Assembly (NCBI GenBank): GCA_015956445.1
Contig: WIUZ02000026.1
Span: 273,501 to 337,500 of the forward strand
Length of the DNA: 64,000 nt
Reading direction: 5' to 3'
Source of the DNA: Thelephora terrestris
Lineage: Eukaryota > Basidiomycota > Agaricomycetes > Thelephorales > Thelephoraceae
In this document: positions 1 to 64,000 of the stretch, piece by piece
Layout of the letters: each line of letters opens with the position of its first letter
How positions within the stretch are numbered: the stretch's first letter is position 1
Translations under genes and position numbers: made by a program
The notes under the pieces: model-generated
Told to the model about the DNA's origin: nothing
Database searches by the model: none
Seen by the model: the letters and a program-made list of their open reading frames with translations, nothing else

Positions 1-400
1 CATGTTCACCTGGAAGCCGAGTGCAGCGAGCAATTTCATCTGCTTCTTAATTTCGCGCCAGGCGCGATTTATGGCTGCCTCCGAACCATAAACACTGAGA
101 ACCCACCTTGTCTTGTCAAAGCGAACATATGCCCCGAATTGTCATAGCAGGTGGGCGAAACACCCATCACCCTGCCAGTTGATCGAAAACCTGTCCCAGA
201 CTTCTGGAACCTTGCCTTGAGCAATCTCCTCAATCTTCAGCTTCAGCGCCCCAACTGCTTTCGTGTCAATCCCAACCACCTGAATGAGACAACCCGGTGG
301 GTGCATGTACCTCGTTGCCATGATTTGAGCAGTTCGCTCGCGACCGTACTAAAGTTCCAGTCCATTGTAAATCTCCTTCTGAGCATTGTAATGTTGGGGG
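1..400 (-). pseudogene. decayed protein-coding fragment
   Basis: Read on the minus strand, one frame runs from about position 380 off the left edge. It contains recognisable stretches (for example QIMATRYMHPPGCLIQVVG and TRWVLSVYGSEAAINRAWR) but is broken by an in-frame TAG near 350 and a TGA near 146. The pattern of a basic, positively charged strand followed by a VYGS turn and an Ala/Arg helix resembles a KH-like RNA-binding segment seen in large fungal helicase or RING/IBR proteins; that comparison is from memory and weak. The fragment continues beyond the window, so its full size is unknown. The two stops make a working gene unlikely unless introns hide them. Confidence 0.35.
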
Positions 401-1470
401 GAATGAGAGTGAATATTGGCTGGAAAACGCGAGGAATAATCGTGCGTGTGTGGGGGCTAGGAAATCTAGCTCAGTGGCTTCCAACCACAGATACACCTTG
501 TCTGCCTTTTCCGACGTTTAGCCAGCACAACATGTTTGTGATTTGTTGTCGTTGCACCACCATTTAACATGGAGGCTTTCGCGCTGCGTTTTGGTGGTGG
601 CATGCTGGGATAGATCATCAGAAAAACCAATGGAAGATCCTGATGGGTTTTGAGGCTCATGAGGCGGGGAAATTCGTTTTGTTTTGTGTCCCATGCACCA
701 CCAAGGGCGTTGTTGATGATGGCCTGGTAAGTACCCCCGCTGCTGACGAGCCAGGAAGGTGAGCTTGCATCGGTATCTCCCGATGATCTCTGCTGAGTTT
801 GACTTTCCTAATTTATTCCTTGGTTTTTTCTATCTTAGGACTGATCGACTTCACCGCCTTCCGACTTGTGCTTGTGTGAGCCCCTTTACAAGAGGAAATG
901 TCTCTACTCTCATTTGAGCTGATCCTGATCGCCTCAGCAGGTTGAATCTAATTTTTTGATGATGGAGCCCCGAGCCGTCCCTCCCACTCAACCTTGATAA
1001 CTCCGATAACCACTTAACATATTAAGTAAGCAAAATAGAACAAAATATTACAAAAATTGTATATTGATAACTCCGCCTTGGAACGTTGAGGGGAAGGCAT
1101 TTTAAGACCTAGGATTCACAAAGGCCGTGTATCCAAACAAAAACTAGGTCTCATTGCTCAGATAGGGGCCGACGTGAAAGAGGAGTTATTACTCTGTGAC
1201 TTTTTGTCACGGTTTCTGATAAGTTTGGCTGGGAGACAGACCGTGGGACACGAACGTCATTGGTCGAAACTGAACGAACGCAACCTTAGATAGAGTCAAA
1301 CATGGTCTGTCTGCTGCACAGCCTGGTCTGTGCACAGATGACTAAGTCTCTTGGTAATAATATAAAAATAGAATGAGTTGTGCTGACCCATCCACAATAA
1401 CACAGCAAATGGCAACCGGGACAATTCTCTCACAGGTGATCATGCCTGTCACCATCTTTGGCTGGTGTTC
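401..1470. other. gene-free stretch
   Basis: No coding region is supported here; all open frames are short and unlike known proteins. A 12-base motif TTGATAACTCCG occurs twice (about 993 and 1064) around an AT-rich patch. Near 1424-1445 there is an inverted copy of the AGGTGATCA end motif of the palindrome that follows. Confidence 0.5.
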
Positions 1471-2371
1471 TACATCCGTAATGATCACCTGTGAAAGAAT
1501 TTATCCTGATGGGCACACGACCATCACCCAACCAGCAGGCAACTTGGTTTGCCACCTTCACTGCCCCACCAGCTGTGTTTTATTTTTCCATTCTTCTTGG
1601 TATGGTGACACACTTTGATGTGTTTGTGTGTGTTCCCACATGCTGGTCATGTTCTGTTCTTTTCTCTATTTTGCCTACTGGGTTGTGCCCCTGGACCTAG
1701 TGGCAAACACCACAGGTCCTTGGGTGTAGCTCAGGTCATGGTTGCACTCCACTTATGGACCTAGTTGCAAATGCGATGATGGGTCCATAGGTGTGGTGTG
1801 TTCATTTCTCTGTCCCTCTTCTGTGTTGTGCTCATGGGCTTGGTGGCACATACCACAGGTCCTTGAGTGTGGTGTGTTTTCTCCTCTGTTTTGCCTACTG
1901 GGTCATACCCAAGGACCTGTCAAATGCCACAGGTCCTTGGGTATGACCCAAAACAGAGAAACAGACACACCAAACTCAAGTACCTGTGGTGTGTGCCACC
2001 AGGCCCATGAGCACAACACAGAAGAGGAACAGAGAAATGAACACACCACACCTATGGACCCATCATCGCATTTGCAACTAGGTCCATAAGTGGAGTGCAA
2101 CCATGACCTGAGCTACACCCAAGGACCTGTGGTGTTTGCCACTAGGTCCAGGGGCACAACCCAGTAGGCAAAATAGAGAAAAGAACAGAACATGACCAGC
2201 ATGTGGGAACACACACAAACACATCAAAGTGTGTCACCATACCAAGAAGAATGGAAAAATAAAACACAGCTGGTGGGGCAGTGAAGGTGGCAAACCAAGT
2301 TGCCTGCTGGTTGAGTGATGGTCGTGTGCCCATCAGGATAAATTCTCTCACAGGTGATCATTATGGATGTG
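1471..2371. repeat. ~0.9-kb near-perfect palindrome (foldback element)
   Basis: The sequence reads almost the same on both strands around a centre near 1921. The left end ACATCCGTAATGATCACCTG is mirrored at 2351-2371 with one difference, and the inner blocks (TTTATCCTGATGGGCACACG, GGACCTAGTGGCAAACACCA) reappear inverted at 2320-2340 and 2130-2150. No protein is encoded: the open frames on each arm are mirror images. The same arm sequence, diverged, occurs at 11,068-11,190, and the inner blocks are tandemly amplified at 8,150-10,595, so this is the compact form of a local repeat family. Confidence 0.85.
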
Positions 2372-2379
2372 GACTTACA

Positions 2380-3520
2380 CCTTCCTCCTGTCTTGGGTGA
2401 CTCAAATCTTCCCCCAAGGCTCTAAAAATCACAGTATTGGATATGTGTACTTGATAAATGTTATGTTGTAAAGTGAGTCCTTGGGAGCGGTGGAAGCAGA
2501 TGGGGATGTTATACCAGTAGGCAGCCCCAGAGCCCATGAATACCTAAAGAAGTCATATCCCGCAATGCAAAGATGCATGTACAGGAAATTAGAAGGGATT
2601 GAGGCTCTCCTACCCCCTTGAGTTGGAGAGGAGGGCTGAGCTCCATCCACAAGACTCTAAAATTTCATCAATTGTGCAAGCCTTTCATATCTCTCCACCT
2701 GGGTGGGAGGGGTGAAAGAATTATGCCCATGATGAAGATTAAGAAGAAGATCATATCCCAGACAATCTATTTGCCTGGAATATAGTTCAGAGTACAGGCC
2801 CAGATATACAGGAGCTTCACTATAAGTGGGGGAACTTTTCTACCTTCCCACCCATGTGAGGAGGAGCTAAAGACTTGCACAGTCACCTAAAAACCTACAT
2901 CTGTTATCCACATGGTTTGGGTATTCCTCAGACGATTTCCTCCAACTTATGGAATTTTCGGAGCCTCGTGGATGAAGCTCAGCCCTCCTCTCCAACTCAA
3001 GAGGGTCGGAGGGCCTCAATCCCTTTCAAGCTCCTGTACACACATCTTTGTATTGTGGAATGTCTCTTCTATTCATGGGGATTTGTGCTGCCTACTAAGA
3101 TAGCACACAAATCGACTTCCATCCCTCCCAGCACCCACCCTACCCATCTTGGTGGAAAAGGGCTGGAGGCCAAACCTTTGTCGAAGAATCTTGAATTGTT
3201 TTTCCTGTACTATGGAAGATTTACAAGGTATTAGCGTCTACTTCTGTGATTTTCAGAGCCTTCTGGAACAATTTGGGTTATTTCCTCCCAACACACAGGA
3301 GGGCCCAACTCCAATCATGCAGGTCTCTTCCAAAGTTCCGGATTTCTCTTGAGAGTCCTGCTTGCTTCTATAGTAGTCTGGGAAATTTAGATATAATACT
3401 TTGATGGGCTCATACATTTGCCCAGTTCACCTTAGTGACCATGTGGAAATATCCCAAAGGTGGCCCACAGCTTTTTCCAAAAGTCATCTTGAATCCCTCC
3501 CCCCCATGCTTCTGAGTTGG
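2380..3520. repeat. diverged copies of the CTAAAAATCACAG repeat family
   Basis: The block GCTCTAAAAATCACAG at 2420 and its inverted counterparts (CTGTGATTTTCAGAGCC near 3242, CATCTTGAATCCC near 3485) match the better-preserved repeats at 5.4-6.35 kb and 12.85-13.58 kb. Copies lie in both orientations. Open frames here are not protein-like. The stretch up to the F-box promoter (3521-3850) shows nothing else I recognise. Confidence 0.6.
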
Positions 3521-3850
3521 TAAACGTTCGTAATCAAACTTGAAGAGAGTGGATACAATCACGTAGGCATATAACGGTCATCGCTCAAGAATCGGTACTT
3601 AACTGCCGAATTTTATCAACCACAAACAACTGACAAAAACCAACGGAACAGCCGGAGGGGGAGGAACATTGACAACGGAACTGATCGCAAATGGCCTTCA
3701 TGGGGTAAAGCAACCCCGGATTTACAGTGGGCAACAGTCTCAGCCAAAAGTCGATCAGTTGACAACAAGACCCCCCTCCTTGCCGTTGCGGGGATCACAA
3801 TGTGCGACCCCACGAAATCACATCAATGACAACCAAATCACAAATGAATA

Positions 3851-3862
3851 GTATATATATAA
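3851..3862 (+). promoter_or_regulatory. TATA-box-like element of the F-box gene
   Basis: GTATATATATAA lies about 50 bp upstream of the ATG at 3911. It is the only such element in the local upstream region and supports that ATG as the start. Confidence 0.5.
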
Positions 3863-3910
3863 TGAGTTGATCTTGGCTGCTGGTCAACCACAGTCCAGTT
3901 AACAACTGTC

Positions 3911-5183
3911 ATGTCGCCTCCCTTCCTTGCACAGGAGCTTCTGGACCATATAGCTGACTACCTTCACGACGATCGTGAGTCACTTCAGGGATGCTCCCTT
4001 GTCTCCAAGTCATGGGTCTCAAGAACCCGCAAGCACCTGTTTGCATATGTCACTTTCAGGACCGGCGAAAACTTACAGCTGTGGAAGCATACGTTCCCCG
4101 ATCCACTCTCCTCTCCAGGCCACCACACCCGGTTTCTCTGCATTAGCTCGGTCTATGCCGTGTTGGAAGATAAAGGGGCAAGCTGGATCCAGGCTTTCTC
4201 AAATGTTCATTCCTTCAAGGTCTACACCGGGGAGAAAAACCTTGACATTCCAGGAGTCATCCCCTTCATTTCCCTTGTCCCATTCCATGGATTCTCCGCC
4301 GCCCTCGAATCGCTCACCATCGGGATCCACGACTTGCCCTGTGAAGAAGTGCTGGAGTTTATCTTGTCTTTCCCACTTTTGAAGGATTTAGATGTCATCA
4401 GATTGGGAGACCAAGGGGAAGATTTGGAAGAGGACCAAATGAACCTCCAGATTCCGTCGGCCTTCCCTCCACTCTCTGGGACCTTGGATCTCACGGCAGT
4501 CCGTGATAATCTCCTCGACTTTTCAGTCAATAAACTATTGAAGCTGCCCAATGGGATCCACTTCAAGAGGCTTCGCCTATGGCACAGAGACATAGGGGAT
4601 GCAAGTGAAAGGAACGTTGCTGCCATAAGGGACCTCATTGACCAGTGTTCCCCAACACTCAAAGACCTTTGCATCTGCTTTGATGGTGGGGTTATGCAAC
4701 ACCTGTCCACTGTAACATTTCTCAGATTAGTTTCTTTACTCAGAGACCTCAAGCTTGGAGGCTGGAAATGCAAACAACTTTTTCCTCGATCTCTCCATGG
4801 CAAAATACCTGGAATCTTTGACACTCCGTCCATGGGCATTGAATGTTGGGTGGGTCATCAGAACTCTCAAAACTGTCCCCAGCAATCACAAAACTATCAA
4901 GATCAGAGTTGTGTATGATATTGTATTTGTCGACCGTCCGGTCAGGGGTCTACAGTTCGGGGATGCAGTTGACCCTATCATCTTTGGACAGTGGTTGAAA
5001 CTCGATGGACTGGTTGTCCACCTCTGGGAGTCAAGCAAAATCACCACCAAAGTTTTTTGTCACGACCGGCTATGGCAACCCTGGGGGGTAGAGGTGGCAA
5101 CTAGGGCTCTGTTGCCAGAGGCAACAAGCAGAGGGCTTGTTGTGGTGGAGAGGTTCCATCACAGACTTTGGTTCTATGATTAG
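3911..5183 (+). CDS. F-box protein, probably interrupted by one frameshift
   Basis: The N-terminus (residues about 4-50; AQELLDHIADYLHDD, CSLVSKSWVSRTRKHLF) is a typical Agaricomycete F-box: the Leu-rich start, CSLVSKSW core and R-x-x-L-F end. F-box proteins link substrates to SCF ubiquitin ligases via Skp1; the rest of the protein is a leucine-rich-like substrate region in such families. The frame open from 3911 runs to 4918, but from about 4775 the more protein-like frame is the next one (NNFFLDLSMAKYLESLTLRP onward), ending with TAG at 5183. A single extra A in GCAAACAAC at 4771-4779 would account for this, giving about 424 codons if absent. Either the gene is a young pseudogene or the base is an assembly error; a very short intron is less likely. 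It is the only non-transposon-like gene in the first 19 kb. Confidence 0.75.
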
Positions 5184-5389
5184 GGGTAGGCACTTTTGCT
5201 CGGTTGTGTCCTCTTCTGACATTTGGGCTTATTGGTTCAGCCTTTGTGACTGGTGTCCAAAGCCACACCCTGCTCAAACCAAAACTGCTCATCGGTCCCA
5301 ATAGAATTTTGATTTTGTTTGATTAAAGGGTGACTTAGGACTGTGAGTTAGAACAACAACATTTAATCTCCCCCAGGAAGACTTGAATA

Positions 5390-6350
5390 TCATAGAGGAC
5401 ATCTGTGGGATCAATCCCCACCCACTCTGAAGAAAATTGGCGGACCGGTTTTCGAGATATTTCCACATCTTTACCAGGAGGAAAAGTGTCCTCTGGGCAA
5501 ATGTATGAGTGCATTAGAGTCCCATAGTAGGGTTCCCTAGACTACTATAGGGCCAAGGAGGACCTTCCAGGAGAAATCCAGAATTTTGGAGGTGTCCTGC
5601 ATGATTTGACTTTGTGCCTCCTGTGTGTTGGGGAGGGGGTGACCCAAATGGTTCCACAATGCTCTAAAAATCACAGAAGTGGACACATACACCTTGTAGA
5701 TGCTCATAAGGATGGGGGAGAGGGTTTCAGGATTTTTAGGCAAAGGTCTGGACCTCCTGTTTGGACATTTCCATATGCTCACCAGGGGGAACTGGGCAAA
5801 TGTGTGAGCACATCAGGGTCCAGTATCCACATTCCCCAGACTACTATAGCACCAAGGAGGACCTTCCAGGAGAGATCAAGAATTTTGGAGGTGTCCTGCA
5901 TGATTGGATCCCCTTGTGGGTGTTGGGAGGGGGTGACCCAAATGGTTCCACAATGCTCTAAAAATCACAGAAGTGAACACATATACCTTGTAGATGCTCA
6001 TGAGGATGGGAGAGAAGGATTAAAGATTTTTGGGCAAAGGTCTGGCCCTCCTGTTTGGACATTTCCACATGCTCACCAGGGGGAACTGGGAAAATGTATG
6101 AGCACATCAAGGTCCCATGTCTGCATTCCCCAAGCTACTATAGCACCAAGGAGGACCTTCCAGGAGAGATCAAGAATTTTGGAGGTGTCCTGCATGATTG
6201 GACCCCCTTGTGGGTGTTGGGAGGGGGTGACCCAAATGGTTCCACAATGCTCTAAAAATCACAGAAGTGAACACATATATCTCTTAGATGCTCATAAGCA
6301 TGGGGGAGAGGGATTCAGGATTTTTGGGCCCAGACCTTTACCACCAAGAT
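5390..6350. repeat. ~296-bp tandem repeat, about three units
   Basis: The block ACCAAGGAGGACCTTCCAGG starts at about 5552, 5852 and 6146, and GCTCTAAAAATCACAGAAGT follows in each unit. Period is 294-300 bp, a near multiple of three, which keeps a 750-nt frame open through it (5606-6361) without any sign of a real protein. A second copy of about 2.5 units lies at 12,850-13,580, including the same start (AGAGGACATCTGTGGGATCA). Confidence 0.85.
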
Positions 6351-7914
6351 GGGTGCAATGAATGGTCAGGAGGCATGGGGGTGGATTTGAAATGCTGCAA
6401 CCAGTGAGCAGGACAGAGAGCACATCTCACAGTTCCAAGCCCTATGTACAAGGAGCCTGGATAGACTTGAGGTTGTCCCACCCTTGTTGGCTGGGAGAGG
6501 AGGGGCCTTGAATGACTGGGCCTTGGCAACTCTAGGGGGTTGGTTATGAGGCACACTGGTTATCCGCACAGGATAGGATACAACTAGAGAATGCAGAGGC
6601 AGAAAGTCAGCAACATGAGGAGTTTAGTGTGGATATTTTCCCATCCTGCTCTCTTTGAGAGGGCGGGTTGAGATGATTCCACAAGGGACTAAAAATCACA
6701 GGAGTGCATGTACACACTCAACAGACCTTACAAACTGTGGGGACAAAGAATCCAGGGTTTTTGTACAAACATCTGGTCCTCCATCTCCCACCCAGCAAGA
6801 TGGGAGACTTGAAGGTGAGAATGGCAAGACAGATCACAAGAACCTAGGAGACGAAATACAAGATAATAAGGGGACCACAGGGAAACTCTAACGGTACTGC
6901 TAGGCTTCAAGAGAGAAGAAGAAGAAAGAGGAAAAGGAGAGAGAAGCTGGCTGCTTGATTGGGATAAAGGTATTTAGTATTTAGATATATATAAAAGTAG
7001 GAAAGCTCTGAGAAGCCAAGGGATAGAGAAGAAATGAACAAAGGGAAGCTGATAAAAAAGAGAGGAGGGGAGAGATCACATTAGACAGAAGAGAAAAGTA
7101 GGAGCAAGACGTGTGGCTGAGAAATAAACCAAAAGTATTAGTAGCTAGAGAGCATAAATGGTGCAGAGAGGAGGTGTGAAAATGTTGGGGAATGCACAAA
7201 GGTGATGGGAAATAAAACCACCACTAAGGGAGAATGTGAGTTGCAGATATTGACTGTGGGTCTAGAGTTGCAGGTCAGGAACACAGATCACAGGTGGGAG
7301 ATGATGAATGCAGGTCCAGGGGGTTAAAGATGAAACTGAAATACTACAAAGAGAGTAGAACAAAGAAACAATAATAGTCAGACAGATGGAAGGGATATAG
7401 AAGTGTGAGAAGGCAGAAAAAAGGTGGGGCCAGTTCATAAAGAGACAAACAAAGAGAAAGAAAGGCTGTGCCTAGTCAGGATGGTGGACAGGTCTTGGTG
7501 ACATTTTGTAAGCCTCCTGTGGCAGCTGTTGAGGGTGAGATAAGGTAGTGTTCAGCCCCATCTTTGAATAGATGCATGACAATGTATGGGACATACTACA
7601 TCCAGGGACCAGCTGTGTCTGCAATTCAATTGGTGAATATAGGGAGAAAAATACATCATACCGATGCCAAGCTGTGTCTGCAACTCAGTCAATGGGTATT
7701 TAGCTTCTTAGAGTCAATAGTAAAAATCACTACATCTCTGAAATTTCAGGAACAGTCCAAGCCAATTGCAGATGCAACTTGGCCTTTGAGACTGAAAAGA
7801 AATGTAAATCCTGAACAATGCAGAGGAATTTGGAAGTAATGTGTGAAAACATAAACAAATTCTCAGCCTCCAGCAACTTGACTTTTGGTAAGATACCACA
7901 TTCAAGCACATAAA
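6351..7914. other. gene-free stretch with a purine-rich tract
   Basis: No gene supported. A diverged end of the 296-bp family lies near 6,670-6,720. From 6,905 to 7,160 the plus strand is strongly purine-rich (runs of GAGAAGAAG), and 7,380-7,480 is similar. The rest resembles nothing I recognise. Confidence 0.5.
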
Positions 7915-10595
7915 TATGAAAAGTGCCAGCTTCATGGGGTGTTAGACATGCTGGGCTTTCTGTACAGAATCTGGCATAGAAAAGGCGTATGAAATCCACC
8001 CTTATGTGCACAGAGACAAAACCAATTGCTTCAGCAACCTAGTCTTTGGTGAGCACCACCTTCCAGCACAAAAATGTGCAAAGCTCCAGCTTCCTGGGGG
8101 CATAGACATGCTGGGCTTTACACAAGGTATGGCAGGGAAGGGTAGAAAAAACACACCACACCTCAGAACCCATCGTGTTTGCAACTAGGTCCATCAGTGG
8201 GATGCAACCATGGCCTGACTACACCCAAGGACCTGTGGCATTTGCCTCTAGGCCCAGGAGCATAAGCCAGTAGGCAAACAAAGAAACAGGCACATCACAC
8301 TCAAGTACCTGTGGTATATGCCACCAGGTCCATGAGCATAACACAAAAGAGAAAGAGAGGAATAAACACACCACACCTCAGAACCTGTTGCGTTTGCAAC
8401 TAGGTCCATCAGTGAGATGCAACCATGGCCTGACTACACCCAAGGGCCTGTGGCGTTTGCCTCTAGGCCCAGGGGCATAAGCCAGTAGGCAAACAAAAAA
8501 ACAGACACATCACACTCAGGTACCTGTGGTATGTGCCACCAGGTCCATGAGCATAACAGAGAAGAGAAAGAGAGGAATAAACACACCACACCTCAGAACC
8601 TGTTGCGTTTGCAACTAGGTCCATCAGTGAGATGCAACCATGGCCTGACTACACCCAAGGGCCTGTGGCGTTTGCCTCTAGGCCCAGGGGCATAAGCCAG
8701 TAGGCAAACAAAGAAACAGACACATCACACTCAGGTACCTGTGGTATGTGCCACCAGGTCCATGAGCATAACAGAGAAGAGAAAGAGAGGAATAAACACA
8801 CCACACCTCAGAACCTGTTGCGTCTGCAACTAGGTCCATCAGTGGGATGCAACCATGGCCTGACTACACCCAAGGACCTGTGGCGTTTGCCTCTAGGCCC
8901 AGGGGCATAAGCCAGTAGGCAAACAAAGAAACAGACACATCACACTCAGGTACCTGTGGTATGTGCCACCAGGTCCATGAGCATAACAGAGAAGAGAAAG
9001 AGAGGAATAAACACACCACACCTCAGAACCTGTTGCGTCTGCAACTAGGTCCATCAGTGGGATGCAACCATGGCCTGACTACACCCAAGGACCTGTGGCG
9101 TTTGCCTCTAGGCCCAGGGGCATAAGCCAGTAGGCAAACAAAAAAACAGACACATCACACTCAGGTACCTGTGGTATGTGCCACCAGGTCCATGAGCATA
9201 ACAGAGAAGAGAAAGAGAGGAATAAACACACCACACCTCAGAACCTGTTGCGTTTGCAACTAGGTCCATCAGTGAGATGCAACCATGGCCTGACTACACC
9301 CAAGGGCCTGTGGCGTTTGCCTCTAGGCCCAGGGGCATAAGCCAGTAGGCAAACAAAAAAACAGACACATCACACTCAGGTACCTGTGGTATGTGCCACC
9401 AGGTCCATGAGCATAACAGAGAAGAGAAAACAGAGAAGTAAATGCATCACACCCAGGAACCTATCGCGTCTGCAACTAGGTCCCCAAGCCTTGGGTGAGA
9501 CACTATCTTCCAGCACATTAATGTGCAAAGCTCCAGCTTCCTGGGGGTATAGACGTGCTGGGCTTTACACAAGGTATGGCAGGGAAGGGTAGAAAAAACA
9601 CACCACACCTCAGAACCCATCGCGTTTGCAACTAGGTCCATCAGTGGGATGCAACCATGGCCTGACTACACCCAAGGACCTGTGGCGTTTGCCTCTAGGC
9701 CCAGGGGCATAAGCCAGTAGGCAAACGAAAAAACAGACACATCACACTCAGGTACCTGTGGTATGTGCCACCAGGTCCATGAGCATAACAGAGAAGAGAA
9801 AACAGAGAAGTAAATGCATCACACTTCAGAACCTGTTGCGTCTGCAACTAGGTCCATCAGTGAGATGCAACCATGGCCTGACTACACCCAAGGACCTGTG
9901 GCGTTTGCCTCTAGGCCCAGGGGCATAAGCCAGTAGGCAAACAAAGAAACAGACACATCACACTCAGGTACCTGTGGTATGTGCCACCAGGTCCATGAGC
10001 ATAACAGAGAAGAGAAAACAGAGAAGTAAATGCATCACACTTCAGAACCTGTTGCGTCTGCAACTAGGTCCATCAGTGAGATGCAACCATGGCCTGACTA
10101 CACCCAAGGACCTGTGGCGTTTGCCTCTAGGCCCAGGGGCATAAGCCAGTAGGCAAACAAAGAAACAGACACATCACACTCAGGTACCTGTGGTATGTGC
10201 CACCAGGTCCATGAGCATAACAGAGAAGAGAAAGAGAGGAATAAACACACCACACCTCAGAACCTGTTGCGTCTGCAACTAGGTCCATCAGTGGGATGCA
10301 ACCATGGCCTGACTACACCCAAGGACCTGTGGCGTTTGCCTCTAGGCCCAGGGGCATAAGCCAGTAGGCAAACAAAAAAACAGACACATCACACTCAGGT
10401 ACCTGTGGTATGTGCCACCAGGTCCATGAGCATAACAGAGAAGAGAAAACAGAGAAGTAAATGCATCACACCTCAGAACCTGTTGCGTCTGCAACTAGGT
10501 CCATCAGTGGGATGCAACCATGGCCTGACTACACCCAAGGACCTGTGGCGTTTGCCTCTAGGCCCAGGGGCATAAGCCAGTAGGCAAAAAAACAG
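7915..10595. repeat. 215-bp tandem array, about 12 units
   Basis: The block CCACACCTCAGAACCTGTTG recurs at 8371, 8586, 8801, 9016 and 9231, exactly 215 bp apart, and continues to about 10,590. Each unit has GCAACTAGGTCCATCAGTG, ACACCCAAGG.CCTGTGG and GTATGTGCCACCAGGTCCAT. One unit near 9,480 is cut short and joined to a copy of the sequence that opens the array (CCAGCTTCCTGGGGG, 8088 and 9533), so a longer segment duplicated once before the 215-bp expansion. The unit corresponds to the inner blocks of the palindrome at 1471-2371. Confidence 0.9.
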
Positions 10596-10900
10596 AAAAG
10601 CACATGTCAAAACCATGTGAAACACAAGAAAACATAAAAAACGCGTTTTTCATGTGTTAAAGCATGAAAAAACGCGTCATAACATGACCTGACACCAAAA
10701 AGGCATGAACAGAACAGGTTGAACATATGAAAACATAAAAAACGCGTTTTTTCCATGTCACAGCACAAAAAAAAACGCGTTTTTTGTGCATTGACATGGA
10801 AAAAGCGTGTCATGGTATGGCACAATACCAAAGAAACCTAAAAGACACGAAAAAACACGTTAATTTGAAGCAAAAAATGAAAAAAACACGTACAAAACAC
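10596..10900. other. AT-rich segment with repeated ACGCGT/ACACGT palindromes
   Basis: At least four ACGCGT hexamers (near 10,641, 10,671, 10,742, 10,777) sit between A-runs and T-runs, then decay to ACACGT. The spacing is irregular (about 30-70 bp). ACGCGT is the core of the fungal MCB element, but no gene start lies nearby, so a transcriptional role is not supported. Confidence 0.5.
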
Positions 10901-10959
10901 AAGGCAGGACATAAAGAAAATAGAATTGACTCACCACAACAGAGAAAGAGAATAAACAC

Positions 10960-11200
10960 CACATATCATGTGGACTTCACCACATCAGAGGGTGGAAGTC
11001 ACCACATCAGGTGTGGGACACCAGGTAGTGGTGATGACGGGCGAGAGCAAGAGTGGTTGATGGGATCAATGATCACATGTGACAGAATTTATCCTGATCG
11101 GTGAACGCGCGTTGCCCGAGCGGCGGGCAACTTGTTTTGCCACCTTCACGGCCCCACCAGCTGTGTTGTATTTATTTTCATTCTTCTCATTGTCCTGTAG
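10960..11200 (+). repeat. diverged arm of the palindromic repeat family
   Basis: ATGATCACATGTGACAGAATTTATCCTGATCGG at 11,068-11,100 followed by GCAACTTG.TTTGCCACCTTC and GCCCCACCAGCTGTGTT matches the left arm of the palindrome (1481-1580). Together with the 215-bp array it forms the expanded version of that element. Confidence 0.75.
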
Positions 11201-11268
11201 TTGTCAACCCAGTGAACGAAAAAAAAATTAAAAAAATTAGAAAAAATTCCAGGACATGGGAAATAACA

Positions 11269-11578
11269 AACGCGGTCGATCCCGCTAAACGCGCCCTCGA
11301 ACGAACGAGAATTGAACGAGGAATGCCTTATTTTCGCCCTGGTTTAAGTTGGCATTGCCAGCTCACCCGCGCGGATTGATGGGATTGATCGAGGTTGCCC
11401 TTTTGGGAAGACATGGCTTCCCCACCAGGTATTCCCAAAAAGGCAGGCACGTTCAATCAATCCCATCAATTCGCGCGGGTGAGCTGGCAATGCCAACTCA
11501 AACCCAGGGCGAAAATCTGGCATTCCTCATTCAATTCTCGTTCGTTCGAGGGCGCGTTTAGCGGGATCGACTGCGTTT
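11269..11578. repeat. ~310-bp foldback (MITE-like inverted repeat)
   Basis: The left arm starts AAACGCGGTCGATCCCGC (11,269) and the right arm ends GCGGGATCGACTGCGTTT (11,578). CTCGAACGAACGAGAATTGA, TTGGCATTGCCAGCTCACCC and TTGATGGGATTGAT are each mirrored, with the centre near 11,423. No coding capacity. I could not fix a target-site duplication. Confidence 0.8.
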
Positions 11579-12157
11579 CTCGTTCTCTATATGTCCATAT
11601 TTTTTTAAAATTTTATTTCAAACATTTTTTCCCCAATCTTCGGAGGGCAGCCAAGGCCTGACATGAATAATTGCCAATCTGGATAACCCATGGTTGTGTC
11701 TGGCAGGTTATGATGTGGACACGGATTATTGTGGGTTCAGGTCTTGTGAGCATAGGCACAAGTGGGGGCAGACCGGTCACAGGTCTGCATGGGTCTGCTT
11801 GTACTATATCAGCAGTACGAGTAAGGCCTGTGGACAGCAACAACACAATATATCTGGACCTAGCACAATATAGGTCTGTACAATTTTGCATTTGGTCACT
11901 TGATATTGTGAAACTAGGTATTGGCCATAATGTCATATATACTGTACAAGAAGAAGTTGCTCTCTGGCAGAGAGCACATCAGCAAACTCACGTGCGACTT
12001 CTGCGACTTCTGCCGCTTTCAACGCTTATCACTAACTTCATAGGTCGAGGGTTCTTTTGGTTCACTTCAGAGTCCTCTTTTGCATGCACTTCCGAGATTT
12101 ATTTCTCCACTTTCAGAAGTGGTTTCAAAGTGACACATAAGTCAAATAAAAAGTGAG
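11579..12157. other. unrecognised stretch with a 161-codon open frame
   Basis: A plus-strand frame is open from 11,671 to 12,156 and a minus one overlaps it, but neither resembles a protein family I know and composition is not coding-like. I do not call a gene here. Confidence 0.4.
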
Positions 12158-12850
12158 CTATTGAACCAACGGCGACATAACTAATTTGTAAGCATGGGGA
12201 TCAATAAAATGATTTACATAGAACACTTTGAATATATCTAGGGATTGGGTATAATTGAATGAATGGTCCAGATGAGAGTTGTTGAAAATTGGAAGGAGGT
12301 GTGCGGCACAAACTATTGAGTCTACGCTTATGACAGACATATTCCGCTGACCGGAAGTTGATTCTGGTTGCATGATGTGCATCCCATTATCATGGTCAGG
12401 TTCATCGTGCCATAATTTGTACCAGTGGACAAGCACACAGGCGTGAGTTTCGGATCCATACCTGAAGGAGAAAAATAAGTAGACACGTGCAACCTGTAGA
12501 TCATGCATCCCTATCCCAGGGGTGCCACGCATTGTGACATACACACAGTCATACCGAGGGCCTGGTATTTCGCCCATTCCCCAACAAGAAACAGCCTGGA
12601 CCACTTCATGGAACATCCCACCTGGGCTGCATTGGTTGCCGGGGGCAGAGAATATTGACATGGCAGACTTGTACGTGTGGATTTGAAAAACACGGTTGCC
12701 GGTTGAAGGACAGTCACGGTGCAACAGTTGGTGTGGCGGTGTTGTGGAGAGTGGATTGAGGTGATAATACAGATACTTTTGGACAAGGAGACTGAGGTCC
12801 TCTTGATGAATGACAGTACCAAGCGAGTGAAGACAAGTGTAGACTTTTTC
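12158..12850 (-). pseudogene. 3'-terminal relic of a Plavaka (CACTA-type) transposase
   Basis: About 230 codons match the conserved C-terminal part of fungal Plavaka transposase proteins: PRYDCVYV, a GMHDLQVARVYLFFSF block, the LVHWYKLW..EPD.D.GM motif, SVISVDSIVCAAHLLPIF, and the end FYVNHFIDPHAYKL. Plavaka proteins move DNA by cut and paste and have their DDE residues further upstream; none of that is present. The frame continues upstream for about 25 codons into the 296-bp repeat (from 12,850), so the apparent 255-aa product is a chimera of transposase end and repeat. The natural stop appears kept, which suggests truncation from the 5' side by repeat insertion or deletion. Confidence 0.75.
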
Positions 12851-13580
12851 AGAGGACATCTGTGGGATCAATCCCCACCCACTCTGAAGGAAATTGGCGG
12901 ACCGGTTTTTGAGATATTTCCACATCTTTACCAGGAGGAAAAGTATCTTCTGGGCAAATGTCTGAGTGCATTAGAGTCCCATAGTAGGGTTCCCTAGACT
13001 ACTATAGGGCCAAGGAGGACCCTCCAGGAGAAATACAGAATTTTGGAGGTGTCCTGCATGATTTGACTTTGTGCCTCCTGTGTGTTGGGGAGGGGGTGAC
13101 TCAAATGGTTCCACAATGCTCTAAAAATCACAGAAGTGGACACATACACCTTGTAGATGCTCATAAGGATGGGGGAGAGGGTTTCAGGATTTTTAGGCAA
13201 AGGTCTGGACCTCCTGTTTGGACATTTCCACATGCTCACTGGGGTGGACTGGGCAAATATATGAGCACATCAAGGTCCCATATCTGCATTCCCCTAGCAC
13301 CAAGGAGGACCTTCCAGGCAAAAGCTAGAATTTTGCAGGTGTTCTGCATGATTGGACCCCCCCTGTGTGTTGGGAGGGGGTGACCCAAATGGTTCCACAA
13401 TGCTCTAAAAATCACAGAAGTAGACACATATGCCTTGTGGATGCTCAGAAGCATGGGGGGGAGGAATTCAGGATTTTTGGGCAAAGGTCTGGCCCTCCTG
13501 TTTGGACATTTCCACATGCTCACTGGGGTGAACTAGGCAAATTGTATGAGCACATCAAAGTCTCATATCTGCATTAAGTT
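12850..13580. repeat. second copy of the ~296-bp repeat family
   Basis: About 2.5 units closely matching 5390-6100: AGAGGACATCTGTGGGATCA at 12,850, CCAAGGAGGACC at 13,010, CACCAAGGAGGACC at 13,298 and two GCTCTAAAAATCACAGAAGT blocks. The flanks differ from those of the first copy, so the block was moved as a unit. Confidence 0.85.
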
Positions 13581-14280
13581 ACCAAAAAAGACACTACGTT
13601 CCCTTACTCAATATGCCTTTTTCGAAACCCCGCAGACATAGAGCCTCCCAAGCTTGGCTAATGAGATATATGGGAGGAGGGTATCATGGCAGAACTCTAT
13701 TTCTTTCACTGGTATTCTACCAGGAGTTGATTGGACAATGTTCTTCCCCTGGTCATCGTGATCTCACCACCTTGAAGTTCTTGAAAGGTGCTAGAGACTT
13801 TTGAGGATCACTCATCGACAACGTTGGCAACGAAGCCACTGCAATCTTTTCAATCGACTTGATGACCGATGTGGAGTATAGTTTTCTACAAACTACAATC
13901 GGTCCGAGACATCTGCAATTGCTAACCTCTGGAAGAATCCCAAAAAGCAAGGTGCACGATGGTTTCCCAGAGTCCTATTCACAAATTATGAGGCTTGGTT
14001 GGAGCTCCACCATCTTGAAGGTCAGGTGGTTTCGTCGATCCACTACCATCACTCACGTTTTCTTGAAAGGATCTTAAAGGTTGTTGTTTGGACCATAAAG
14101 TCACTCTAGGGTAACCCAGTCGGATGGCCTGGCCTGAAGGGGTACGGACATCAATGGGAGGTGAAGTCTGTTGCGCCGGGGTGCATTGCCCAATCACCCC
14201 ACATGCTCACCACACCATCCATGTATCTACAAGCATAGTTCATCCTCGCCCCTGACCCGGTCTTCCTTGGAAAAGGGCAC
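13581..14280. other. unrecognised single-copy-looking stretch
   Basis: Short open frames on both strands (60-95 codons) show no family I recognise. It may contain a decayed gene, but nothing supports a specific call. Confidence 0.3.
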
Positions 14281-14448
14281 CACCTCAAACATGGGTAAAT
14301 AAACAATAAACATAAACATGAGACAGTAAGTGTTGGTGAATAAGCATGGGTGGGTAAGTGTAGGTTGGTAAGAGGGAAGTAGTGGATGTGAGGTGGGGAG
14401 TGTGAGGCAGTGAGAGCAAGTGTAAGGTAGTGATTTTGAGGTGGCAAG

Positions 14449-14735
14449 CACTGGGTCCAGGATAGAATAGGTTTCTGGGGATTATTCTAAATAATATTCA
14501 GAATATAATCAGAATAATAAACATGTCTTATTTTAAACATATTCTAGCCATATCCTAGGATTATTTTATTCAAATCTGATGCCCAGAGCCAACTCTGCTG
14601 AGAGTTCATTTGCATTTGCATATTCCTTGAATGTGGGCAGAATCTGTTTTGAAAATAATACATTTACTATTTTAATTATATTCAGAATATTGTTTAGAAT
14701 AATCCCCCAAAACCTATTCTACCCTGGACCCAGTG
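14449..14735. mobile_element. 287-bp MITE with CACTG ends and AAG target duplication
   Basis: Both ends begin CACTGGGTCCAGG and stay similar for about 60 bp (left CACTGGGTCCAGGATAGAAT, right inverted CACTGGGTCCAGGGTAGAAT). AAG stands on each side (14,446-14,448 and 14,736-14,738). CACT-type ends with a 3-bp duplication fit the CACTA superfamily, to which Plavaka elements belong. The centre is AT-rich and non-coding. It split an otherwise continuous minisatellite tract, so it is younger than that tract. Confidence 0.8.
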
Positions 14736-15219
14736 AAGTGTGAGTAAGTGTAAAGCGATAGACGTGAGTGAGTGGTTAAAGCTAAGTAGTAGGTGTGGGT
14801 AGACGAGTGTGAACCGTAAAGGGTGAATGTTTAGGTTGGTGTGAGGCGTGTGAGTGAGTAAGTGGGTTGTAGTAGAATTTGGATGTTAAGTGTGAGTGAG
14901 TAAGGGTGGAGTAGTAAGGGTAGTGGAAGTAGGTGTCAAGGGTGAGCAAGTGTGAGATGGTAGACATGAGAGGGTTGTTGTAGTGTGAGCTGTGCAGAAC
15001 AATGTGGATGTCTAGGTCGGTGGGTTAAAGAGCGGCTAGTGCGGATGGGTAGGCTGAGTGTCAAGTGAGGGGGAATAATGTGGTTGTGGTGTAGGTGGGT
15101 AGGGGGTGTGCAAAGGAGGTTGTGGGGGTCTACAGAAGAGCGAAAGTGTAAGCACAAGCAGGTGTGTGTTGTGGAGGTTAGGTTAGGTTGTTCAGGAATT
15201 GGAGTAGAGTTGTGCTGCC

Positions 15220-15240
15220 ATGTGTGTGTGTGTGTGTGTG
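15220..15240. repeat. (TG)n microsatellite
   Basis: About ten perfect TG units inside the larger G/T-rich tract. Confidence 0.9.
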
Positions 15241-16150
15241 GAGAAAGCTTACAAAGCTTGGGAGGTAGTTTTGATCATATCATGACATCTTGACATAAGC
15301 CAGGTGAGGAGTGTGCTGTAGAGTTTGTAGGAGACCGGTATGGCTGTGAGAAGGTGTAGAAGGGCAAGGTGTTTGGAGAAAGACAAGTGGTATGGAGTAG
15401 AGGGTAGGAGCAGGTGGGTTGTACAGTGAGTGTGGTGTGGCTTAGGAGTAGCTGGTCAGCAATAACAGATAGTGTAAAGTTGTGGACTGTGTAGAGTCAC
15501 AGTAGCTGTGTGTGTGAGACTGAAAAAAATGGGTGTAAATGCTCAAAAGGGTGTAGGGGGTAGGTAGGTTGTGTCCAGCAGGTATGGGCAGTAGCTTGTA
15601 CAATGGCAGGTGTGGATAGGAGTGTAAGTGTAAACAAGAGTAAAGTGTGAAAAAACTGTGGTTGCGTAGAAAAAAAAAGGCATGGGGGAGTGAGGTTGTG
15701 GTGGGGGTAGGTGAGTGTGAGTGAGTAATCGTGAGGAAGTGAGGGTAGGTGGTAGGTGTAGCTTAGTAAGCGAGAAGTGGCAAGGGGTAAGGTGGTGAAT
15801 GTGGGTAGTGAGCGTTAGTGGAGTAACAGTGAAGTTGTAAGTGTGAGGTAGTAAGTTCAAGGCGTAGGTGTGAGGTAGAGTACTTGTGGTGTTAATTGTG
15901 GGGTGGCAAGTGTAGAGTGGTAAGTTTGAGCAAGTGAGGGTAAGGTGGTAGACGTGCGGAGGTAGTGTGAGTGAACAGGGGTGGAGGGGCAATCACAAGG
16001 TAGGAGATGTGAGGTGGTAAGGGCAAGTGAGGAAGTTTGAGGAGGTGAGGGCGAGGTGGCAGGTGAGGGGTGGTAGGAGTGGAGTGGTAAGGGTGGATAG
16101 TTGAGTAATCAAGGTTGAGGTGGGATAGTAACTGTGGCTGGCAAACTAGT

Positions 16151-16195
16151 CCTATTATGCCCAGACGGCCCAACGGGCCGTCGGGGCATAATAGG
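16151..16195. repeat. 45-nt perfect hairpin
   Basis: CCTATTATGCCC (16,151-16,162) pairs with GGGCATAATAGG (16,184-16,195), and GACGGCCC pairs with GGGCCGTC, with one mismatch and an AAC loop. It marks the sharp border between the C-poor tract and unrelated sequence. Confidence 0.85.
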
Positions 16196-16319
16196 GAGTA
16201 AGGCTAAAATAGATTCTGCATGCAAATATATCCATCTTCATCAGCCAAACTTGGGTCATGTGACCAATAGTCAGAGAGATATTGCCTGATCATTGTGGAA
16301 AGCCATATCCCGTCGGCAA

Positions 16320-19140
16320 CGCCAACGAACCAATAAACACCCCCCATATAATAGACAAATGTCGTAGATAGACGTTAATTACATGCCCCCCCGGTTTTAT
16401 TCTATTGTCTAATGTTGTTTACATGCGGAGATACCCATTTTTTCGTGTTTTTCGTGTTTTTAGCAGTTTTATAGAGGATGCGTGCCAAACGACCCAATTG
16501 ACCAACCACCTTTTAGTGAACAAACTTGTAGAGCAACAAAAACCGCATATTATCGCACTTTGAGTTGAATATTTACCGCGGATTACAAGGCAAGAACCGC
16601 GATCGATTGTGTTTTCGAGCCGAAAACCGTCAGCAGACGGCAACGACAGTCGTTGATAATTCATGCATAATATGTCGGTACTAAATCAGGCTATCTATGC
16701 ATATAATAACTGCGCGGTGAGGCTTTTCCCATAGATTATTTGTAGGGGGTGGTACATCGCTCGCGATCACCCACGCGAATCGAACATTGGTGGCATCCGG
16801 CAACGACGGGTTCCACTCTGGGTACCATACTACAGTGAGGTAAAATACTCGTCCATACAGCACCTGCAACCCCCCGCTTAAATAATTGTATCCAACCTTT
16901 CCGGTCCTAAGACACGATGGCCTCCTCTCCTCAACTCAGTGCCACGCGGTGGCAACAGATTAAGAGAAAAGAGCTAATAAACACCCCACAAGTGGCAGAG
17001 AACAAACACAGCCAGACGTCACCTACATACTCCGCCGCTTTTATTTTATTGCCCAACATTGCGTACACTCGGAGAAAATTCATTTTCAGCGATTTTGGGG
17101 GCCTTAGCAGCTCCATAGAGGGTGTACGCCGAACAACTGGATCAATCAAGTATGCCATGGTGAGCAAACTTGCAGAGCGACTAAAAATGCACATTATTGC
17201 CCCCCAAGTTGAATATCCTTCACGAATTACAAGGCAAAAACAACGATCGACTGCCATTTCCAGCCGAAAACCGTCAGCAGACGGCAACGACAGACGTTAA
17301 CGGTTTACGCGTAATACATTGGTACTAAATCAAACTATCTATGTACACAATAGCCTCCCGCTGAGACTTTTTTTATAGATCACTCGTAGGGGGTGGTACA
17401 TCACTCGCGATCACCCGCGTAAACCGAGCGTGGGTGGCACGCAGCAACAACGGAAGTCGAGCCGGGTACCATACTATAGTGAGAGAAAATATTCACACGC
17501 AAAATAACTACAACGTTCCGCCGAAAAGACTGTCCCAAATGCTATGGGAAACACGATATGACGGGCCCCCCTGCTGAGCTCAGTGCCACACGGCGCCGGC
17601 AAGAACAATGAACGAATAAACAAGCAGCATACCATAGATAAAAAATGTAGCCATACCTTACCTACATATCCCCCCGCTTTTATTTTGTTGTCTAATAACG
17701 CCTACTTGCGCAGAAAGTTGTTTTTCGGCATTTCTAGTGCTTTTCGTTTGTTGCAGGGGGGGCGCGTGCCAAACAAACCAATTAATCAAGTATGCTACAG
17801 GGAACAAACCTGTAGAGCGACCAAAACTACATATTATCGCGCTTGAAGCTGAATATTTTCTGTGAAAAATAAGGCAAGAACTACGATCAATTGTAACTTC
17901 GAGCCCAGAATCGTCAGCAGACGGCAACGACAGTCGTCGATAGTTTATATCCAGTCTATCGAGACCAAATCAAGCTATCTATGCTCATAACATCTCCGCG
18001 CTGAGATTCTCCCTATAAACTATCTGCAGGGGGTGGCACATCGCTCGCGATCACCCGCGCGAACCGAACATTAGCGGTGTTCGGCAAGGACGGGTTCAAA
18101 CCTCGGCACTATACTGTAGTATAATAAAATACCTGCATATAAGGTACCTACAACTTCCCGCCCAAATAAACCTTCCAAATGGGACGGGAGACGCCACACT
18201 CCAGCCTAAGCCATCTAGAGGGAAGACCCAGGCAGAATCCCCGCGGGACGAGCAACCGTGGGAATACGCGAGGTAACTGCCGAGAGTCACGCCTCAGGAA
18301 TGGTGGCGCGAAGCCGTGGGAAGCCACACGGAAACTCCCGGAACGACACCCCAAGCAAGAGAAGCGTGCGGCAGCACGGAACAACGCCAAGACAAAAACC
18401 GAACATTGGTAGGATCCGGCAACAATGGGTATTAGCCCGAGCACCACACCACAGTGGGACAAATTGATTGTATATAGGGTACCTACAACGTCCCGCTTAA
18501 ATATTTGTACCAGCAACTATTGGTGACGCAATACCACGATCACCCTTCCTCAGCTCGGTTCCACACGGCACCGGCAAAGAAAATGAGTGAATAGAAACCC
18601 CACATACAGTAGAAAAGAAGTGTAACAAGACCCTAACTGAACACCCTCCCGCCTTTCTTTATTGTTGAACGTCGCCTACATGCGGCGAAAATCGTTCTTG
18701 GTGTTTTTTATATATACCTGTTTTATAGAGGGCGCGTGCCAAACAAACCGATCAATCAAGTATGATATAGGGAGAAAAGTTGTAGAGCGAATAAAATTAC
18801 ATATTATTGCACCTCAAGTCGAATTTATTTCGCGGCGCATGAGGCAAGCACAACAATCAGAACACTTTTTGAGGTAAAAATGGTGGGCGGACGACAACGA
18901 AAGTCGTGATGCTGCACACATATCAGATTAAAACAAAATAGAGCTACTCATGTATAAAACAGCTCCGTGCTGAGACGTTTTCCATAAATTATTTGTAGGC
19001 AGTTGTACATCGCTGCGTTCACCCGCGCGAACCGAACGTTGGTGGCATCCGGCAACGACGGGTGTCAACCCGGGTACCATAGTCCAGTGAGACAGAGCAC
19101 TTGTATGTATAGTACTTACAACGCTCCGCTTACAAAACCT
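16320..19140. repeat. tandem array of ~640-bp units, four copies
   Basis: The block CGTCAGCAGACGGCAACGACAG recurs, with decay, near 16,629, 17,271, 17,911 and 18,880. Each unit also has CCGC-TTTTATT-TTG, a TGTAGAGCGA-AAA block, GGGGGTGGTACATCGCTCGC and a GGGTACCATACTA block. The first two steps are about 640 bp. The third is about 970 bp because a ~330-bp segment (18,180-18,500) was added. Copies differ by perhaps 20-30 percent, so the array is old. No frame is shared between copies. Confidence 0.85.
18180..18410. repeat. segment repeated at 19,145-19,350
   Basis: GACGCCACA, GGCAGAATCCCCGCGGGACG, CCGTGGGAATACGCGAGGTAA, CCGAGAGTCAC and GAAGCCGTGGGAAGCC recur in the same order, diverged, at 19,150-19,300. 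It follows the third and fourth 640-bp units, so it was probably part of the unit that duplicated last. Confidence 0.7.
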
Positions 19141-19350
19141 TCTCTTGCATGTGAGGGAACGCCACATCACAACGTAACCTCCTTTGAGGGAGGACACTGC
19201 GGCAGAACCCGCGTGGGATGAGTGATCGTGGGAATCCGTGTGGTAACCGCCGAGAGCCACTCACGGACAGCGGCCCAAGCCCGTGGGAAGCCGATCGGAA
19301 AATGCCGGACTGAGGTCTTGAGCGAGAGAAGTGTATGGAGCGCAGAGAGG

Positions 19351-19732
19351 AAAAGGCAACCTGTCGTCTGATTGCCCAAGAATGGCGGTAACTATCAGCA
19401 GTGTCCGGACTGACCTGTCCGCAGTGCTATCAAAGCGCCAAAATCCACTGTGGAACCTAACCCGGACGTTAGCAGTCGTGGGAAATCACAGATGCCAGAG
19501 GAAATCTGGGCATTGACCTCCCGAACGCTACCTGAGGCCAATTTCGACCTCCCCCAATATCCTTCAACATTCTAAGCACGCCCGCAGCCACTCGCATACA
19601 CCGATTCAAACCTCACACAGTCAAATTGAAACGCTAACCCGTCAACTGTCAAAAACCCCACTATCGGTGATCGTAGCTGCCTCCGAGGCAGGCCAAATTC
19701 AGGTCCAGGCACTGTTCCGCACGAAGTGATTA
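19351..19732. other. upstream region of the helicase gene
   Basis: No separate gene. It presumably holds the promoter of the gene that follows; I see no clear TATA box. Confidence 0.35.
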
Positions 19733-22700
19733 TTGCGATGCCGGTGGACACCTCGCCCTGTAGGCTGCAAGGTGAGCACTGTTTTCTCTTCGCTAATCCA
19801 TCCGACTCAATATCATGCTATGCAGATCATGATCAGTTCTCTACCGAAGGATACCAACGAGTGCACAGGAAACGGATGGCTCACGTATGGCCATGCCTTA
19901 TTCGATCAAGCCTTCGAGTAAGTTCCATATCTCTGAATTCAACGCGAGTCACAGGCACTGACCGAACTCAGGCCCTCGCGATTGCTCCTCCCTCGCTCTT
20001 CTCGCCACACTCATCCCCTCCCCCCCCGCTCCTCTCCCCCAGGGCTATATCCTTCTCGTTATCCTGCCACTCGACAAACCTGCCCCCACGCACGATCTTA
20101 TCTACGCCCCTCGTTTAGATAAGAAGATGTTTGAAAGGTTCGCTTTCTCCCCACTAGAGGAGATGAGATTGTTCACATTCGCGTTTATAGCCCTGAGGAA
20201 CGCGTAGAAGATTTCGAGACCCATCAAGGCCTCCTCCGGGATGGGATCCAAGTCAAAATGCGTGGTGTATCACCAACGATCTACCGAGCGGAGGACAAAG
20301 CCCTCCATTGTCCCTACGCGGGGTGCAAGGTCAAAATGTCGAACTCGTGTAACTTCCAGGTTTGTGCCATGGTATTACTTTATCACCCCTAATCTGAAGA
20401 CGGATATACCAGGGACATGTGAAGAAATGCAGATACGCCGTGTCCGGTGTAGGCGTCAAAACCGCCTCAGCATACCCGACGCCAACACCGGAGATCCAAT
20501 CCCCCTACTTTCCTGACGAAGACATTACCATGGAAGAGGCCGACGAGATGTACAACGACGACCCGACACTATTCGACATGCCGATGGAGGAAGATTTTTT
20601 CGACGACGCGGATGAAACATTGGTCGAGATCCCGGGCGCCCCCGATGAAGATGACGACGCTCAAGGTCAAGATAACCTCCTAAACATCGACACCCATGAA
20701 GACAACGACGAGGACAACGACGAATTTACGGACCACAGCACGGACGAAGAACGATCTGGTCCCCTACATAAAGATGCGACAGCAGCCAGGTGGTCAGAAG
20801 ACACCATTCAGACTGAAGCCATGTCCCGGCTCGGGATCTGCGTCAACACAGCTGCAAGGGTTCTGATATGTATTGCTTGCGCTTCTGCCATCAGGCCTCT
20901 CGAATTACCCGGACACCTCATCACCTCTCACCCTCCCATGTCGACCAGCACTGCATTCTCCCAAGAGCTCGCAAACACGTACGACCTCCGCATAGACCTC
21001 GAATCACGACCTGGATCCATCATCACCGCAATCTATGGCCTGGACTTAGTAGATGGGTATCTCGCTTGCGACACGTGCGGACACGCCTGCAAATCCCGTG
21101 ACTCGATGAGAAGGCACATGAGAGCGATTTCTGGTTGCAAAACCTTCCGAGAACGCCTTGTACAAACCTTTCGTCCCAAATCCAAGCGACTTTATTTCGG
21201 CGTCAACCTCGATCCCGAGCCCAGAGAAGAATTGGCTGACTCGGCTTCCCTCGATCCCCTCGTCTACCTCAAAAAAAAGTACGCGCCCATACCCTTCAGC
21301 GACATCCCGATCAAGTCTCTGAAGACTCCAAGGGACGCTCACCACTTCCTCGCCCTCGAAAAATGGGACGTATACGTGGAGGGAAGGACTGGGGCAGAGA
21401 TAACACATGCCGTTAGGGAACGAGAGCCTGAACTTCGAAGCGAAGTCCGGATCTGCGTGGATCGGTTTGCGGTTGACGTCACCCAGAAACTGAGCACAGC
21501 TGATCATCAGACGAAAGCTGCTATGGGCGACTATGCTGGGTAAGTAGACCGTCGACTGCTATGGTTTCAAACATCTCGGCTGAATATCATATTAGAATTG
21601 GCCTCACCTCAAGCAAGTTCAAAGACTTGCAGAATGAAGAGACGAGGAAGGCGTATGGGAAGGTAGCGACCGACCTCGTCGTCTTCTGCCTAGGCGTCAT
21701 CACCGGCGAGATCAGCCAATTCCGGACAAGCTTCACTCAAGAAATCGCTGACGCCGGTACCAAGTTCTTGGCCACGCTGCAAACAACCTCTACCTCCGAT
21801 CAGGATGGGGCCCTTCAAACATTCCTCTTCTTGCTCTTCAATCAGAAAAGACGCGGCGAGGCCGACAAATACACCTTCCTTGCCTTCTCCTTTCTCGTCC
21901 TGTACTCGTTCAACGAAAGCGGAACTCTCCGGCCGTGCAACGTCTTCACACAATTCTTTTCCAAGACGATTTTCTTCGCTCGAGGTGCAATATTCAATTG
22001 CATCACCTCCGACGCCACGACGGAAAACAAGGGATTTTTTGAGTGAGCTTAATTCCGTAGATCGAGACGCGTCATCTCACCTTGTACACTACAGAGTCTA
22101 CGAAACCTACAAACACCTGCTTCTGATCCGATCCGATTATCCGCTGTCCTCGATCTACACCACGAAGAACCTGGCGAAGAAGGTCTCACGTGACCAAGAG
22201 CGGGAGAACAAAGTGAATTTTGTTGGACCTGGGAAAGAGACGGCTATAATGGGGAAGATTGCGGTCAACCTCGGGAGTTTCGGCGAGTGGTACCGAAAGC
22301 TGTTGGAGGAGGTAAAGAGGATGCAGTCGGACCTATTCAGTGGAATCGGCTTTGAGGATGAGGAGTGGCTGTTGGTCACGGTACCAGAGGTTCTCGTAGA
22401 TGAAGTCAACACAAGCAACCCGGGGTTTTCCTTTGGAGACATGGAGAGGAACGACCTGTCAAAGTACGAAAATGCTGCTCTGAGGACCCTCTTCGAGCAC
22501 CCTCGCCTCAAGGGTCGGTTCGGCACCATACTCCCGGGAGGAAGATTCATTCTCAACGCCGTCGGCTGTCACGAGTTTCTTCAAAGGTCCTCCCTCACCC
22601 GAACGAAAATGGCAACCCTTCTTCATATCTCAGGTGGTGGGCCTGCGCGTGGGACAGAGTTCACAGCAAGCTACCTCCGGAATCATCCCCAGGGTGACAT

Positions 22701-25700
22701 CCGAAACGTGAGGGTCATTGACAACGAACTATGTCTAGTCGGATCGTACAACAAGACATCGGGCATTGTACGTTTATTCCTCAAAGCGGTGAGAACCACG
22801 TTGATCGTGTTTGTTTTTTAGACCGAGAGGCGAAAGAAGATATACCGGTTCGTTCCGAAGAGTCTTTACCAACCCTGCATCATCGACTGGTTCATCATCC
22901 GGCCGGTGGAGATCATCCTTGCAGGAGCTCTCGGGCTAGATTCCGCGGTGGAGGAACTACGGTACCGGCTTTTTCCCGGGGTTTACCATCCGTTCACTTC
23001 AGAGGTCTTCTCTAAATGTCTGAAGAGGGACTCGCATCTTCACCTTGGTCAAGGGATTGGACTCTCGGACTTCCGAGACCTTCAATGCAACATTGTCGAT
23101 CAGCACCGGGACCCGGAGGCGATCAAGCTCAAGAGTTCGGACAACGTATCTGACCTTCAACAAGGTCATTCCCCCTCCATGGCGGACGAATATTACCTCC
23201 TAAGGCCCGATCGTCCCTGTGACAGGGGCGCGATCGCAGCATACCATCGTGCCTCAAGTTGGTGGCAGCACATCACTGGTATTCAGATTTCAGTTTTAAT
23301 GAGAAATCACACTGACGTTTCTTCTCAGGAATCCAACCGATAGAATCCCCTTCCAAGTCCAATCAAACAAACGCCCACCACCAGATAGGCCACGCGCCGT
23401 TCACCTCGACGCCGGGGCTCGAATCGGAAATAAACCGGTTGGTGAGTCAGGTGGCGAACCTCAGTATCAGCCTCCGTTCAACCATCAACGATTCGATCGG
23501 GAGCGCGCTTGCCTTACAAGAGAGGAGGGGGTTGAACACAGAACCTTCGTCTCAACTTCAACGCGAACTTTATGTTCCCCACCCGTCACTCACAAGGCTG
23601 CTTCGGAATTTCCTAGGCAACGGCTCAGCCACGTTCAAGACCCCGGAGCAAGCGGAGGCGATTGAATTTGTCCTCGCGCACGAACGTCATCTCCTGTTGG
23701 TTGGACCAACTGCGATGGGGAAAACACTTGCTTACATGCTCCCCGCTGCCAACCGCGATCACGGGATCACCTGCGTCCTTCTCCCTCTTTCCGCTCTCCA
23801 CACCGACTTTGACCGCAGGTGTACGGACCTGAAGATTGAAAGCTCACGATGGACGCCACAGAACGACCGACCGAGGACGAAGATCATTTACGTATCACCT
23901 GAACATGCACAGACTAAGCGGTTCAACGACCACGTCTTTGAATTGCATCGACTCGGACTCCTCAAACAATTCGTAATCGACGAGGTTCATCTTGTGAAAA
24001 GTCACTCCGACTTCCGTTTTTGCTTCTCGGCGTTAAAACCCCTTCTCAGCTGTGGTGAGTCTGAAAACCAACGTTGTACGGTGAAGTCTAAGTTCAGTTA
24101 CAGGCGTCCCCTTCTTGTTGATGACAGCAACTTGTCCGCTTCCCCTTCGATCCGAGATCTTGGGCGCTTTAGGAATCAGCGATTGCCACATCATCCACGC
24201 CCCCACAGACAGGCCCGAAATCTCTTACCGGGTTGACATTTCTCCAACTCTCGATGAAGCGAAGGAGAAGTTGGTGGTGGCTGTCGAGGACCGGCTTGCC
24301 AAGACAAAGTCGACTTCGTTCCGAGGGCTGGTCTATTGCCGAAGTAAGAAGGATGTTGACGAGATTGCTGAGAGGTTGGGGTGCGACGCGTTTCACGCAG
24401 GACGACCGGTCGAGGAGAGAAAAGCCAGCTTCCAGAACTGGGTCAATGGGAAGAAGAAGTTTATCATCTGCTCGTCGTTGCTGGGCTGCGGTATCGATAT
24501 CGAAGGTGTGGCCGTCGTCTTCCATTTTGGAACTCCCTGGTCAATCTTGGACTTTGCTCAGGAGAGTGGCAGAGCTGGGCGTGGAGGCAAGGCCTCAATC
24601 AGTGTTGTCTACGCTGCAATGGATGAACGGGAGCCTGATGACGGGGAGGAAAATGCTCTCTATGGCAAGAAGACAATGAGGGAGTGGACACTTCAGAACT
24701 CGATCTGCCGTCGGGTTACTCTCAGCTCCTTCTTGGACGACCGGCGCACCACGTGCACTCTCCTCAAGGGTGCGGTTCCATGCGACGTGTGCTCTGCAAA
24801 GTCGTTGGAGCCACACCCAGGACTCCTGGTTCCATTTTCAACCCTCACAATCCCCTCTGAGAACGCTCCCGAGGCGATGCACCTTCCGACCGTCCCACAG
24901 TCTTCTCTAGAATATGTGGTTAGCGAGAACTCACTGCCGACGACCAAGTAAGTTATTTTTTTGATCTCTCGAGGCTTGCGCTGATGCGAACCTATCCAGA
25001 TCACTCACGTCGCATCCTGAACTCGTCACACCCGCCAATCAAGGACCAGCCCCTTTGAGCCAGCTAAAGCGGAAGCGTGATGAAGAACCAAGGTGAATTT
25101 ATTCCTTAAACGTGCCCTGCACGATGCTGACAACGAATTCTCTGGGAGTGGGGCAAACAAACGACAGCGGGTTAGCCAGGTCACAGGCCCGATCCAACCT
25201 TCCGAGACAGTGACGGTACCGCGGCGGACGGAGAACCCTCTCCTCGAGGACATCGAACGCAAGGCTTTGGCGGCCATCCACGAGCGAAGGAAGCACATAC
25301 CAGCATCTTCGACTGTCTCGGTCTCAAAGAACATCTGGGCGAACGAGCTGGTGCTTGAGATTGCGGCACAGATGGTCCACGAGGTGAGAGCTGATGTCAC
25401 GGAAAACTACCGTGGGTGCTCGCCTTGCTATATGATAGCAGGTGAGGCGGGCACTACCCATCGGTCTGGAAAGGGATGTCCCAAGATGCCGCTTACCCGA
25501 TCAACTGTGGGCTGGACGGATTTCAAGGATAACCTGAAGTTTGCAGAAGGGATCATGTGTTGGAATTGCCTCTTGCCGACGGTAATTTTGTTGCCACATT
25601 TTGAACGCCCCGTTGACTAGAGATCAAACAGAATGAAAAAACGAACATGGCCGGTGCCGTCTATCATAACACCGATGAGTGTACTCTACGGCACTACATC

Positions 25701-25901
25701 CGCCCTGTCCTCTTCGCGTTTTACCAGTACGGCACGGATGATCTCAAGAAGTTTGTAGAAGAGAACCTGGGTGTATGCCCATGGGGGCAGGGTATCGATT
25801 CGTACATCGAGTGGCTGACAGCTCAACCAGGGAACGATATCCCAAACCATCTCAGGTTGTATTGGTGGACTCTGATGTTCTGGAGGATGTCGCGAGGGTG
25901 A
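19733..25901 (+). CDS. tyrosine-recombinase-like / RecQ-type helicase fusion protein
   Basis: From 20,158 I can join ten exons in frame: 20158-20359, 20413-21539, 21596-22042, 22095-22767, 22822-23278, 23329-24054, 24104-24947, 25000-25092, 25149-25581 and 25632-25901. The nine introns are 49-56 nt with GT/AG ends, giving about 1,757 codons. Exons before 20,158 are likely but unclear. Order of parts: a C2HC finger (CPYAGC, then H and C after intron 1), an acidic linker, a second finger (CDTCGHACKSRDSMRRH), a region (22.1-23.2 kb) with tyrosine-recombinase-like motifs (GGGPARGTEF, YNKT, SDFRD, QQGHS, DEYY), then RecQ motifs (FKTPEQAEAI, GPTAMGKT, DEVH, MTATCP, LVYCRSKK, QESGRAGRGG). A cysteine-rich tail (CSPC, CWNC) follows. 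Helicases of this type are known beside fungal telomeres. Here a minisatellite of telomere-like repeats follows within 250 bp. I find no stop or frameshift. Confidence 0.85.
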
Positions 25902-26140
25902 ACTGATTAGTTTGCGTCCGCTATCACGCCGTCGTAGTGCCCTTTGTACAGAGTTAGGTTACTTTCGAACAGAGCTCTTGCACTCTGTCTGTTACAGCTG
26001 AAGTCCGGTTGAGGGGATCTGGTATGACGGGCGGTCTGTCGAACCACTTTGGCGGATACACACGTCACGCTCTGGAGAAGATACAGACGCTGGAACATTT
26101 TAGGAATTAACTGGGTCCATTCAATACCATACATGCACCT

Positions 26141-26600
26141 CGGACAGTTAGGTTGGGTGAACTAACCCATCGGCCAGTTAGGTTAGGTTAGCTAACACTT
26201 CGGACAGTTAGGTTAGGTTAGCTAACACTTCGGACAGTTAGGTTAGGTTAGCTAACACTTCGGACAGTTAGGTTAGGTTAGCTAACACCTCGGACAGTTA
26301 GGTTAGGTGAACCAACCCATCGGACAGTTAGGTTAGGTTAGCTAACACCTCGGACAGTTAGGTTAGGTGAACTAACCCATTGGACGGTTAGGTTAGGTTA
26401 GCTAACACCTCGGACAGTTAGGTTAGGTGAACTAACCCATCGGACAGTTAGGTTAGGTTAGCTAACCCATCGGACAGTTAGGTTAGGTAAACCAACCCAT
26501 CGGACAGTTAGGTTAGGTAACCTAACCCCTCGGACAGTTAAGGGTTAGGAAGTTAGGGGTTAGGAGGTTAGGGTTATGAGGTTAGGGGTTAGGACAGGTT
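26141..26600 (+). repeat. 30-bp telomere-like minisatellite
   Basis: About 14 units of CGGACAGTTAGGTTAGGTTA plus GCTAACACCT (with variants), exactly 30 bp each, then irregular GGTTAGGGGTTAGG runs to 26,595. The G-rich strand is the plus strand, the same orientation as the tracts at 57.7, 58.7 and 63.2 kb. It starts about 240 bp after the stop of the helicase gene. A GGGCCCGC-GAGA-GCGGGCCC hairpin (26,612-26,631) follows it. Confidence 0.9.
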
Positions 26601-26827
26601 TATTATCTCTCGGGCCCGCGAGAGCGGGCCCTTTGCACCACACGGCCCGAGAGGGCTCCATTGTATATAACAAAAAAGCTGGGATATCTACCAAACCCAA
26701 TAATGGAATGATTCAATTTACACCGGGTCGCAACTGTGGGAAACTCACTGCCCAATAACATTTCAATGTTTCAACGTTCACATGGATCGAATTCCTGCAC
26801 AATGCCTAAGACCTAATCTAAAGGGGA

Positions 26828-27560
26828 ACGACACACACCATGTGGAACGTAGCACTGAAGAGCAGATGGCAATCTCTACGAAGTGTGTAGCTCCCATTAG
26901 GGAATGAATAGCACAGACCAAGGAGGACATAGCACTGAAGCGTAGATGCCAATCATTAAAAAGTGTGTAGCTCTTATCAGGAGACGAATAGCACATGCCA
27001 CAGGGAACGTAGCACTGAGGACCACATAGCAATCACCAATGAGCATGTAGTTCTTACCGGGAGATGAATAGCACACACCAAGGGGAATGTAGCACTGAAG
27101 AGTAGATGCCAATCATTACGAAGTGTGTAGCTCCCATAAGGAAACGAATAGCACGCACCAAGGAGGACATAGCACTGAAGTGTAGATGCCAATCATTAAA
27201 AAGTGTGTAGCTCTTATCAGGAGATGAATAGCACACGCCACAGGGAACGTAGCACTGAGGACCACATAGCAATCACCAATGAGCATGTAGCTCTTACCGG
27301 GAGATGAATAGCACCCACCAAGGGGAATGTAGCACTGAAGAGTAGATGGCAATCATTACGAAGTGTGTAGCTCTCACTAGAAAATGAATAGCACACGGCA
27401 CGAAACATGTAGCACTGAAGCATAGATGCTAATCATTAAAAGGTGTGTAGCTCTCACTAGGAGATTAATAGCACATGCCACAGGGAACGCAGTGCCAAAG
27501 AGTAGATGGCAACTATAATGAAGTGTGCAGCTCCCACTAGGAGAAGAACAGCACACCCCA
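26828..27560. repeat. 80-bp satellite array, about 9 units
   Basis: AGCACTGAAG or AGCACTGAGG recurs at 26,851, 26,931, 27,011 and so on, every 80 bp. Monomers form a 240-bp higher-order repeat: units at 26,890-27,130 are nearly identical to 27,130-27,370 while neighbours differ. Because 80 is not a multiple of three, the overlapping minus-strand frames are not genes. The same satellite forms a larger array at 36,712-38,720. Short similar flanks (AATTCCTGCACAATGCCTA near 26,790; AATTCCTACAAGATGCCTA near 27,664) bracket it. Confidence 0.9.
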
Positions 27561-27774
27561 AGGGAAAGACACCAGCATACCATCAACGGTGCCACATGAG
27601 CACCCGCACCCCATTCACTCTGCACAATCTTACTGATTTTTCTTCGAGCTCAGCAGATGAATCAAATTCCTACAAGATGCCTAGGATAAGTAAAAGTCAA
27701 TCAAGAATGATAATGTACAGAATTTACAGTCCCAACATATGATCAACGGAAAGTGGTCGTGCAAAGTAGTCACA

Positions 27775-30468
27775 TCAATATCCAAACCCAGATAGGTAAA
27801 TGGATTGCTCGGAAAATAACATCGCAGATGCTGCGTCTTGTAAGCAAGCAGCCACAGCCTCAACAAGCCCCTGCTGAAAGTCTACCTGCTCATGGTATCC
27901 AAAGGTGGGAGCTGAGCTACTACCACCAACACCGTCTTGACTAGCTCCAGAGGTATCCGGTGCTGGAACAAAGATGGCGCTCTCCTCATCCAGCATTGGC
28001 CTATCTTCCATCATCTGGTAACACTGCCCATCGTCGTAGTCGTCGTCGTCACTGGAGGCGTTGCGGATCTCGCCGTCATTGCCGGATAAGAGGGCGTCAG
28101 CTTTAGCCCTGTTATCGTTGTCGTTGGAGGCTATACCAGCTAGAGCATCGTCGTCATCATCGGAGCTGTTGAAGATTTCACCATCGTCATCTGGAGAGAG
28201 GGTGTCAGCCTTAGCCCCGTCGTCGTCGTCGTTTGAGCCAATACCAGCTACAGCGTCGTGGTCGTCGTCGGAGGTGTCGAAAATTTCACCGTCGTTGTCT
28301 GAAGAGGGGGCGTCAGCTTCGGCTCTGGTGTCCTCGTTGTTGGAGCCAACACCAGCTGTAGCATCCTCGTCTTTGCCGGAGACGTTGAAGATTCCACTGT
28401 CGTCGTTGGAAGGAGGGGTGCCAGCTTCGGCTCTGGTGTCCTCGTCGTTGGAGCCAACACCAGCTATAGCATCCTCGTCTTTGCCGGAGATGTTGAAGAT
28501 TTCACCGTCGTCGTTGGAAGGAGGGGTGCCAGCTTCAGCTGTGTTGTCCTCGTCGTTGGAGGCGATACCAGCTACAGTGTCATGGTTGTCGGAGGCGTCG
28601 TTAGGCATTGAGGAGGAGGAGCAACCTGGGGCTTCGACCATCAGACTTTGAAGGCTGTGATCAACGTAGCTTGTCCCAATACGTTCGCCGACGATAGAGT
28701 ACACCGCACCCCAATACCCACCCCTCCCAGTTTCTTCCAACATCCTCTGAGTCTGCACCGCCGCTTCTTTGGGCTTCCCACGAACGATAGAGCCTTGAGT
28801 GGTAGGGACATCTTCAGCCTCATCGTAGGTGGCCTCGGGGACAAATCTGCGAGTCGCGAGTCGCTTCGGCCTGGCAGTCGTCTTGACTTCCTCCACGGTC
28901 AAAGTAACCTCCCTGCGTTTTGAGGCTTTTGGCCCGCCCCCACCCTTTGGTCCTTTTCCGGCGAACAAGTCAGGTGGCAAGGATCGAATTTCCCCGGACA
29001 AAAGTTTCGCCACAATCTCCTCGTCGATCTTTATGCCACGGCAGGAGATGTAAGGTTCTCTTTTCTTCCTACAGCAACTGCTGCAGTTGCACTCGTTGCA
29101 ACAGGAAGGACAAACGAAATCATCCTTGAATTGCTCAAATAGGATATTGTGGTATCTAGTATGGGCATGGATAATCCAGTCAAAATCCACCCACATTAAC
29201 ACAGAGCAGGAGTACCTCTTAGCTATGCACAAAACACAGTAGTTCCTTGTACAATCGCGACAAGACATCTTGGGACGCGTGTTCGAGCTTCGACATTGGT
29301 GACAGGAGGTGGGCTCGGAAAGTTTGACGTTGCGGTAGGGTCCCTCCGCATTTGCGCTGCCCGTCCGTTCCTGCAAGGAGGTTGTCTCGGTGCTTGTTAC
29401 ACGAGGCACCGGAGCATCCGAGTCGCTGCCATGTCCATCGACCATGTTTGCCACCTCACTGGTTGATGCAATGGACAACGTAAGAGCACTGCCACCTACG
29501 GTAGGCCCTGAAGCACTGAGCTCGGTCAGGGGGGAATCCGGCACTGGGTCGGAAGGCAAACAATCACCGGCAGGAATGCTCGAGGTTGTCTTCGCAGAGG
29601 TGCTCCTTCGACTCTTGGACTCCAACGAGTGAGGGGAGGCTCCCACCGATTGCAACCTCGCATGGCGCGCAGGAATCCGAATGGTCAAGGGCCTTGGGTG
29701 GAAATCCGGGGATGATGCAGAACTCGGAGCGGGGGTAGGGGAACACGGCTCCAAGAACACAGGGGTCATGCGGAGGAGAGCGGTATCGATGGAGATATCT
29801 GGGTTTGGTCCCCAAGGCTGTTGGTTGATGATCTCGTCCATAGTCATAATCGAACGTAGATCGGTGACAGGAACCGTATCCTCCAAGCTGAGGTCACCAT
29901 AGTTAGGCGCGCTTAGCCAATCCCACGGCGCTTCGGCAGATCGAAAAGCATCCGATGGTGTGACCTCATCGCCTGGACCCTCGGAAGCGATAGCCGACGA
30001 TTCAAAGAATTCGTTCAACACGGCGTCTCCGGGCTCTTCGTCAGACTCAACCTTACAAATTCTTCCGATGATATGCCCGGTAACGAACCGTGCTGATAAG
30101 TGCTCAGAAATTTCGTCGTTGGGATAATTAGGGTAAGCGGGTATCTCGTATGTTTCTGCCGTAGGATCGTTATCAAGGTCGTACGCAAGCACAGGCAGGT
30201 CACTGGCGTCTACATCCGAATCCGAAGCCTCGAAAGGTTGAGAGTGGGGTGTGGGACTCGAGGTGTCCCAAACAGCAAGGTAGGCATTCTCACGGACAGG
30301 AGTGGTCATGTGTTGATCAGAATGCGGGTTAGGGGGGATTGATTCGGAGGCTGTCTCATGTGTCCCATCAGGGAACGCTTCTCCTACTGCACGCGCCTCT
30401 GATGTTGACGCAGCTGTGGATGATGACTGGTCGATCATGATCTCGATTGGCCAAATTTTCCCTGGCAA
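27775..30468 (-). CDS. R1-type (4CXXC) zinc-finger protein with acidic repeat tail
   Basis: An 897-codon frame without introns. Residues about 387-470 form a cysteine cluster of the zf-4CXXC_R1 type: CHQC, CRDCTRNYCVLC, then CPSCCNECNCSSCC. This domain is known from the R1 repressor of monoamine oxidase A and JPO-type nuclear proteins and is frequent in Agaricomycetes; binding of chromatin or DNA is inferred. The N-terminal 380 residues are Ser/Thr/Pro-rich. Residues about 626-812 are five 36-aa acidic repeats (SNDEDTRAEAGTPPSNDD and variants), a 108-bp coding minisatellite. Basic patches (KASKRREVTL, RPKRLATRR) lie between. The frame upstream of the first ATG is also open (FRESLPLSLPGKIWPIEI across 30,440-30,500), so the real protein may start further up in an exon near 30,500-31,000. 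Probably a nuclear regulator. Confidence 0.75.
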   Translation of the reverse strand: MPGKIWPIEIMIDQSSSTAASTSEARAVGEAFPDGTHETASESIPPNPHSDQHMTTPVRENAYLAVWDTSSPTPHSQPFEASDSDVDASDLPVLAYDLDNDPTAETYEIPAYPNYPNDEISEHLSARFVTGHIIGRICKVESDEEPGDAVLNEFFESSAIASEGPGDEVTPSDAFRSAEAPWDWLSAPNYGDLSLEDTVPVTDLRSIMTMDEIINQQPWGPNPDISIDTALLRMTPVFLEPCSPTPAPSSASSPDFHPRPLTIRIPARHARLQSVGASPHSLESKSRRSTSAKTTSSIPAGDCLPSDPVPDSPLTELSASGPTVGGSALTLSIASTSEVANMVDGHGSDSDAPVPRVTSTETTSLQERTGSANAEGPYRNVKLSEPTSCHQCRSSNTRPKMSCRDCTRNYCVLCIAKRYSCSVLMWVDFDWIIHAHTRYHNILFEQFKDDFVCPSCCNECNCSSCCRKKREPYISCRGIKIDEEIVAKLLSGEIRSLPPDLFAGKGPKGGGGPKASKRREVTLTVEEVKTTARPKRLATRRFVPEATYDEAEDVPTTQGSIVRGKPKEAAVQTQRMLEETGRGGYWGAVYSIVGERIGTSYVDHSLQSLMVEAPGCSSSSMPNDASDNHDTVAGIASNDEDNTAEAGTPPSNDDGEIFNISGKDEDAIAGVGSNDEDTRAEAGTPPSNDDSGIFNVSGKDEDATAGVGSNNEDTRAEADAPSSDNDGEIFDTSDDDHDAVAGIGSNDDDDGAKADTLSPDDDGEIFNSSDDDDDALAGIASNDNDNRAKADALLSGNDGEIRNASSDDDDYDDGQCYQMMEDRPMLDEESAIFVPAPDTSGASQDGVGGSSSAPTFGYHEQVDFQQGLVEAVAACLQDAASAMLFSEQSIYLSGFGY

Positions 30469-31922
30469 AGACAGCGGCAGAGACTCACGGAAGATACGGG
30501 GGACGTCTCGGAGCGTTTGGTTGGAATTTGGGGCAAACGGGATCCCTTGGTCGGGGAGGGCTCGCCAGCAACGATCTCAACCTCCATGGAACTGTCGGTC
30601 AAGGGGGAGTCTTCGTCGATGTCAATGATACTCTGCGCACGCTCGGGGTGAGGAGTAGATGACCGAGAACCGAGCTATGGGCAGTTGACGTTAAACAGTT
30701 CGAGACATCCGACCACAGGTTTGGTGGACATACCATCTGGGCGTTAGCCACAGGCATCAGGCGCCACTGCGGGGATTCACCATCACCGACAGTTGGATGA
30801 TTATTAATCTCCGGTTCTAACGGCACTCGTTCGACAAGTCCCGTAGCCTTCAAGACAATAAAGCAAGAAATCAGCGGACTTCGGAACAGGAGAAGAAGGG
30901 CGGCTGACCTCGTGAATGGTTGCGTTCGATTCGATATAATCCTCCATGAACACCCGAGCGCTAACTTGTGCGGATCGATAGGTTGAAAAGACGTGCGGCG
31001 CAGGAGATAAGAAGAAAGGGTTAGGTAGGCTTTGGAACGATCCCTTGCCTTATATGACACGTCACAACGAGGCGTGACCAGAAGCAGGCCTACCCTGCAC
31101 GCCCACCCTATAGATGAGGTGTACAACGCCAAATCCGATAGGGAGGTCCAGATGCGAACCACGTAAGCAGTGTGACTGATGAGAATTTCCTTTTCGGGAC
31201 AGAGTTCCCGGTCTCACCGAACCAAGTCCTCCGTCATCACGACAAACTCCATCACGCTCTGGCCTTTCCTGCCATGTACGGATTCCACCGCGCCCCATTC
31301 TCCCTCCATGCTCTCCACGCCTTCTCGGCTCATCGCCCCACCAATCTTCATCGCCTGTTTGCACGCTCACTGGCGTCGCCACGCCTCGGTGCTGGAGGCA
31401 AAAGGCTTATACCCCAGATCAACGTACGTCCATCACTTGAATGTTGTCGGATGTCGGAACACCGACTGCCACCACGACAAGTAGCGACAATGATGGTGAT
31501 GGTAGCAACATCTGCCCGTGAGCCATGTCCCACCTGTATGTACGCTCCCTCCCTCTGGCTTCTCGACTCAGGCGACGTGCGCGAGCCTCACTTGCACATG
31601 TCCCCACTCAACACTGTTTCTCCCTTGTTCTTTGTAGCTGCAGCCTTCTAGCTCCACCTGGCTCGCAACCTCTGCCAGCGCCCCCTCTACCATTTATTCC
31701 AGCCATTAGTTTTCCCTTCTCGCTTTCCATAGAATTGTGTCGTATCAGCCAAATATATGTACCGACCGTGTGGAACATACGGACCAGACAAAATTGAGAA
31801 AAACTAAGCCGCGTAACCGGACGCTCTACCAATTTCGATTTGAAAAGAGATAGCACACATACAAACACAGCTCCAAGTCCATACAAAACAAAGGTCCACC
31901 GGCTACAAGACGCACAAGATTT
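30469..31922. other. possible 5' exons of the R1 gene; otherwise no gene
   Basis: Minus-strand frames between 30,470 and 31,160 have coding-like composition and could be 5' exons of the R1 gene, but I could not fix splice sites. From 31,170 to 31,922 no gene is supported. Confidence 0.35.
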
Positions 31923-32595
31923 CTAGGCAACGGACCCCCCGACGTCGCCCAAGTCGTCGACACCGTCAAAGTTGTCAGCGCCATCAAAGTCATCAACATC
32001 ATCAAGGCCACCAAAATCATTGGCATCTACATCGTCAAAGCTTTGTCCATCCCCGAACATGTCGTCAAAGCTTTGTCCATCCCCAAACATATCATCAAAG
32101 CTCCCGCCATCCCCAAACATATTGTTAATCTCGCCATCAAGATTACCTATGCTGGAAGCCTCGTCGGCGTCACCAGCGGTTTCTTCCACTCCTTCACCTT
32201 CACTCTCACAGCTCTTCTGACCTTCGTTGCCGTTCCCTGTCGCTGACTGTTGCGACTCCTCTTCGAGACGTTCGATTAATGCCAACATTTCACCCATCTC
32301 TGCCGAGACTGCATCCAGGCCCTCCTTCAACTTTTCCTGGCGGGTGATGAACTTCCTGGGCGCCTTGACCCCTTTGATAGAACAACCCTTCCTTTTGCTC
32401 CTACAACTGGTGCACGCATTTTCGGGAGCAGACCTCGGGACCTGGCAAGCGGTGCCAGCCTTCAAACAGAGCTCGCATGGGCTGTAACCGGATATCAGGT
32501 ATGGACAGAGCCGTATGCGACATAACTCACTTTCTAACTGTCAAAAGCTTGTGATCTTTTCTTCCCAGATCGGATACGAGTGCAGAGCGCATCAT
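31923..32595 (-). CDS. small Zn2Cys6-like protein with coiled coil and acidic repeats
   Basis: Two exons, 32531-32595 and 31923-32481, joined over a 49-nt intron (GTGAGT to CAG), give 207 aa starting MMRSALVSDLGR. The junction completes a six-cysteine cluster, C-x2-C-x6-C-x10-C-x2-C-x6-C (CELC, GTAC, NACTSC, KGC), which is the spacing of fungal Zn2Cys6 binuclear DNA-binding domains. A short coiled coil follows (residues about 72-96, EKLKEGLDAVSAEM), then a very acidic tail with three MFGDG-SFDD repeats of 10 residues and Asp-rich DDVDDFDG runs that look like an activation-type region. Too short to be a full Zn2Cys6 transcription factor. A related cluster occurs in the gene at 38,905-40,514, so this may be a local family. 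Function unknown. Confidence 0.65.
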
Positions 32596-34598
32596 AAAAT
32601 ATAGGAGCGATGGCCGGGAAGAAACAGTAATGGATACGATGCAAGGAAGAGAGCAGTTCCAAACCGGGGGGCAAAAAAAATGGGGATGGTTGCATTAAAT
32701 ACATTCACAAAACCTTATCTAATCAATTGCGAGCACCCGCGTCGGGACCCACAAGGTGTGAGCAACCGTGTGAATTGTGAACTTGCACCTGATGGCTTGT
32801 TCAACTTGCCCCCAACGTAAATTCCCCTCTGCTATATACGCTTGGGTGAATCCGGGCCAGCTGCACGCGCCAGAAATCCAGCCCCAGCTCAAGATGAAAC
32901 ACTCCTGCCCAAGTCCTGCTCTCGGCGGTCGGAATTCTGCCCCAAAAAGTCTGAACCCACGGTGTCGATCACCCTGCTCTCGGGAACGGTGATTGGGCGT
33001 CGGGCCTTGGGGTAGACCCCGTTTACCCCACACATCTGTTGGAGCACGTGTGCCCCGTTACCAGTCCTCCGAATCACACTTCGGAAGGTCCACCAGAAGT
33101 CTTTCCCGAAGAGTTGTCACATGGGTGAAGGGATGACCCAGGATGACCCGGGATGACCCGATCTTTTTATTTTTATTTTTTAAAGATGACCCGATCATTT
33201 GCACCCGAAGAACCTCCTCTACCCCCATGGGTTTAATCTTGAGCGTTGAGCGACCCCCCTGTCGCTCCACTCGGTTAAACCCTCGAAACACCTCTCCCTC
33301 CTCCATGCACTGTGAGGTGGAACGTACGTTGGTAAGCGGTAACGCACAGCCTCCTCCTTTCGCTCAGTACTCAACTCCGCTGCATTGCTAGGGCGCCCTC
33401 ACACGGTGCGAACACCAAAACCCCCACCCCTCATTTCGCAGCGGATAACACCCCGGTCAATGTCGTTGCAAACATCTCTGCCTTGGCAACGGTTGCCCGG
33501 CTTTCAACAACGCCCATCAGGGCTGTACGCCATCACGACCTCGGTGAGTCAGCTCACACATCTCAGGGTGTATCACCACCACACTCATAACCCACACAGC
33601 TGCCCCATATCAGCCCATATCCCAACAAGAGTCTTTGGCCTGCTCGGCCATGACGCAGTGTACATCTCCAATTTACCTCATACCGAAGATCACCCTGTTG
33701 AAGGTTCGTGCCCGCACCCTGTCGGATGGGATTCCGCGACTTTCCTACAGGAACGACCCACCGTACGTGTCATCAGCATTGGCTGATTTCCACGTTACTG
33801 ATGTGACCGCCAGGTGGAGCTTGCTGTACAACTTTTATGCGGATAGGCTGCTCGGCTTGACCGTGCTTCCGCCGCCCGTGCATCAGACTCGTGAGTTCTT
33901 TTGTGAACAGACAGTATTGCTTCGATTTTAACATTCGAACCACAGAGACGAAGTGGTATGCAGTTAGACTCAACCAGCACGGAATCAGGCTGGACAGCAG
34001 GTAATTCACCCCGCCCTATGCCTCACACAACGTCTAACCCCACTCATCACGACAGATCTTCTGACGCCACAACCGGTCTGCAATTCGAAAACCGGGCACT
34101 CTACATTGGTTCACATACAAGCCCCTTCAAACTGATCGGCAACTCTGGACAGGTGCCACCGGGACGGATTCGTCACTTCAAACAACCATGATCAGCCTCG
34201 TCAAGAAATACGTCACCTGTGGGATAAACAGGGGGCCGTTCGCAGACGAGTAAAACAGCGTGAACGGTCAGATGGCAACTTTTATGTGGCACACCGTCGT
34301 CGGTGGCCATTTCGCCCTCGTGAGTCTTTCTTGGCACCTTTCTTGTGTCGGTGCTGATCCATCTGATGCTGCGTTCTGCGAAGCTTGCCGTTCCTAATGT
34401 CATGCAGGGTTAGGTTACTGTGGGAATGGTACCAGCGGAAGCAATGGCGATGAGAGTGGTGCCGTAGCAGCTGCTGTCTCTCTGCCTCGTACCGTCGCTT
34501 TCACATCACTTGTAACGATTCTCTATACGCCGTCGCAAAGACTGAACACTAGGGATCGGCAGATTCTCTCGCCAAACCTGCGGATCAAACTGTCAAAT
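32596..34598. other. no gene supported
   Basis: Open frames of 60-130 codons occur on both strands, some perhaps exons of the decayed GATA gene that follows, but none shows a recognisable domain. GATGACCC is repeated four times around 33,131-33,195. Confidence 0.4.
33229..33282. repeat. dispersed foldback, also at 57,201-57,256
   Basis: GGGTTTAATCTTGAGCGTTG, AGCGACCCCCCTGTCGCT and CTCGGTTAAACCC form nested inverted repeats. The same arrangement with a few changes (TTGAGCGTTGAGCGACCCCC, GTCGCTCCGCTCGGTT) is found at 57,201-57,256. Confidence 0.8.
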
Positions 34599-35345
34599 GT
34601 GCTCCGGCACCTCAGATCCACAACCGCTCCCCAGAATCCCCCCACAAACGGGAAAAAGAACGGAGAGGGTGCCACTAATTCTAATTCAGTCGGTGCTTTG
34701 TCTTGTGCCAATTGTGGTACGAGCGCTACTTCCTCGTGGCGAAGGGATGATGTTGGAAATAACTCTGTAACACGTGCGGTGAGCAATTGGTCCCCCAAAC
34801 TCTATCCTAATCTTTCCGAAATCTAATCCTGATTTTTCCCACCCTGTCCGTCCAATGTCACTCTCATCTTCAGGTATCTATAACGAGTTGCATGCCACGC
34901 ACCGTGCAAACTCTATGAAAAAGACCGTTATCAAACACTGGAAGCGTGTGCCGGCTGCCTCCGGGCTAGCGCTTATACCGATACCTCCCCTACCGCCAAC
35001 ACTCGTTTGACCAAACGGGCACCCGCCGAGGTCCTTGTTTCTCTTTCAAAAGCTTAGGAGCGTGCTTCCGGCGAAGGGAGAGCTGTCAATGATGACGAAG
35101 ATGAGGAGGAGGACGAGCCCAGAAGGAAGCGCGTCAAGTGAGGTGCCAGCGATAACACTCCCACTTATCTTGCTAGGCGAAGGAGCGCAAGGACCAAGCC
35201 TTCCACTCGTGAACCTACTCCCGAAAATAAGGATGACAAGGATGACGACGCTGACGCTGATAGTAAGAGGCAAAGGAAAGGGTCTCAGCGTGATATCTTC
35301 CTGGCAGAGAGCCGCGCGGGAAGTCTGTCCCTGCCCCAATGGTGA
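34599..35345 (+). pseudogene. decayed GATA-type zinc-finger transcription factor
   Basis: ALSCANCGTSATSSWRRDDVGN is the first half of a GATA finger (C-x2-C, then WRRD). The second half, CTCTGTAACACGTGCG coding LCNTCG, follows in a different frame: one base is missing between GN and LC near 34,762. A GTGAGC...CAG intron (about 34,780-34,873) leads to IYNELHATHRANSMKKTVIKHWKR, the basic tail of the finger. Downstream the reading shifts again, a TAG interrupts SKA*ERASGEG near 35,056, and an Asp/Glu and Lys/Arg-rich region follows (DDEDEEEDEPRRKRVK), with another plausible intron at 35,137-35,176. Such factors bind GATA sites to control nitrogen, iron or light responses. At least two frameshifts and one stop make this a pseudogene. 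Confidence 0.7.
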
Positions 35346-35578
35346 TAAAATGCCTCCGTATGTAGCACTGTAGATTATACCCTATACTCGTAAACATGCG
35401 CGTGTGGCACGCCAGCAAACAAAAGTGAGCTAGAAATGGACTCGGACCGGATGATGTCACCCATTCTGATAAGGCGTCTTTTTTATCGGAGCGCCCATCA
35501 GATCGGGACAATCGACACGGCCCCGATCGTTTGCAGAGATAACGATTAACTTGCCACCCTGCCTCCATATCTCATCTG

Positions 35579-36711
35579 ATGACTTGCTCAACTCCCTGGG
35601 TCCCATCGCTAAACGGGAATATCCTACCCCCGTTTCAGGCACTCCAGGAGGTCGAGACTCAGAGACTCAAGCCAACTCCAGACGACCACCCGCCCTGGGC
35701 GCTCAGAACCCTGCGAACCCAGCTGTCAACCGTCCCTGAGGCTGTAGATACGGTATGGGAATCCGTGTTGGCGCTGTGGCGCCTCAAGTACCTGGAGGCT
35801 CACCTCAAGACTGCACCACAAGAGTTCATGGCTAGTTGGCAGTCATACGTGTCGGCCTGGTTGGTGCGTCCCCTAAAATATTTGCATCGGGAAAAATGAA
35901 CACACTTTGTGGCCCTCAGCATCGTCATCGGGACGTATGCCGATTATACAAGCTCGAGCCGTGCAAAGTCGTCACGGAATACGCTATGCACTTGGAAGGG
36001 GCCAAGTTGTTGAAACCTGGAACTAGTCGACTGTTCGAGGAGGAAGACACCCATGGGATCGACAACTCTCCCCCTGAGAGTACCCTCACAGGCAGCGAGA
36101 CGGGCCCGAAGGGGAAACAAGTCGATCGGAGCGCACTGTCCGTCTCCAGCACCAAGGTTAAAAAACCTGTAGCTCCTTCCAGAAAACGAGATCTGGCGAC
36201 ACGATCGCCGGAGAAGGTCGATCCAGCCTCAAAGCGAACGCGGATCTCCACCCGGTCAATGTCCAAGGCTATACCTGAGGATGAGGTGATTGGGAAAGGG
36301 GACATCATAGGACCTCCGGCACTGCCCCAAGACCCCAGGTCAAACAACCAGACACCAGCAACCCCTCTACCGACAACGAGGACAACAGCCACTAAGACAG
36401 GGGCACCCCAACCATCTCCGATACCTGCTGGACCAAGCCATGGAGTCCAGCTCACGCAAACCACCATCTGGTATGCCGACCTGGCCAAGTTCGACGAGCA
36501 GGCTTCGGATCCAACCCTCTCGGCGGTGGGGTTGGAGAATCTTCGTTCCGAAGCTCGGTCAATTCAGTTCAGGGAGAAGTCTGAGGCAGAGGGGATTATG
36601 ATGAAGATGAAGGATCGTCGGGCCATCTGGGAGGGGGTTCTGGCCAGGTTGAACAAGCGGATCTCAAAAGCAGGTGGTACAGTGCTTGTGGAGGCTATGA
36701 GGAATGAATAG
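35579..36711 (+). CDS. paralogue A of a satellite-flanking gene pair, lacks the zinc cluster
   Basis: Two exons, 35579-35863 and 35920-36711, with a 56-nt intron, give 358 aa. Exon 1 (WVPSLNGNILPPFQALQEVE ... WESVLALWRLKYLEAHL ... SYVSAWL) is clearly related to exon 1 of the minus-strand gene at 38,905-40,514, and the last 90 residues (IWYADLAKFDEQASDPTLS, LRSEARSIQFREKSEAEG, DRRAIWEGVLARLNKRI) match that gene's C-terminus. The middle is Ser/Thr/Pro- and Lys/Arg-rich but has no cysteine cluster. The final codons (RNE-stop) use GAATGAATAG, a motif of the 80-bp satellite that begins there, so the original 3' end was replaced by satellite. Function unknown; its partner suggests a DNA-binding relative that lost its binding domain. 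Confidence 0.6.
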
Positions 36712-38720
36712 AACAAAGCAAGTAGAACATAGCATTAAGGACTAGATGGCAACAATCAAGGAGTATGTAGATCTTATTGGGAATCGAACAGCACACACCA
36801 AGGAGAACGTAGCACCAAGGATTACATGGTGGTGATTAGAAAGTGAGCAGCCCTTACTGGGAACTTCATAGCATACGCCAAGGGGAAAGTAGCACCGGAG
36901 ACTACACGGCGATCACTAAGGGGCACGTAGCTCCAATTGGGAAGTGAATAGCACATGCAAAGGAGGACGTAGCACTGAGGATCACATGGTGATCATTCCA
37001 AAGTGTGTAGCTCTTATGGGGAAGTGAATAGCATACGCAAAGGAGGATGTAGCATCGAATATTACATGGCAACCATTAGACAGCATGTAGCTCTTATTGG
37101 GAATTTAATAGCACACAAAAAGGGGAACGTAGCACTGGGGATGACATCGTGATCAATAAAAAGTGTGTGGCTCGCATTGAGAACTGCATAGCACACGCCA
37201 AGGGGGGCACAGCACTGAGAATTACATAGCGATGATTAGAAAGTGAGTAGCTCTCATTGGAAATCCCATAGCACACACCAAGGGCAACGTAGCACCAAAT
37301 ATTACATGGTGACCATCAAGGAGTATGTAGCCCCTACTGGAAATTGTATAGCACATGCCAAGGGGGACGCAGCATTAAGGATTACATGACGATAATCAAG
37401 GGGTATGTAGCTCCCATTGGGAAGTGAATAGCACACGCAGAGGAGGACGTAGCACCGAGGATTACATGGTGATTATTTAAAGTGTGTAGCTCTTACAGGG
37501 AAGTGAACAGCATACGCCGAGGGGAAAACAGCACCGTATATTACACAGCAATCATTAGAAGGAGCGTAGCTCTTACTGTGAATCGAATAGCACACACCAA
37601 GGAGAACGTAGCACCGAATATTACACGGCGACCATCAAGGAGTATGTAGCCCCTACTGGAAATTGTATAGCACACGCCAAGGGGGATGCAGCATTAAGGA
37701 TTACATGACGATAATCAAGGGGTATGTAGCTCCCATTGGGAAGTGAATAGCACACGCAAAGGATGATGTAGCACTGAGGATCACATGGTGATCATTCCAA
37801 AGTGTGTAGCTCTTATGGGGAAGTGAATAGCGTACGCAAAGGAGGACGTAGCATCGAATATTACATGGCAACCATTAGACAGCATGTAGCTCTTATTGGG
37901 AATTTAATAGCACACACCAAGGGAGACGTAGCACTGGAGACTACATCGTGATCAATAAAAAGTGTGTGGCTCCCATTGGGAATTGCATAGCACATGCCAA
38001 GGGGAACGTAGCACTGAGGATTACACAGGGATCATTACAAAGAGTATAGCTCTTATTGGGAATTTGATAGCACATCCCATGGGCAGCGTAGCACCGGAGA
38101 CTACATGACATTCATCAAGGAGTATGTAGCTCCCATCAAAAAGCAAATAGCGCATGCCAAGGAGGATCCAGCACCGAAGATTACATGGCGGCGACCAAGG
38201 AGTATGTAGCTCCTACTGTGAGTTGTATAGCACACGCAAAGGTGGACCGTGGCACTCAGGATTACATAGCGTTCATTAAAAACAGTATAGCTCTTGTTGG
38301 GAATTGCATAGCACACGCCAAGGGCAATGTAGCACCGAATATGACAAGGCAATCGTTAGAAAGTGTGTAGCTCCCATCGAGAAGTGAATAGCGCACGCCA
38401 AAGGGGAGGTAGCACTGAGGACTAAACGGCAATCATTGAGGAGTATGTAGCACTCACTGCAAAGTCAATAGCACACGCCAAGAGAAGGTAGCACTGAAGA
38501 GTGGGTGGCAATCATTACCAAGCGTGTAGCTCCCAGTAGCAAACGGACAGCACACGCCAAGGAGGATATAGCACAAGCAAGCAGATGGCAATCACTAAGA
38601 AGCATGTAGCTCGCACTGGGAGATGAAGAACTTGCACCAAGGGTACATAGCACTAGGGAATAGATATAAAACACCAGGGGATATGTAGCACCTGCTAAGA
38701 AGTGTGTAGCTCTCGCCACC
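36712..38720. repeat. 80-bp satellite array, about 25 units
   Basis: Repeats of about 80 bp with GTAGC(A)C..., GAATAGCACACGCCAAGG and (T)GTGTGTAGCTC blocks, the same family as 26,828-27,560. Some blocks repeat at longer range: 37,320-37,450 is almost identical to 37,640-37,760 (320 bp apart), and 36,960-37,110 resembles 37,750-37,900. The array lies exactly between two convergent paralogous genes. Confidence 0.9.
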
Positions 38721-38904
38721 CCCACTGCCATCTGTTGCACCTTTCCGCTGTGTGCACGACCACCCACCACAATGCGCATCATACGCTGCAACCTGACCAT
38801 CTTTGCCAAGGCATGTATCCAAAAAACTATTGTGTGCACATGGTAGTACTGTGACATTCTTTTCCTGACCTCTCGCACGCCTCTCCACCCCAACCTTGCC
38901 CCCT

Positions 38905-40514
38905 TCAACCACTGCTTCCCAATTGTTCTCCCTCATCAAGAACCTCCGCTGCACGGCGAGCTTGTCCCAGCCGTGTACCCAATCCGTCTATAATACCATC
39001 CCAAATGACACTGCGGTCCTCCACCCTCGAGAAAACCTGTTGCGCATCGCTCCATTCTTTGGACATGATCGCCCGGACCTCACTACGATAAGCCTCCATG
39101 GCCACCAGGGAGTTGTTGGGGTTAGAGGTCCGATCATCGAACGCGACCGGGTCTGTGTACGAGACCGTTGAAGGCAAGGCCTGAATCCCTGGGCCTAGTC
39201 CAATAGCTGACGTGGATGCGACTTGAACCTTGGGTGCTGGCGTCGTGGTTGTGATCGTCGCCGCACTAATCTGAGTCTTCGATCCAAGTCCTGTCGAAAT
39301 GGAGCGGCCGACCTTCTCTGCAGTATTGGAGCCAGCCACTGCAGGTGCCTGCTGCTCATCTCTAGGAGGGTTAATTTCAGCAGCAGGACTGTCAACAAGT
39401 GGCCATCCAATGATCCCAAGCTTCGCCGCCCGGAAGGTACAATGCTGCTTTCTGCGGACGCACATGGCACAGCGAATCGTACCAACTCCTTTGACAGGGT
39501 ACCATGATGGAATGCATGTCAGTTTGTTGTCGGAGCAATACTTGCATGTCTAAATGCCCTGTCAAAACCGGTCGGAGCAATCCTACAGTTCCACATACCT
39601 TGTTTAGCAAACCAGGGACCTGCTCAATGTCCACCTTCTCGCCTTCGACATATGTCTCCTGGCTTAGATCTATCGGGGCCAAAGGAGATTCAGGACCAGG
39701 CTCAACCTCGTCGTTTTTTTCAACTTCAGTGGGCTTCCGCTTGCGCCGCTTCGACAATGCTGCCTTCTTCCGCGGTTTCGGAGGACGACTCTCCATCGCT
39801 GGGATGTCAACATCCACCAGGTCCTCCCTCTCAGTGTTCAGGTGCGACTGGCCTCCTGCTGCGTCAGACCCTTCCACCAACCCTTCTGCACCACCCTGCT
39901 CGCTCGGGACACGGGTCCCCACAGCTTCATCCATGTCAATATCACTGCCAGGGCGAGTAGCCAACGGAACAGGGACGTCGTCAGTGCTTGCTCCCGGATG
40001 CAGAGGCTTGGATTGGAAATTGAACAATGGGACCATGGAACGTGGTAGATTTTTGCTTTCTCGCATCGAGTCTGCGAAATCCCTGACCACCTGGAAAGGG
40101 GTTAGGTTGTGATTTTGACAAACCTCTCGATGCCGGAACTTGAAAGGTCTGTCTCAGTACCACTCTGCACGAGATTCTTGTGTAATCACTCACCAGCCAT
40201 GCCGACGTATATTGTTGCCATAGGTCTTGGAACTTCTCGTTCTGGGCTTCCAGGCGACGAGACAAGTAAGCGAGGCGCCACAGCGCTAAAACGGTCTCCC
40301 ATATCTCGGGTCGCGCCTCAGGAACGCTGGACAGCTGGGAGTCCAAGGTTTGAAACGCCCAGGGCAGGTCGTCTTGTGGATTCGGGACAAGATCATCAAT
40401 CTCAACATCCCGAAGCGCCTCAAAGGCCGGCAGTTTGTCACCGTTCCATACCGGAACCCAGACAGGAGGGAGATCCATCAGGATGATATCAGCGCAATCG
40501 GAAGAGTCACGCAA
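38905..40514 (-). CDS. paralogue B: Zn2Cys6-like protein of unknown function
   Basis: Three exons, 40194-40514, 39599-40090 and 38905-39549, with introns of 103 and 49 nt, give about 485 aa. Exon 1 (WVPVWNGDKLPAFEALRDVE, WETVLALWRLAYLSRRLEA, QQYTSAWL) is a helical N-terminal domain shared with paralogue A. Exon 2 ends in a basic region (PPKPRKKAALSKRRKRKPTE), probably a nuclear signal. Exon 3 opens with six cysteines spaced C-x2-C-x6-C-x14-C-x2-C-x6-C (CKYC, LTC, CAMC, QHC), the spacing of Zn2Cys6 clusters. The C-terminal 90 residues (TDPVAFDDRTSNPNNSL, YRSEVRAIMSKEWSDAQQVF, DRSVIWDGIIDGL) match paralogue A. I see no stop or shift. Likely nuclear and DNA-binding; the target is unknown. Confidence 0.65.
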
Positions 40515-41323
40515 GCACTCCCGATCAACGATTTTTATTTATTTATAAACCCCGATCAACGATCATCGACCATCCTTAACCTCCCCCCGATCAGGACGTC
40601 AAGATGGTATCACTGCTCGTTGGGTCTGTTCAGGTGCAGCTCGGAGGTTAAGCACTGGTGCGTCTCTTTTTATACCTGGCTGGGCAGGGTGCTGCGTGTC
40701 TGACCAACTCCGTATAGCCGAGTTGACTATTTTCCACCCCGACCGTCTTCAAGTCGGGTGCGCTCAAATACCCACACCCCTCCTCTGCACTTCGAGATCA
40801 CGACACAGCCATGAACCTCGCCACGACCAACAACCCCTATCCCCAGCATTCACAACACTGGAGCGCCCATGGAAAGTCGCCTCCCAGCAAACCAGCTTAC
40901 GACGATCGGAATCGGGTTAGGTGCGTCTCGCTCTCCACATCAGCGTCGAACCCCACTCATCTTCGATGATTAACGTGCTCAGCACCGGGCTCGCTTCCAC
41001 TGGGGTACAGGTTCCCCTCGACTCACACTACCAACAGTGTTTCTATCCTACTTTACCTCTACGTTCACCGGTTTTATCTCCCCGAGTCTTCAATATATTC
41101 AACGAGCTATATCTCCCTACGGTGCTACCCACTCTTCCACGGACTTTGCGAAATTATATTAGGCGCCACTCTCTGGGTTTCTCAGCACCTAGACCTGGCC
41201 CGAATCGGGGAAACCGTTGCCAACGGTGGCAGGATAGGTAAGAACCGCCTCTCGTTTCTTCTCTGTTGCGTTCCTTGCGGCGTATCCCGTCATTACCGAG
41301 TTCAGGTCTAAAATCGTGGAGAT
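40515..41323. other. no gene supported
   Basis: Open frames of about 75-117 codons with no recognised domain. The short block GGAGGTTAAGCACTGGTGCG near 40,645 recalls the internal control region of 5S rRNA, but the rest does not fit. Confidence 0.4.
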
Positions 41324-41636
41324 GTGGTCCGTGTGACCTTCAAGCGTGGGGCCCAGGCAAGCCAGGGTGGAGATGTGGAGTCTGCGGCCGGCGTAACCGC
41401 AGTCAACTCCATAAACGAGCTTCGGAGCGATTCTGTGAAGGCTGAGAAGGCGATGGCTACCGCCGAGAAGATGACGAACACCCTCTCGTGGGAGGGTTTG
41501 AGTTATACGGTCCCGATTGGGGGTGGAGAGGAGAGGAAGCTGTTCAGCGACGTCTCTGGTTTTGTCGTTCCTGGAAAGTTGACTGTGTTGATGGGAGAGT
41601 CCAGGCAGGAAAGGTTCGTCTCTCCTTCGTTCTTAC
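41324..41636 (+). pseudogene. PDR/ABCG transporter fragment, start of second ATPase domain
   Basis: Reads VTFKRGAQ, then TNTLSWEGLSYTVPIGG, RKLFSDVSGFVVPGKLTVLMGES, which is the linker and first half of nucleotide-binding domain 2 of fungal pleiotropic drug resistance transporters. The Walker A site that should follow (GESGAGK) is present as GGAGAGTCC-AGGCAGGAAAG with one base missing. A GTTCGT donor then opens an intron that runs into the KDZ element. The rest of the gene lies at 55,076-56,150. These proteins export drugs at the plasma membrane; this copy cannot. Confidence 0.85.
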
Positions 41637-41645
41637 TGATAATCA
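41637..41645. repeat. left target-site duplication of the KDZ element
   Basis: TGATAATCA, repeated exactly at 55,067-55,075. It is 9 bp, or 8 bp if the first T is chance. Confidence 0.8.
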
Positions 41646-41705
41646 ATAGCTGCAGCTCAAAAAATCTATTTCTTCCAGATAACAAGCTACCTCTGAAACC
41701 TATTT
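41646..41705 (+). repeat. left terminal inverted repeat of the KDZ element
   Basis: AGCTGCAGCTCAAAAAATCT and following bases match the inverted right end at 55,000-55,066 with about 80 percent identity. A part (CCTATTTCTTCCAGTTAA) is repeated just inside at 41,699-41,716. Confidence 0.75.
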
Positions 41706-41904
41706 CTTCCAGTTAAGGCCTAAAAATATAATTGTGGCATTGGTATTGTCCCACATTTGTAAATGTGGAATCTCAGCCCAACCTCCAGCCCATTGTTTCG
41801 GGTCAGTGGTTCAGATGGGTCCATTGTTCCGGGTCAACGGCCAAATGTGGGACCATTGTCTCGGACCAGCGGCTGGCTTGACCCGTTGTTTTGGTTTCTG
41901 CTTG

Positions 41905-42324
41905 CAGTGCGGGCCGGCTGATAATTTCCCTTTTGGGAAACCGTGCACCCACCTCTTCCCGCGTTGCCCACTGTCGACGTCGTCCACGAGCATTGTCAAG
42001 TCAGTCCTCAGTAAGCCCCGTTTGCACGTTTTTTTACCCCAGAGTCCACTTATCAAGTCCCGATACCGGTACACCCTCCGCCAGCTTCTGCTCAGCTCGT
42101 GTATCGGTGCCGCGCAGTGCGGGCCGGCTGATAATTTCCCTTTTGGGAAACCGTGCATCCACCTCTTCCCGCGTTGCCCACTGTCGACGTCGTCCGCGAG
42201 TGTTGTGAAGTCAGACCTCGGTAAGCCCACTTTGCACATTTTTTTGTCCCAGAGTCCACTTATCAAGTCCCGATACCGGTGCACCCTCCGCCAGCTTCTG
42301 CTCAGCTCTTGTATCGGTGCCGTT
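41905..42324. repeat. 210-bp direct duplication in the left arm of the KDZ element
   Basis: CAGTGCGGGCCGGCTGATAA starts at 41,905 and 42,115. Both copies contain TTTCCCTTTTGGGAAACCGTG and GATACCGGT(A/G)CACCCTCCGC. Differences are few. The ATTTCCCTTTTGGGAAA palindrome is a candidate protein-binding site. Confidence 0.85.
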
Positions 42325-42791
42325 CCCGCCCATCCCAACATCACCTGGAGTCAAAACTCAGTATGCCGTGCTTGCTATTCGACCCCCTCTGGCACACCTC
42401 CATTCCCTCGTTACTCCATCCAGCCATTCCTCCACTCCGATACCTCAAGTTTGCTGTGAAATCCACACTGCCCGAGTTCGATGCCAGCCACCCAGCCCAT
42501 TCACTGGGATTGGTCTTCAACGCGATACACCCTCTATTGTAGTTCTCCCCTGGTAGATACTCAAACATATATACATAAGTTTCTGCCCCGAATCCCGAAC
42601 TCAGAACCGCGCTCAGCAAGCCGCCTGCACTATCGAGTCCAAGGACTTGGGACGACGAGACCCTGAGTCACCGCCCACTTATGTCAGCTGCGGTAGTTTT
42701 TGTCATGCAGCGCATTCGCTGCCACAGACAGGGGCCAAGGAAACCGGGTATGATTTCAAATCGAGAGAGATACATTTCGACGGTACGGAAA

Positions 42792-45408
42792 CTAGTTGTA
42801 AAGGTTTGAAAACACCCAGGCTACATCATCCGCAAACTCTTCGTATTCAGTGCGGGCGCCGTCCACTGGTTTATGTTCTTCGAGAATCCTGACCCACCAG
42901 TACACAAGGATGACGACATTGAGCAGTCCATTGATGAGAGGGGCATAGAGAGCATCCCACTCTCCACAAACCTCACGAGAGACCTGTCCACGCTTGAACG
43001 ACCTCCACGCAGGTTGAATGGACCCCCACCACGTGAAAACTGAGTCCACAAAATCGGAGAATGTTCGTGTGCCCCTCGTGAATTCTGGGAGGCTGGCTGG
43101 GCGGGCCCGAGATGACCATTGGCTTATCTCTACTGGTCTCCCAGAAGTGGAAAGGTTCCCACCCACCCCAGATCGGTCACTAGCCTCGATACGGATGTAG
43201 TGAAGGAGGACCTGTCGGAAACGATGATCTTTGACCAGGTTGAGATAGTCGAATATATTGACTTCTCGTTTTCCCTTCCCATGGCTACGGAGGAAAGCCG
43301 GGACTTTGTTTTCGTCAATGACGATTGAGGATGCTGAGGGAGAAGGAGAGCGGGTGATGATTGTTGGAGTGGTGGCGGAGGAGCGTGCTAAAGATGTCGT
43401 TTTTGCGACAGGCTCAGTGGTGGCATCGGCGGTGGTGGTAACGCTGGCTTCGCTTTCAGAATCGGGAGCTATCGTGTTCGCAGAACAACGTATGTCGGGG
43501 GTGGATTCGGTCCCAGTAGGAGGGACGTCACCATGATCGCTCAATGTTTTGCGGGAGGCGTTGCATCCGAGAAGATCGTCCACTTCCATTGCACCCTCAG
43601 AAACATCAGTGTGCGGGAGGTCAGGAGGACTGAGAGGCTTGGAAGTGGTGATGGAAGAGTCATCTGCGGTGTTTGTGGTGTTGCCGTGAGGAATAGCGAG
43701 CAACGTTCGAGCCGCCAGTGCAGGGGCCGGGGGTCCTACAGTCAACTCTCCTCTGCTCGCGTTTGGAAAGGAGGTTCGATTGAAAGAGCGAGTGGTAATT
43801 GTCGAAGTCCGTTGCCGTTTTGGGCGTGCTGAAGCATCTTCGGAAACGGAGTCTCCAGATGATGATCCGTCGCCGCTCCCATCACCACTGAGGTTTCCAG
43901 AGTCGTCTTCCTCGCTTGCCGAGTCTTCGGAGTAACGGACGGGATATGACTTTGCAGCGTGCTTGCGTTTGTTGGCACCTTGCACAGATGCTGGCACTGC
44001 TTTCTTAACCGGAAGTGGACGGCGGTCTAGTTGACGTGTCACAGTGGTGGGGGTGGATCCAACACCAGTGGAAGGATGGTTGTCGGTAGAGGGCATGTCG
44101 TTGGTATTGTTCCTGGGAATTGAGTTGGAAAGGGTGGGGGATGGGTTGATCGCCATTTGCGTGAGTTGGTCTAGAAATCAATGAGACGTGTAAATCCGTC
44201 CGATAAAGTACGTGACATACCAGTATGGGCCACGTATTTGAGAAACGGACCTGCCACTCCTGTATTAAATGCGTCTCTATCCCATTGCGTCCAATCTGGT
44301 GACGAAGTGCGGTCTCCTGGCCACCAATGAACACTTGTTTCTGCATCAGTGACAAACCAACACTAAATAGAAGAGATTGAACTCACGCTGTGAAAAATCC
44401 ATCCTCTCCGTCCTTTCCGGGGCTTCCAGCAATGAGGGAAACATGACAACCGGCGTAACTGCCAATTGCCTGGAGGAGGGGGTGCACGGCGTCAAAGAGT
44501 GTATCGCGAGCCCTGCCAACGCAGCAGTGAGACGGCGAAGTCCAGAACCGGGAATAAAACGTACTGTGAAACGTCCTCTGCCGCAGAAATATCCTCCAGG
44601 ATTAAATTCCACTCCTCCTTAGCCGCTTCATGCTGAGCAGCCGCCTTCCGCTCAAGCTCCTCTATAAAGTCGGCTCCCTTGGATTTGAGTAGGGACTGAG
44701 CCACTTCGTAGCGTATATTCATTCGTTGACAGCTATCAAGCTTTGGACGGTTGGCAAGGACGGTGGCAACGGCGTCGTCGATTTCTGTCGCGTAATCCGA
44801 GATAAACTGGTTGACGGCCTTGCGACGGCGGGGGCGGGGGTTACGAATTTGGTGAAGTCGTTGGAGAAGTGGTTGCCAAGTGAGTACTTTCTGGGTCGTT
44901 GTCGTTGCTGCCGAAGCGTGCGCGTGATTGACAAACCAATTCTTTAAACGCTGAAATGCAAAGTCAGTATCGATCACCTGACCCACGACTCGACGCCCGA
45001 GCTCTGAGCTCAGCTCACCGTCTGTAGGTGTTTTTCTACTTCTTTCTTCCGGGCCTCTTCACCAGGCGTAACTGATGCGAGTCTTTTCATCTCAGCAGGG
45101 TCATTCGCCGGCGGCTCGTCGTCGTCTTTGAGCTTCCACGGGAAGCGCTCCCACCAGCCACTGTAGAGCCTGTGCCAGAAGCCCTGGCGACTTCCCTTCT
45201 TGCATGCGACATATGCTGGAAGGTGGCTCTGGAGGTATTCCTTTCTCGAGTCTTTGAAGTATCCCTTTGGGCCGCGACGCCGTTGAGCAGCCTGCTCTGC
45301 AATAGATGGGTAAGTGGATAATGTGTGATATGCATGGGTGAGGGACTAACCATTCAGGCTCGCCATGCCTTTGGCTTTGCCAGTGGTAGAGCTGGTAGAC
45401 GACGGCAT
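42792..45408 (-). CDS. KDZ passenger gene 1, conserved protein of unknown function
   Basis: Six exons join in frame: 45351-45408, 45019-45296, 44565-44950, 44387-44512, 44221-44333 and 42792-44170, all with GT/AG introns of 46-68 nt. The product is about 780 aa. Exon 2 encodes KGYFKDSRKEYLQSHLPAYV and FWHRLYSGWWERFPW, an aromatic-rich N-terminal block. The middle (FDAVHPLLQAIGSYAGCHVS, VHWWPGDRTSSPDW) looks globular. Then comes a long Ser/Thr-rich acidic and basic linker, and a conserved C-terminal block (VPAFLRSHGKGKREVNIFDY, ISQWSSRARPASLPEFTRGT, LLNVVILVYWWVRILEE). I recall similar proteins as recurring neighbours of transposons in Agaricomycetes but know no function. Intactness inside a complete element suggests selection. 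It is transcribed divergently from passenger gene 2. Confidence 0.7.
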
Positions 45409-46146
45409 TTCGCTCGAGGGAAGAGGCAGGGAACAGAGGGAAAGGCCGCAGCCAGAAATATATATATTTTTTGTGGGTACATTCTCCGTCTTCAGCGTGT
45501 TGACATCGCGCCTAAAATGTCCGCTCACTGCGTGTTTTAGGCTAGATGCTACAGCCTTCGCTGGATACCCGTCTTGGGTGGTCTGATGGTACCATCTTTT
45601 TTGGGGCTCCTCCCGCCGCTGCAGCGCACACAACCGAGCCACCTTTTCGGATCCTCCGGTCGTGGTTAGAGGTACTATAATCACCACGCGAGCCTCCTAT
45701 TCTCCCCTACATAATATTCGATTGGAAACAGCGCCGTCGTTGAACAGTACTATGAATCAGGATCACGAACGACCCCCGCATTACTCGGGATCCCACCTCC
45801 GTCTCGTCTCCGTTGAGTGTGGGATCAGATCAGTGCATGCCAGGACGATTTGAAGCCCGCAAACGGGAAGCCTGTCACCATGGTCCGCCCCTCCTGCTGG
45901 AATCGGTTTAGCCTTTCTCGCCACACACCTGGAAGCGCTGTCACTTGAGGCCGGTTCACAAGAAGCTCGGGTTCTTTCTGGCTTGCACGCCGTCAATTTT
46001 TATATTTTTTTATATTTCTCCGATTGATCTGTAAATGGGGTACCATGCGTCTCGGCAGCTCTATTTGCACCCCGTTTTCTTGATATTTTTAAAGCACACG
46101 ACGCACATAAAGAGCGAGTGACCCGCGGGAACTTCCCAGTCGCACG
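45409..46146. promoter_or_regulatory. likely bidirectional promoter region between passenger genes
   Basis: Only 738 bp separate the ATGs of two divergent genes. TATA-like AT runs lie near 46,000-46,015 (TATATTTTTTTATATTTC) on the gene 2 side and near 45,460-45,470 (ATATATATATTTT) on the gene 1 side. No frame here is protein-like. Confidence 0.5.
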
Positions 46147-47380
46147 ATGTCCTCGAGGAAGCAACGTCTTGTCGCCCCACGTCCTTTGACCCCCGTTGCT
46201 CCCCCCTCGACCGTTTGCTCATCCCCTCTACCGAGCGGGAAACTTCCTTCTTACCCACTCACAGCATCTGCATTCACCCGTTCGCCAGAGATCTTGTCTG
46301 TGCCATCCCCAGACTACTTTGACTTCGCTTACAGCTCAGACATGGACGACGATTTCCGCAGGATTGACCAAGAGCATTCCGAGGCTGATGAAGTGTTTGA
46401 CGACACTGGAGTCACCACCGTCCACACCGCGCCGCATCTGACATATGTTCGCGAGCGCAAATACTGGGTCGTCTTTCACAGCAAGGTCCCCGGCATCCAC
46501 GACAATGGGCAGGTCCTCTCTCGAGTCTAGAAAAACCCCTCCACTAATGTAATTTCCCTTTAGCCTACTCGCAGCCATGCAGACCCAGGGGTTCAGCGAC
46601 CCATTCCAGAGGGTTTACCCGAATTTCGAAAGCGCTGAAAGTGCCTGGAATGCCTACATTCGGGACAAGATCTATCCTGACTACGGCAAATCACCGTGGG
46701 TTGTTTTCCTCGGGAACAAACCCGGGGTTTTTACCAAAGTGTGAGTACTCGTACGTCTTGCCCGGCACACTCGATTCTAATGTGATTATCAAGCTCCGAG
46801 CTCGAGGCGTCTGTTAAAGGCTACGATGGCGCTGTTTTCCGCGCTTGCTCCTCGGTTTCAGAAGGGAAAATCAAATTCGAAATCTTTTCAGGGCGGGTCC
46901 ATCAAATGTTCAATGTCTCTGATCCGTTTGCTGGTGTTGAAGCGCTGATGCCCCAGTTGGCGGAGGATGCGCGCGAAACAACCCCTGGCGCTCAATCCAT
47001 TACCCCGGCACCAGTCACTCCGGTTCGCTCCCCTTCGCCTCGTCCATCCCAGCTCGTGGAGTCGTCGAGGGCGGCCTCAAAGCGCAAAGCCGTTGATTCG
47101 CCGCCGGCTCTGATCCCACAGGATTCATATAAGGGCTCCCGCCCTGGAGACGGGTGGTATGTTGTGCACACCGGAGTCCTTCCTGGGGTATATTACGGCG
47201 TGTGAGTACTACACGTTTACTCCAAATATCTGTACCCACACTGACACACGCCTTAGGGACGCATTGAAGAGCGCAAAGCCGAAACCAGGTGGTTTCACCT
47301 GCGCACTGAACAAGGACGACGCGGAGAATCTATTCCTGGCTCTCACAGTTAACTGCGCGCTGGTCTTTGTAAAAGAGTAG
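46147..47380 (+). CDS. KDZ passenger gene 2: three RNase H1 N-terminal/viroplasmin-like segments
   Basis: Four exons, 46147-46508, 46564-46740, 46794-47201 and 47257-47380, give about 356 aa. Introns are 53-55 nt. The first needs a GC donor (GG-GCAGGT) to stay in frame, the others are GT/AG. Three stretches share one pattern: KYWVVFHSKVPGIHDNG then FQRVYPNFESAESAWNAY; WVVFLGNKPGVFTKV then VKGYDGAVFRACSS; WYVVHTGVLPGVYYGV then GGFTCALNKDDAENLFLAL. This W-x-V-V-x-x-G-x-x-P-G-V pattern plus a late F/Y and acidic helix is that of the RNase H1 N-terminal (Cauli_VI) fold, which binds RNA/DNA hybrids in RNase H1. No RNase H catalytic domain is present. The linker before the third unit is Pro/Ser-rich with a KRKAVD nuclear-signal-like patch. 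Function is inferred only. Confidence 0.65.
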
Positions 47381-48983
47381 AGACCGTTTTTACGTCGATT
47401 CTGTTATCTACGCGCCTGTCCGTAACCACCAGTGGATATCCCCTTTTCTTGTGTCCCGTGCCGTGCGTCTCTTGATTTCTCATCCTATTTGGCCATTTCT
47501 TGTGATCCCGCCCTACTCTAAACAATATACACACTGCTTTATCAAGTTTGGTTTGTCTTGTCCGAACCCGTTTCCCAGAATTTATGTAAGAACACGTGTC
47601 TCACCGCCGTACGTGATCATGGACAATCCCAGCAGATATCACAACTTACTCGAGCTGTCGATATCGGCAAAGTCACGCGGCTCCTGAGGTTTTTATTTTA
47701 TGGTTTGAGTGCAAGAATGATTTTGTGGATTTCGTATGAAACCTCTAATCTACGCGCAAATGTGGGATGCACATTGGGCAAGCTACGCAACTGGCAAGAA
47801 TAACGCAAGTTCAGTGGTGATCGTTTGGATCTCGAAGCGAATGGCCCATGCAAAAATGCGAGAAAACCGCATACCATCCAACGTATGGTGCTGGTCAATT
47901 AACGAGCGTTATTTGTCGGAATTATACGACCCACGAGGATAGCATACCCTAGAACAAAGGCGATCATCTGCATGACATATGAAACGATGAAATGATAACC
48001 CCCACGCAAATGTGAGAGGGCGCATGTCGCACAAGGAATGTCATCTGAAAATTTGAATATAGTTAGTCATCCATGTGCAAGTCCTACATATCGGGGGAGT
48101 TACGCAGCTCTGACGGATAGCATTTTTTGAACCGAACGTGGAGATGATCATTTGGACCTCGTATGAAACGATAAGGCACTGTGCACGAACGCGAGAAGGC
48201 CCGAGTGTCATCTGAGAGATTGGTGCTTAAGTGGATGTTAGTTCGTATGTAAGCCGTAGTGTTCAAGGCTACTGTACCGCCACAGTACCAGTAGCTACCC
48301 CATGCATACATACACACTCATAGGCCAGATGTGCCGATCGCCAGGTGACCACGCATGAACGTCGATCCTATCGACACTTACCAGAAACGAAGGTAGCACC
48401 TATATAGTGAATGAGATCTTGACGTCATTTGAATCTGAGCCACACCTCGACTTCCTCAAACGGCACCTTGGCCGTTTCGGATGAATTTTGAGATTCCCTT
48501 TATTCTTCATCGTACGAAACATTCTCAAAGGCGCCGACCACCCTGGATCTGGTCCGGCTTCATCGACAAGCGCGAGCCTGGACGTCGTTAGACACATTCT
48601 CTCATCACCAAAGCTGGTGTCAACCTCAAGGGGGGTATGAGAAGGTCCGTCAGGTTAGCGTTCATCGATGGAACAGGGACCGAGTCTGGGGTAGCCGCAT
48701 TCCAGCCTCAGTACTCAGCGGTGATCCTGGCATCAGATGGTTGAGGTTTCGATGCGAGGTAGAAGGCGGTGAAGGAGGACTGTACCAGCAGGATGACTGG
48801 GGGTGGGAAGGGCAAATCTTGACCATGGAGACAACGCTGAGAGCAGAGTGTATGTAAAATGAATAGACCGGGGCTCAGCTGATAACGATCAAGCGCTCGG
48901 GCCAAGCGGTTTGGCGGTTTGATCAAGCGTCTATTTTCTGCCAGCTCACTCTAAGTCCTAGTTCCCCTGCTCCGACTTTGGCG
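47381..48983. other. non-coding spacer with degenerate repeats inside the KDZ element
   Basis: The blocks GATCGTTTGGATCTCGAAG (47,819) and GATCATTTGGACCTCGTATG (48,146), each followed by GCGAGAA, show a diverged direct repeat about 325 bp apart. No gene. The last 200 bp presumably hold the transposase promoter. Confidence 0.5.
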
Positions 48984-51900
48984 ATGGGGAAACGCAAGCT
49001 GAAGAACAAGACCCTGACCAAGATTGACCCTAGCATCTTCAAAGCAAAGCCCCAAGCCGTCTCTCAGCATGCCACCAACGACGGAGAATGCGTCGTCACC
49101 GCCGTCGAACTAAGTCACCCTTCGCTCGCACCGGAATCTCTTCTGTACCCAGACCTCTTCGATGCAGACATCAAAAATCTTGACGATGAGGGGTTGGAGG
49201 ATGATGGCGCCAATGAAGGTGTCCCAAAAGGCTCCTATGTCGGACGGGTGCGCGCTTTCACCCCCCCTTTCCTACCCAGGCTCATTATGATTAGGACAAC
49301 CCACTCCTCCAGTGGAAGCCGGAGCGCGATACATTCCTCAAGGAGCTCATACGGCTCGAAGGCCGAGGCGTGTTCACCGATGGCCGGTGTGAACTCTGCC
49401 ACAAGGATGGCATGTTCCGTTGCCTCGATTGCCTCGCCATTCAGTTCCTTTGCGCAGGCTGCGTGAGCCGAGTGCACTCATTCAATCCATTCCACACCAT
49501 CGAAGTAAGTCTACGAACATCACACATATTATCATCCAAGGTTCTGACATGCTGGGAAACAGAAGTGGAATGGTTCGTACTTTGAGATGTCCTCTCTCCG
49601 GCAAGCAGGTCACCTCCTCCAACTTGGCCATCACCCCGCCGAACAATGCACAAATCCCCAACGGAGCACCAAGCCCTTTACGGTTATCCACACGAATGGA
49701 ATCCACCTTGTTGACCTTGCATTTTGCGGGTGCACTGAGGTTGGTAACCATGGGACCCGAGTTCAGCAACTGCTCCGCCGGCGACTCTTCCCTGCAACGA
49801 CACTCGATCCTCAAACTGCTTGCACCTTCTCGCTTCTAAAGTCGGCTCAATTGCTCAGCCTCCAGTCAAAGCTTTCACTCTACGATTACTACCTATCAAT
49901 AGAACGTTTAACTGACGCGACCGGTACGTCCAACGTCAACGTGAGTTATTTTTTCCACCAGACTCCAGGCCCACATACTAACGTACTCAAAGGACCGGTA
50001 CAAAGAGTTCCTTCGAACACTGCGCATGTGGCGTCACCTCAGGATGATGAAACGCGGCGGTCGCTCTTATGACCCTACCGGCGTTGACGGCACTTCTCCT
50101 GGGGAGCTCGCTGTGCTTTGCCCAGCCTGTCCCATACCTTCAGTCAATCTGCCGCCCAACTGGAGGTCCGTGGGGAAAGAACACGAGTAAGTCCCTTCTC
50201 CGCATCATGGTTCACTCTCTCATGAATCTTACTGCTCTAGATACCTATATTACCAGTCGTTTGGTATTGATGCCTGCTTCCGGTTCAAGCGGAGACAAAT
50301 CTCAAGCTATGAGAAAGACCCTGAGTTGGGTCCTGGGTATGCATACCTCGTTGCGTGGGATGCGTACAGTGAGTACCTCCGTCGCTTCACTGACCAGCGG
50401 GAGGTTCGGTTTATTTTTCTTGGTCACCCAGCTTCGAGACTGACCCACATGACAAACAGATGAGTACATGCAGTGGGCTTGCCGCCCTTGACCACGCCAA
50501 CAGCAAGTACTCAAAAGGCTACGCGACGACCGGAATTGTATGCACCACCTGCCGGCATGAGTTTCTTCTTCCTGAAGGCGCGGGCCCCCTTCAGAAGGGT
50601 GAAAGGTTGGTCTTTGGCTGCAATTACTTTATTGACTGGCTGAATTATATCACAGGTACGCTAACACTGACTACGTTGTTGTCCGAAGCACCTCGCACAA
50701 TCTGGAGACGAAGAAGGTGGCGTCTTACGATATCATGTGTCAGTGGAGTGTCAATCTTCGGGATCGCCTCAAGGACTTTCCCCATCTGGACGCAGAATGC
50801 CTAGACGACCAGATTGTTTCCCGCCTTGTTCCCAAGTTCCATCTCGCCGCTCACAAGGAAAGCTGTCGGGTAACATTCTCTCTAAACTACGAACCGGGTG
50901 TTGGCCGCAGCGACATGGAGGGGCCCGAGAGGACATGGTTCGGTCTACAAGGAGGGGGTTCAACAAAAGATCAGGGGCCCGGGTACTGGAGTGACGCGAT
51001 GGATGACAAGTTTGGTCATTGGAACTGGTCGAAACTCATCCGCCTTGGTAGGGCCCTCTCATTTTCGTTCTATTCCAATGCTAATCTACTGCACGTTTTT
51101 CAGGTACATTGCTTGCAAAGAAGTACACTAATGCTCTTGTGCAGTCAGCTACCCATGAAGACGAGTTTACTGCTCTTTGCACCGGTATCTCCAGTGAGAC
51201 ACTCGGTTTGTGGACAACAGGAATCACCGAGTGGGAACTCGATCGAACGAAGCCGAACCCTTACTTCCGTCCTTCATCTGGTGCGACCAATCATATCTTG
51301 TCCCTTTCCTCATCTAAATTCCGGGGTTGTCAGGTCTCTCGGAGTCACAAATTCGTAGGCGTTTGAGCCTAGAGGAGGAAAATGAAGAGCTCACCTCTGC
51401 TGCAATGGGGTCCGAGGATGACTTTACTGAAACCAAGTACCTCCTGTACGGGCTTGATCTCGAAGACCACCGGTATGAGCCCTCTGTTATATGTTAGGGT
51501 TTCTTTGATTAACTTGATCTCAGGCGTAAACTTCAGGCCGCACTATCATCATCAACTTCTGACATACCTTCTACTTCGGTCATCGAGCTACGAACCTCTT
51601 ATCGCCGTCGTTTCGCGAAGTTCCGTCAGCTACAGCCACGATTCCAGCCCGAGGTTACGCCTCTACTCAGTCAACTCCCTCCGACCAGCACGGACCCTCA
51701 GACCATTCAGGATGCCCCTCTCTATCTCCCTTCTTCGTTACCTCCCAACGCCCTGAGCGAGTGCTCCAAACGACTACTATTTATGGAAAAGGAGCTTCGA
51801 ATTGGTCAATGCCGTGACTGCCTTGTCCAACTCCGCACAAAGCTCAATGCTCTAGCACGACTTCTCAAACACAAGTATGTCAATATCCGTCACCAAGCCT

Positions 51901-52636
51901 CAAATACGCGTTCTCAAGACCTTGTCAACCGCCTGCGCACGAAAATCGACGCCGTCGCTGGTAAATACCGCAACGCATTCACGAGACTACAAGCTCTTGA
52001 CCAGGATGAAGGATCTGAATGGCGCACAGAGTTCCTTGAACTAAGGAACCAGGATGTGCGTGGCCTGTCGGAGACGGAGCTGCCTAACGCCCGTACCCAA
52101 GAACGTGCGGAAGAACTCCAAGCGAGGTCCCTTCTCAACGGTGGTGTCATGCCAGAAGGAAATCGCACAGTCTCGTGGATCTGGAGGGGTTCGCTCAATG
52201 GAGGGCCCGGGGACCAAGGCGAGCACAGTGAAGGTTGGTGAATACCCCCAAATTGTACAGGCTGCTTGCTAATAGCGCCACGTTAGAGTTCCGTCTCGAG
52301 TGGTCGAAGGCTCGTGCAAGAGCAGCCAGGTGGAGCGAGGAGGTACTCCTTCTCAGAGAAGAGATGAGGCGGGTTCTCGCCTTCTTGAGGTGGAAGTCCA
52401 ACGACTGGCTTCGAAATGGTGACCCCCACACCATCTCCCCACTGACTGATTGTCCCTACCAGCTTGAGGGTCTCCGCGCTTACGCATACCGGCAGGCCAA
52501 CGTCTTCGGCGACATCCACGACCACTTTCTTAGTGTCTGGAAAGGCCTCGAGCTGCCGCGAGAGCACCTGGCTGAGCCGATCTACTCCCTCGACCTCGAT
52601 TCGGACATAATGCAGCTGGATGGAGATGACGCCTGA
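48984..52636 (+). CDS. KDZ transposase with CxC2-like cysteine cluster
   Basis: The ATG at 48,984 starts MGKRKLKNKTL. Eleven exons join in frame over ten short introns (for example 49506-49561, 50386-50459, 51058-51103), giving a full-length product of roughly 1,000 aa. Early residues form a cysteine cluster (CELC, FRCLDC, FLCAGC, H, then H) of the CxC2-like type linked to KDZ transposases. The core has the expected blocks: GIDACFRFKRR with the first acidic residue, STCSGLAAL, CRHE, LQKGERYANTDYV with the second, SYDIMCQW, and EGPERTWFGLQ with the third region, then YWSDAMDDKFGHWNWSKL. The long C-terminus is helical and charged. The catalytic acids seem kept; one change is Cys where an Asn is common after the first Asp-Ala. 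It cuts and pastes the element. It is complete and probably active or recently so. Confidence 0.88.
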
Positions 52637-55006
52637 GCGCGCGTACCTTAACTTCAAGCGGCCGTTTTTCAGTTTTCTCTATCCCTCGTCAAGTACCACC
52701 CTATGCTCGTCGTCTACATCACTTGTATTACATTTGAATATCCCGTATGTTTGAGATCCAATGTTATGTTAACATGTCTCAGGCTCTCGGCTTGTCCGTG
52801 AAGGCGCCCGAACTTTGAGTGACATGTTTCAGGCTTAGGCGCTTCTCGACTTGAACACGTCGGCTTGGGTGTGTCCCACGTAGGATGTGGCAATTGGACA
52901 AGCAAATGTTTATTCTGGCGAAATATTTGTAGTTACAGTTAATAGTGTGCGACGTTTCGTGAGGTTGCGCCACAGGTGATATTCTCGGTGGGTATGATCG
53001 CCAAGTCATGTCTGACGAGAGGAAGGCCATGCAAACCGGAACACGCGTTAACTTGGATAGGTGGATAAGCAAGAACGCGATGACTCACCCTTCAAGTGTG
53101 GTTCTAGGCGCGCTGAAACGGCCCCGTAAATCCATCGGACAAGATCCCCGGGAAGATATGGGCGGCAGGAGTTTTATTGAGGCCACGGAGCTGATGGGTG
53201 TAAAGAACTTGTGGAACTGTGGATTTGAGACTCGGGGAACCTGATGAAAGTATGCGATGAGTCGCTGGATGGGATGTGTGAGGCTGTGCTCTGGGGGGAT
53301 GAGAGGGAATAGTTGATGGAGACCGAGGGCGTGGTAGCTTGGCGGCGGGTGCGCAGACATTGCAGAACGAACACCGTGTGCTCGCAGAGCCGGTGTGTGC
53401 TGGTAGGTTTCCTGCGGGGGAAGGGAACTGGTCTCGATCCCGAGCGACGTCAGGTCACCCGCGCTCACCCGTGATCCAGAGGGTCACGTGGACGGCAATT
53501 TGGTTTGGACGAGTTCACGGGCGGAGGGGCGGGAACCATGGGACGCTCTTTTCGTCTGGTCAGGTTGGTTGGAATTTGGAGGTATATGCTTCCCCTGTGG
53601 GGTTGCACAGGGGCTTGAGCCTAGGTGCAGATAGTCAGCGGAAATCGTGAATGTTTGGTCAGTAGGGAACGAGGCGGAAACCTTCAGAAGTCCACCAAAT
53701 TGGACGGGACAGGTGGGATTTGAGAGCCATACAATTGTATTACGAAATTCCAGAAGAGCTAGGGCATAGGTATAGCAGGACACGCACTATTCATGATTTT
53801 CTGGCGCGAGGCCCGGGAACGAGGGGCCAGGGAAGCTCGTTAATCCAGACAAAGGCAGTGAGAAACGAGAGGTATACACTTGCTTTATAACGTCGTGGAA
53901 AGGCTTGAGTTTCCGCGCAAAGGAACCTGAGATATCGTGAATTTTTGATTTGATGAGGACGGAGCGGGAAACGTCTAACACTCACCAAATCAGACGAGAC
54001 GGGCGGGAATCAAGAACCACATACTCACATTACACATCCCTCAAAGGGATATAGGAGAAGTGTAGCAGAACCCATGCTATTCATGTTTTTGGTGGTGGGG
54101 GGGCACGAGGCAAGAGTGCTAGAAAGTTCATTAAATCGTATCAAACCGGTCAGAGTTTGGAGGTATATACCCACTTTAGAAGGACACCGGACGGCTTAGC
54201 TCTAGGTGCAGAGGATCCAGGGATATTGTAAACTTTCGACCTGGTGGGGACGGGGTAGAAACCTTCAAAAGTTAGTAAAATCAAGCAGCGTCAATGGAAT
54301 TTGAGAGGGATATACGTACGTTGTAGGTACCCGAAACGGGTTGGAGATATCTGCAGCAGGGCTGGAGATTTCCGGAATTTTCGGGCGCGCAAGCACAAGG
54401 CGGGAACAACGCAAAGCCTATCAAATCGCACAAAACCAACGCCAGTAGGGATGTATTTACTCACTGTAAACGCCCTGAGAAGGAATAAGCACGAGACGTG
54501 AGTAACCCTGTGCTATTGATGATTCCTAGGCGGATGAACCCGGTGCGGAAAACCTCACAACTTCATCAAACCAGCAAAACAAAGGTGGGAATTTGGAGGT
54601 ATATGCTTACATTCAGGGGGCGCGAAACGACGCAGGTGTGGAAGCGGAGGATCACCCAATACCGGCAATATTTGCCCGTCGAGCCGCAGGATGAGGTCCT
54701 CTGAACCTCAATAAAGTGGGCCATAAAGCGTGGCAAACGCAAGCTATGGTAGCTCCCTTAAACATCCTACAATAACGCTTTCTCAGGGGGCACGTACCGT
54801 GAGCAATGGTCGATTTTTTGTGGCAGAGCATAAGCACAGCTGACCCGATCAGGAGGTGGGATCAACCGTGGGAACTGACCCCTGGGAATGGTACAGATCA
54901 CGGGGTGCTGATGCGAGTGATGGGCCAAACGCTTGGAACAATGGAAAAATACATTGATTCACCTGCACAAATATCATAAATACAAAGATTGGGGTTAACT
55001 AGAACA
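52637..55006. repeat. right arm of the KDZ element with degenerate ~165-bp repeats
   Basis: From about 53,500 to 54,720, motifs such as GGAATTTGGAGGTATATGCT, CACCAAAT-GGACGGGA and CTTGAG---GCAGATA recur at irregular spacing near 160-175 bp. No gene. Subterminal arrays like this often bind transposase, but that is inference. Confidence 0.55.
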
Positions 55007-55066
55007 TTTACAAATCTAGTGCAGCTTGTTAACTGGAGAAATGTATTTTCTCAGCTGCAGCTGCTG
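55007..55066 (-). repeat. right terminal inverted repeat of the KDZ element
   Basis: TTAACTGGAGAAATGTATTT and TCAGCTGCAGCTGCTG are the inverted counterpart of the left end. The TGATAATCA duplication follows directly. Confidence 0.75.
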
Positions 55067-55075
55067 TGATAATCA
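55067..55075. repeat. right target-site duplication of the KDZ element
   Basis: TGATAATCA, identical to 41,637-41,645. Confidence 0.8.
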
Positions 55076-56150
55076 GACCGAGCTGACCAAGAGAAAAACA
55101 GACCACATTATCGAACGTACTCGCCGAGCCCACGAGCATCGGTGTCATTACCGGCGGTAGGTTCGTGAACGGCCAAGCCCTCCTGGCACACTTCCAAGCC
55201 CAACCCCGGTACTGCCAGGAAATGGACACGTGGCAAGAGCGCACTTCGTCTTCTCGCGAAGCGATCTTGTTCTCCGCAGTTCTTCGCCGTTCCGGGGGCC
55301 GACAAGGAGGCGTACGTCGAGAAGTGTTTGTCGATGTGCGGGTTGGAGAGGTATGCGGACGCGATCCTTGGCACTCTGGGTGTCGAGCATAGGAAGAGGT
55401 CGACTCGGCCGCAAAGCTTAAGCTCCTCTTGCTCTTGGACAAGCCGACCTCCGGACTGGATTCTCAAAGTGCTTGGGCTATTGTAAGCTTCCTGAGGACT
55501 TTGGCCGACAACGGACAGGCGATCCTCTGCACGTGAGTCACCTCTCGATCCCGTAATTTGTGAAATGTCGAACTGAACGATCGTTTAGGATTCACCAACC
55601 TTCTGCGGAACTCTTCCAGGTTTTCGACAGGCTGTTGTTGTTGAGGAAGGGTGGAGAAACACTTTATTTTGGTGATCTTGGACAGAATGCCACGACTTTG
55701 GTCGATTACTTTGAGAGGAATGGATCCAGGTCTTGTGGACCTGATGAGAATCCGTAAGTTCACGAATGCCTCTACGCTGTTGCTTTTACCGTGTGCTGAC
55801 GTATTTGGCAGGGCTGAGTTCATGCTCGATGTGATCGGAGCCCGGCATAATGTTTGGAGGAGGTTAGCCGTGGCCACCATAACCGTGCAGGAGATCCGCA
55901 GATCACCTGTTCGGAGGTCGAATACTCGACCATCAACCCACCTGGCGGTCAGACCTGCTCCCAATACTTGAATCCCCACATTTCCCGCGCCAGAGGGTAC
56001 CTCACCAACCCCGATTCGACTTCGGCATGTCAGTTCCGCTCGTTCAGGACCACGGACGAGTTCTTGGACCTATCGTTCGACATCAAGTACTCGAACAGGC
56101 GGAGGGACGTCGGGAATCTCATCACGTTCAATGTATGTGGGCCTCAGTCC
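55076..56150 (+). pseudogene. PDR/ABCG transporter fragment, rest of the split gene
   Basis: After the intron end GAAAAACAG (to 55,093), TTLSNVLAEPTSIGVITGG continues directly from the P-loop lost at 41.6 kb. The gene is damaged: a frameshift near 55,290, a deletion after VEHRKRST near 55,400, and Walker B reads [13 protein letters not shown] with Lys for the catalytic Glu. [22 protein letters not shown] and AEFMLDVIGA are kept across introns at about 55,535-55,589 and 55,754-55,811. Then the membrane domain is missing: DVIGA is followed within 60 bp by YSTINPPGGQTCSQYL, the extracellular loop near the C-terminus, which ends at about 56,140. Damage outside the transposon shows this copy was or became a pseudogene independently. 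Confidence 0.85.
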
Positions 56151-57670
56151 AACGTCCCCCTCCCACGCATTCGACCTGCACGAAGCGATGGGATAGGTCC
56201 AGATTGCTCAGGGCGGCGGAACAAGTCGACTCCAGAGCCCCGATTTGTTTCCGAACGCAAGCACAAGGAGGTCGTTTAGTTCCCCAACTCTCCGGTAACT
56301 GGACACAGACCGAAGACTGCGGTGTGATACAGTCCCCGTCCTCGCAACCACAATCTACTCGCCCACGGGGAATCAGCGCCCTCAACCCGTGGACGATCGT
56401 TCGTGCATGCAGATGCGCTCGCTCGCCCTCATCTCTGCCCCTCTGGGTCGTCGGGCCTTTCTTCAGTACGGCATTACCCTTGAGATCCTCAAGACTCCAC
56501 AACCAGGTTTGAGGTTCAGGTTACCTATTGTCATTCCCACATGATATTGCTGATGAATACCTGTATTCCTACTCCCGCAGCATTTCCCACGTAGGTTTGG
56601 GGAATCAAAGGTGACGGATAAGTTTGGAACTGAGGATGAGAGTGAGGACGGTGAGCACATGGCCTGCAGTGCAAAAGATATTGGGAACAAGTGTAGTGCC
56701 GATGAGGACCTCTTTACTGAATTACGAATTTTACATGTCACAAACATTTCACATTATGACATTCGTTTGAGCCGTCGATCTCCTTCGGGCGTGATAGGGT
56801 CGTTGCCAAACGAAACCAAACAACTTGGCCTCGCACTTGGCTGGGAAGGCTCTACCTCACCCCTTCCCATCGAACGTTGGCCTGACGGCAGAGTCTCCTC
56901 CCGAATCTTATCGGCACAATCTGGGACTTGACTCTACCTTTGACCACTCTGTGCTGGGACTGCATCTCTGCTGTCACTTCTGGGCCAGTCGTTTGCTACT
57001 GGCCGAACATCCACTCCTTTGATAACCTCGGGACTTCCACCGAGACCCTCACTCCTTTACTTCCGGGTTCCAGTACGTGTTTTCCTCCTGTACACCTGAA
57101 GGATCCTTACATCCCTGCAGATTTACATCTGACCCATCTGCCAGCTCATTGACGACCGTTCCAAGGCAAGTTTTTTCTTCCCCAGGACCTTCCAGGGGGT
57201 GGGTTAAATCTTGAGCGTTGAGCGACCCCCCCTTGTCGCTCCGCTCGGTTGAGCCCCTGAAAATCCCACAACCGGGAAGGTCTTGTCCGATGCCAGACGT
57301 TCGCTCATGAAATTTTTGCATTTTGTCCAGACATGAACCCTGATGCAGAAGGGGCGACTCCTGCATTTCCAGAGGGACAAAGGGACACCAGGGACCTGGA
57401 GTCTCTCGTTCCACCCTGGGTAACTGTCCCAATCTTCCTAGTATCTGCAGGCTTCAGGATCTCACTACATTCTTAGGGGACTGTTTCCTGTCTGACCAGC
57501 CAGTTTGATGTTGAGAAGGCAGTCCTAAAGTCTCTGTCCAAGCAGACTAGAAGGACTGAGAGGAGCCTATCTCTGTCTAGCTCCTCGTCAACTTCCTCCT
57601 CAGATCTTCCGATCTCTTCTCATCTCGGGGCCGGCAACACCAGTGAAGCAGACGTGGGACAGGAAGGTTC
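56151..57670. other. no gene supported
   Basis: Frames up to 160 codons on both strands look like shadows. The dispersed foldback copy (57,201-57,256) lies here. The region ends at the telomere-like tract. Confidence 0.4.
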
Positions 57671-57715
57671 TTTAGGTTAGGGTTAGGTTAGGTTAGGGTT
57701 AGGTTAGGTTAGGGC
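57671..57715 (+). repeat. interstitial telomere-like tract
   Basis: A mixture of TTAGG and TTAGGG units (TTAGGTTAGGGTTAGGTTAG and on), G-rich on the plus strand, directly joined to the Penelope-like element at the hairpin. The join looks like a former chromosome end. Confidence 0.9.
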
Positions 57716-57717
57716 GA

Positions 57718-57752
57718 GCAACCCACCTCCGCCGAAGGCGGAGGTGGGTTGC
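57718..57752 (-). repeat. 16-bp terminal hairpin of the Penelope-like element
   Basis: GCAACCCACCTCCGCC pairs perfectly with GGCGGAGGTGGGTTGC around a GAA loop. It sits a few bases from the telomere-like tract, at the 3' end of the presumed element RNA. Repeated at 63,183-63,217. Confidence 0.9.
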
Positions 57753-57842
57753 CTAAAGCCTTGCTTACTGATAAAAACTTGATTTGTTTTTGAGGGAGGG
57801 CAGCTGAGGTTAGTAGAACGCAGCTGAGATGATGGAGGAAGG

Positions 57843-57911
57843 GGGAAGAGAGGTGAAGAGATCGATCGATCGCTCCGACTCCCCTTTCGCCGTTTAGGCT
57901 CATCAGTTCCC
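57843..57911 (-). ncRNA. hammerhead ribozyme, type I topology, copy 1
   Basis: On the minus strand: stem I GGGAA, core CUGAUGA, stem II GCC-UAAAC-GGC, core GAAA, stem III GGGG pairing with CCUC (one G-U), then the cleavage triplet CUC and the closing stem I strand UUCCC. A15.1-U16.1 also pairs. The predicted cut is between 57,848 and 57,847. The long stem III loop holds the self-complementary GAUCGAUCGAUC. Penelope-like elements are known to carry hammerheads in their terminal repeats, which supports the call. Stem I is only 5 bp unless a bulge is allowed. Confidence 0.75.
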
Positions 57912-58699
57912 ACACTCCCTGATTGGTGGAAGATACCGACCGGTAGCCCCGTAAGGGGCCAATAGTCCGGCCCGACAGTCTAGACCGTGACGTAGTCACG
58001 CGTCATCACTGACGTCGGCTTACTAAGTCGTTCGATCGAACGTTCCATTAGCTAAGCGTTCCAGGCTCCCTACCCATCAAAACGATCGATCGATCTCTCC
58101 ATCAAACTTCTCGGATCAACCCCGCACCTTCTCGTCAGCTCTAGGCTCACGACGTCATCCCTGATAGGCGCTCCCGTCCTCGGACTGATCCAACCGTTCG
58201 GCCCGCATTACCGGTTATTACCTAATGGGAAAGACCCTTCCGGATCAAAGAGACACGCTAACCGAGAATAGCCGGTATTGCCGAACCGATTCTCCTTGCC
58301 GACCGGACCGGTTTCCGGGGTCCGGTTAACAAAGCAGCCGAGTGCCGGCCGAGATGGCCGATTGGTTGTCTAAAAATAAACAGATTACGTCATCGCCGAT
58401 GGCCGAGGTTACGTAAGCCTCGGGCCTGGAAGCTATGTCACGTGACCGGCAGTTTCCGGGCCGGGGCGGCCCGCCGGTCCGACCACGTGCCTAACCTTAC
58501 GTAATATGACGCAACCGAAGTTACGTAATATTACGTAATACTTCCATCGGATGTTAAATTTAGGCGCCGGTTACGGCGCCTAAATTCAAACTCCGCTGAT
58601 GGGAAGTTAGGTTAGGTCACGTGGCCCGTGACGTCATTCACCCGCCTAAAGAACCGGTTAAAACCAAACGTCGCTCGAGATAGCTGCTAACACATACCT

Positions 58700-58752
58700 T
58701 GGGTTAGGTTAGGTTAGGTTAGGTTAGGGTTAGGTTAGGGTTAGGTTAGGTC
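58700..58752 (+). repeat. second telomere-like tract inside the Penelope-like unit
   Basis: GGGTTAGGTTAGGTTAGGTT continuing to 58,752, again G-rich on the plus strand. It lies between the terminal repeat and the 3' side of the RT gene. It may be part of the element or an old junction between two added pieces. Confidence 0.85.
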
Positions 58753-59014
58753 CGGCCCCGTTAGTAACGGTTTGGGACGATCTATACGACCTTGACTGCT
58801 TACTTAGTGCGGTACTACGCCAGTAGTCGGAACGATCCAGGTTTTCATGAACGGTCGAACTCCCTTGCAATCGGGACCTAATAGGGGGGAGGAAACTATC
58901 GTCGGGTTAGCGGGTGTTTCACCACTACCCAGGATGCACAGCCTGCCGACTCACACCTAGCGCAACGAGACGCACGCGCCGCTGATGACCTCCGTACCGT
59001 AAAAGTTGTTCGGT

Positions 59015-62000
59015 TCACTCTGCCTCGTCGTCAGACGGGACGTACCCTTCATACAGGGGAGCGAAGGGGCGTAACTTACCCTCTTCCTCCAAATATCGAT
59101 TCCAGACCGAGTTGTTCCAGCCTCGTGTAACGTCCCACAATTGTGTGTTTTTGCGGCGACTAACGAAAAACTTCCCGGTTGTAACCCATCGCTGAGTCCA
59201 CCTACTCTCAAGCTGGCGTCGAGTTTCAATGAGATGACCGGAGGGTACTCCGGGCTGAACCGAAGGTCCTGCCACATCAGTACCGTCGTCTTGGGTGAAC
59301 CTTAAACGAGACTGCCCGGGGAATTCACTTCCCTGGAGTCCGATGTTAACCCTCCGGCGTTTCACCCCCGAAGAACCCGAAGGCTCGTCTGCAGGGTTAT
59401 CTCTTTGAAGTCGTTTGCGACCAGCAACAACGGACCGGTCGATGCCGGTGTCCCATTGTGCGATGATTCTGGTTCCCATTTCCTGTACGTTGAAACCTTT
59501 CCATGCGTCGTTGAAGTGAGTCTTCAGGATGAAAAACGTATGCGCGGGGTCCTCCTCCACCTTGATGGATAGTCTATTGGCCCAACGTTTCTCCTTCTGA
59601 TCTTTCAACCACGACGTTACCAGATTTTTGGGATAGCCACGCCCAATATAGAGGTTAACCGCCTCTTCACACTGCAAAGCATAGACATCATAATCTGAGC
59701 AAAGCGTGGCCAATCTGGAAATTTCAGAGCTGAACGTACCCTTCTTAACGTCTTTAGGGTGCGCGCTCGTCCATGGAATTCGTTCTCGGTGGGACATAGC
59801 TTTCACAAAGGGTTCGTGAAAGATTCTATCACCCTGAATCTTTAATGTGAGATCCAGGAAGTTCGCCGTATCAGAAGGCGGTTCCCACGTTAGTTTAACG
59901 TCCCCGTAATGGACGACGGATTGCAACAGAGCTTTGGCCTCGTCAGGCGTATCAGCTAACACTATGCCGAAGATATCATCTAGGTAGCGGCCGAAGAACA
60001 AAACATCGTCAGAGTCATCCAACTTATTCATCCACATAAATTCGTACCACAGCCCGAACATATTGGCCATTTCCGGGGAGCCTGCTGCGCCCATGGGAAT
60101 GCCTTTACATTGGTATAATATCTGATCCAAAAATGTCATAACCGGGCCGGTGAGAGCGATCCTGAACATACGTTCATAGAAATCTTTACGGGAGACTCTC
60201 TCCGTGTCGGAAATTTTTCCTTGTTCCACCTCCTGGGGTATGATAGTGAACTCCGCGAAAGTACACAAAGCAGTCAGAAGTAGTTGCACATCTATGGAAG
60301 GATAGAAGGCTACGACATCTGCGCTCACCAGGTAGGCTTTCCTATTAGCCGGTATTTTAACGTCCGCGAGTTTCCTCACAAAATCTTTAGAGCCCTGTAT
60401 GACCCAGGGGCGAGAGTCGACCCACGGACGGAGTACTTTGGCGCAAAACTTGGAAGCAGCGTTCTGGGGTAAACTGTAACCCGGACAAATTGGTCTGCCT
60501 TTCCAAGGTTTTTTGTGGATTTTTGGAATAGCGTAGGCTTCTGGCACGAATGCCGCCCAATTTGCCCACTCATCCCTTTCGTTTGCGTCGGGCATATTAT
60601 GAGTCATGAATGTAGTAAGCTGCTTTTCACGAACGAGGTGATCTCTGCAGAGCTCGTCAATGAAATTGGCCAGTGTTCTCAAATGGTTTCTTGCTTCGTC
60701 TGGTGTGACGGGAGAGTAGTTTTCTCTGTCTCCGAATAGTCCCATCGCTTGTTCTCTAATCCAGTCCCTTTTAAATACCGCGACCCCTAGATTCTTGTCC
60801 GTATTGGTGACGATAAGGTTATTCGTCGCCATGAACGATCGAGCGCGTTTTATGTCCATTGGGATGGGTACCCTCTGGTTGTTATCCCTCTCCGGTAGTG
60901 CCTGTAGCGCTTGGCTTACAAAGGCATGGCCGGCAGAGAGTCCGCGTTCGATGTGTGGGGCTGCCAAGGGGGGTAGCTTCTTAACTGGTTTATACAGTGG
61001 AAGCGCCCTCTCGACGTCGTAGTCTGGGTCATAAGAACCGGTGTCTTTGTCGAGGAAATACCATTTCCATCGAGTTCGTCTCACAAAGTCACTCCAAGCT
61101 GCATAAATTAACGTCTTATCGATCTTCGTTTCAAACATAAATTTGAGAGACGCTGAAAGATCATGTTGAATTCCGAGGGGTACATCAACACCAGGCTGCA
61201 CATGAACTAAACTACGGAATCTATTTGCGTCCAGCAGGGGCATGGGCGCACGAGATAGCAGAGCATCGGCCTGATAAGACGGAGAGAGAGTTAGTATTTC
61301 ATCCGGGTAACTGGGAGGTACTCCAAATGTCCAGGGCATACCTTTAATTTGCCCAACTAGTCGTTCGCTCTTCCTTTTCCCTTCGCGTTGTTCCCAGGCT
61401 TTCCCTGCTTGGACGCGTCGCCAGAAGGGGGTCCTTTTTTCTTCTTCTGTTTGTTGGACCCTAGGAGTGTCTCCTTGGCGGTAGGGGTGGTGGAGGCCTT
61501 CTCGGCCGCCTTCTTCTCCTTCTTTTTCTCCTTTTTCGTCTTCGCCGGCGGGGGTTTGGACTGGGGCTGCTATATGAATAGGGTCAGAATGAACTGCGCC
61601 ACGATGCACGAGACTAGCCTTAGAAGGGGAGGAGCCAGATGCCTTCGGCAGGAGTTTCTTTGCAAGCGCCTCCATCTGGCGCTGCACCTCCTTGTTGATG
61701 GCCTGCTGGGCTTCGGTGGTCGAGGTGGACGCTACATCCTCCATTGCCACATCTACGGTGCGCTTCTCTTCGGCTTTATCCTTCTTCTTGCCGTGAACCC
61801 TTTCGATCGCCTCCATCTTCAAGTCTGTAAACTTCTGGACGTAAACGGGGAGATCTACTTGAAGCGCCCTCAGCTCCTCTTTCAGGTCGTCGACGTCTGA
61901 AACCTCCAGCATGTCCGCTGTCAGTTCCGTCGGCCAATCGGCGTTATCGGCAGGGGTGGGGATTTTGACCCTGTACTGCGTCGATTTGGGGCGCTCCTCG

Positions 62001-62644
62001 TATCTACGTTGAAGCGCCGACCAAGCTACCTGGAGTATAGCCCCCTCTCGGATTTGGTCGTTAAGGGCGTTGAGCTGTTTAGACACGAAGAGAATCTCCG
62101 CGTCGAACATAGACTTTTTCGCCTGTGCGACCGCGTCCTTGGCGGGCAAGCTGAAGTGTTCGTTGAACAGTCCTTTCGACCCCTTCGAGTACTGGACACT
62201 GGGCAACTTTACAGAGTTGTAGTGGAAGGGAAATTCCCCCCTGCCCTTCATGCCGTCGTACTTCTTCGCCTTGCGTGTCAAGACGTCGATCTCATCGAGA
62301 AGGACCATGAGGTCGCTTCCGATGGTCGTTAGGGTCGCCCGATAGTAATCGGGAACCGTCGATAGAACCGCAGCGAGATCAAGGCACCCCCTGATCTTCA
62401 CTCGACGCTCAACAAAGGCGTCTCGGTGGTGTGGGTCCCATGCCCTTCGCGCCGACTCAGTGGTCTGGTCGGAGCCGAATCCTGCCTCCGCGATGGGGAA
62501 CAGACGGGTCATGGGGGATAGGCCGCGCATTGAAGGGGTCACCGGTGGTGTCCTTGCCCCTGCACTCGAAGAGCGCCTGCTTGGTCCGGCGGAAGCGTCT
62601 ACCGAATAAACGGCGTCAGTTCCATGTCGTCCCAGACGAAACAT
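59015..62644 (-). CDS. Penelope-like reverse transcriptase, no GIY-YIG domain
   Basis: A 1,209-codon uninterrupted frame. Residues about 613-628 (TDKNLGVAVFKRDW) are the conserved block before RT in Penelope-like proteins. PKIHKKPWKGRPI (about 705), SADVVAFYPSID (about 773, first catalytic Asp), GIPMGAAGSPEMANMFG, FFGRYLDDIFGIV (about 885-897, the catalytic DD) and ANFLDLTLKI follow in RT order. The C-terminus (about 180 residues after the RT thumb) has no GIY-YIG motif but an Arg/Lys-rich KRRR patch, so the protein lacks the usual endonuclease. The N-terminal 500 residues are coiled-coil and Lys/Glu-rich, longer than in canonical Penelope. The protein would copy its RNA at telomere ends, close in principle to telomerase. 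No stop or shift, so the copy may be active. Confidence 0.9.
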   Translation of the reverse strand: MFRLGRHGTDAVYSVDASAGPSRRSSSAGARTPPVTPSMRGLSPMTRLFPIAEAGFGSDQTTESARRAWDPHHRDAFVERRVKIRGCLDLAAVLSTVPDYYRATLTTIGSDLMVLLDEIDVLTRKAKKYDGMKGRGEFPFHYNSVKLPSVQYSKGSKGLFNEHFSLPAKDAVAQAKKSMFDAEILFVSKQLNALNDQIREGAILQVAWSALQRRYEERPKSTQYRVKIPTPADNADWPTELTADMLEVSDVDDLKEELRALQVDLPVYVQKFTDLKMEAIERVHGKKKDKAEEKRTVDVAMEDVASTSTTEAQQAINKEVQRQMEALAKKLLPKASGSSPSKASLVHRGAVHSDPIHIAAPVQTPAGEDEKGEKEGEEGGREGLHHPYRQGDTPRVQQTEEEKRTPFWRRVQAGKAWEQREGKRKSERLVGQIKGMPWTFGVPPSYPDEILTLSPSYQADALLSRAPMPLLDANRFRSLVHVQPGVDVPLGIQHDLSASLKFMFETKIDKTLIYAAWSDFVRRTRWKWYFLDKDTGSYDPDYDVERALPLYKPVKKLPPLAAPHIERGLSAGHAFVSQALQALPERDNNQRVPIPMDIKRARSFMATNNLIVTNTDKNLGVAVFKRDWIREQAMGLFGDRENYSPVTPDEARNHLRTLANFIDELCRDHLVREKQLTTFMTHNMPDANERDEWANWAAFVPEAYAIPKIHKKPWKGRPICPGYSLPQNAASKFCAKVLRPWVDSRPWVIQGSKDFVRKLADVKIPANRKAYLVSADVVAFYPSIDVQLLLTALCTFAEFTIIPQEVEQGKISDTERVSRKDFYERMFRIALTGPVMTFLDQILYQCKGIPMGAAGSPEMANMFGLWYEFMWMNKLDDSDDVLFFGRYLDDIFGIVLADTPDEAKALLQSVVHYGDVKLTWEPPSDTANFLDLTLKIQGDRIFHEPFVKAMSHRERIPWTSAHPKDVKKGTFSSEISRLATLCSDYDVYALQCEEAVNLYIGRGYPKNLVTSWLKDQKEKRWANRLSIKVEEDPAHTFFILKTHFNDAWKGFNVQEMGTRIIAQWDTGIDRSVVAGRKRLQRDNPADEPSGSSGVKRRRVNIGLQGSEFPGQSRLRFTQDDGTDVAGPSVQPGVPSGHLIETRRQLESRWTQRWVTTGKFFVSRRKNTQLWDVTRGWNNSVWNRYLEEEGKLRPFAPLYEGYVPSDDEAE

Positions 62645-63165
62645 ACAGGTCTTCCAATTAAGGAAGGTGGTAAGCCCATCAGAACGTTCCCACGCTTGCT
62701 ACCCCAAGAGGAGCTTCAACCATAATGGATGAAAAGTGTTGCCGTCACCGGCCTGTTGCTGCCATCGTCAAGGACACACAGTCCCGCCCAACAGGAGGAG
62801 GTTTCCCGCAAATTGCAGTAGGAGTCTCAAGTACTCCCTCCCCAGCAAGAGGTCTGAGGGCGAACCTCTGTTAACGTTCTGGGGTTCTACGAACAACACA
62901 CCCAGCGCCACTCTGAAGAGGGCCGCGCAAGGGTTAACCCTCTAAAGAGAGGGTTATAGCAAGCAGATCAAAGATCTGATGGGGTAAAACCCCTGTGAAA
63001 TCCCACATCGCCACCAGAGCATCCCCATTAGTCTGCACATCGCCCTAAGGCTTAGCAGACACATCTGGGGGGTCCTTGACTTAGGGAAAACCGCTTACTT
63101 CTGATACCAGACATCTTATCTAGCAGAAAGGTGCTAAGATAAGGGAGGAAAAGGTAAGCAAGCAT
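62645..63165 (-). other. leader region of the Penelope-like element
   Basis: Non-coding. Two small hairpins are visible: TAACCCTCT-AAAG-AGAGGGTTA near 62,934-62,957 and CTTATCTAGCA-GAAAGG-TGCTAAGATAAG near 63,116-63,144. Confidence 0.5.
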
Positions 63166-63180
63166 GGGTTAGGTTAGGGC
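63166..63180 (+). repeat. short telomere-like junction between tandem copies
   Basis: GGGTTAGGTTAGGG joins the leader of copy 1 to the hairpin end of copy 2. Confidence 0.85.
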
Positions 63181-64000
63181 GAGCAACCCACCTCCGCCGA
63201 AGGCGGAGGTGGGTTGCCTAAAGCCTTGCTTACTGATAAAAACTTGATTTGTTTTTGAGGGAGGGCAGCTGAGGTTAGTAGAACGCAGCTGAGATGATGG
63301 AGGAAGGGGGAAGAGAGGTGAAGAGATCGATCGATCGCTCCGACTCCCCTTTCGCCGTTTAGGCTCATCAGTTCCCACACTCCCTGATTGGTGGAAGATA
63401 CCGACTGGTAGCCCCGTAAGGGGCCAATAGTCCGGCCCGACAGTCTAGACCGTGACGTAGTCACGCGTCATCACTGACGTCGGCTTACTAAGTCGTTCGA
63501 TCGAACGTTCCATTAGCTAAGCGTTCCAGGCTCCCTACCCATCAAAACGATCGATCGATCTCTCCATCAAACTTCTCGGATCAACCCCGCACCTTCTCGT
63601 CAGCTCTAGGCTCACGACGTCATCCCTGATAGGCGCTCCCGTCCTCGGACTGATCCAACCGTTCGGCCCGCATTACCGGTTATTACCTAATGGGAAAGAC
63701 CCTTCCGGATCAAAGAGACACGCTAACCGAGAATAGCCGGTATTGCCGAACCGATTCTCCTTGCCGACCGGACCGGTTTCCGGGGTCCGGTTAACAAAGC
63801 AGCCGAGTGCCGGCCGAGATGGCCGATTGGTTGTCTAAAAATAAACAGATTACGTCATCGCCGATGGCCGAGGTTACGTAAGCCTCGGGCCTGGAAGCTA
63901 TGTCACGTGACCGGCAGTTTCCGGGCCGGGGCGGCCCGCCGGTCCGACCACGTGCCTAACCTTACGTAATATGACGCAACCGAAGTTACGTAATATTACG
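63179..64000 (-). mobile_element. Penelope-like element, copy 2 (partial, cut by window edge)
   Basis: Starts with the same hairpin (63,183-63,217) and follows copy 1 at an offset of 5,465 bp to the window end. Only the terminal-repeat part is visible. Confidence 0.9.
63308..63376 (-). ncRNA. hammerhead ribozyme, copy 2
   Basis: Identical to the copy at 57,843-57,911 in all core and stem positions. The one nearby difference (63,406) lies outside the predicted fold. Confidence 0.75.

Follow-up and report, generated by a model that had tools for sequence, protein, structure and literature searches.

A telomere-attached Penelope-like element without a recognisable endonuclease, probably near a chromosome end of the fungus Thelephora terrestris

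Coprina is the name given to the telomere-attached, endonuclease (EN)-deficient Penelope-like elements (PLEs) of fungi, plants and protists, which are kin of the rotifer Athena elements. PMC3846280 describes EN-deficient PLEs as lacking an EN domain, carrying their 3' end on G-rich telomere repeats, being truncated at the 5' side and making use of breaks; they are also said to receive telomeric repeats at the truncated 5' side, and according to the same paper PLEs probably have a common ancestor with telomerase. Endonuclease-less PLEs offer a close present-day example of a mobile element primed by chromosome ends. PLEs have been found at chromosome ends in the basidiomycete Agaricus bisporus (PMC7473861), and terminons, the giant Athena elements of rotifers, form head-to-tail arrays and bear a 3' hammerhead with reverse-complement telomere repeats (PMC6431247). 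Among other telomeric retroelements, MoTeR arrays consist of copies separated by short telomere tracts (PMC8381367); MoTeR and FoTeR, the latter the subject of PMC12857005, are telomeric non-LTR retrotransposons of ascomycetes.

The window analysed here is a stretch of 64,000 nucleotides at the right end of a T. terrestris contig (C19). The element that it holds, which we call family A, is one that we place among the telomere-attached EN-deficient PLEs already reported in fungi, and it sits on telomere repeats probably near a chromosome end. We consider it likely that this PLE, which has no recognisable endonuclease, was added by 3'-end priming and that this yielded head-to-tail copies; such an array fits a known, rarely seen way for a mobile element to extend or heal a chromosome end. 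Family A resembles the EN-deficient PLEs in the lack of a recognisable EN domain, the attachment of its 3' end to telomere repeats in end-priming orientation, the 5' truncation and the use of breaks. It differs from them, as described in PMC3846280 and PMC7473861, in that the host telomere is of TTAGG type, that a perfect hairpin separates the hammerhead from the telomere complement, and that its break junctions have unbroken paralogues. With terminons it shares the head-to-tail array, the 3' hammerhead and the reverse-complement telomere repeats, but it is about 5.45 kb long with one long ORF, and its hammerhead does not lie directly beside the telomere repeats. The short telomere tracts between arrayed copies resemble those of MoTeR, although MoTeR and FoTeR are placed in another class of retroelement.

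Table 1. Features of the window, in window coordinates.
Feature	Position	Strand	Remarks
Subtelomere block	15048-16147	+	97% to C4 over 1,102 bp; 99% to C11 over last 351 bp
Left flank of first junction	57175-57671	.	repeat; 80% paralogue at C4:279236-279725
Telomere-type tract 1	57672-57714	+	43 bp, 5 TTAGG + 3 TTAGGG units, runs into element copy 1
PLE copy 1, no recognisable endonuclease	57715-63165	-	3' end at left; right boundary = next telomere tract
3'-terminal hairpin, copy 1	57718-57752	-	16-bp perfect stem, 3-nt loop
Candidate hammerhead ribozyme, copy 1	57843-57911	-	CUGAUGA-GCC-UAAAC-GGC-GAAA; stems I/II/III 5/3/5 bp
Internal telomere-like tract in element's 3' part	58702-58751	+	absent from the sequence-only reading
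ORF from first Met, reverse transcriptase	59015-62644	-	1,209 aa, without GIY-YIG match
Short telomere tract GGGTTAGGTTAGGG between copies	63166-63179	+	14 bp
Copy 2	63180-64000	-	cut by contig end, 818 bp from start of its hairpin
3'-terminal hairpin, copy 2	63183-63217	-	
Candidate hammerhead, copy 2	63308-63376	-	identical to copy 1

A sequence-only reading of the window had proposed that a telomere-like tract runs straight into an antisense, endonuclease-less PLE with an intact reverse transcriptase (RT) frame, and that a nearly identical copy follows past another short tract; our analysis bears out each of these points, as far as recognisable domains go (Table 1). The two hairpins are spaced 5,465 bp apart. 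Compared over 819 positions, which begin just ahead of the hairpin and reach the end of the window, the copies show a single difference (57941/63406). The RNA sense of copy 1 lies on the minus strand, where the frame at 59015-62698 runs for 1,227 codons without a stop; YLDD (residue 905 of this frame) and DVVAFYPS are motifs that we take to be those of a PLE reverse transcriptase. The next-longest ORF on the sense strand has 114 aa and overlaps the main one, and the RT frame of copy 2 falls beyond the contig end. Pfam RVT_1 matched all five PLE proteins examined (best E 2.3e-6), the window protein at E 1.8e-4 and 21.7 bits, under the Pfam cut-off of 29.6. GIY-YIG gave no Pfam match to the window protein at E up to 10 and none to the five proteins at E up to 1, and these searches leave room for another kind of endonuclease in the protein's N-terminal half. 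No relatives were found in viral_contigs with A1 or in genome_contigs with A2; a scan of viral_contigs with A2 returned one distant RT (L115, 24% identity), NCBIfam gave weak matches to bacterial RTs, and a PDB search gave nothing meaningful. A predicted model of the RT and C-terminal part from five sequences was useless (mean pLDDT 32.3). As only one full-length family A copy was found in the assembly, it is conceivable that the part at 57715-58701 and the RT part are separate units that meet at the internal telomere-like tract.

At the 3' end of the element RNA, the order is hammerhead core, 16-bp perfect hairpin and telomere complement (...GCUCGCCCUAACC). The hairpin occurs at four places in the assembly: twice in C19 and once each in contigs C10 and C12. 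In the C12 copy all three loop bases differ and none of the 32 stem bases does. The candidate hammerhead core is identical in all four family A copies, with cleavage predicted after C57848 in copy 1; it lies 90 nt from the hairpin, so that these 90 nt and the hairpin separate it from the tract. With stem thresholds that were chosen after the hit was seen, Markov resampling of the 3'-terminal 301 nt produced an equally good hammerhead in 0 of 4,000 sequences, and resampling of the whole element did so in 1 of 300; when the stem rules were relaxed, mononucleotide-shuffled versions of the minus strand had 0.15 hits on average. Rfam did not call a hammerhead in family A even at E 10, and the lowest-energy fold of the candidate does not contain all three stems. 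Over the window Rfam gave no gathering hit. We take the sub-threshold snoRNA, sRNA and miRNA matches of the Rfam searches, as well as an IRES_c-myc match above the cut-off in a palindromic stretch of L004 (45.8 bits), to be chance or palindrome effects. A 9-nt complementarity between the 5' end of the element RNA and the region before the hairpin is a weak lead.

At both C19 junctions the tract directly adjoins the 3' end of the element, oriented as expected from G-strand priming. Tract 1 adjoins GGGCGAG and the perfect hairpin, the junction reading TTAGGG-CGAGCAACCC, and the right end of copy 1, which is its 5' side, directly precedes GGGTTAGGTTAGGG. Because the 21-base telomere pattern occurs only 59 times in 40.6 Mb, accidental abutment of tract and element end is very unlikely by an estimate made without simulation. 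The orientation fits priming by a telomere overhang, as the sequence-only reading had argued; the G-rich tract stands at the 3' end of the antisense element, and the host telomere has the same repeat type.

Two of the four copies bear telomere tracts; the C12 copy has one GTTAGGG unit and the C10 copy GGTTGG only. These latter two copies stop after 770 bp (C12) and 667 bp (C10) with their 5' part missing, the outcome left by target-primed synthesis, and their truncated 5' side carries other repeats and no telomere tract, which counts against the priming account, since EN-deficient PLEs are described as gaining telomeric repeats there. Unbroken paralogues were found for all three distinct flanks, namely those of the C10 copy, the C12 copy and the C19 array; these paralogues are repeats of 80-95% identity and not alleles. 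At C12:25065 the paralogue of the C10 flank reads GGAGGGTTGG/TCAG where the copy reads GGTTGG/GGCGAGC, at C45:134668 that of the C12 flank reads GATATG/AAAG where the copy reads GAGATG/GTTAGGGCGAGC, and for the C19 flank the break lies at C4:279725, after GGTTCT, the C4 paralogue continuing without telomere repeats. The target sequence past the break (333 bp of C45, 535 bp of C12, about 70 of them in that repeat, and 1,575 bp of C4) was matched neither in C12 or C10, between the element and the contig end, nor in the window. The start of the C10 and C12 copies at non-telomeric breaks supports priming by exposed 3' ends, at telomeres and breaks alike.

In the mechanism that we propose, a free 3' end, either the overhang of a (TTAGG)n chromosome end or a broken end with little G-rich homology or none, would prime reverse transcription on the end of the element RNA, a step in which the hairpin and the hammerhead may have a role. 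The antisense element would thereby be joined to the end, 3' end first, and the new end could then be extended by telomerase or by a further element copy, which would produce head-to-tail copies with short TTAGG tracts between them. The host encodes a TERT RNA-binding domain (C14:487195-487561), and with this domain, a full-length and apparently intact fungal copy and a defined RNA 3' end, the organism lends itself to tests of how ends are extended and breaks healed.

Whether the array extends a chromosome end today depends on its setting. Host telomeres, (TTAGG)n with a minority of TTAGGG units, are seen at two other contig ends, the right end of C11 (165 TTAGG and 5 TTAGGG units) and C4 (34 and 2). 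Counterparts of the subtelomere block of the window end 711 and 715 bp before these true telomere arrays in C4 and C11, in the same orientation, which suggests, from the sequence comparison, that the block belongs to a terminal region. At 20.4-24.9 kb lie helicase frames, which we read as probably RecQ-type; helicase genes are often subtelomeric in fungi (PMC7473861). The family A copies found all face outwards and are no more than about 18 kb from a contig end (0 and 6.3 kb in C19, 5.8 kb in C10, 17.3 kb in C12), but just two among 21 right ends inspected are telomeric, and none among 60 starts, 2 of them masked. The placement of the copies, the block and the helicase frames speak against an interstitial array, that is, an end healed long ago, or a translocated segment, that now lies inside a chromosome and extends no end today. 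We regard an interstitial position as unlikely, while noting that C19 stops at 337,500 bp, inside copy 2, with no telomere to the right, that telomere-like tracts are common inside the genome (104 exact matches in 53 loci, those of C4 and C11 being the terminal arrays) and that a sister PLE family is internal at three of four places. The end coordinate of C19 is a multiple of 2,500, as it is for 3 others of the 60 contigs (C4, C26 and C56), C4 stopping inside a telomere array; to judge from these coordinates, C19 was probably cut. The earlier view of a snapshot of retroelement-based extension, with the chromosome end to the right, thus holds for anatomy, orientation, repeat type and a probably terminal region, but not for a chromosome end reached in the contig.

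Serial attachment of two copies is our preferred account of the array. That copy 2 instead came from a single copying of read-through RNA from a tandem source, or from recombination between telomere-like tracts, is less likely, though it has a real chance: the copies are almost identical, PLEs occur in tandem pseudo-LTR arrays and probably yield transcripts of several copies (PMC11167929), and the short-tract-separated MoTeR arrays of Magnaporthe telomerase knockouts were read as recombination in PMC8381367. The unequal tract lengths (43 and 14 bp) favour serial attachment slightly, and the accounts are otherwise inseparable here. Tract 1 itself may not be a pure telomerase product, because TTAGGG is commoner in it than in real telomeres (2/7 against 7/206 units, Fisher p 0.03, omitting the last unit of tract 1 and 7 TTAG units of the telomeres). 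We nevertheless find it improbable that the tract was copied from an element RNA ending in several telomere complements and not from the host telomere. The TTAGGG excess in tract 1 and the internal tract together (4/16 against 7/206, p 0.004, TTAG units omitted) and the GTTAGGG carried by the C12 copy to a non-telomeric site would agree with such copying, but the excess rests on small unit numbers and the tract lengths vary among the four junctions (43, 14, about 7 and 0 bp). Lying against the contig end and almost the same in sequence as copy 1, copy 2 looks as a falsely duplicated element end would; such an assembly artefact is highly improbable, given that the spacer is unlike tract 1 (14 bp, with other element sequence before it) and that one base differs.

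Less expected was the sister family, family B, whose proteins are 44-46% identical to that of the window element and which is mostly internal, with direct and inverted pseudo-LTRs and hammerheads. Internal copies without telomere junctions, which the sequence-only reading had set against an end-extending element, thus occur in this family and not among the C19, C10 and C12 copies of the element itself. Direct repeats are clear in two of the four loci, C59 (5246-5621 matching 9718-10093, 99.5%) and C23 at 2.19 Mb (632 bp, 98.7%); C56 has a direct repeat of 123 bp at the contig end, and none was seen at the C23 locus at 0.71 Mb, which has a large insertion. Inverted pseudo-LTR copies occur in three of the four loci; inverted 3' ends on either side of a family B copy could stem from priming at the two sides of a double-strand break. 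A hammerhead core is present in all four, two in sense in C59 and C23 (2.19 Mb) and one in C56 and C23 (0.71 Mb), with no hit in 300 Markov resamples and a sub-threshold Rfam Hammerhead_3 match (15.5 bits). Family B thereby resembles canonical Penelope elements, which combine pseudo-LTRs with GIY-YIG, whereas neither family has a GIY-YIG match and the repeats of family A are limited to the tandem copy, with no other pseudo-LTR arrangement. PMC3846280 states that fungal PLEs lack this arrangement of direct and inverted repeats, a statement on which two related families with no recognisable endonuclease in one genome, a telomere-attached A and a mostly internal pseudo-LTR B, now bear. Family B ends also flank some palindromes bearing telomere-like arrays. 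We tentatively suggest, at somewhat short of even chances, that the PLEs of this genome, with no recognisable endonuclease, are split, family A extending telomeres and healing breaks through its RNA end, and family B remaining internal, keeping direct and inverted hammerhead pseudo-LTRs and supplying ends for non-autonomous palindromes in which each arm holds a telomere-repeat array. On this view PLEs would have produced many of the telomere-like blocks inside the genome, and the boundary between telomere maintenance and PLE break patching would be open to study within a single organism.

We also considered, and rejected, a reading of the 41.5 kb from the subtelomere block to tract 1 as one giant element, because this stretch includes several tandem arrays, the helicase frames and a piece of a KDZ transposase, and because both ends of its first 22 kb recur near the left end of C14. 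A hairpin at 16151-16195 could be a second PLE end or, as likely, a Helitron-type end, which consists of a hairpin followed by CTAG.

Two antisense copies of family A, a Penelope-like element (PLE) in which no endonuclease (EN) is recognisable, close the window, which spans C19:273501-337500 and stops where that contig ends (Table). The sequence-only reading had described a telomere-like tract adjoining an antisense element, a near-identical second copy and an intact reverse transcriptase (RT) frame, and all three hold: the 43-bp tract runs into the hairpin-bearing end, the copies agree at 818 of 819 bases as far as the contig end with a hairpin-to-hairpin distance of 5,465 bp, and the RT is encoded in a single open frame.

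Features of the element array, related copies and other loci (positions without a contig name are window positions)
Feature	Position	Strand or orientation	Details
TTAGG and TTAGGG tract	57672-57714		43 bp; leads into GGGCGAG and hairpin
3' hairpin, copy 1	57718-57752		16-bp perfect stem
Family A element, copy 1	to 63165	antisense	~5.45 kb
TTAGG-type tract within element	58702-58751		
Open frame	59015-62698	minus	1,227 codons; first Met 62644
Short tract GGGTTAGGTTAGGG	63166-63179		separates copy 1 from restart of same 3' end
Family A fragment	C10:808688-809354	same as C19	667 bp; right contig end 5.8 kb away
Family A fragment	C12:17308-18077	opposite; also outward-facing	770 bp; left contig end 17.3 kb away
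Family B locus	C59:1544967-1551901		open RT frame
Family B locus	C23:2190-2196 kb		open RT frame
Family B locus	C23:711-723 kb		open RT frame, shortened
Family B locus	C56 right end		open RT frame
Palindrome (L088)	C12:141100-143100		(CCTAA)n and (TTAGG)n in opposite arms
Palindrome (L089)	C13:503400-505500		(CCTAA)n and (TTAGG)n in opposite arms
Frames with OrsD, DEAD and Helicase_C domains	20398-24951		

The family A protein matches the RT domain RVT_1 below Pfam's own cut-off (E 1.8e-4), and it is 44–46% identical to four other frames of the genome (C59, C23 twice, C56), which define a sister family, B; three of these are about full length and that at C23:713 kb is shortened at the N-terminus. 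RVT_1 was matched in all five members of the two families (best E 2.3e-6), and a profile search of the same five proteins gave no GIY-YIG match. A distant RT at 3001-3402 of L115, a piece of a viral contig, shows 24% identity.

Three of the four family B loci are internal, and the family has the pseudo-LTR organisation, direct and inverted, published for Penelope elements. At C59 (coordinates in L010 plus L011) a direct repeat joins 5246-5621 and 9718-10093 at 99.5%, while 3968-5250 holds the 3' end in inverted form at 97.5%. Both features recur in the C23:2.19 Mb copy; the C56 copy has the inverted 3' end together with 123 bp of direct repeat before its contig ends, and neither was seen at C23:0.71 Mb, a locus that contains a large insertion.

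Sense-oriented hammerhead cores occur at all four family B loci, with two per element and a 7-bp stem II in C59 and C23:2.19 Mb, and in all four family A copies, where 90 nt separate the core from the 3' hairpin. With stem thresholds that were set only after the hits were known, such a hammerhead arose in 0 of 4,000 Markov resamples of the family A 3'-terminal 301 nt, in 1 of 300 of its whole length and in 0 of 300 for family B; looser rules gave a mean of 0.15 matches in mononucleotide shuffles of the family A minus strand. Rfam returned Hammerhead_3 for family B, only at a sub-threshold 15.5 bits, and no hammerhead match for family A. The hairpin of the C12 copy is changed at all three loop bases and at none of the 32 stem bases, and the three changes in the hammerhead of this copy all fall within the stem III loop. 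Available PLE sequences are described in a passage of PMC6155905 as bearing hammerheads, mostly minimal ones. Probable membership of the PLEs rests on the RT, the hammerheads and the family B pseudo-LTRs.

Passages of PMC3846280 describe EN-deficient PLEs as primed from exposed chromosome termini or double-strand breaks, and a passage of PMC6431247 places a hammerhead and then reverse-complement telomere repeats at the end of Terminon RNAs. Family A fits both accounts, with an extra hairpin between hammerhead and telomere complement. Its RNA may be cleaved by the hammerhead and primed on free ends, with a putative role for the hairpin. Telomeric EN-deficient PLEs are already known from fungi (PMC3846280) and PLEs are reported at chromosome ends of Agaricus bisporus (PMC7473861); family A is a new member of this group. 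Among the titles, abstracts and passages that a literature search covered, which leave aside four main papers on these elements (2007, 2014, 2017, 2021), none describes a 3' end of the hairpin type, or pseudo-LTRs, for EN-deficient PLEs of fungi, a faint hint that these features are new.

Whether the array lies at a chromosome end cannot be read from its repeats. Tandem telomere repeats occur at none of 60 contig starts (2 masked) and at 2 of 21 inspected right ends, those of C11 (165 TTAGG, 6 TTAG and 5 TTAGGG units) and C4 (34, 1 and 2, respectively); at the C23 right end CCTAA is scattered in the wrong orientation for a telomere. A TERT RNA-binding domain is encoded on C14. Exact 21- and 24-base telomere patterns have 104 matches in 53 loci of the assembly, including those at the ends of C4 and C11 and in the tract inside family A. 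Tracts are paired outward, CCTAA side left and TTAGG side right, at 27 of these loci and in the reverse order at none, and the two such loci that were read are near-perfect palindromes of ~2 kb (96–97%). At least ten of the 53 have a listed, outward-pointing family B end no more than 5 kb away, a lower bound because the end search scored 40 of 287 candidates. Family B ends thus seem to lie on either side of a non-autonomous palindromic element whose arms hold telomere repeats, a reading built on tract loci near family B ends rather than on one whole two-ended palindrome; their position beside such palindromes was the least expected outcome of our analysis. Telomere-like repeats alone are therefore no evidence of a chromosome end here.

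The case for an end to the right, as first proposed, comes instead from a subtelomere block. Window 15048-16147 matches C4 (97% over 1,102 bp) and C11 (99% over 351 bp) in the same orientation, and the matching sequence stops 711 and 715 bp, respectively, short of true telomere arrays. In C19 the block stops at 16147, and the remaining 47.9 kb to the contig end include the helicase frames. However, no telomere was seen at the C19 right end, where the contig is cut. Four of 60 contigs (C4, C19, C26, C56) are sized in multiples of 2,500 bp, probably through cutting in scaffolding, with C4 ending within its telomere array and C19 within the second element copy. In our judgement the array is probably terminal now, or was recently.

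A hairpin with 21-bp arms (16151-16195), possibly a Helitron-type end, meets the block end and leads into related units, each about 1 kb long; the junction recurs at C14:22908-24109 (99%), and both ends of the 16.1-38.4 kb stretch, the only parts compared, are matched at 99% at the C14 left end. The helicase frames, RecQ-like on our own reading, are perhaps one interrupted subtelomere-type gene. PMC7473861 places RecQ-like helicases in the subtelomeres of fungi that include A. bisporus var. burnettii, and also lists the KDZ transposase class for Agaricus; a KDZ transposase piece lies at 50636-51355 (E 7e-30). This piece and a uL3 gene that appears as four exon matches suggest a basidiomycete host. 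That the host is a fungus follows from one uL3 exon, which scores highest against fungal PDB chains (334-360 bits), whereas chains of animals, plants and protists reach 309 bits at most. At 26140-26549 a 30-bp unit that includes TTAGGTTAGG is repeated 13.6 times.

Only four 3' ends of family A were detected in the assembly, two on C19 and one each on C10 and C12, the latter two in copies without the 5' part. Unbroken flank paralogues at C12:25065 (C10 copy), C45:134668 (C12 copy) and C4:279725 (C19 array) reveal the joints, and the ends that were joined, none of them telomeric, are GGAGGGTTGG, GAGATG and GGTTCT, respectively. GTTAGGG came with the C12 copy and nothing past GG with the C10 copy; the C19 junctions carry 43 and 14 bp of repeats. 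Target sequence past the break (333 bp of C45, 1,575 bp of C4 and 535 bp of C12, about 70 bp of the last being part of the target repeat itself) was matched neither in the window nor, past the element, in C12 and C10 as far as these contigs run; a 51-bp repeat from the C45 piece does occur at another place in C12, on the flank side. C12:17113-17307 borders the C12 copy directly where its 5' part is truncated, and C7 and C11 start with this sequence (195 bp, 99%; C7:1-300, C11:1-300). The joints are as would be expected if family A healed broken ends or capped ends, with proof limited by the paralogues compared being repeats, not alleles.
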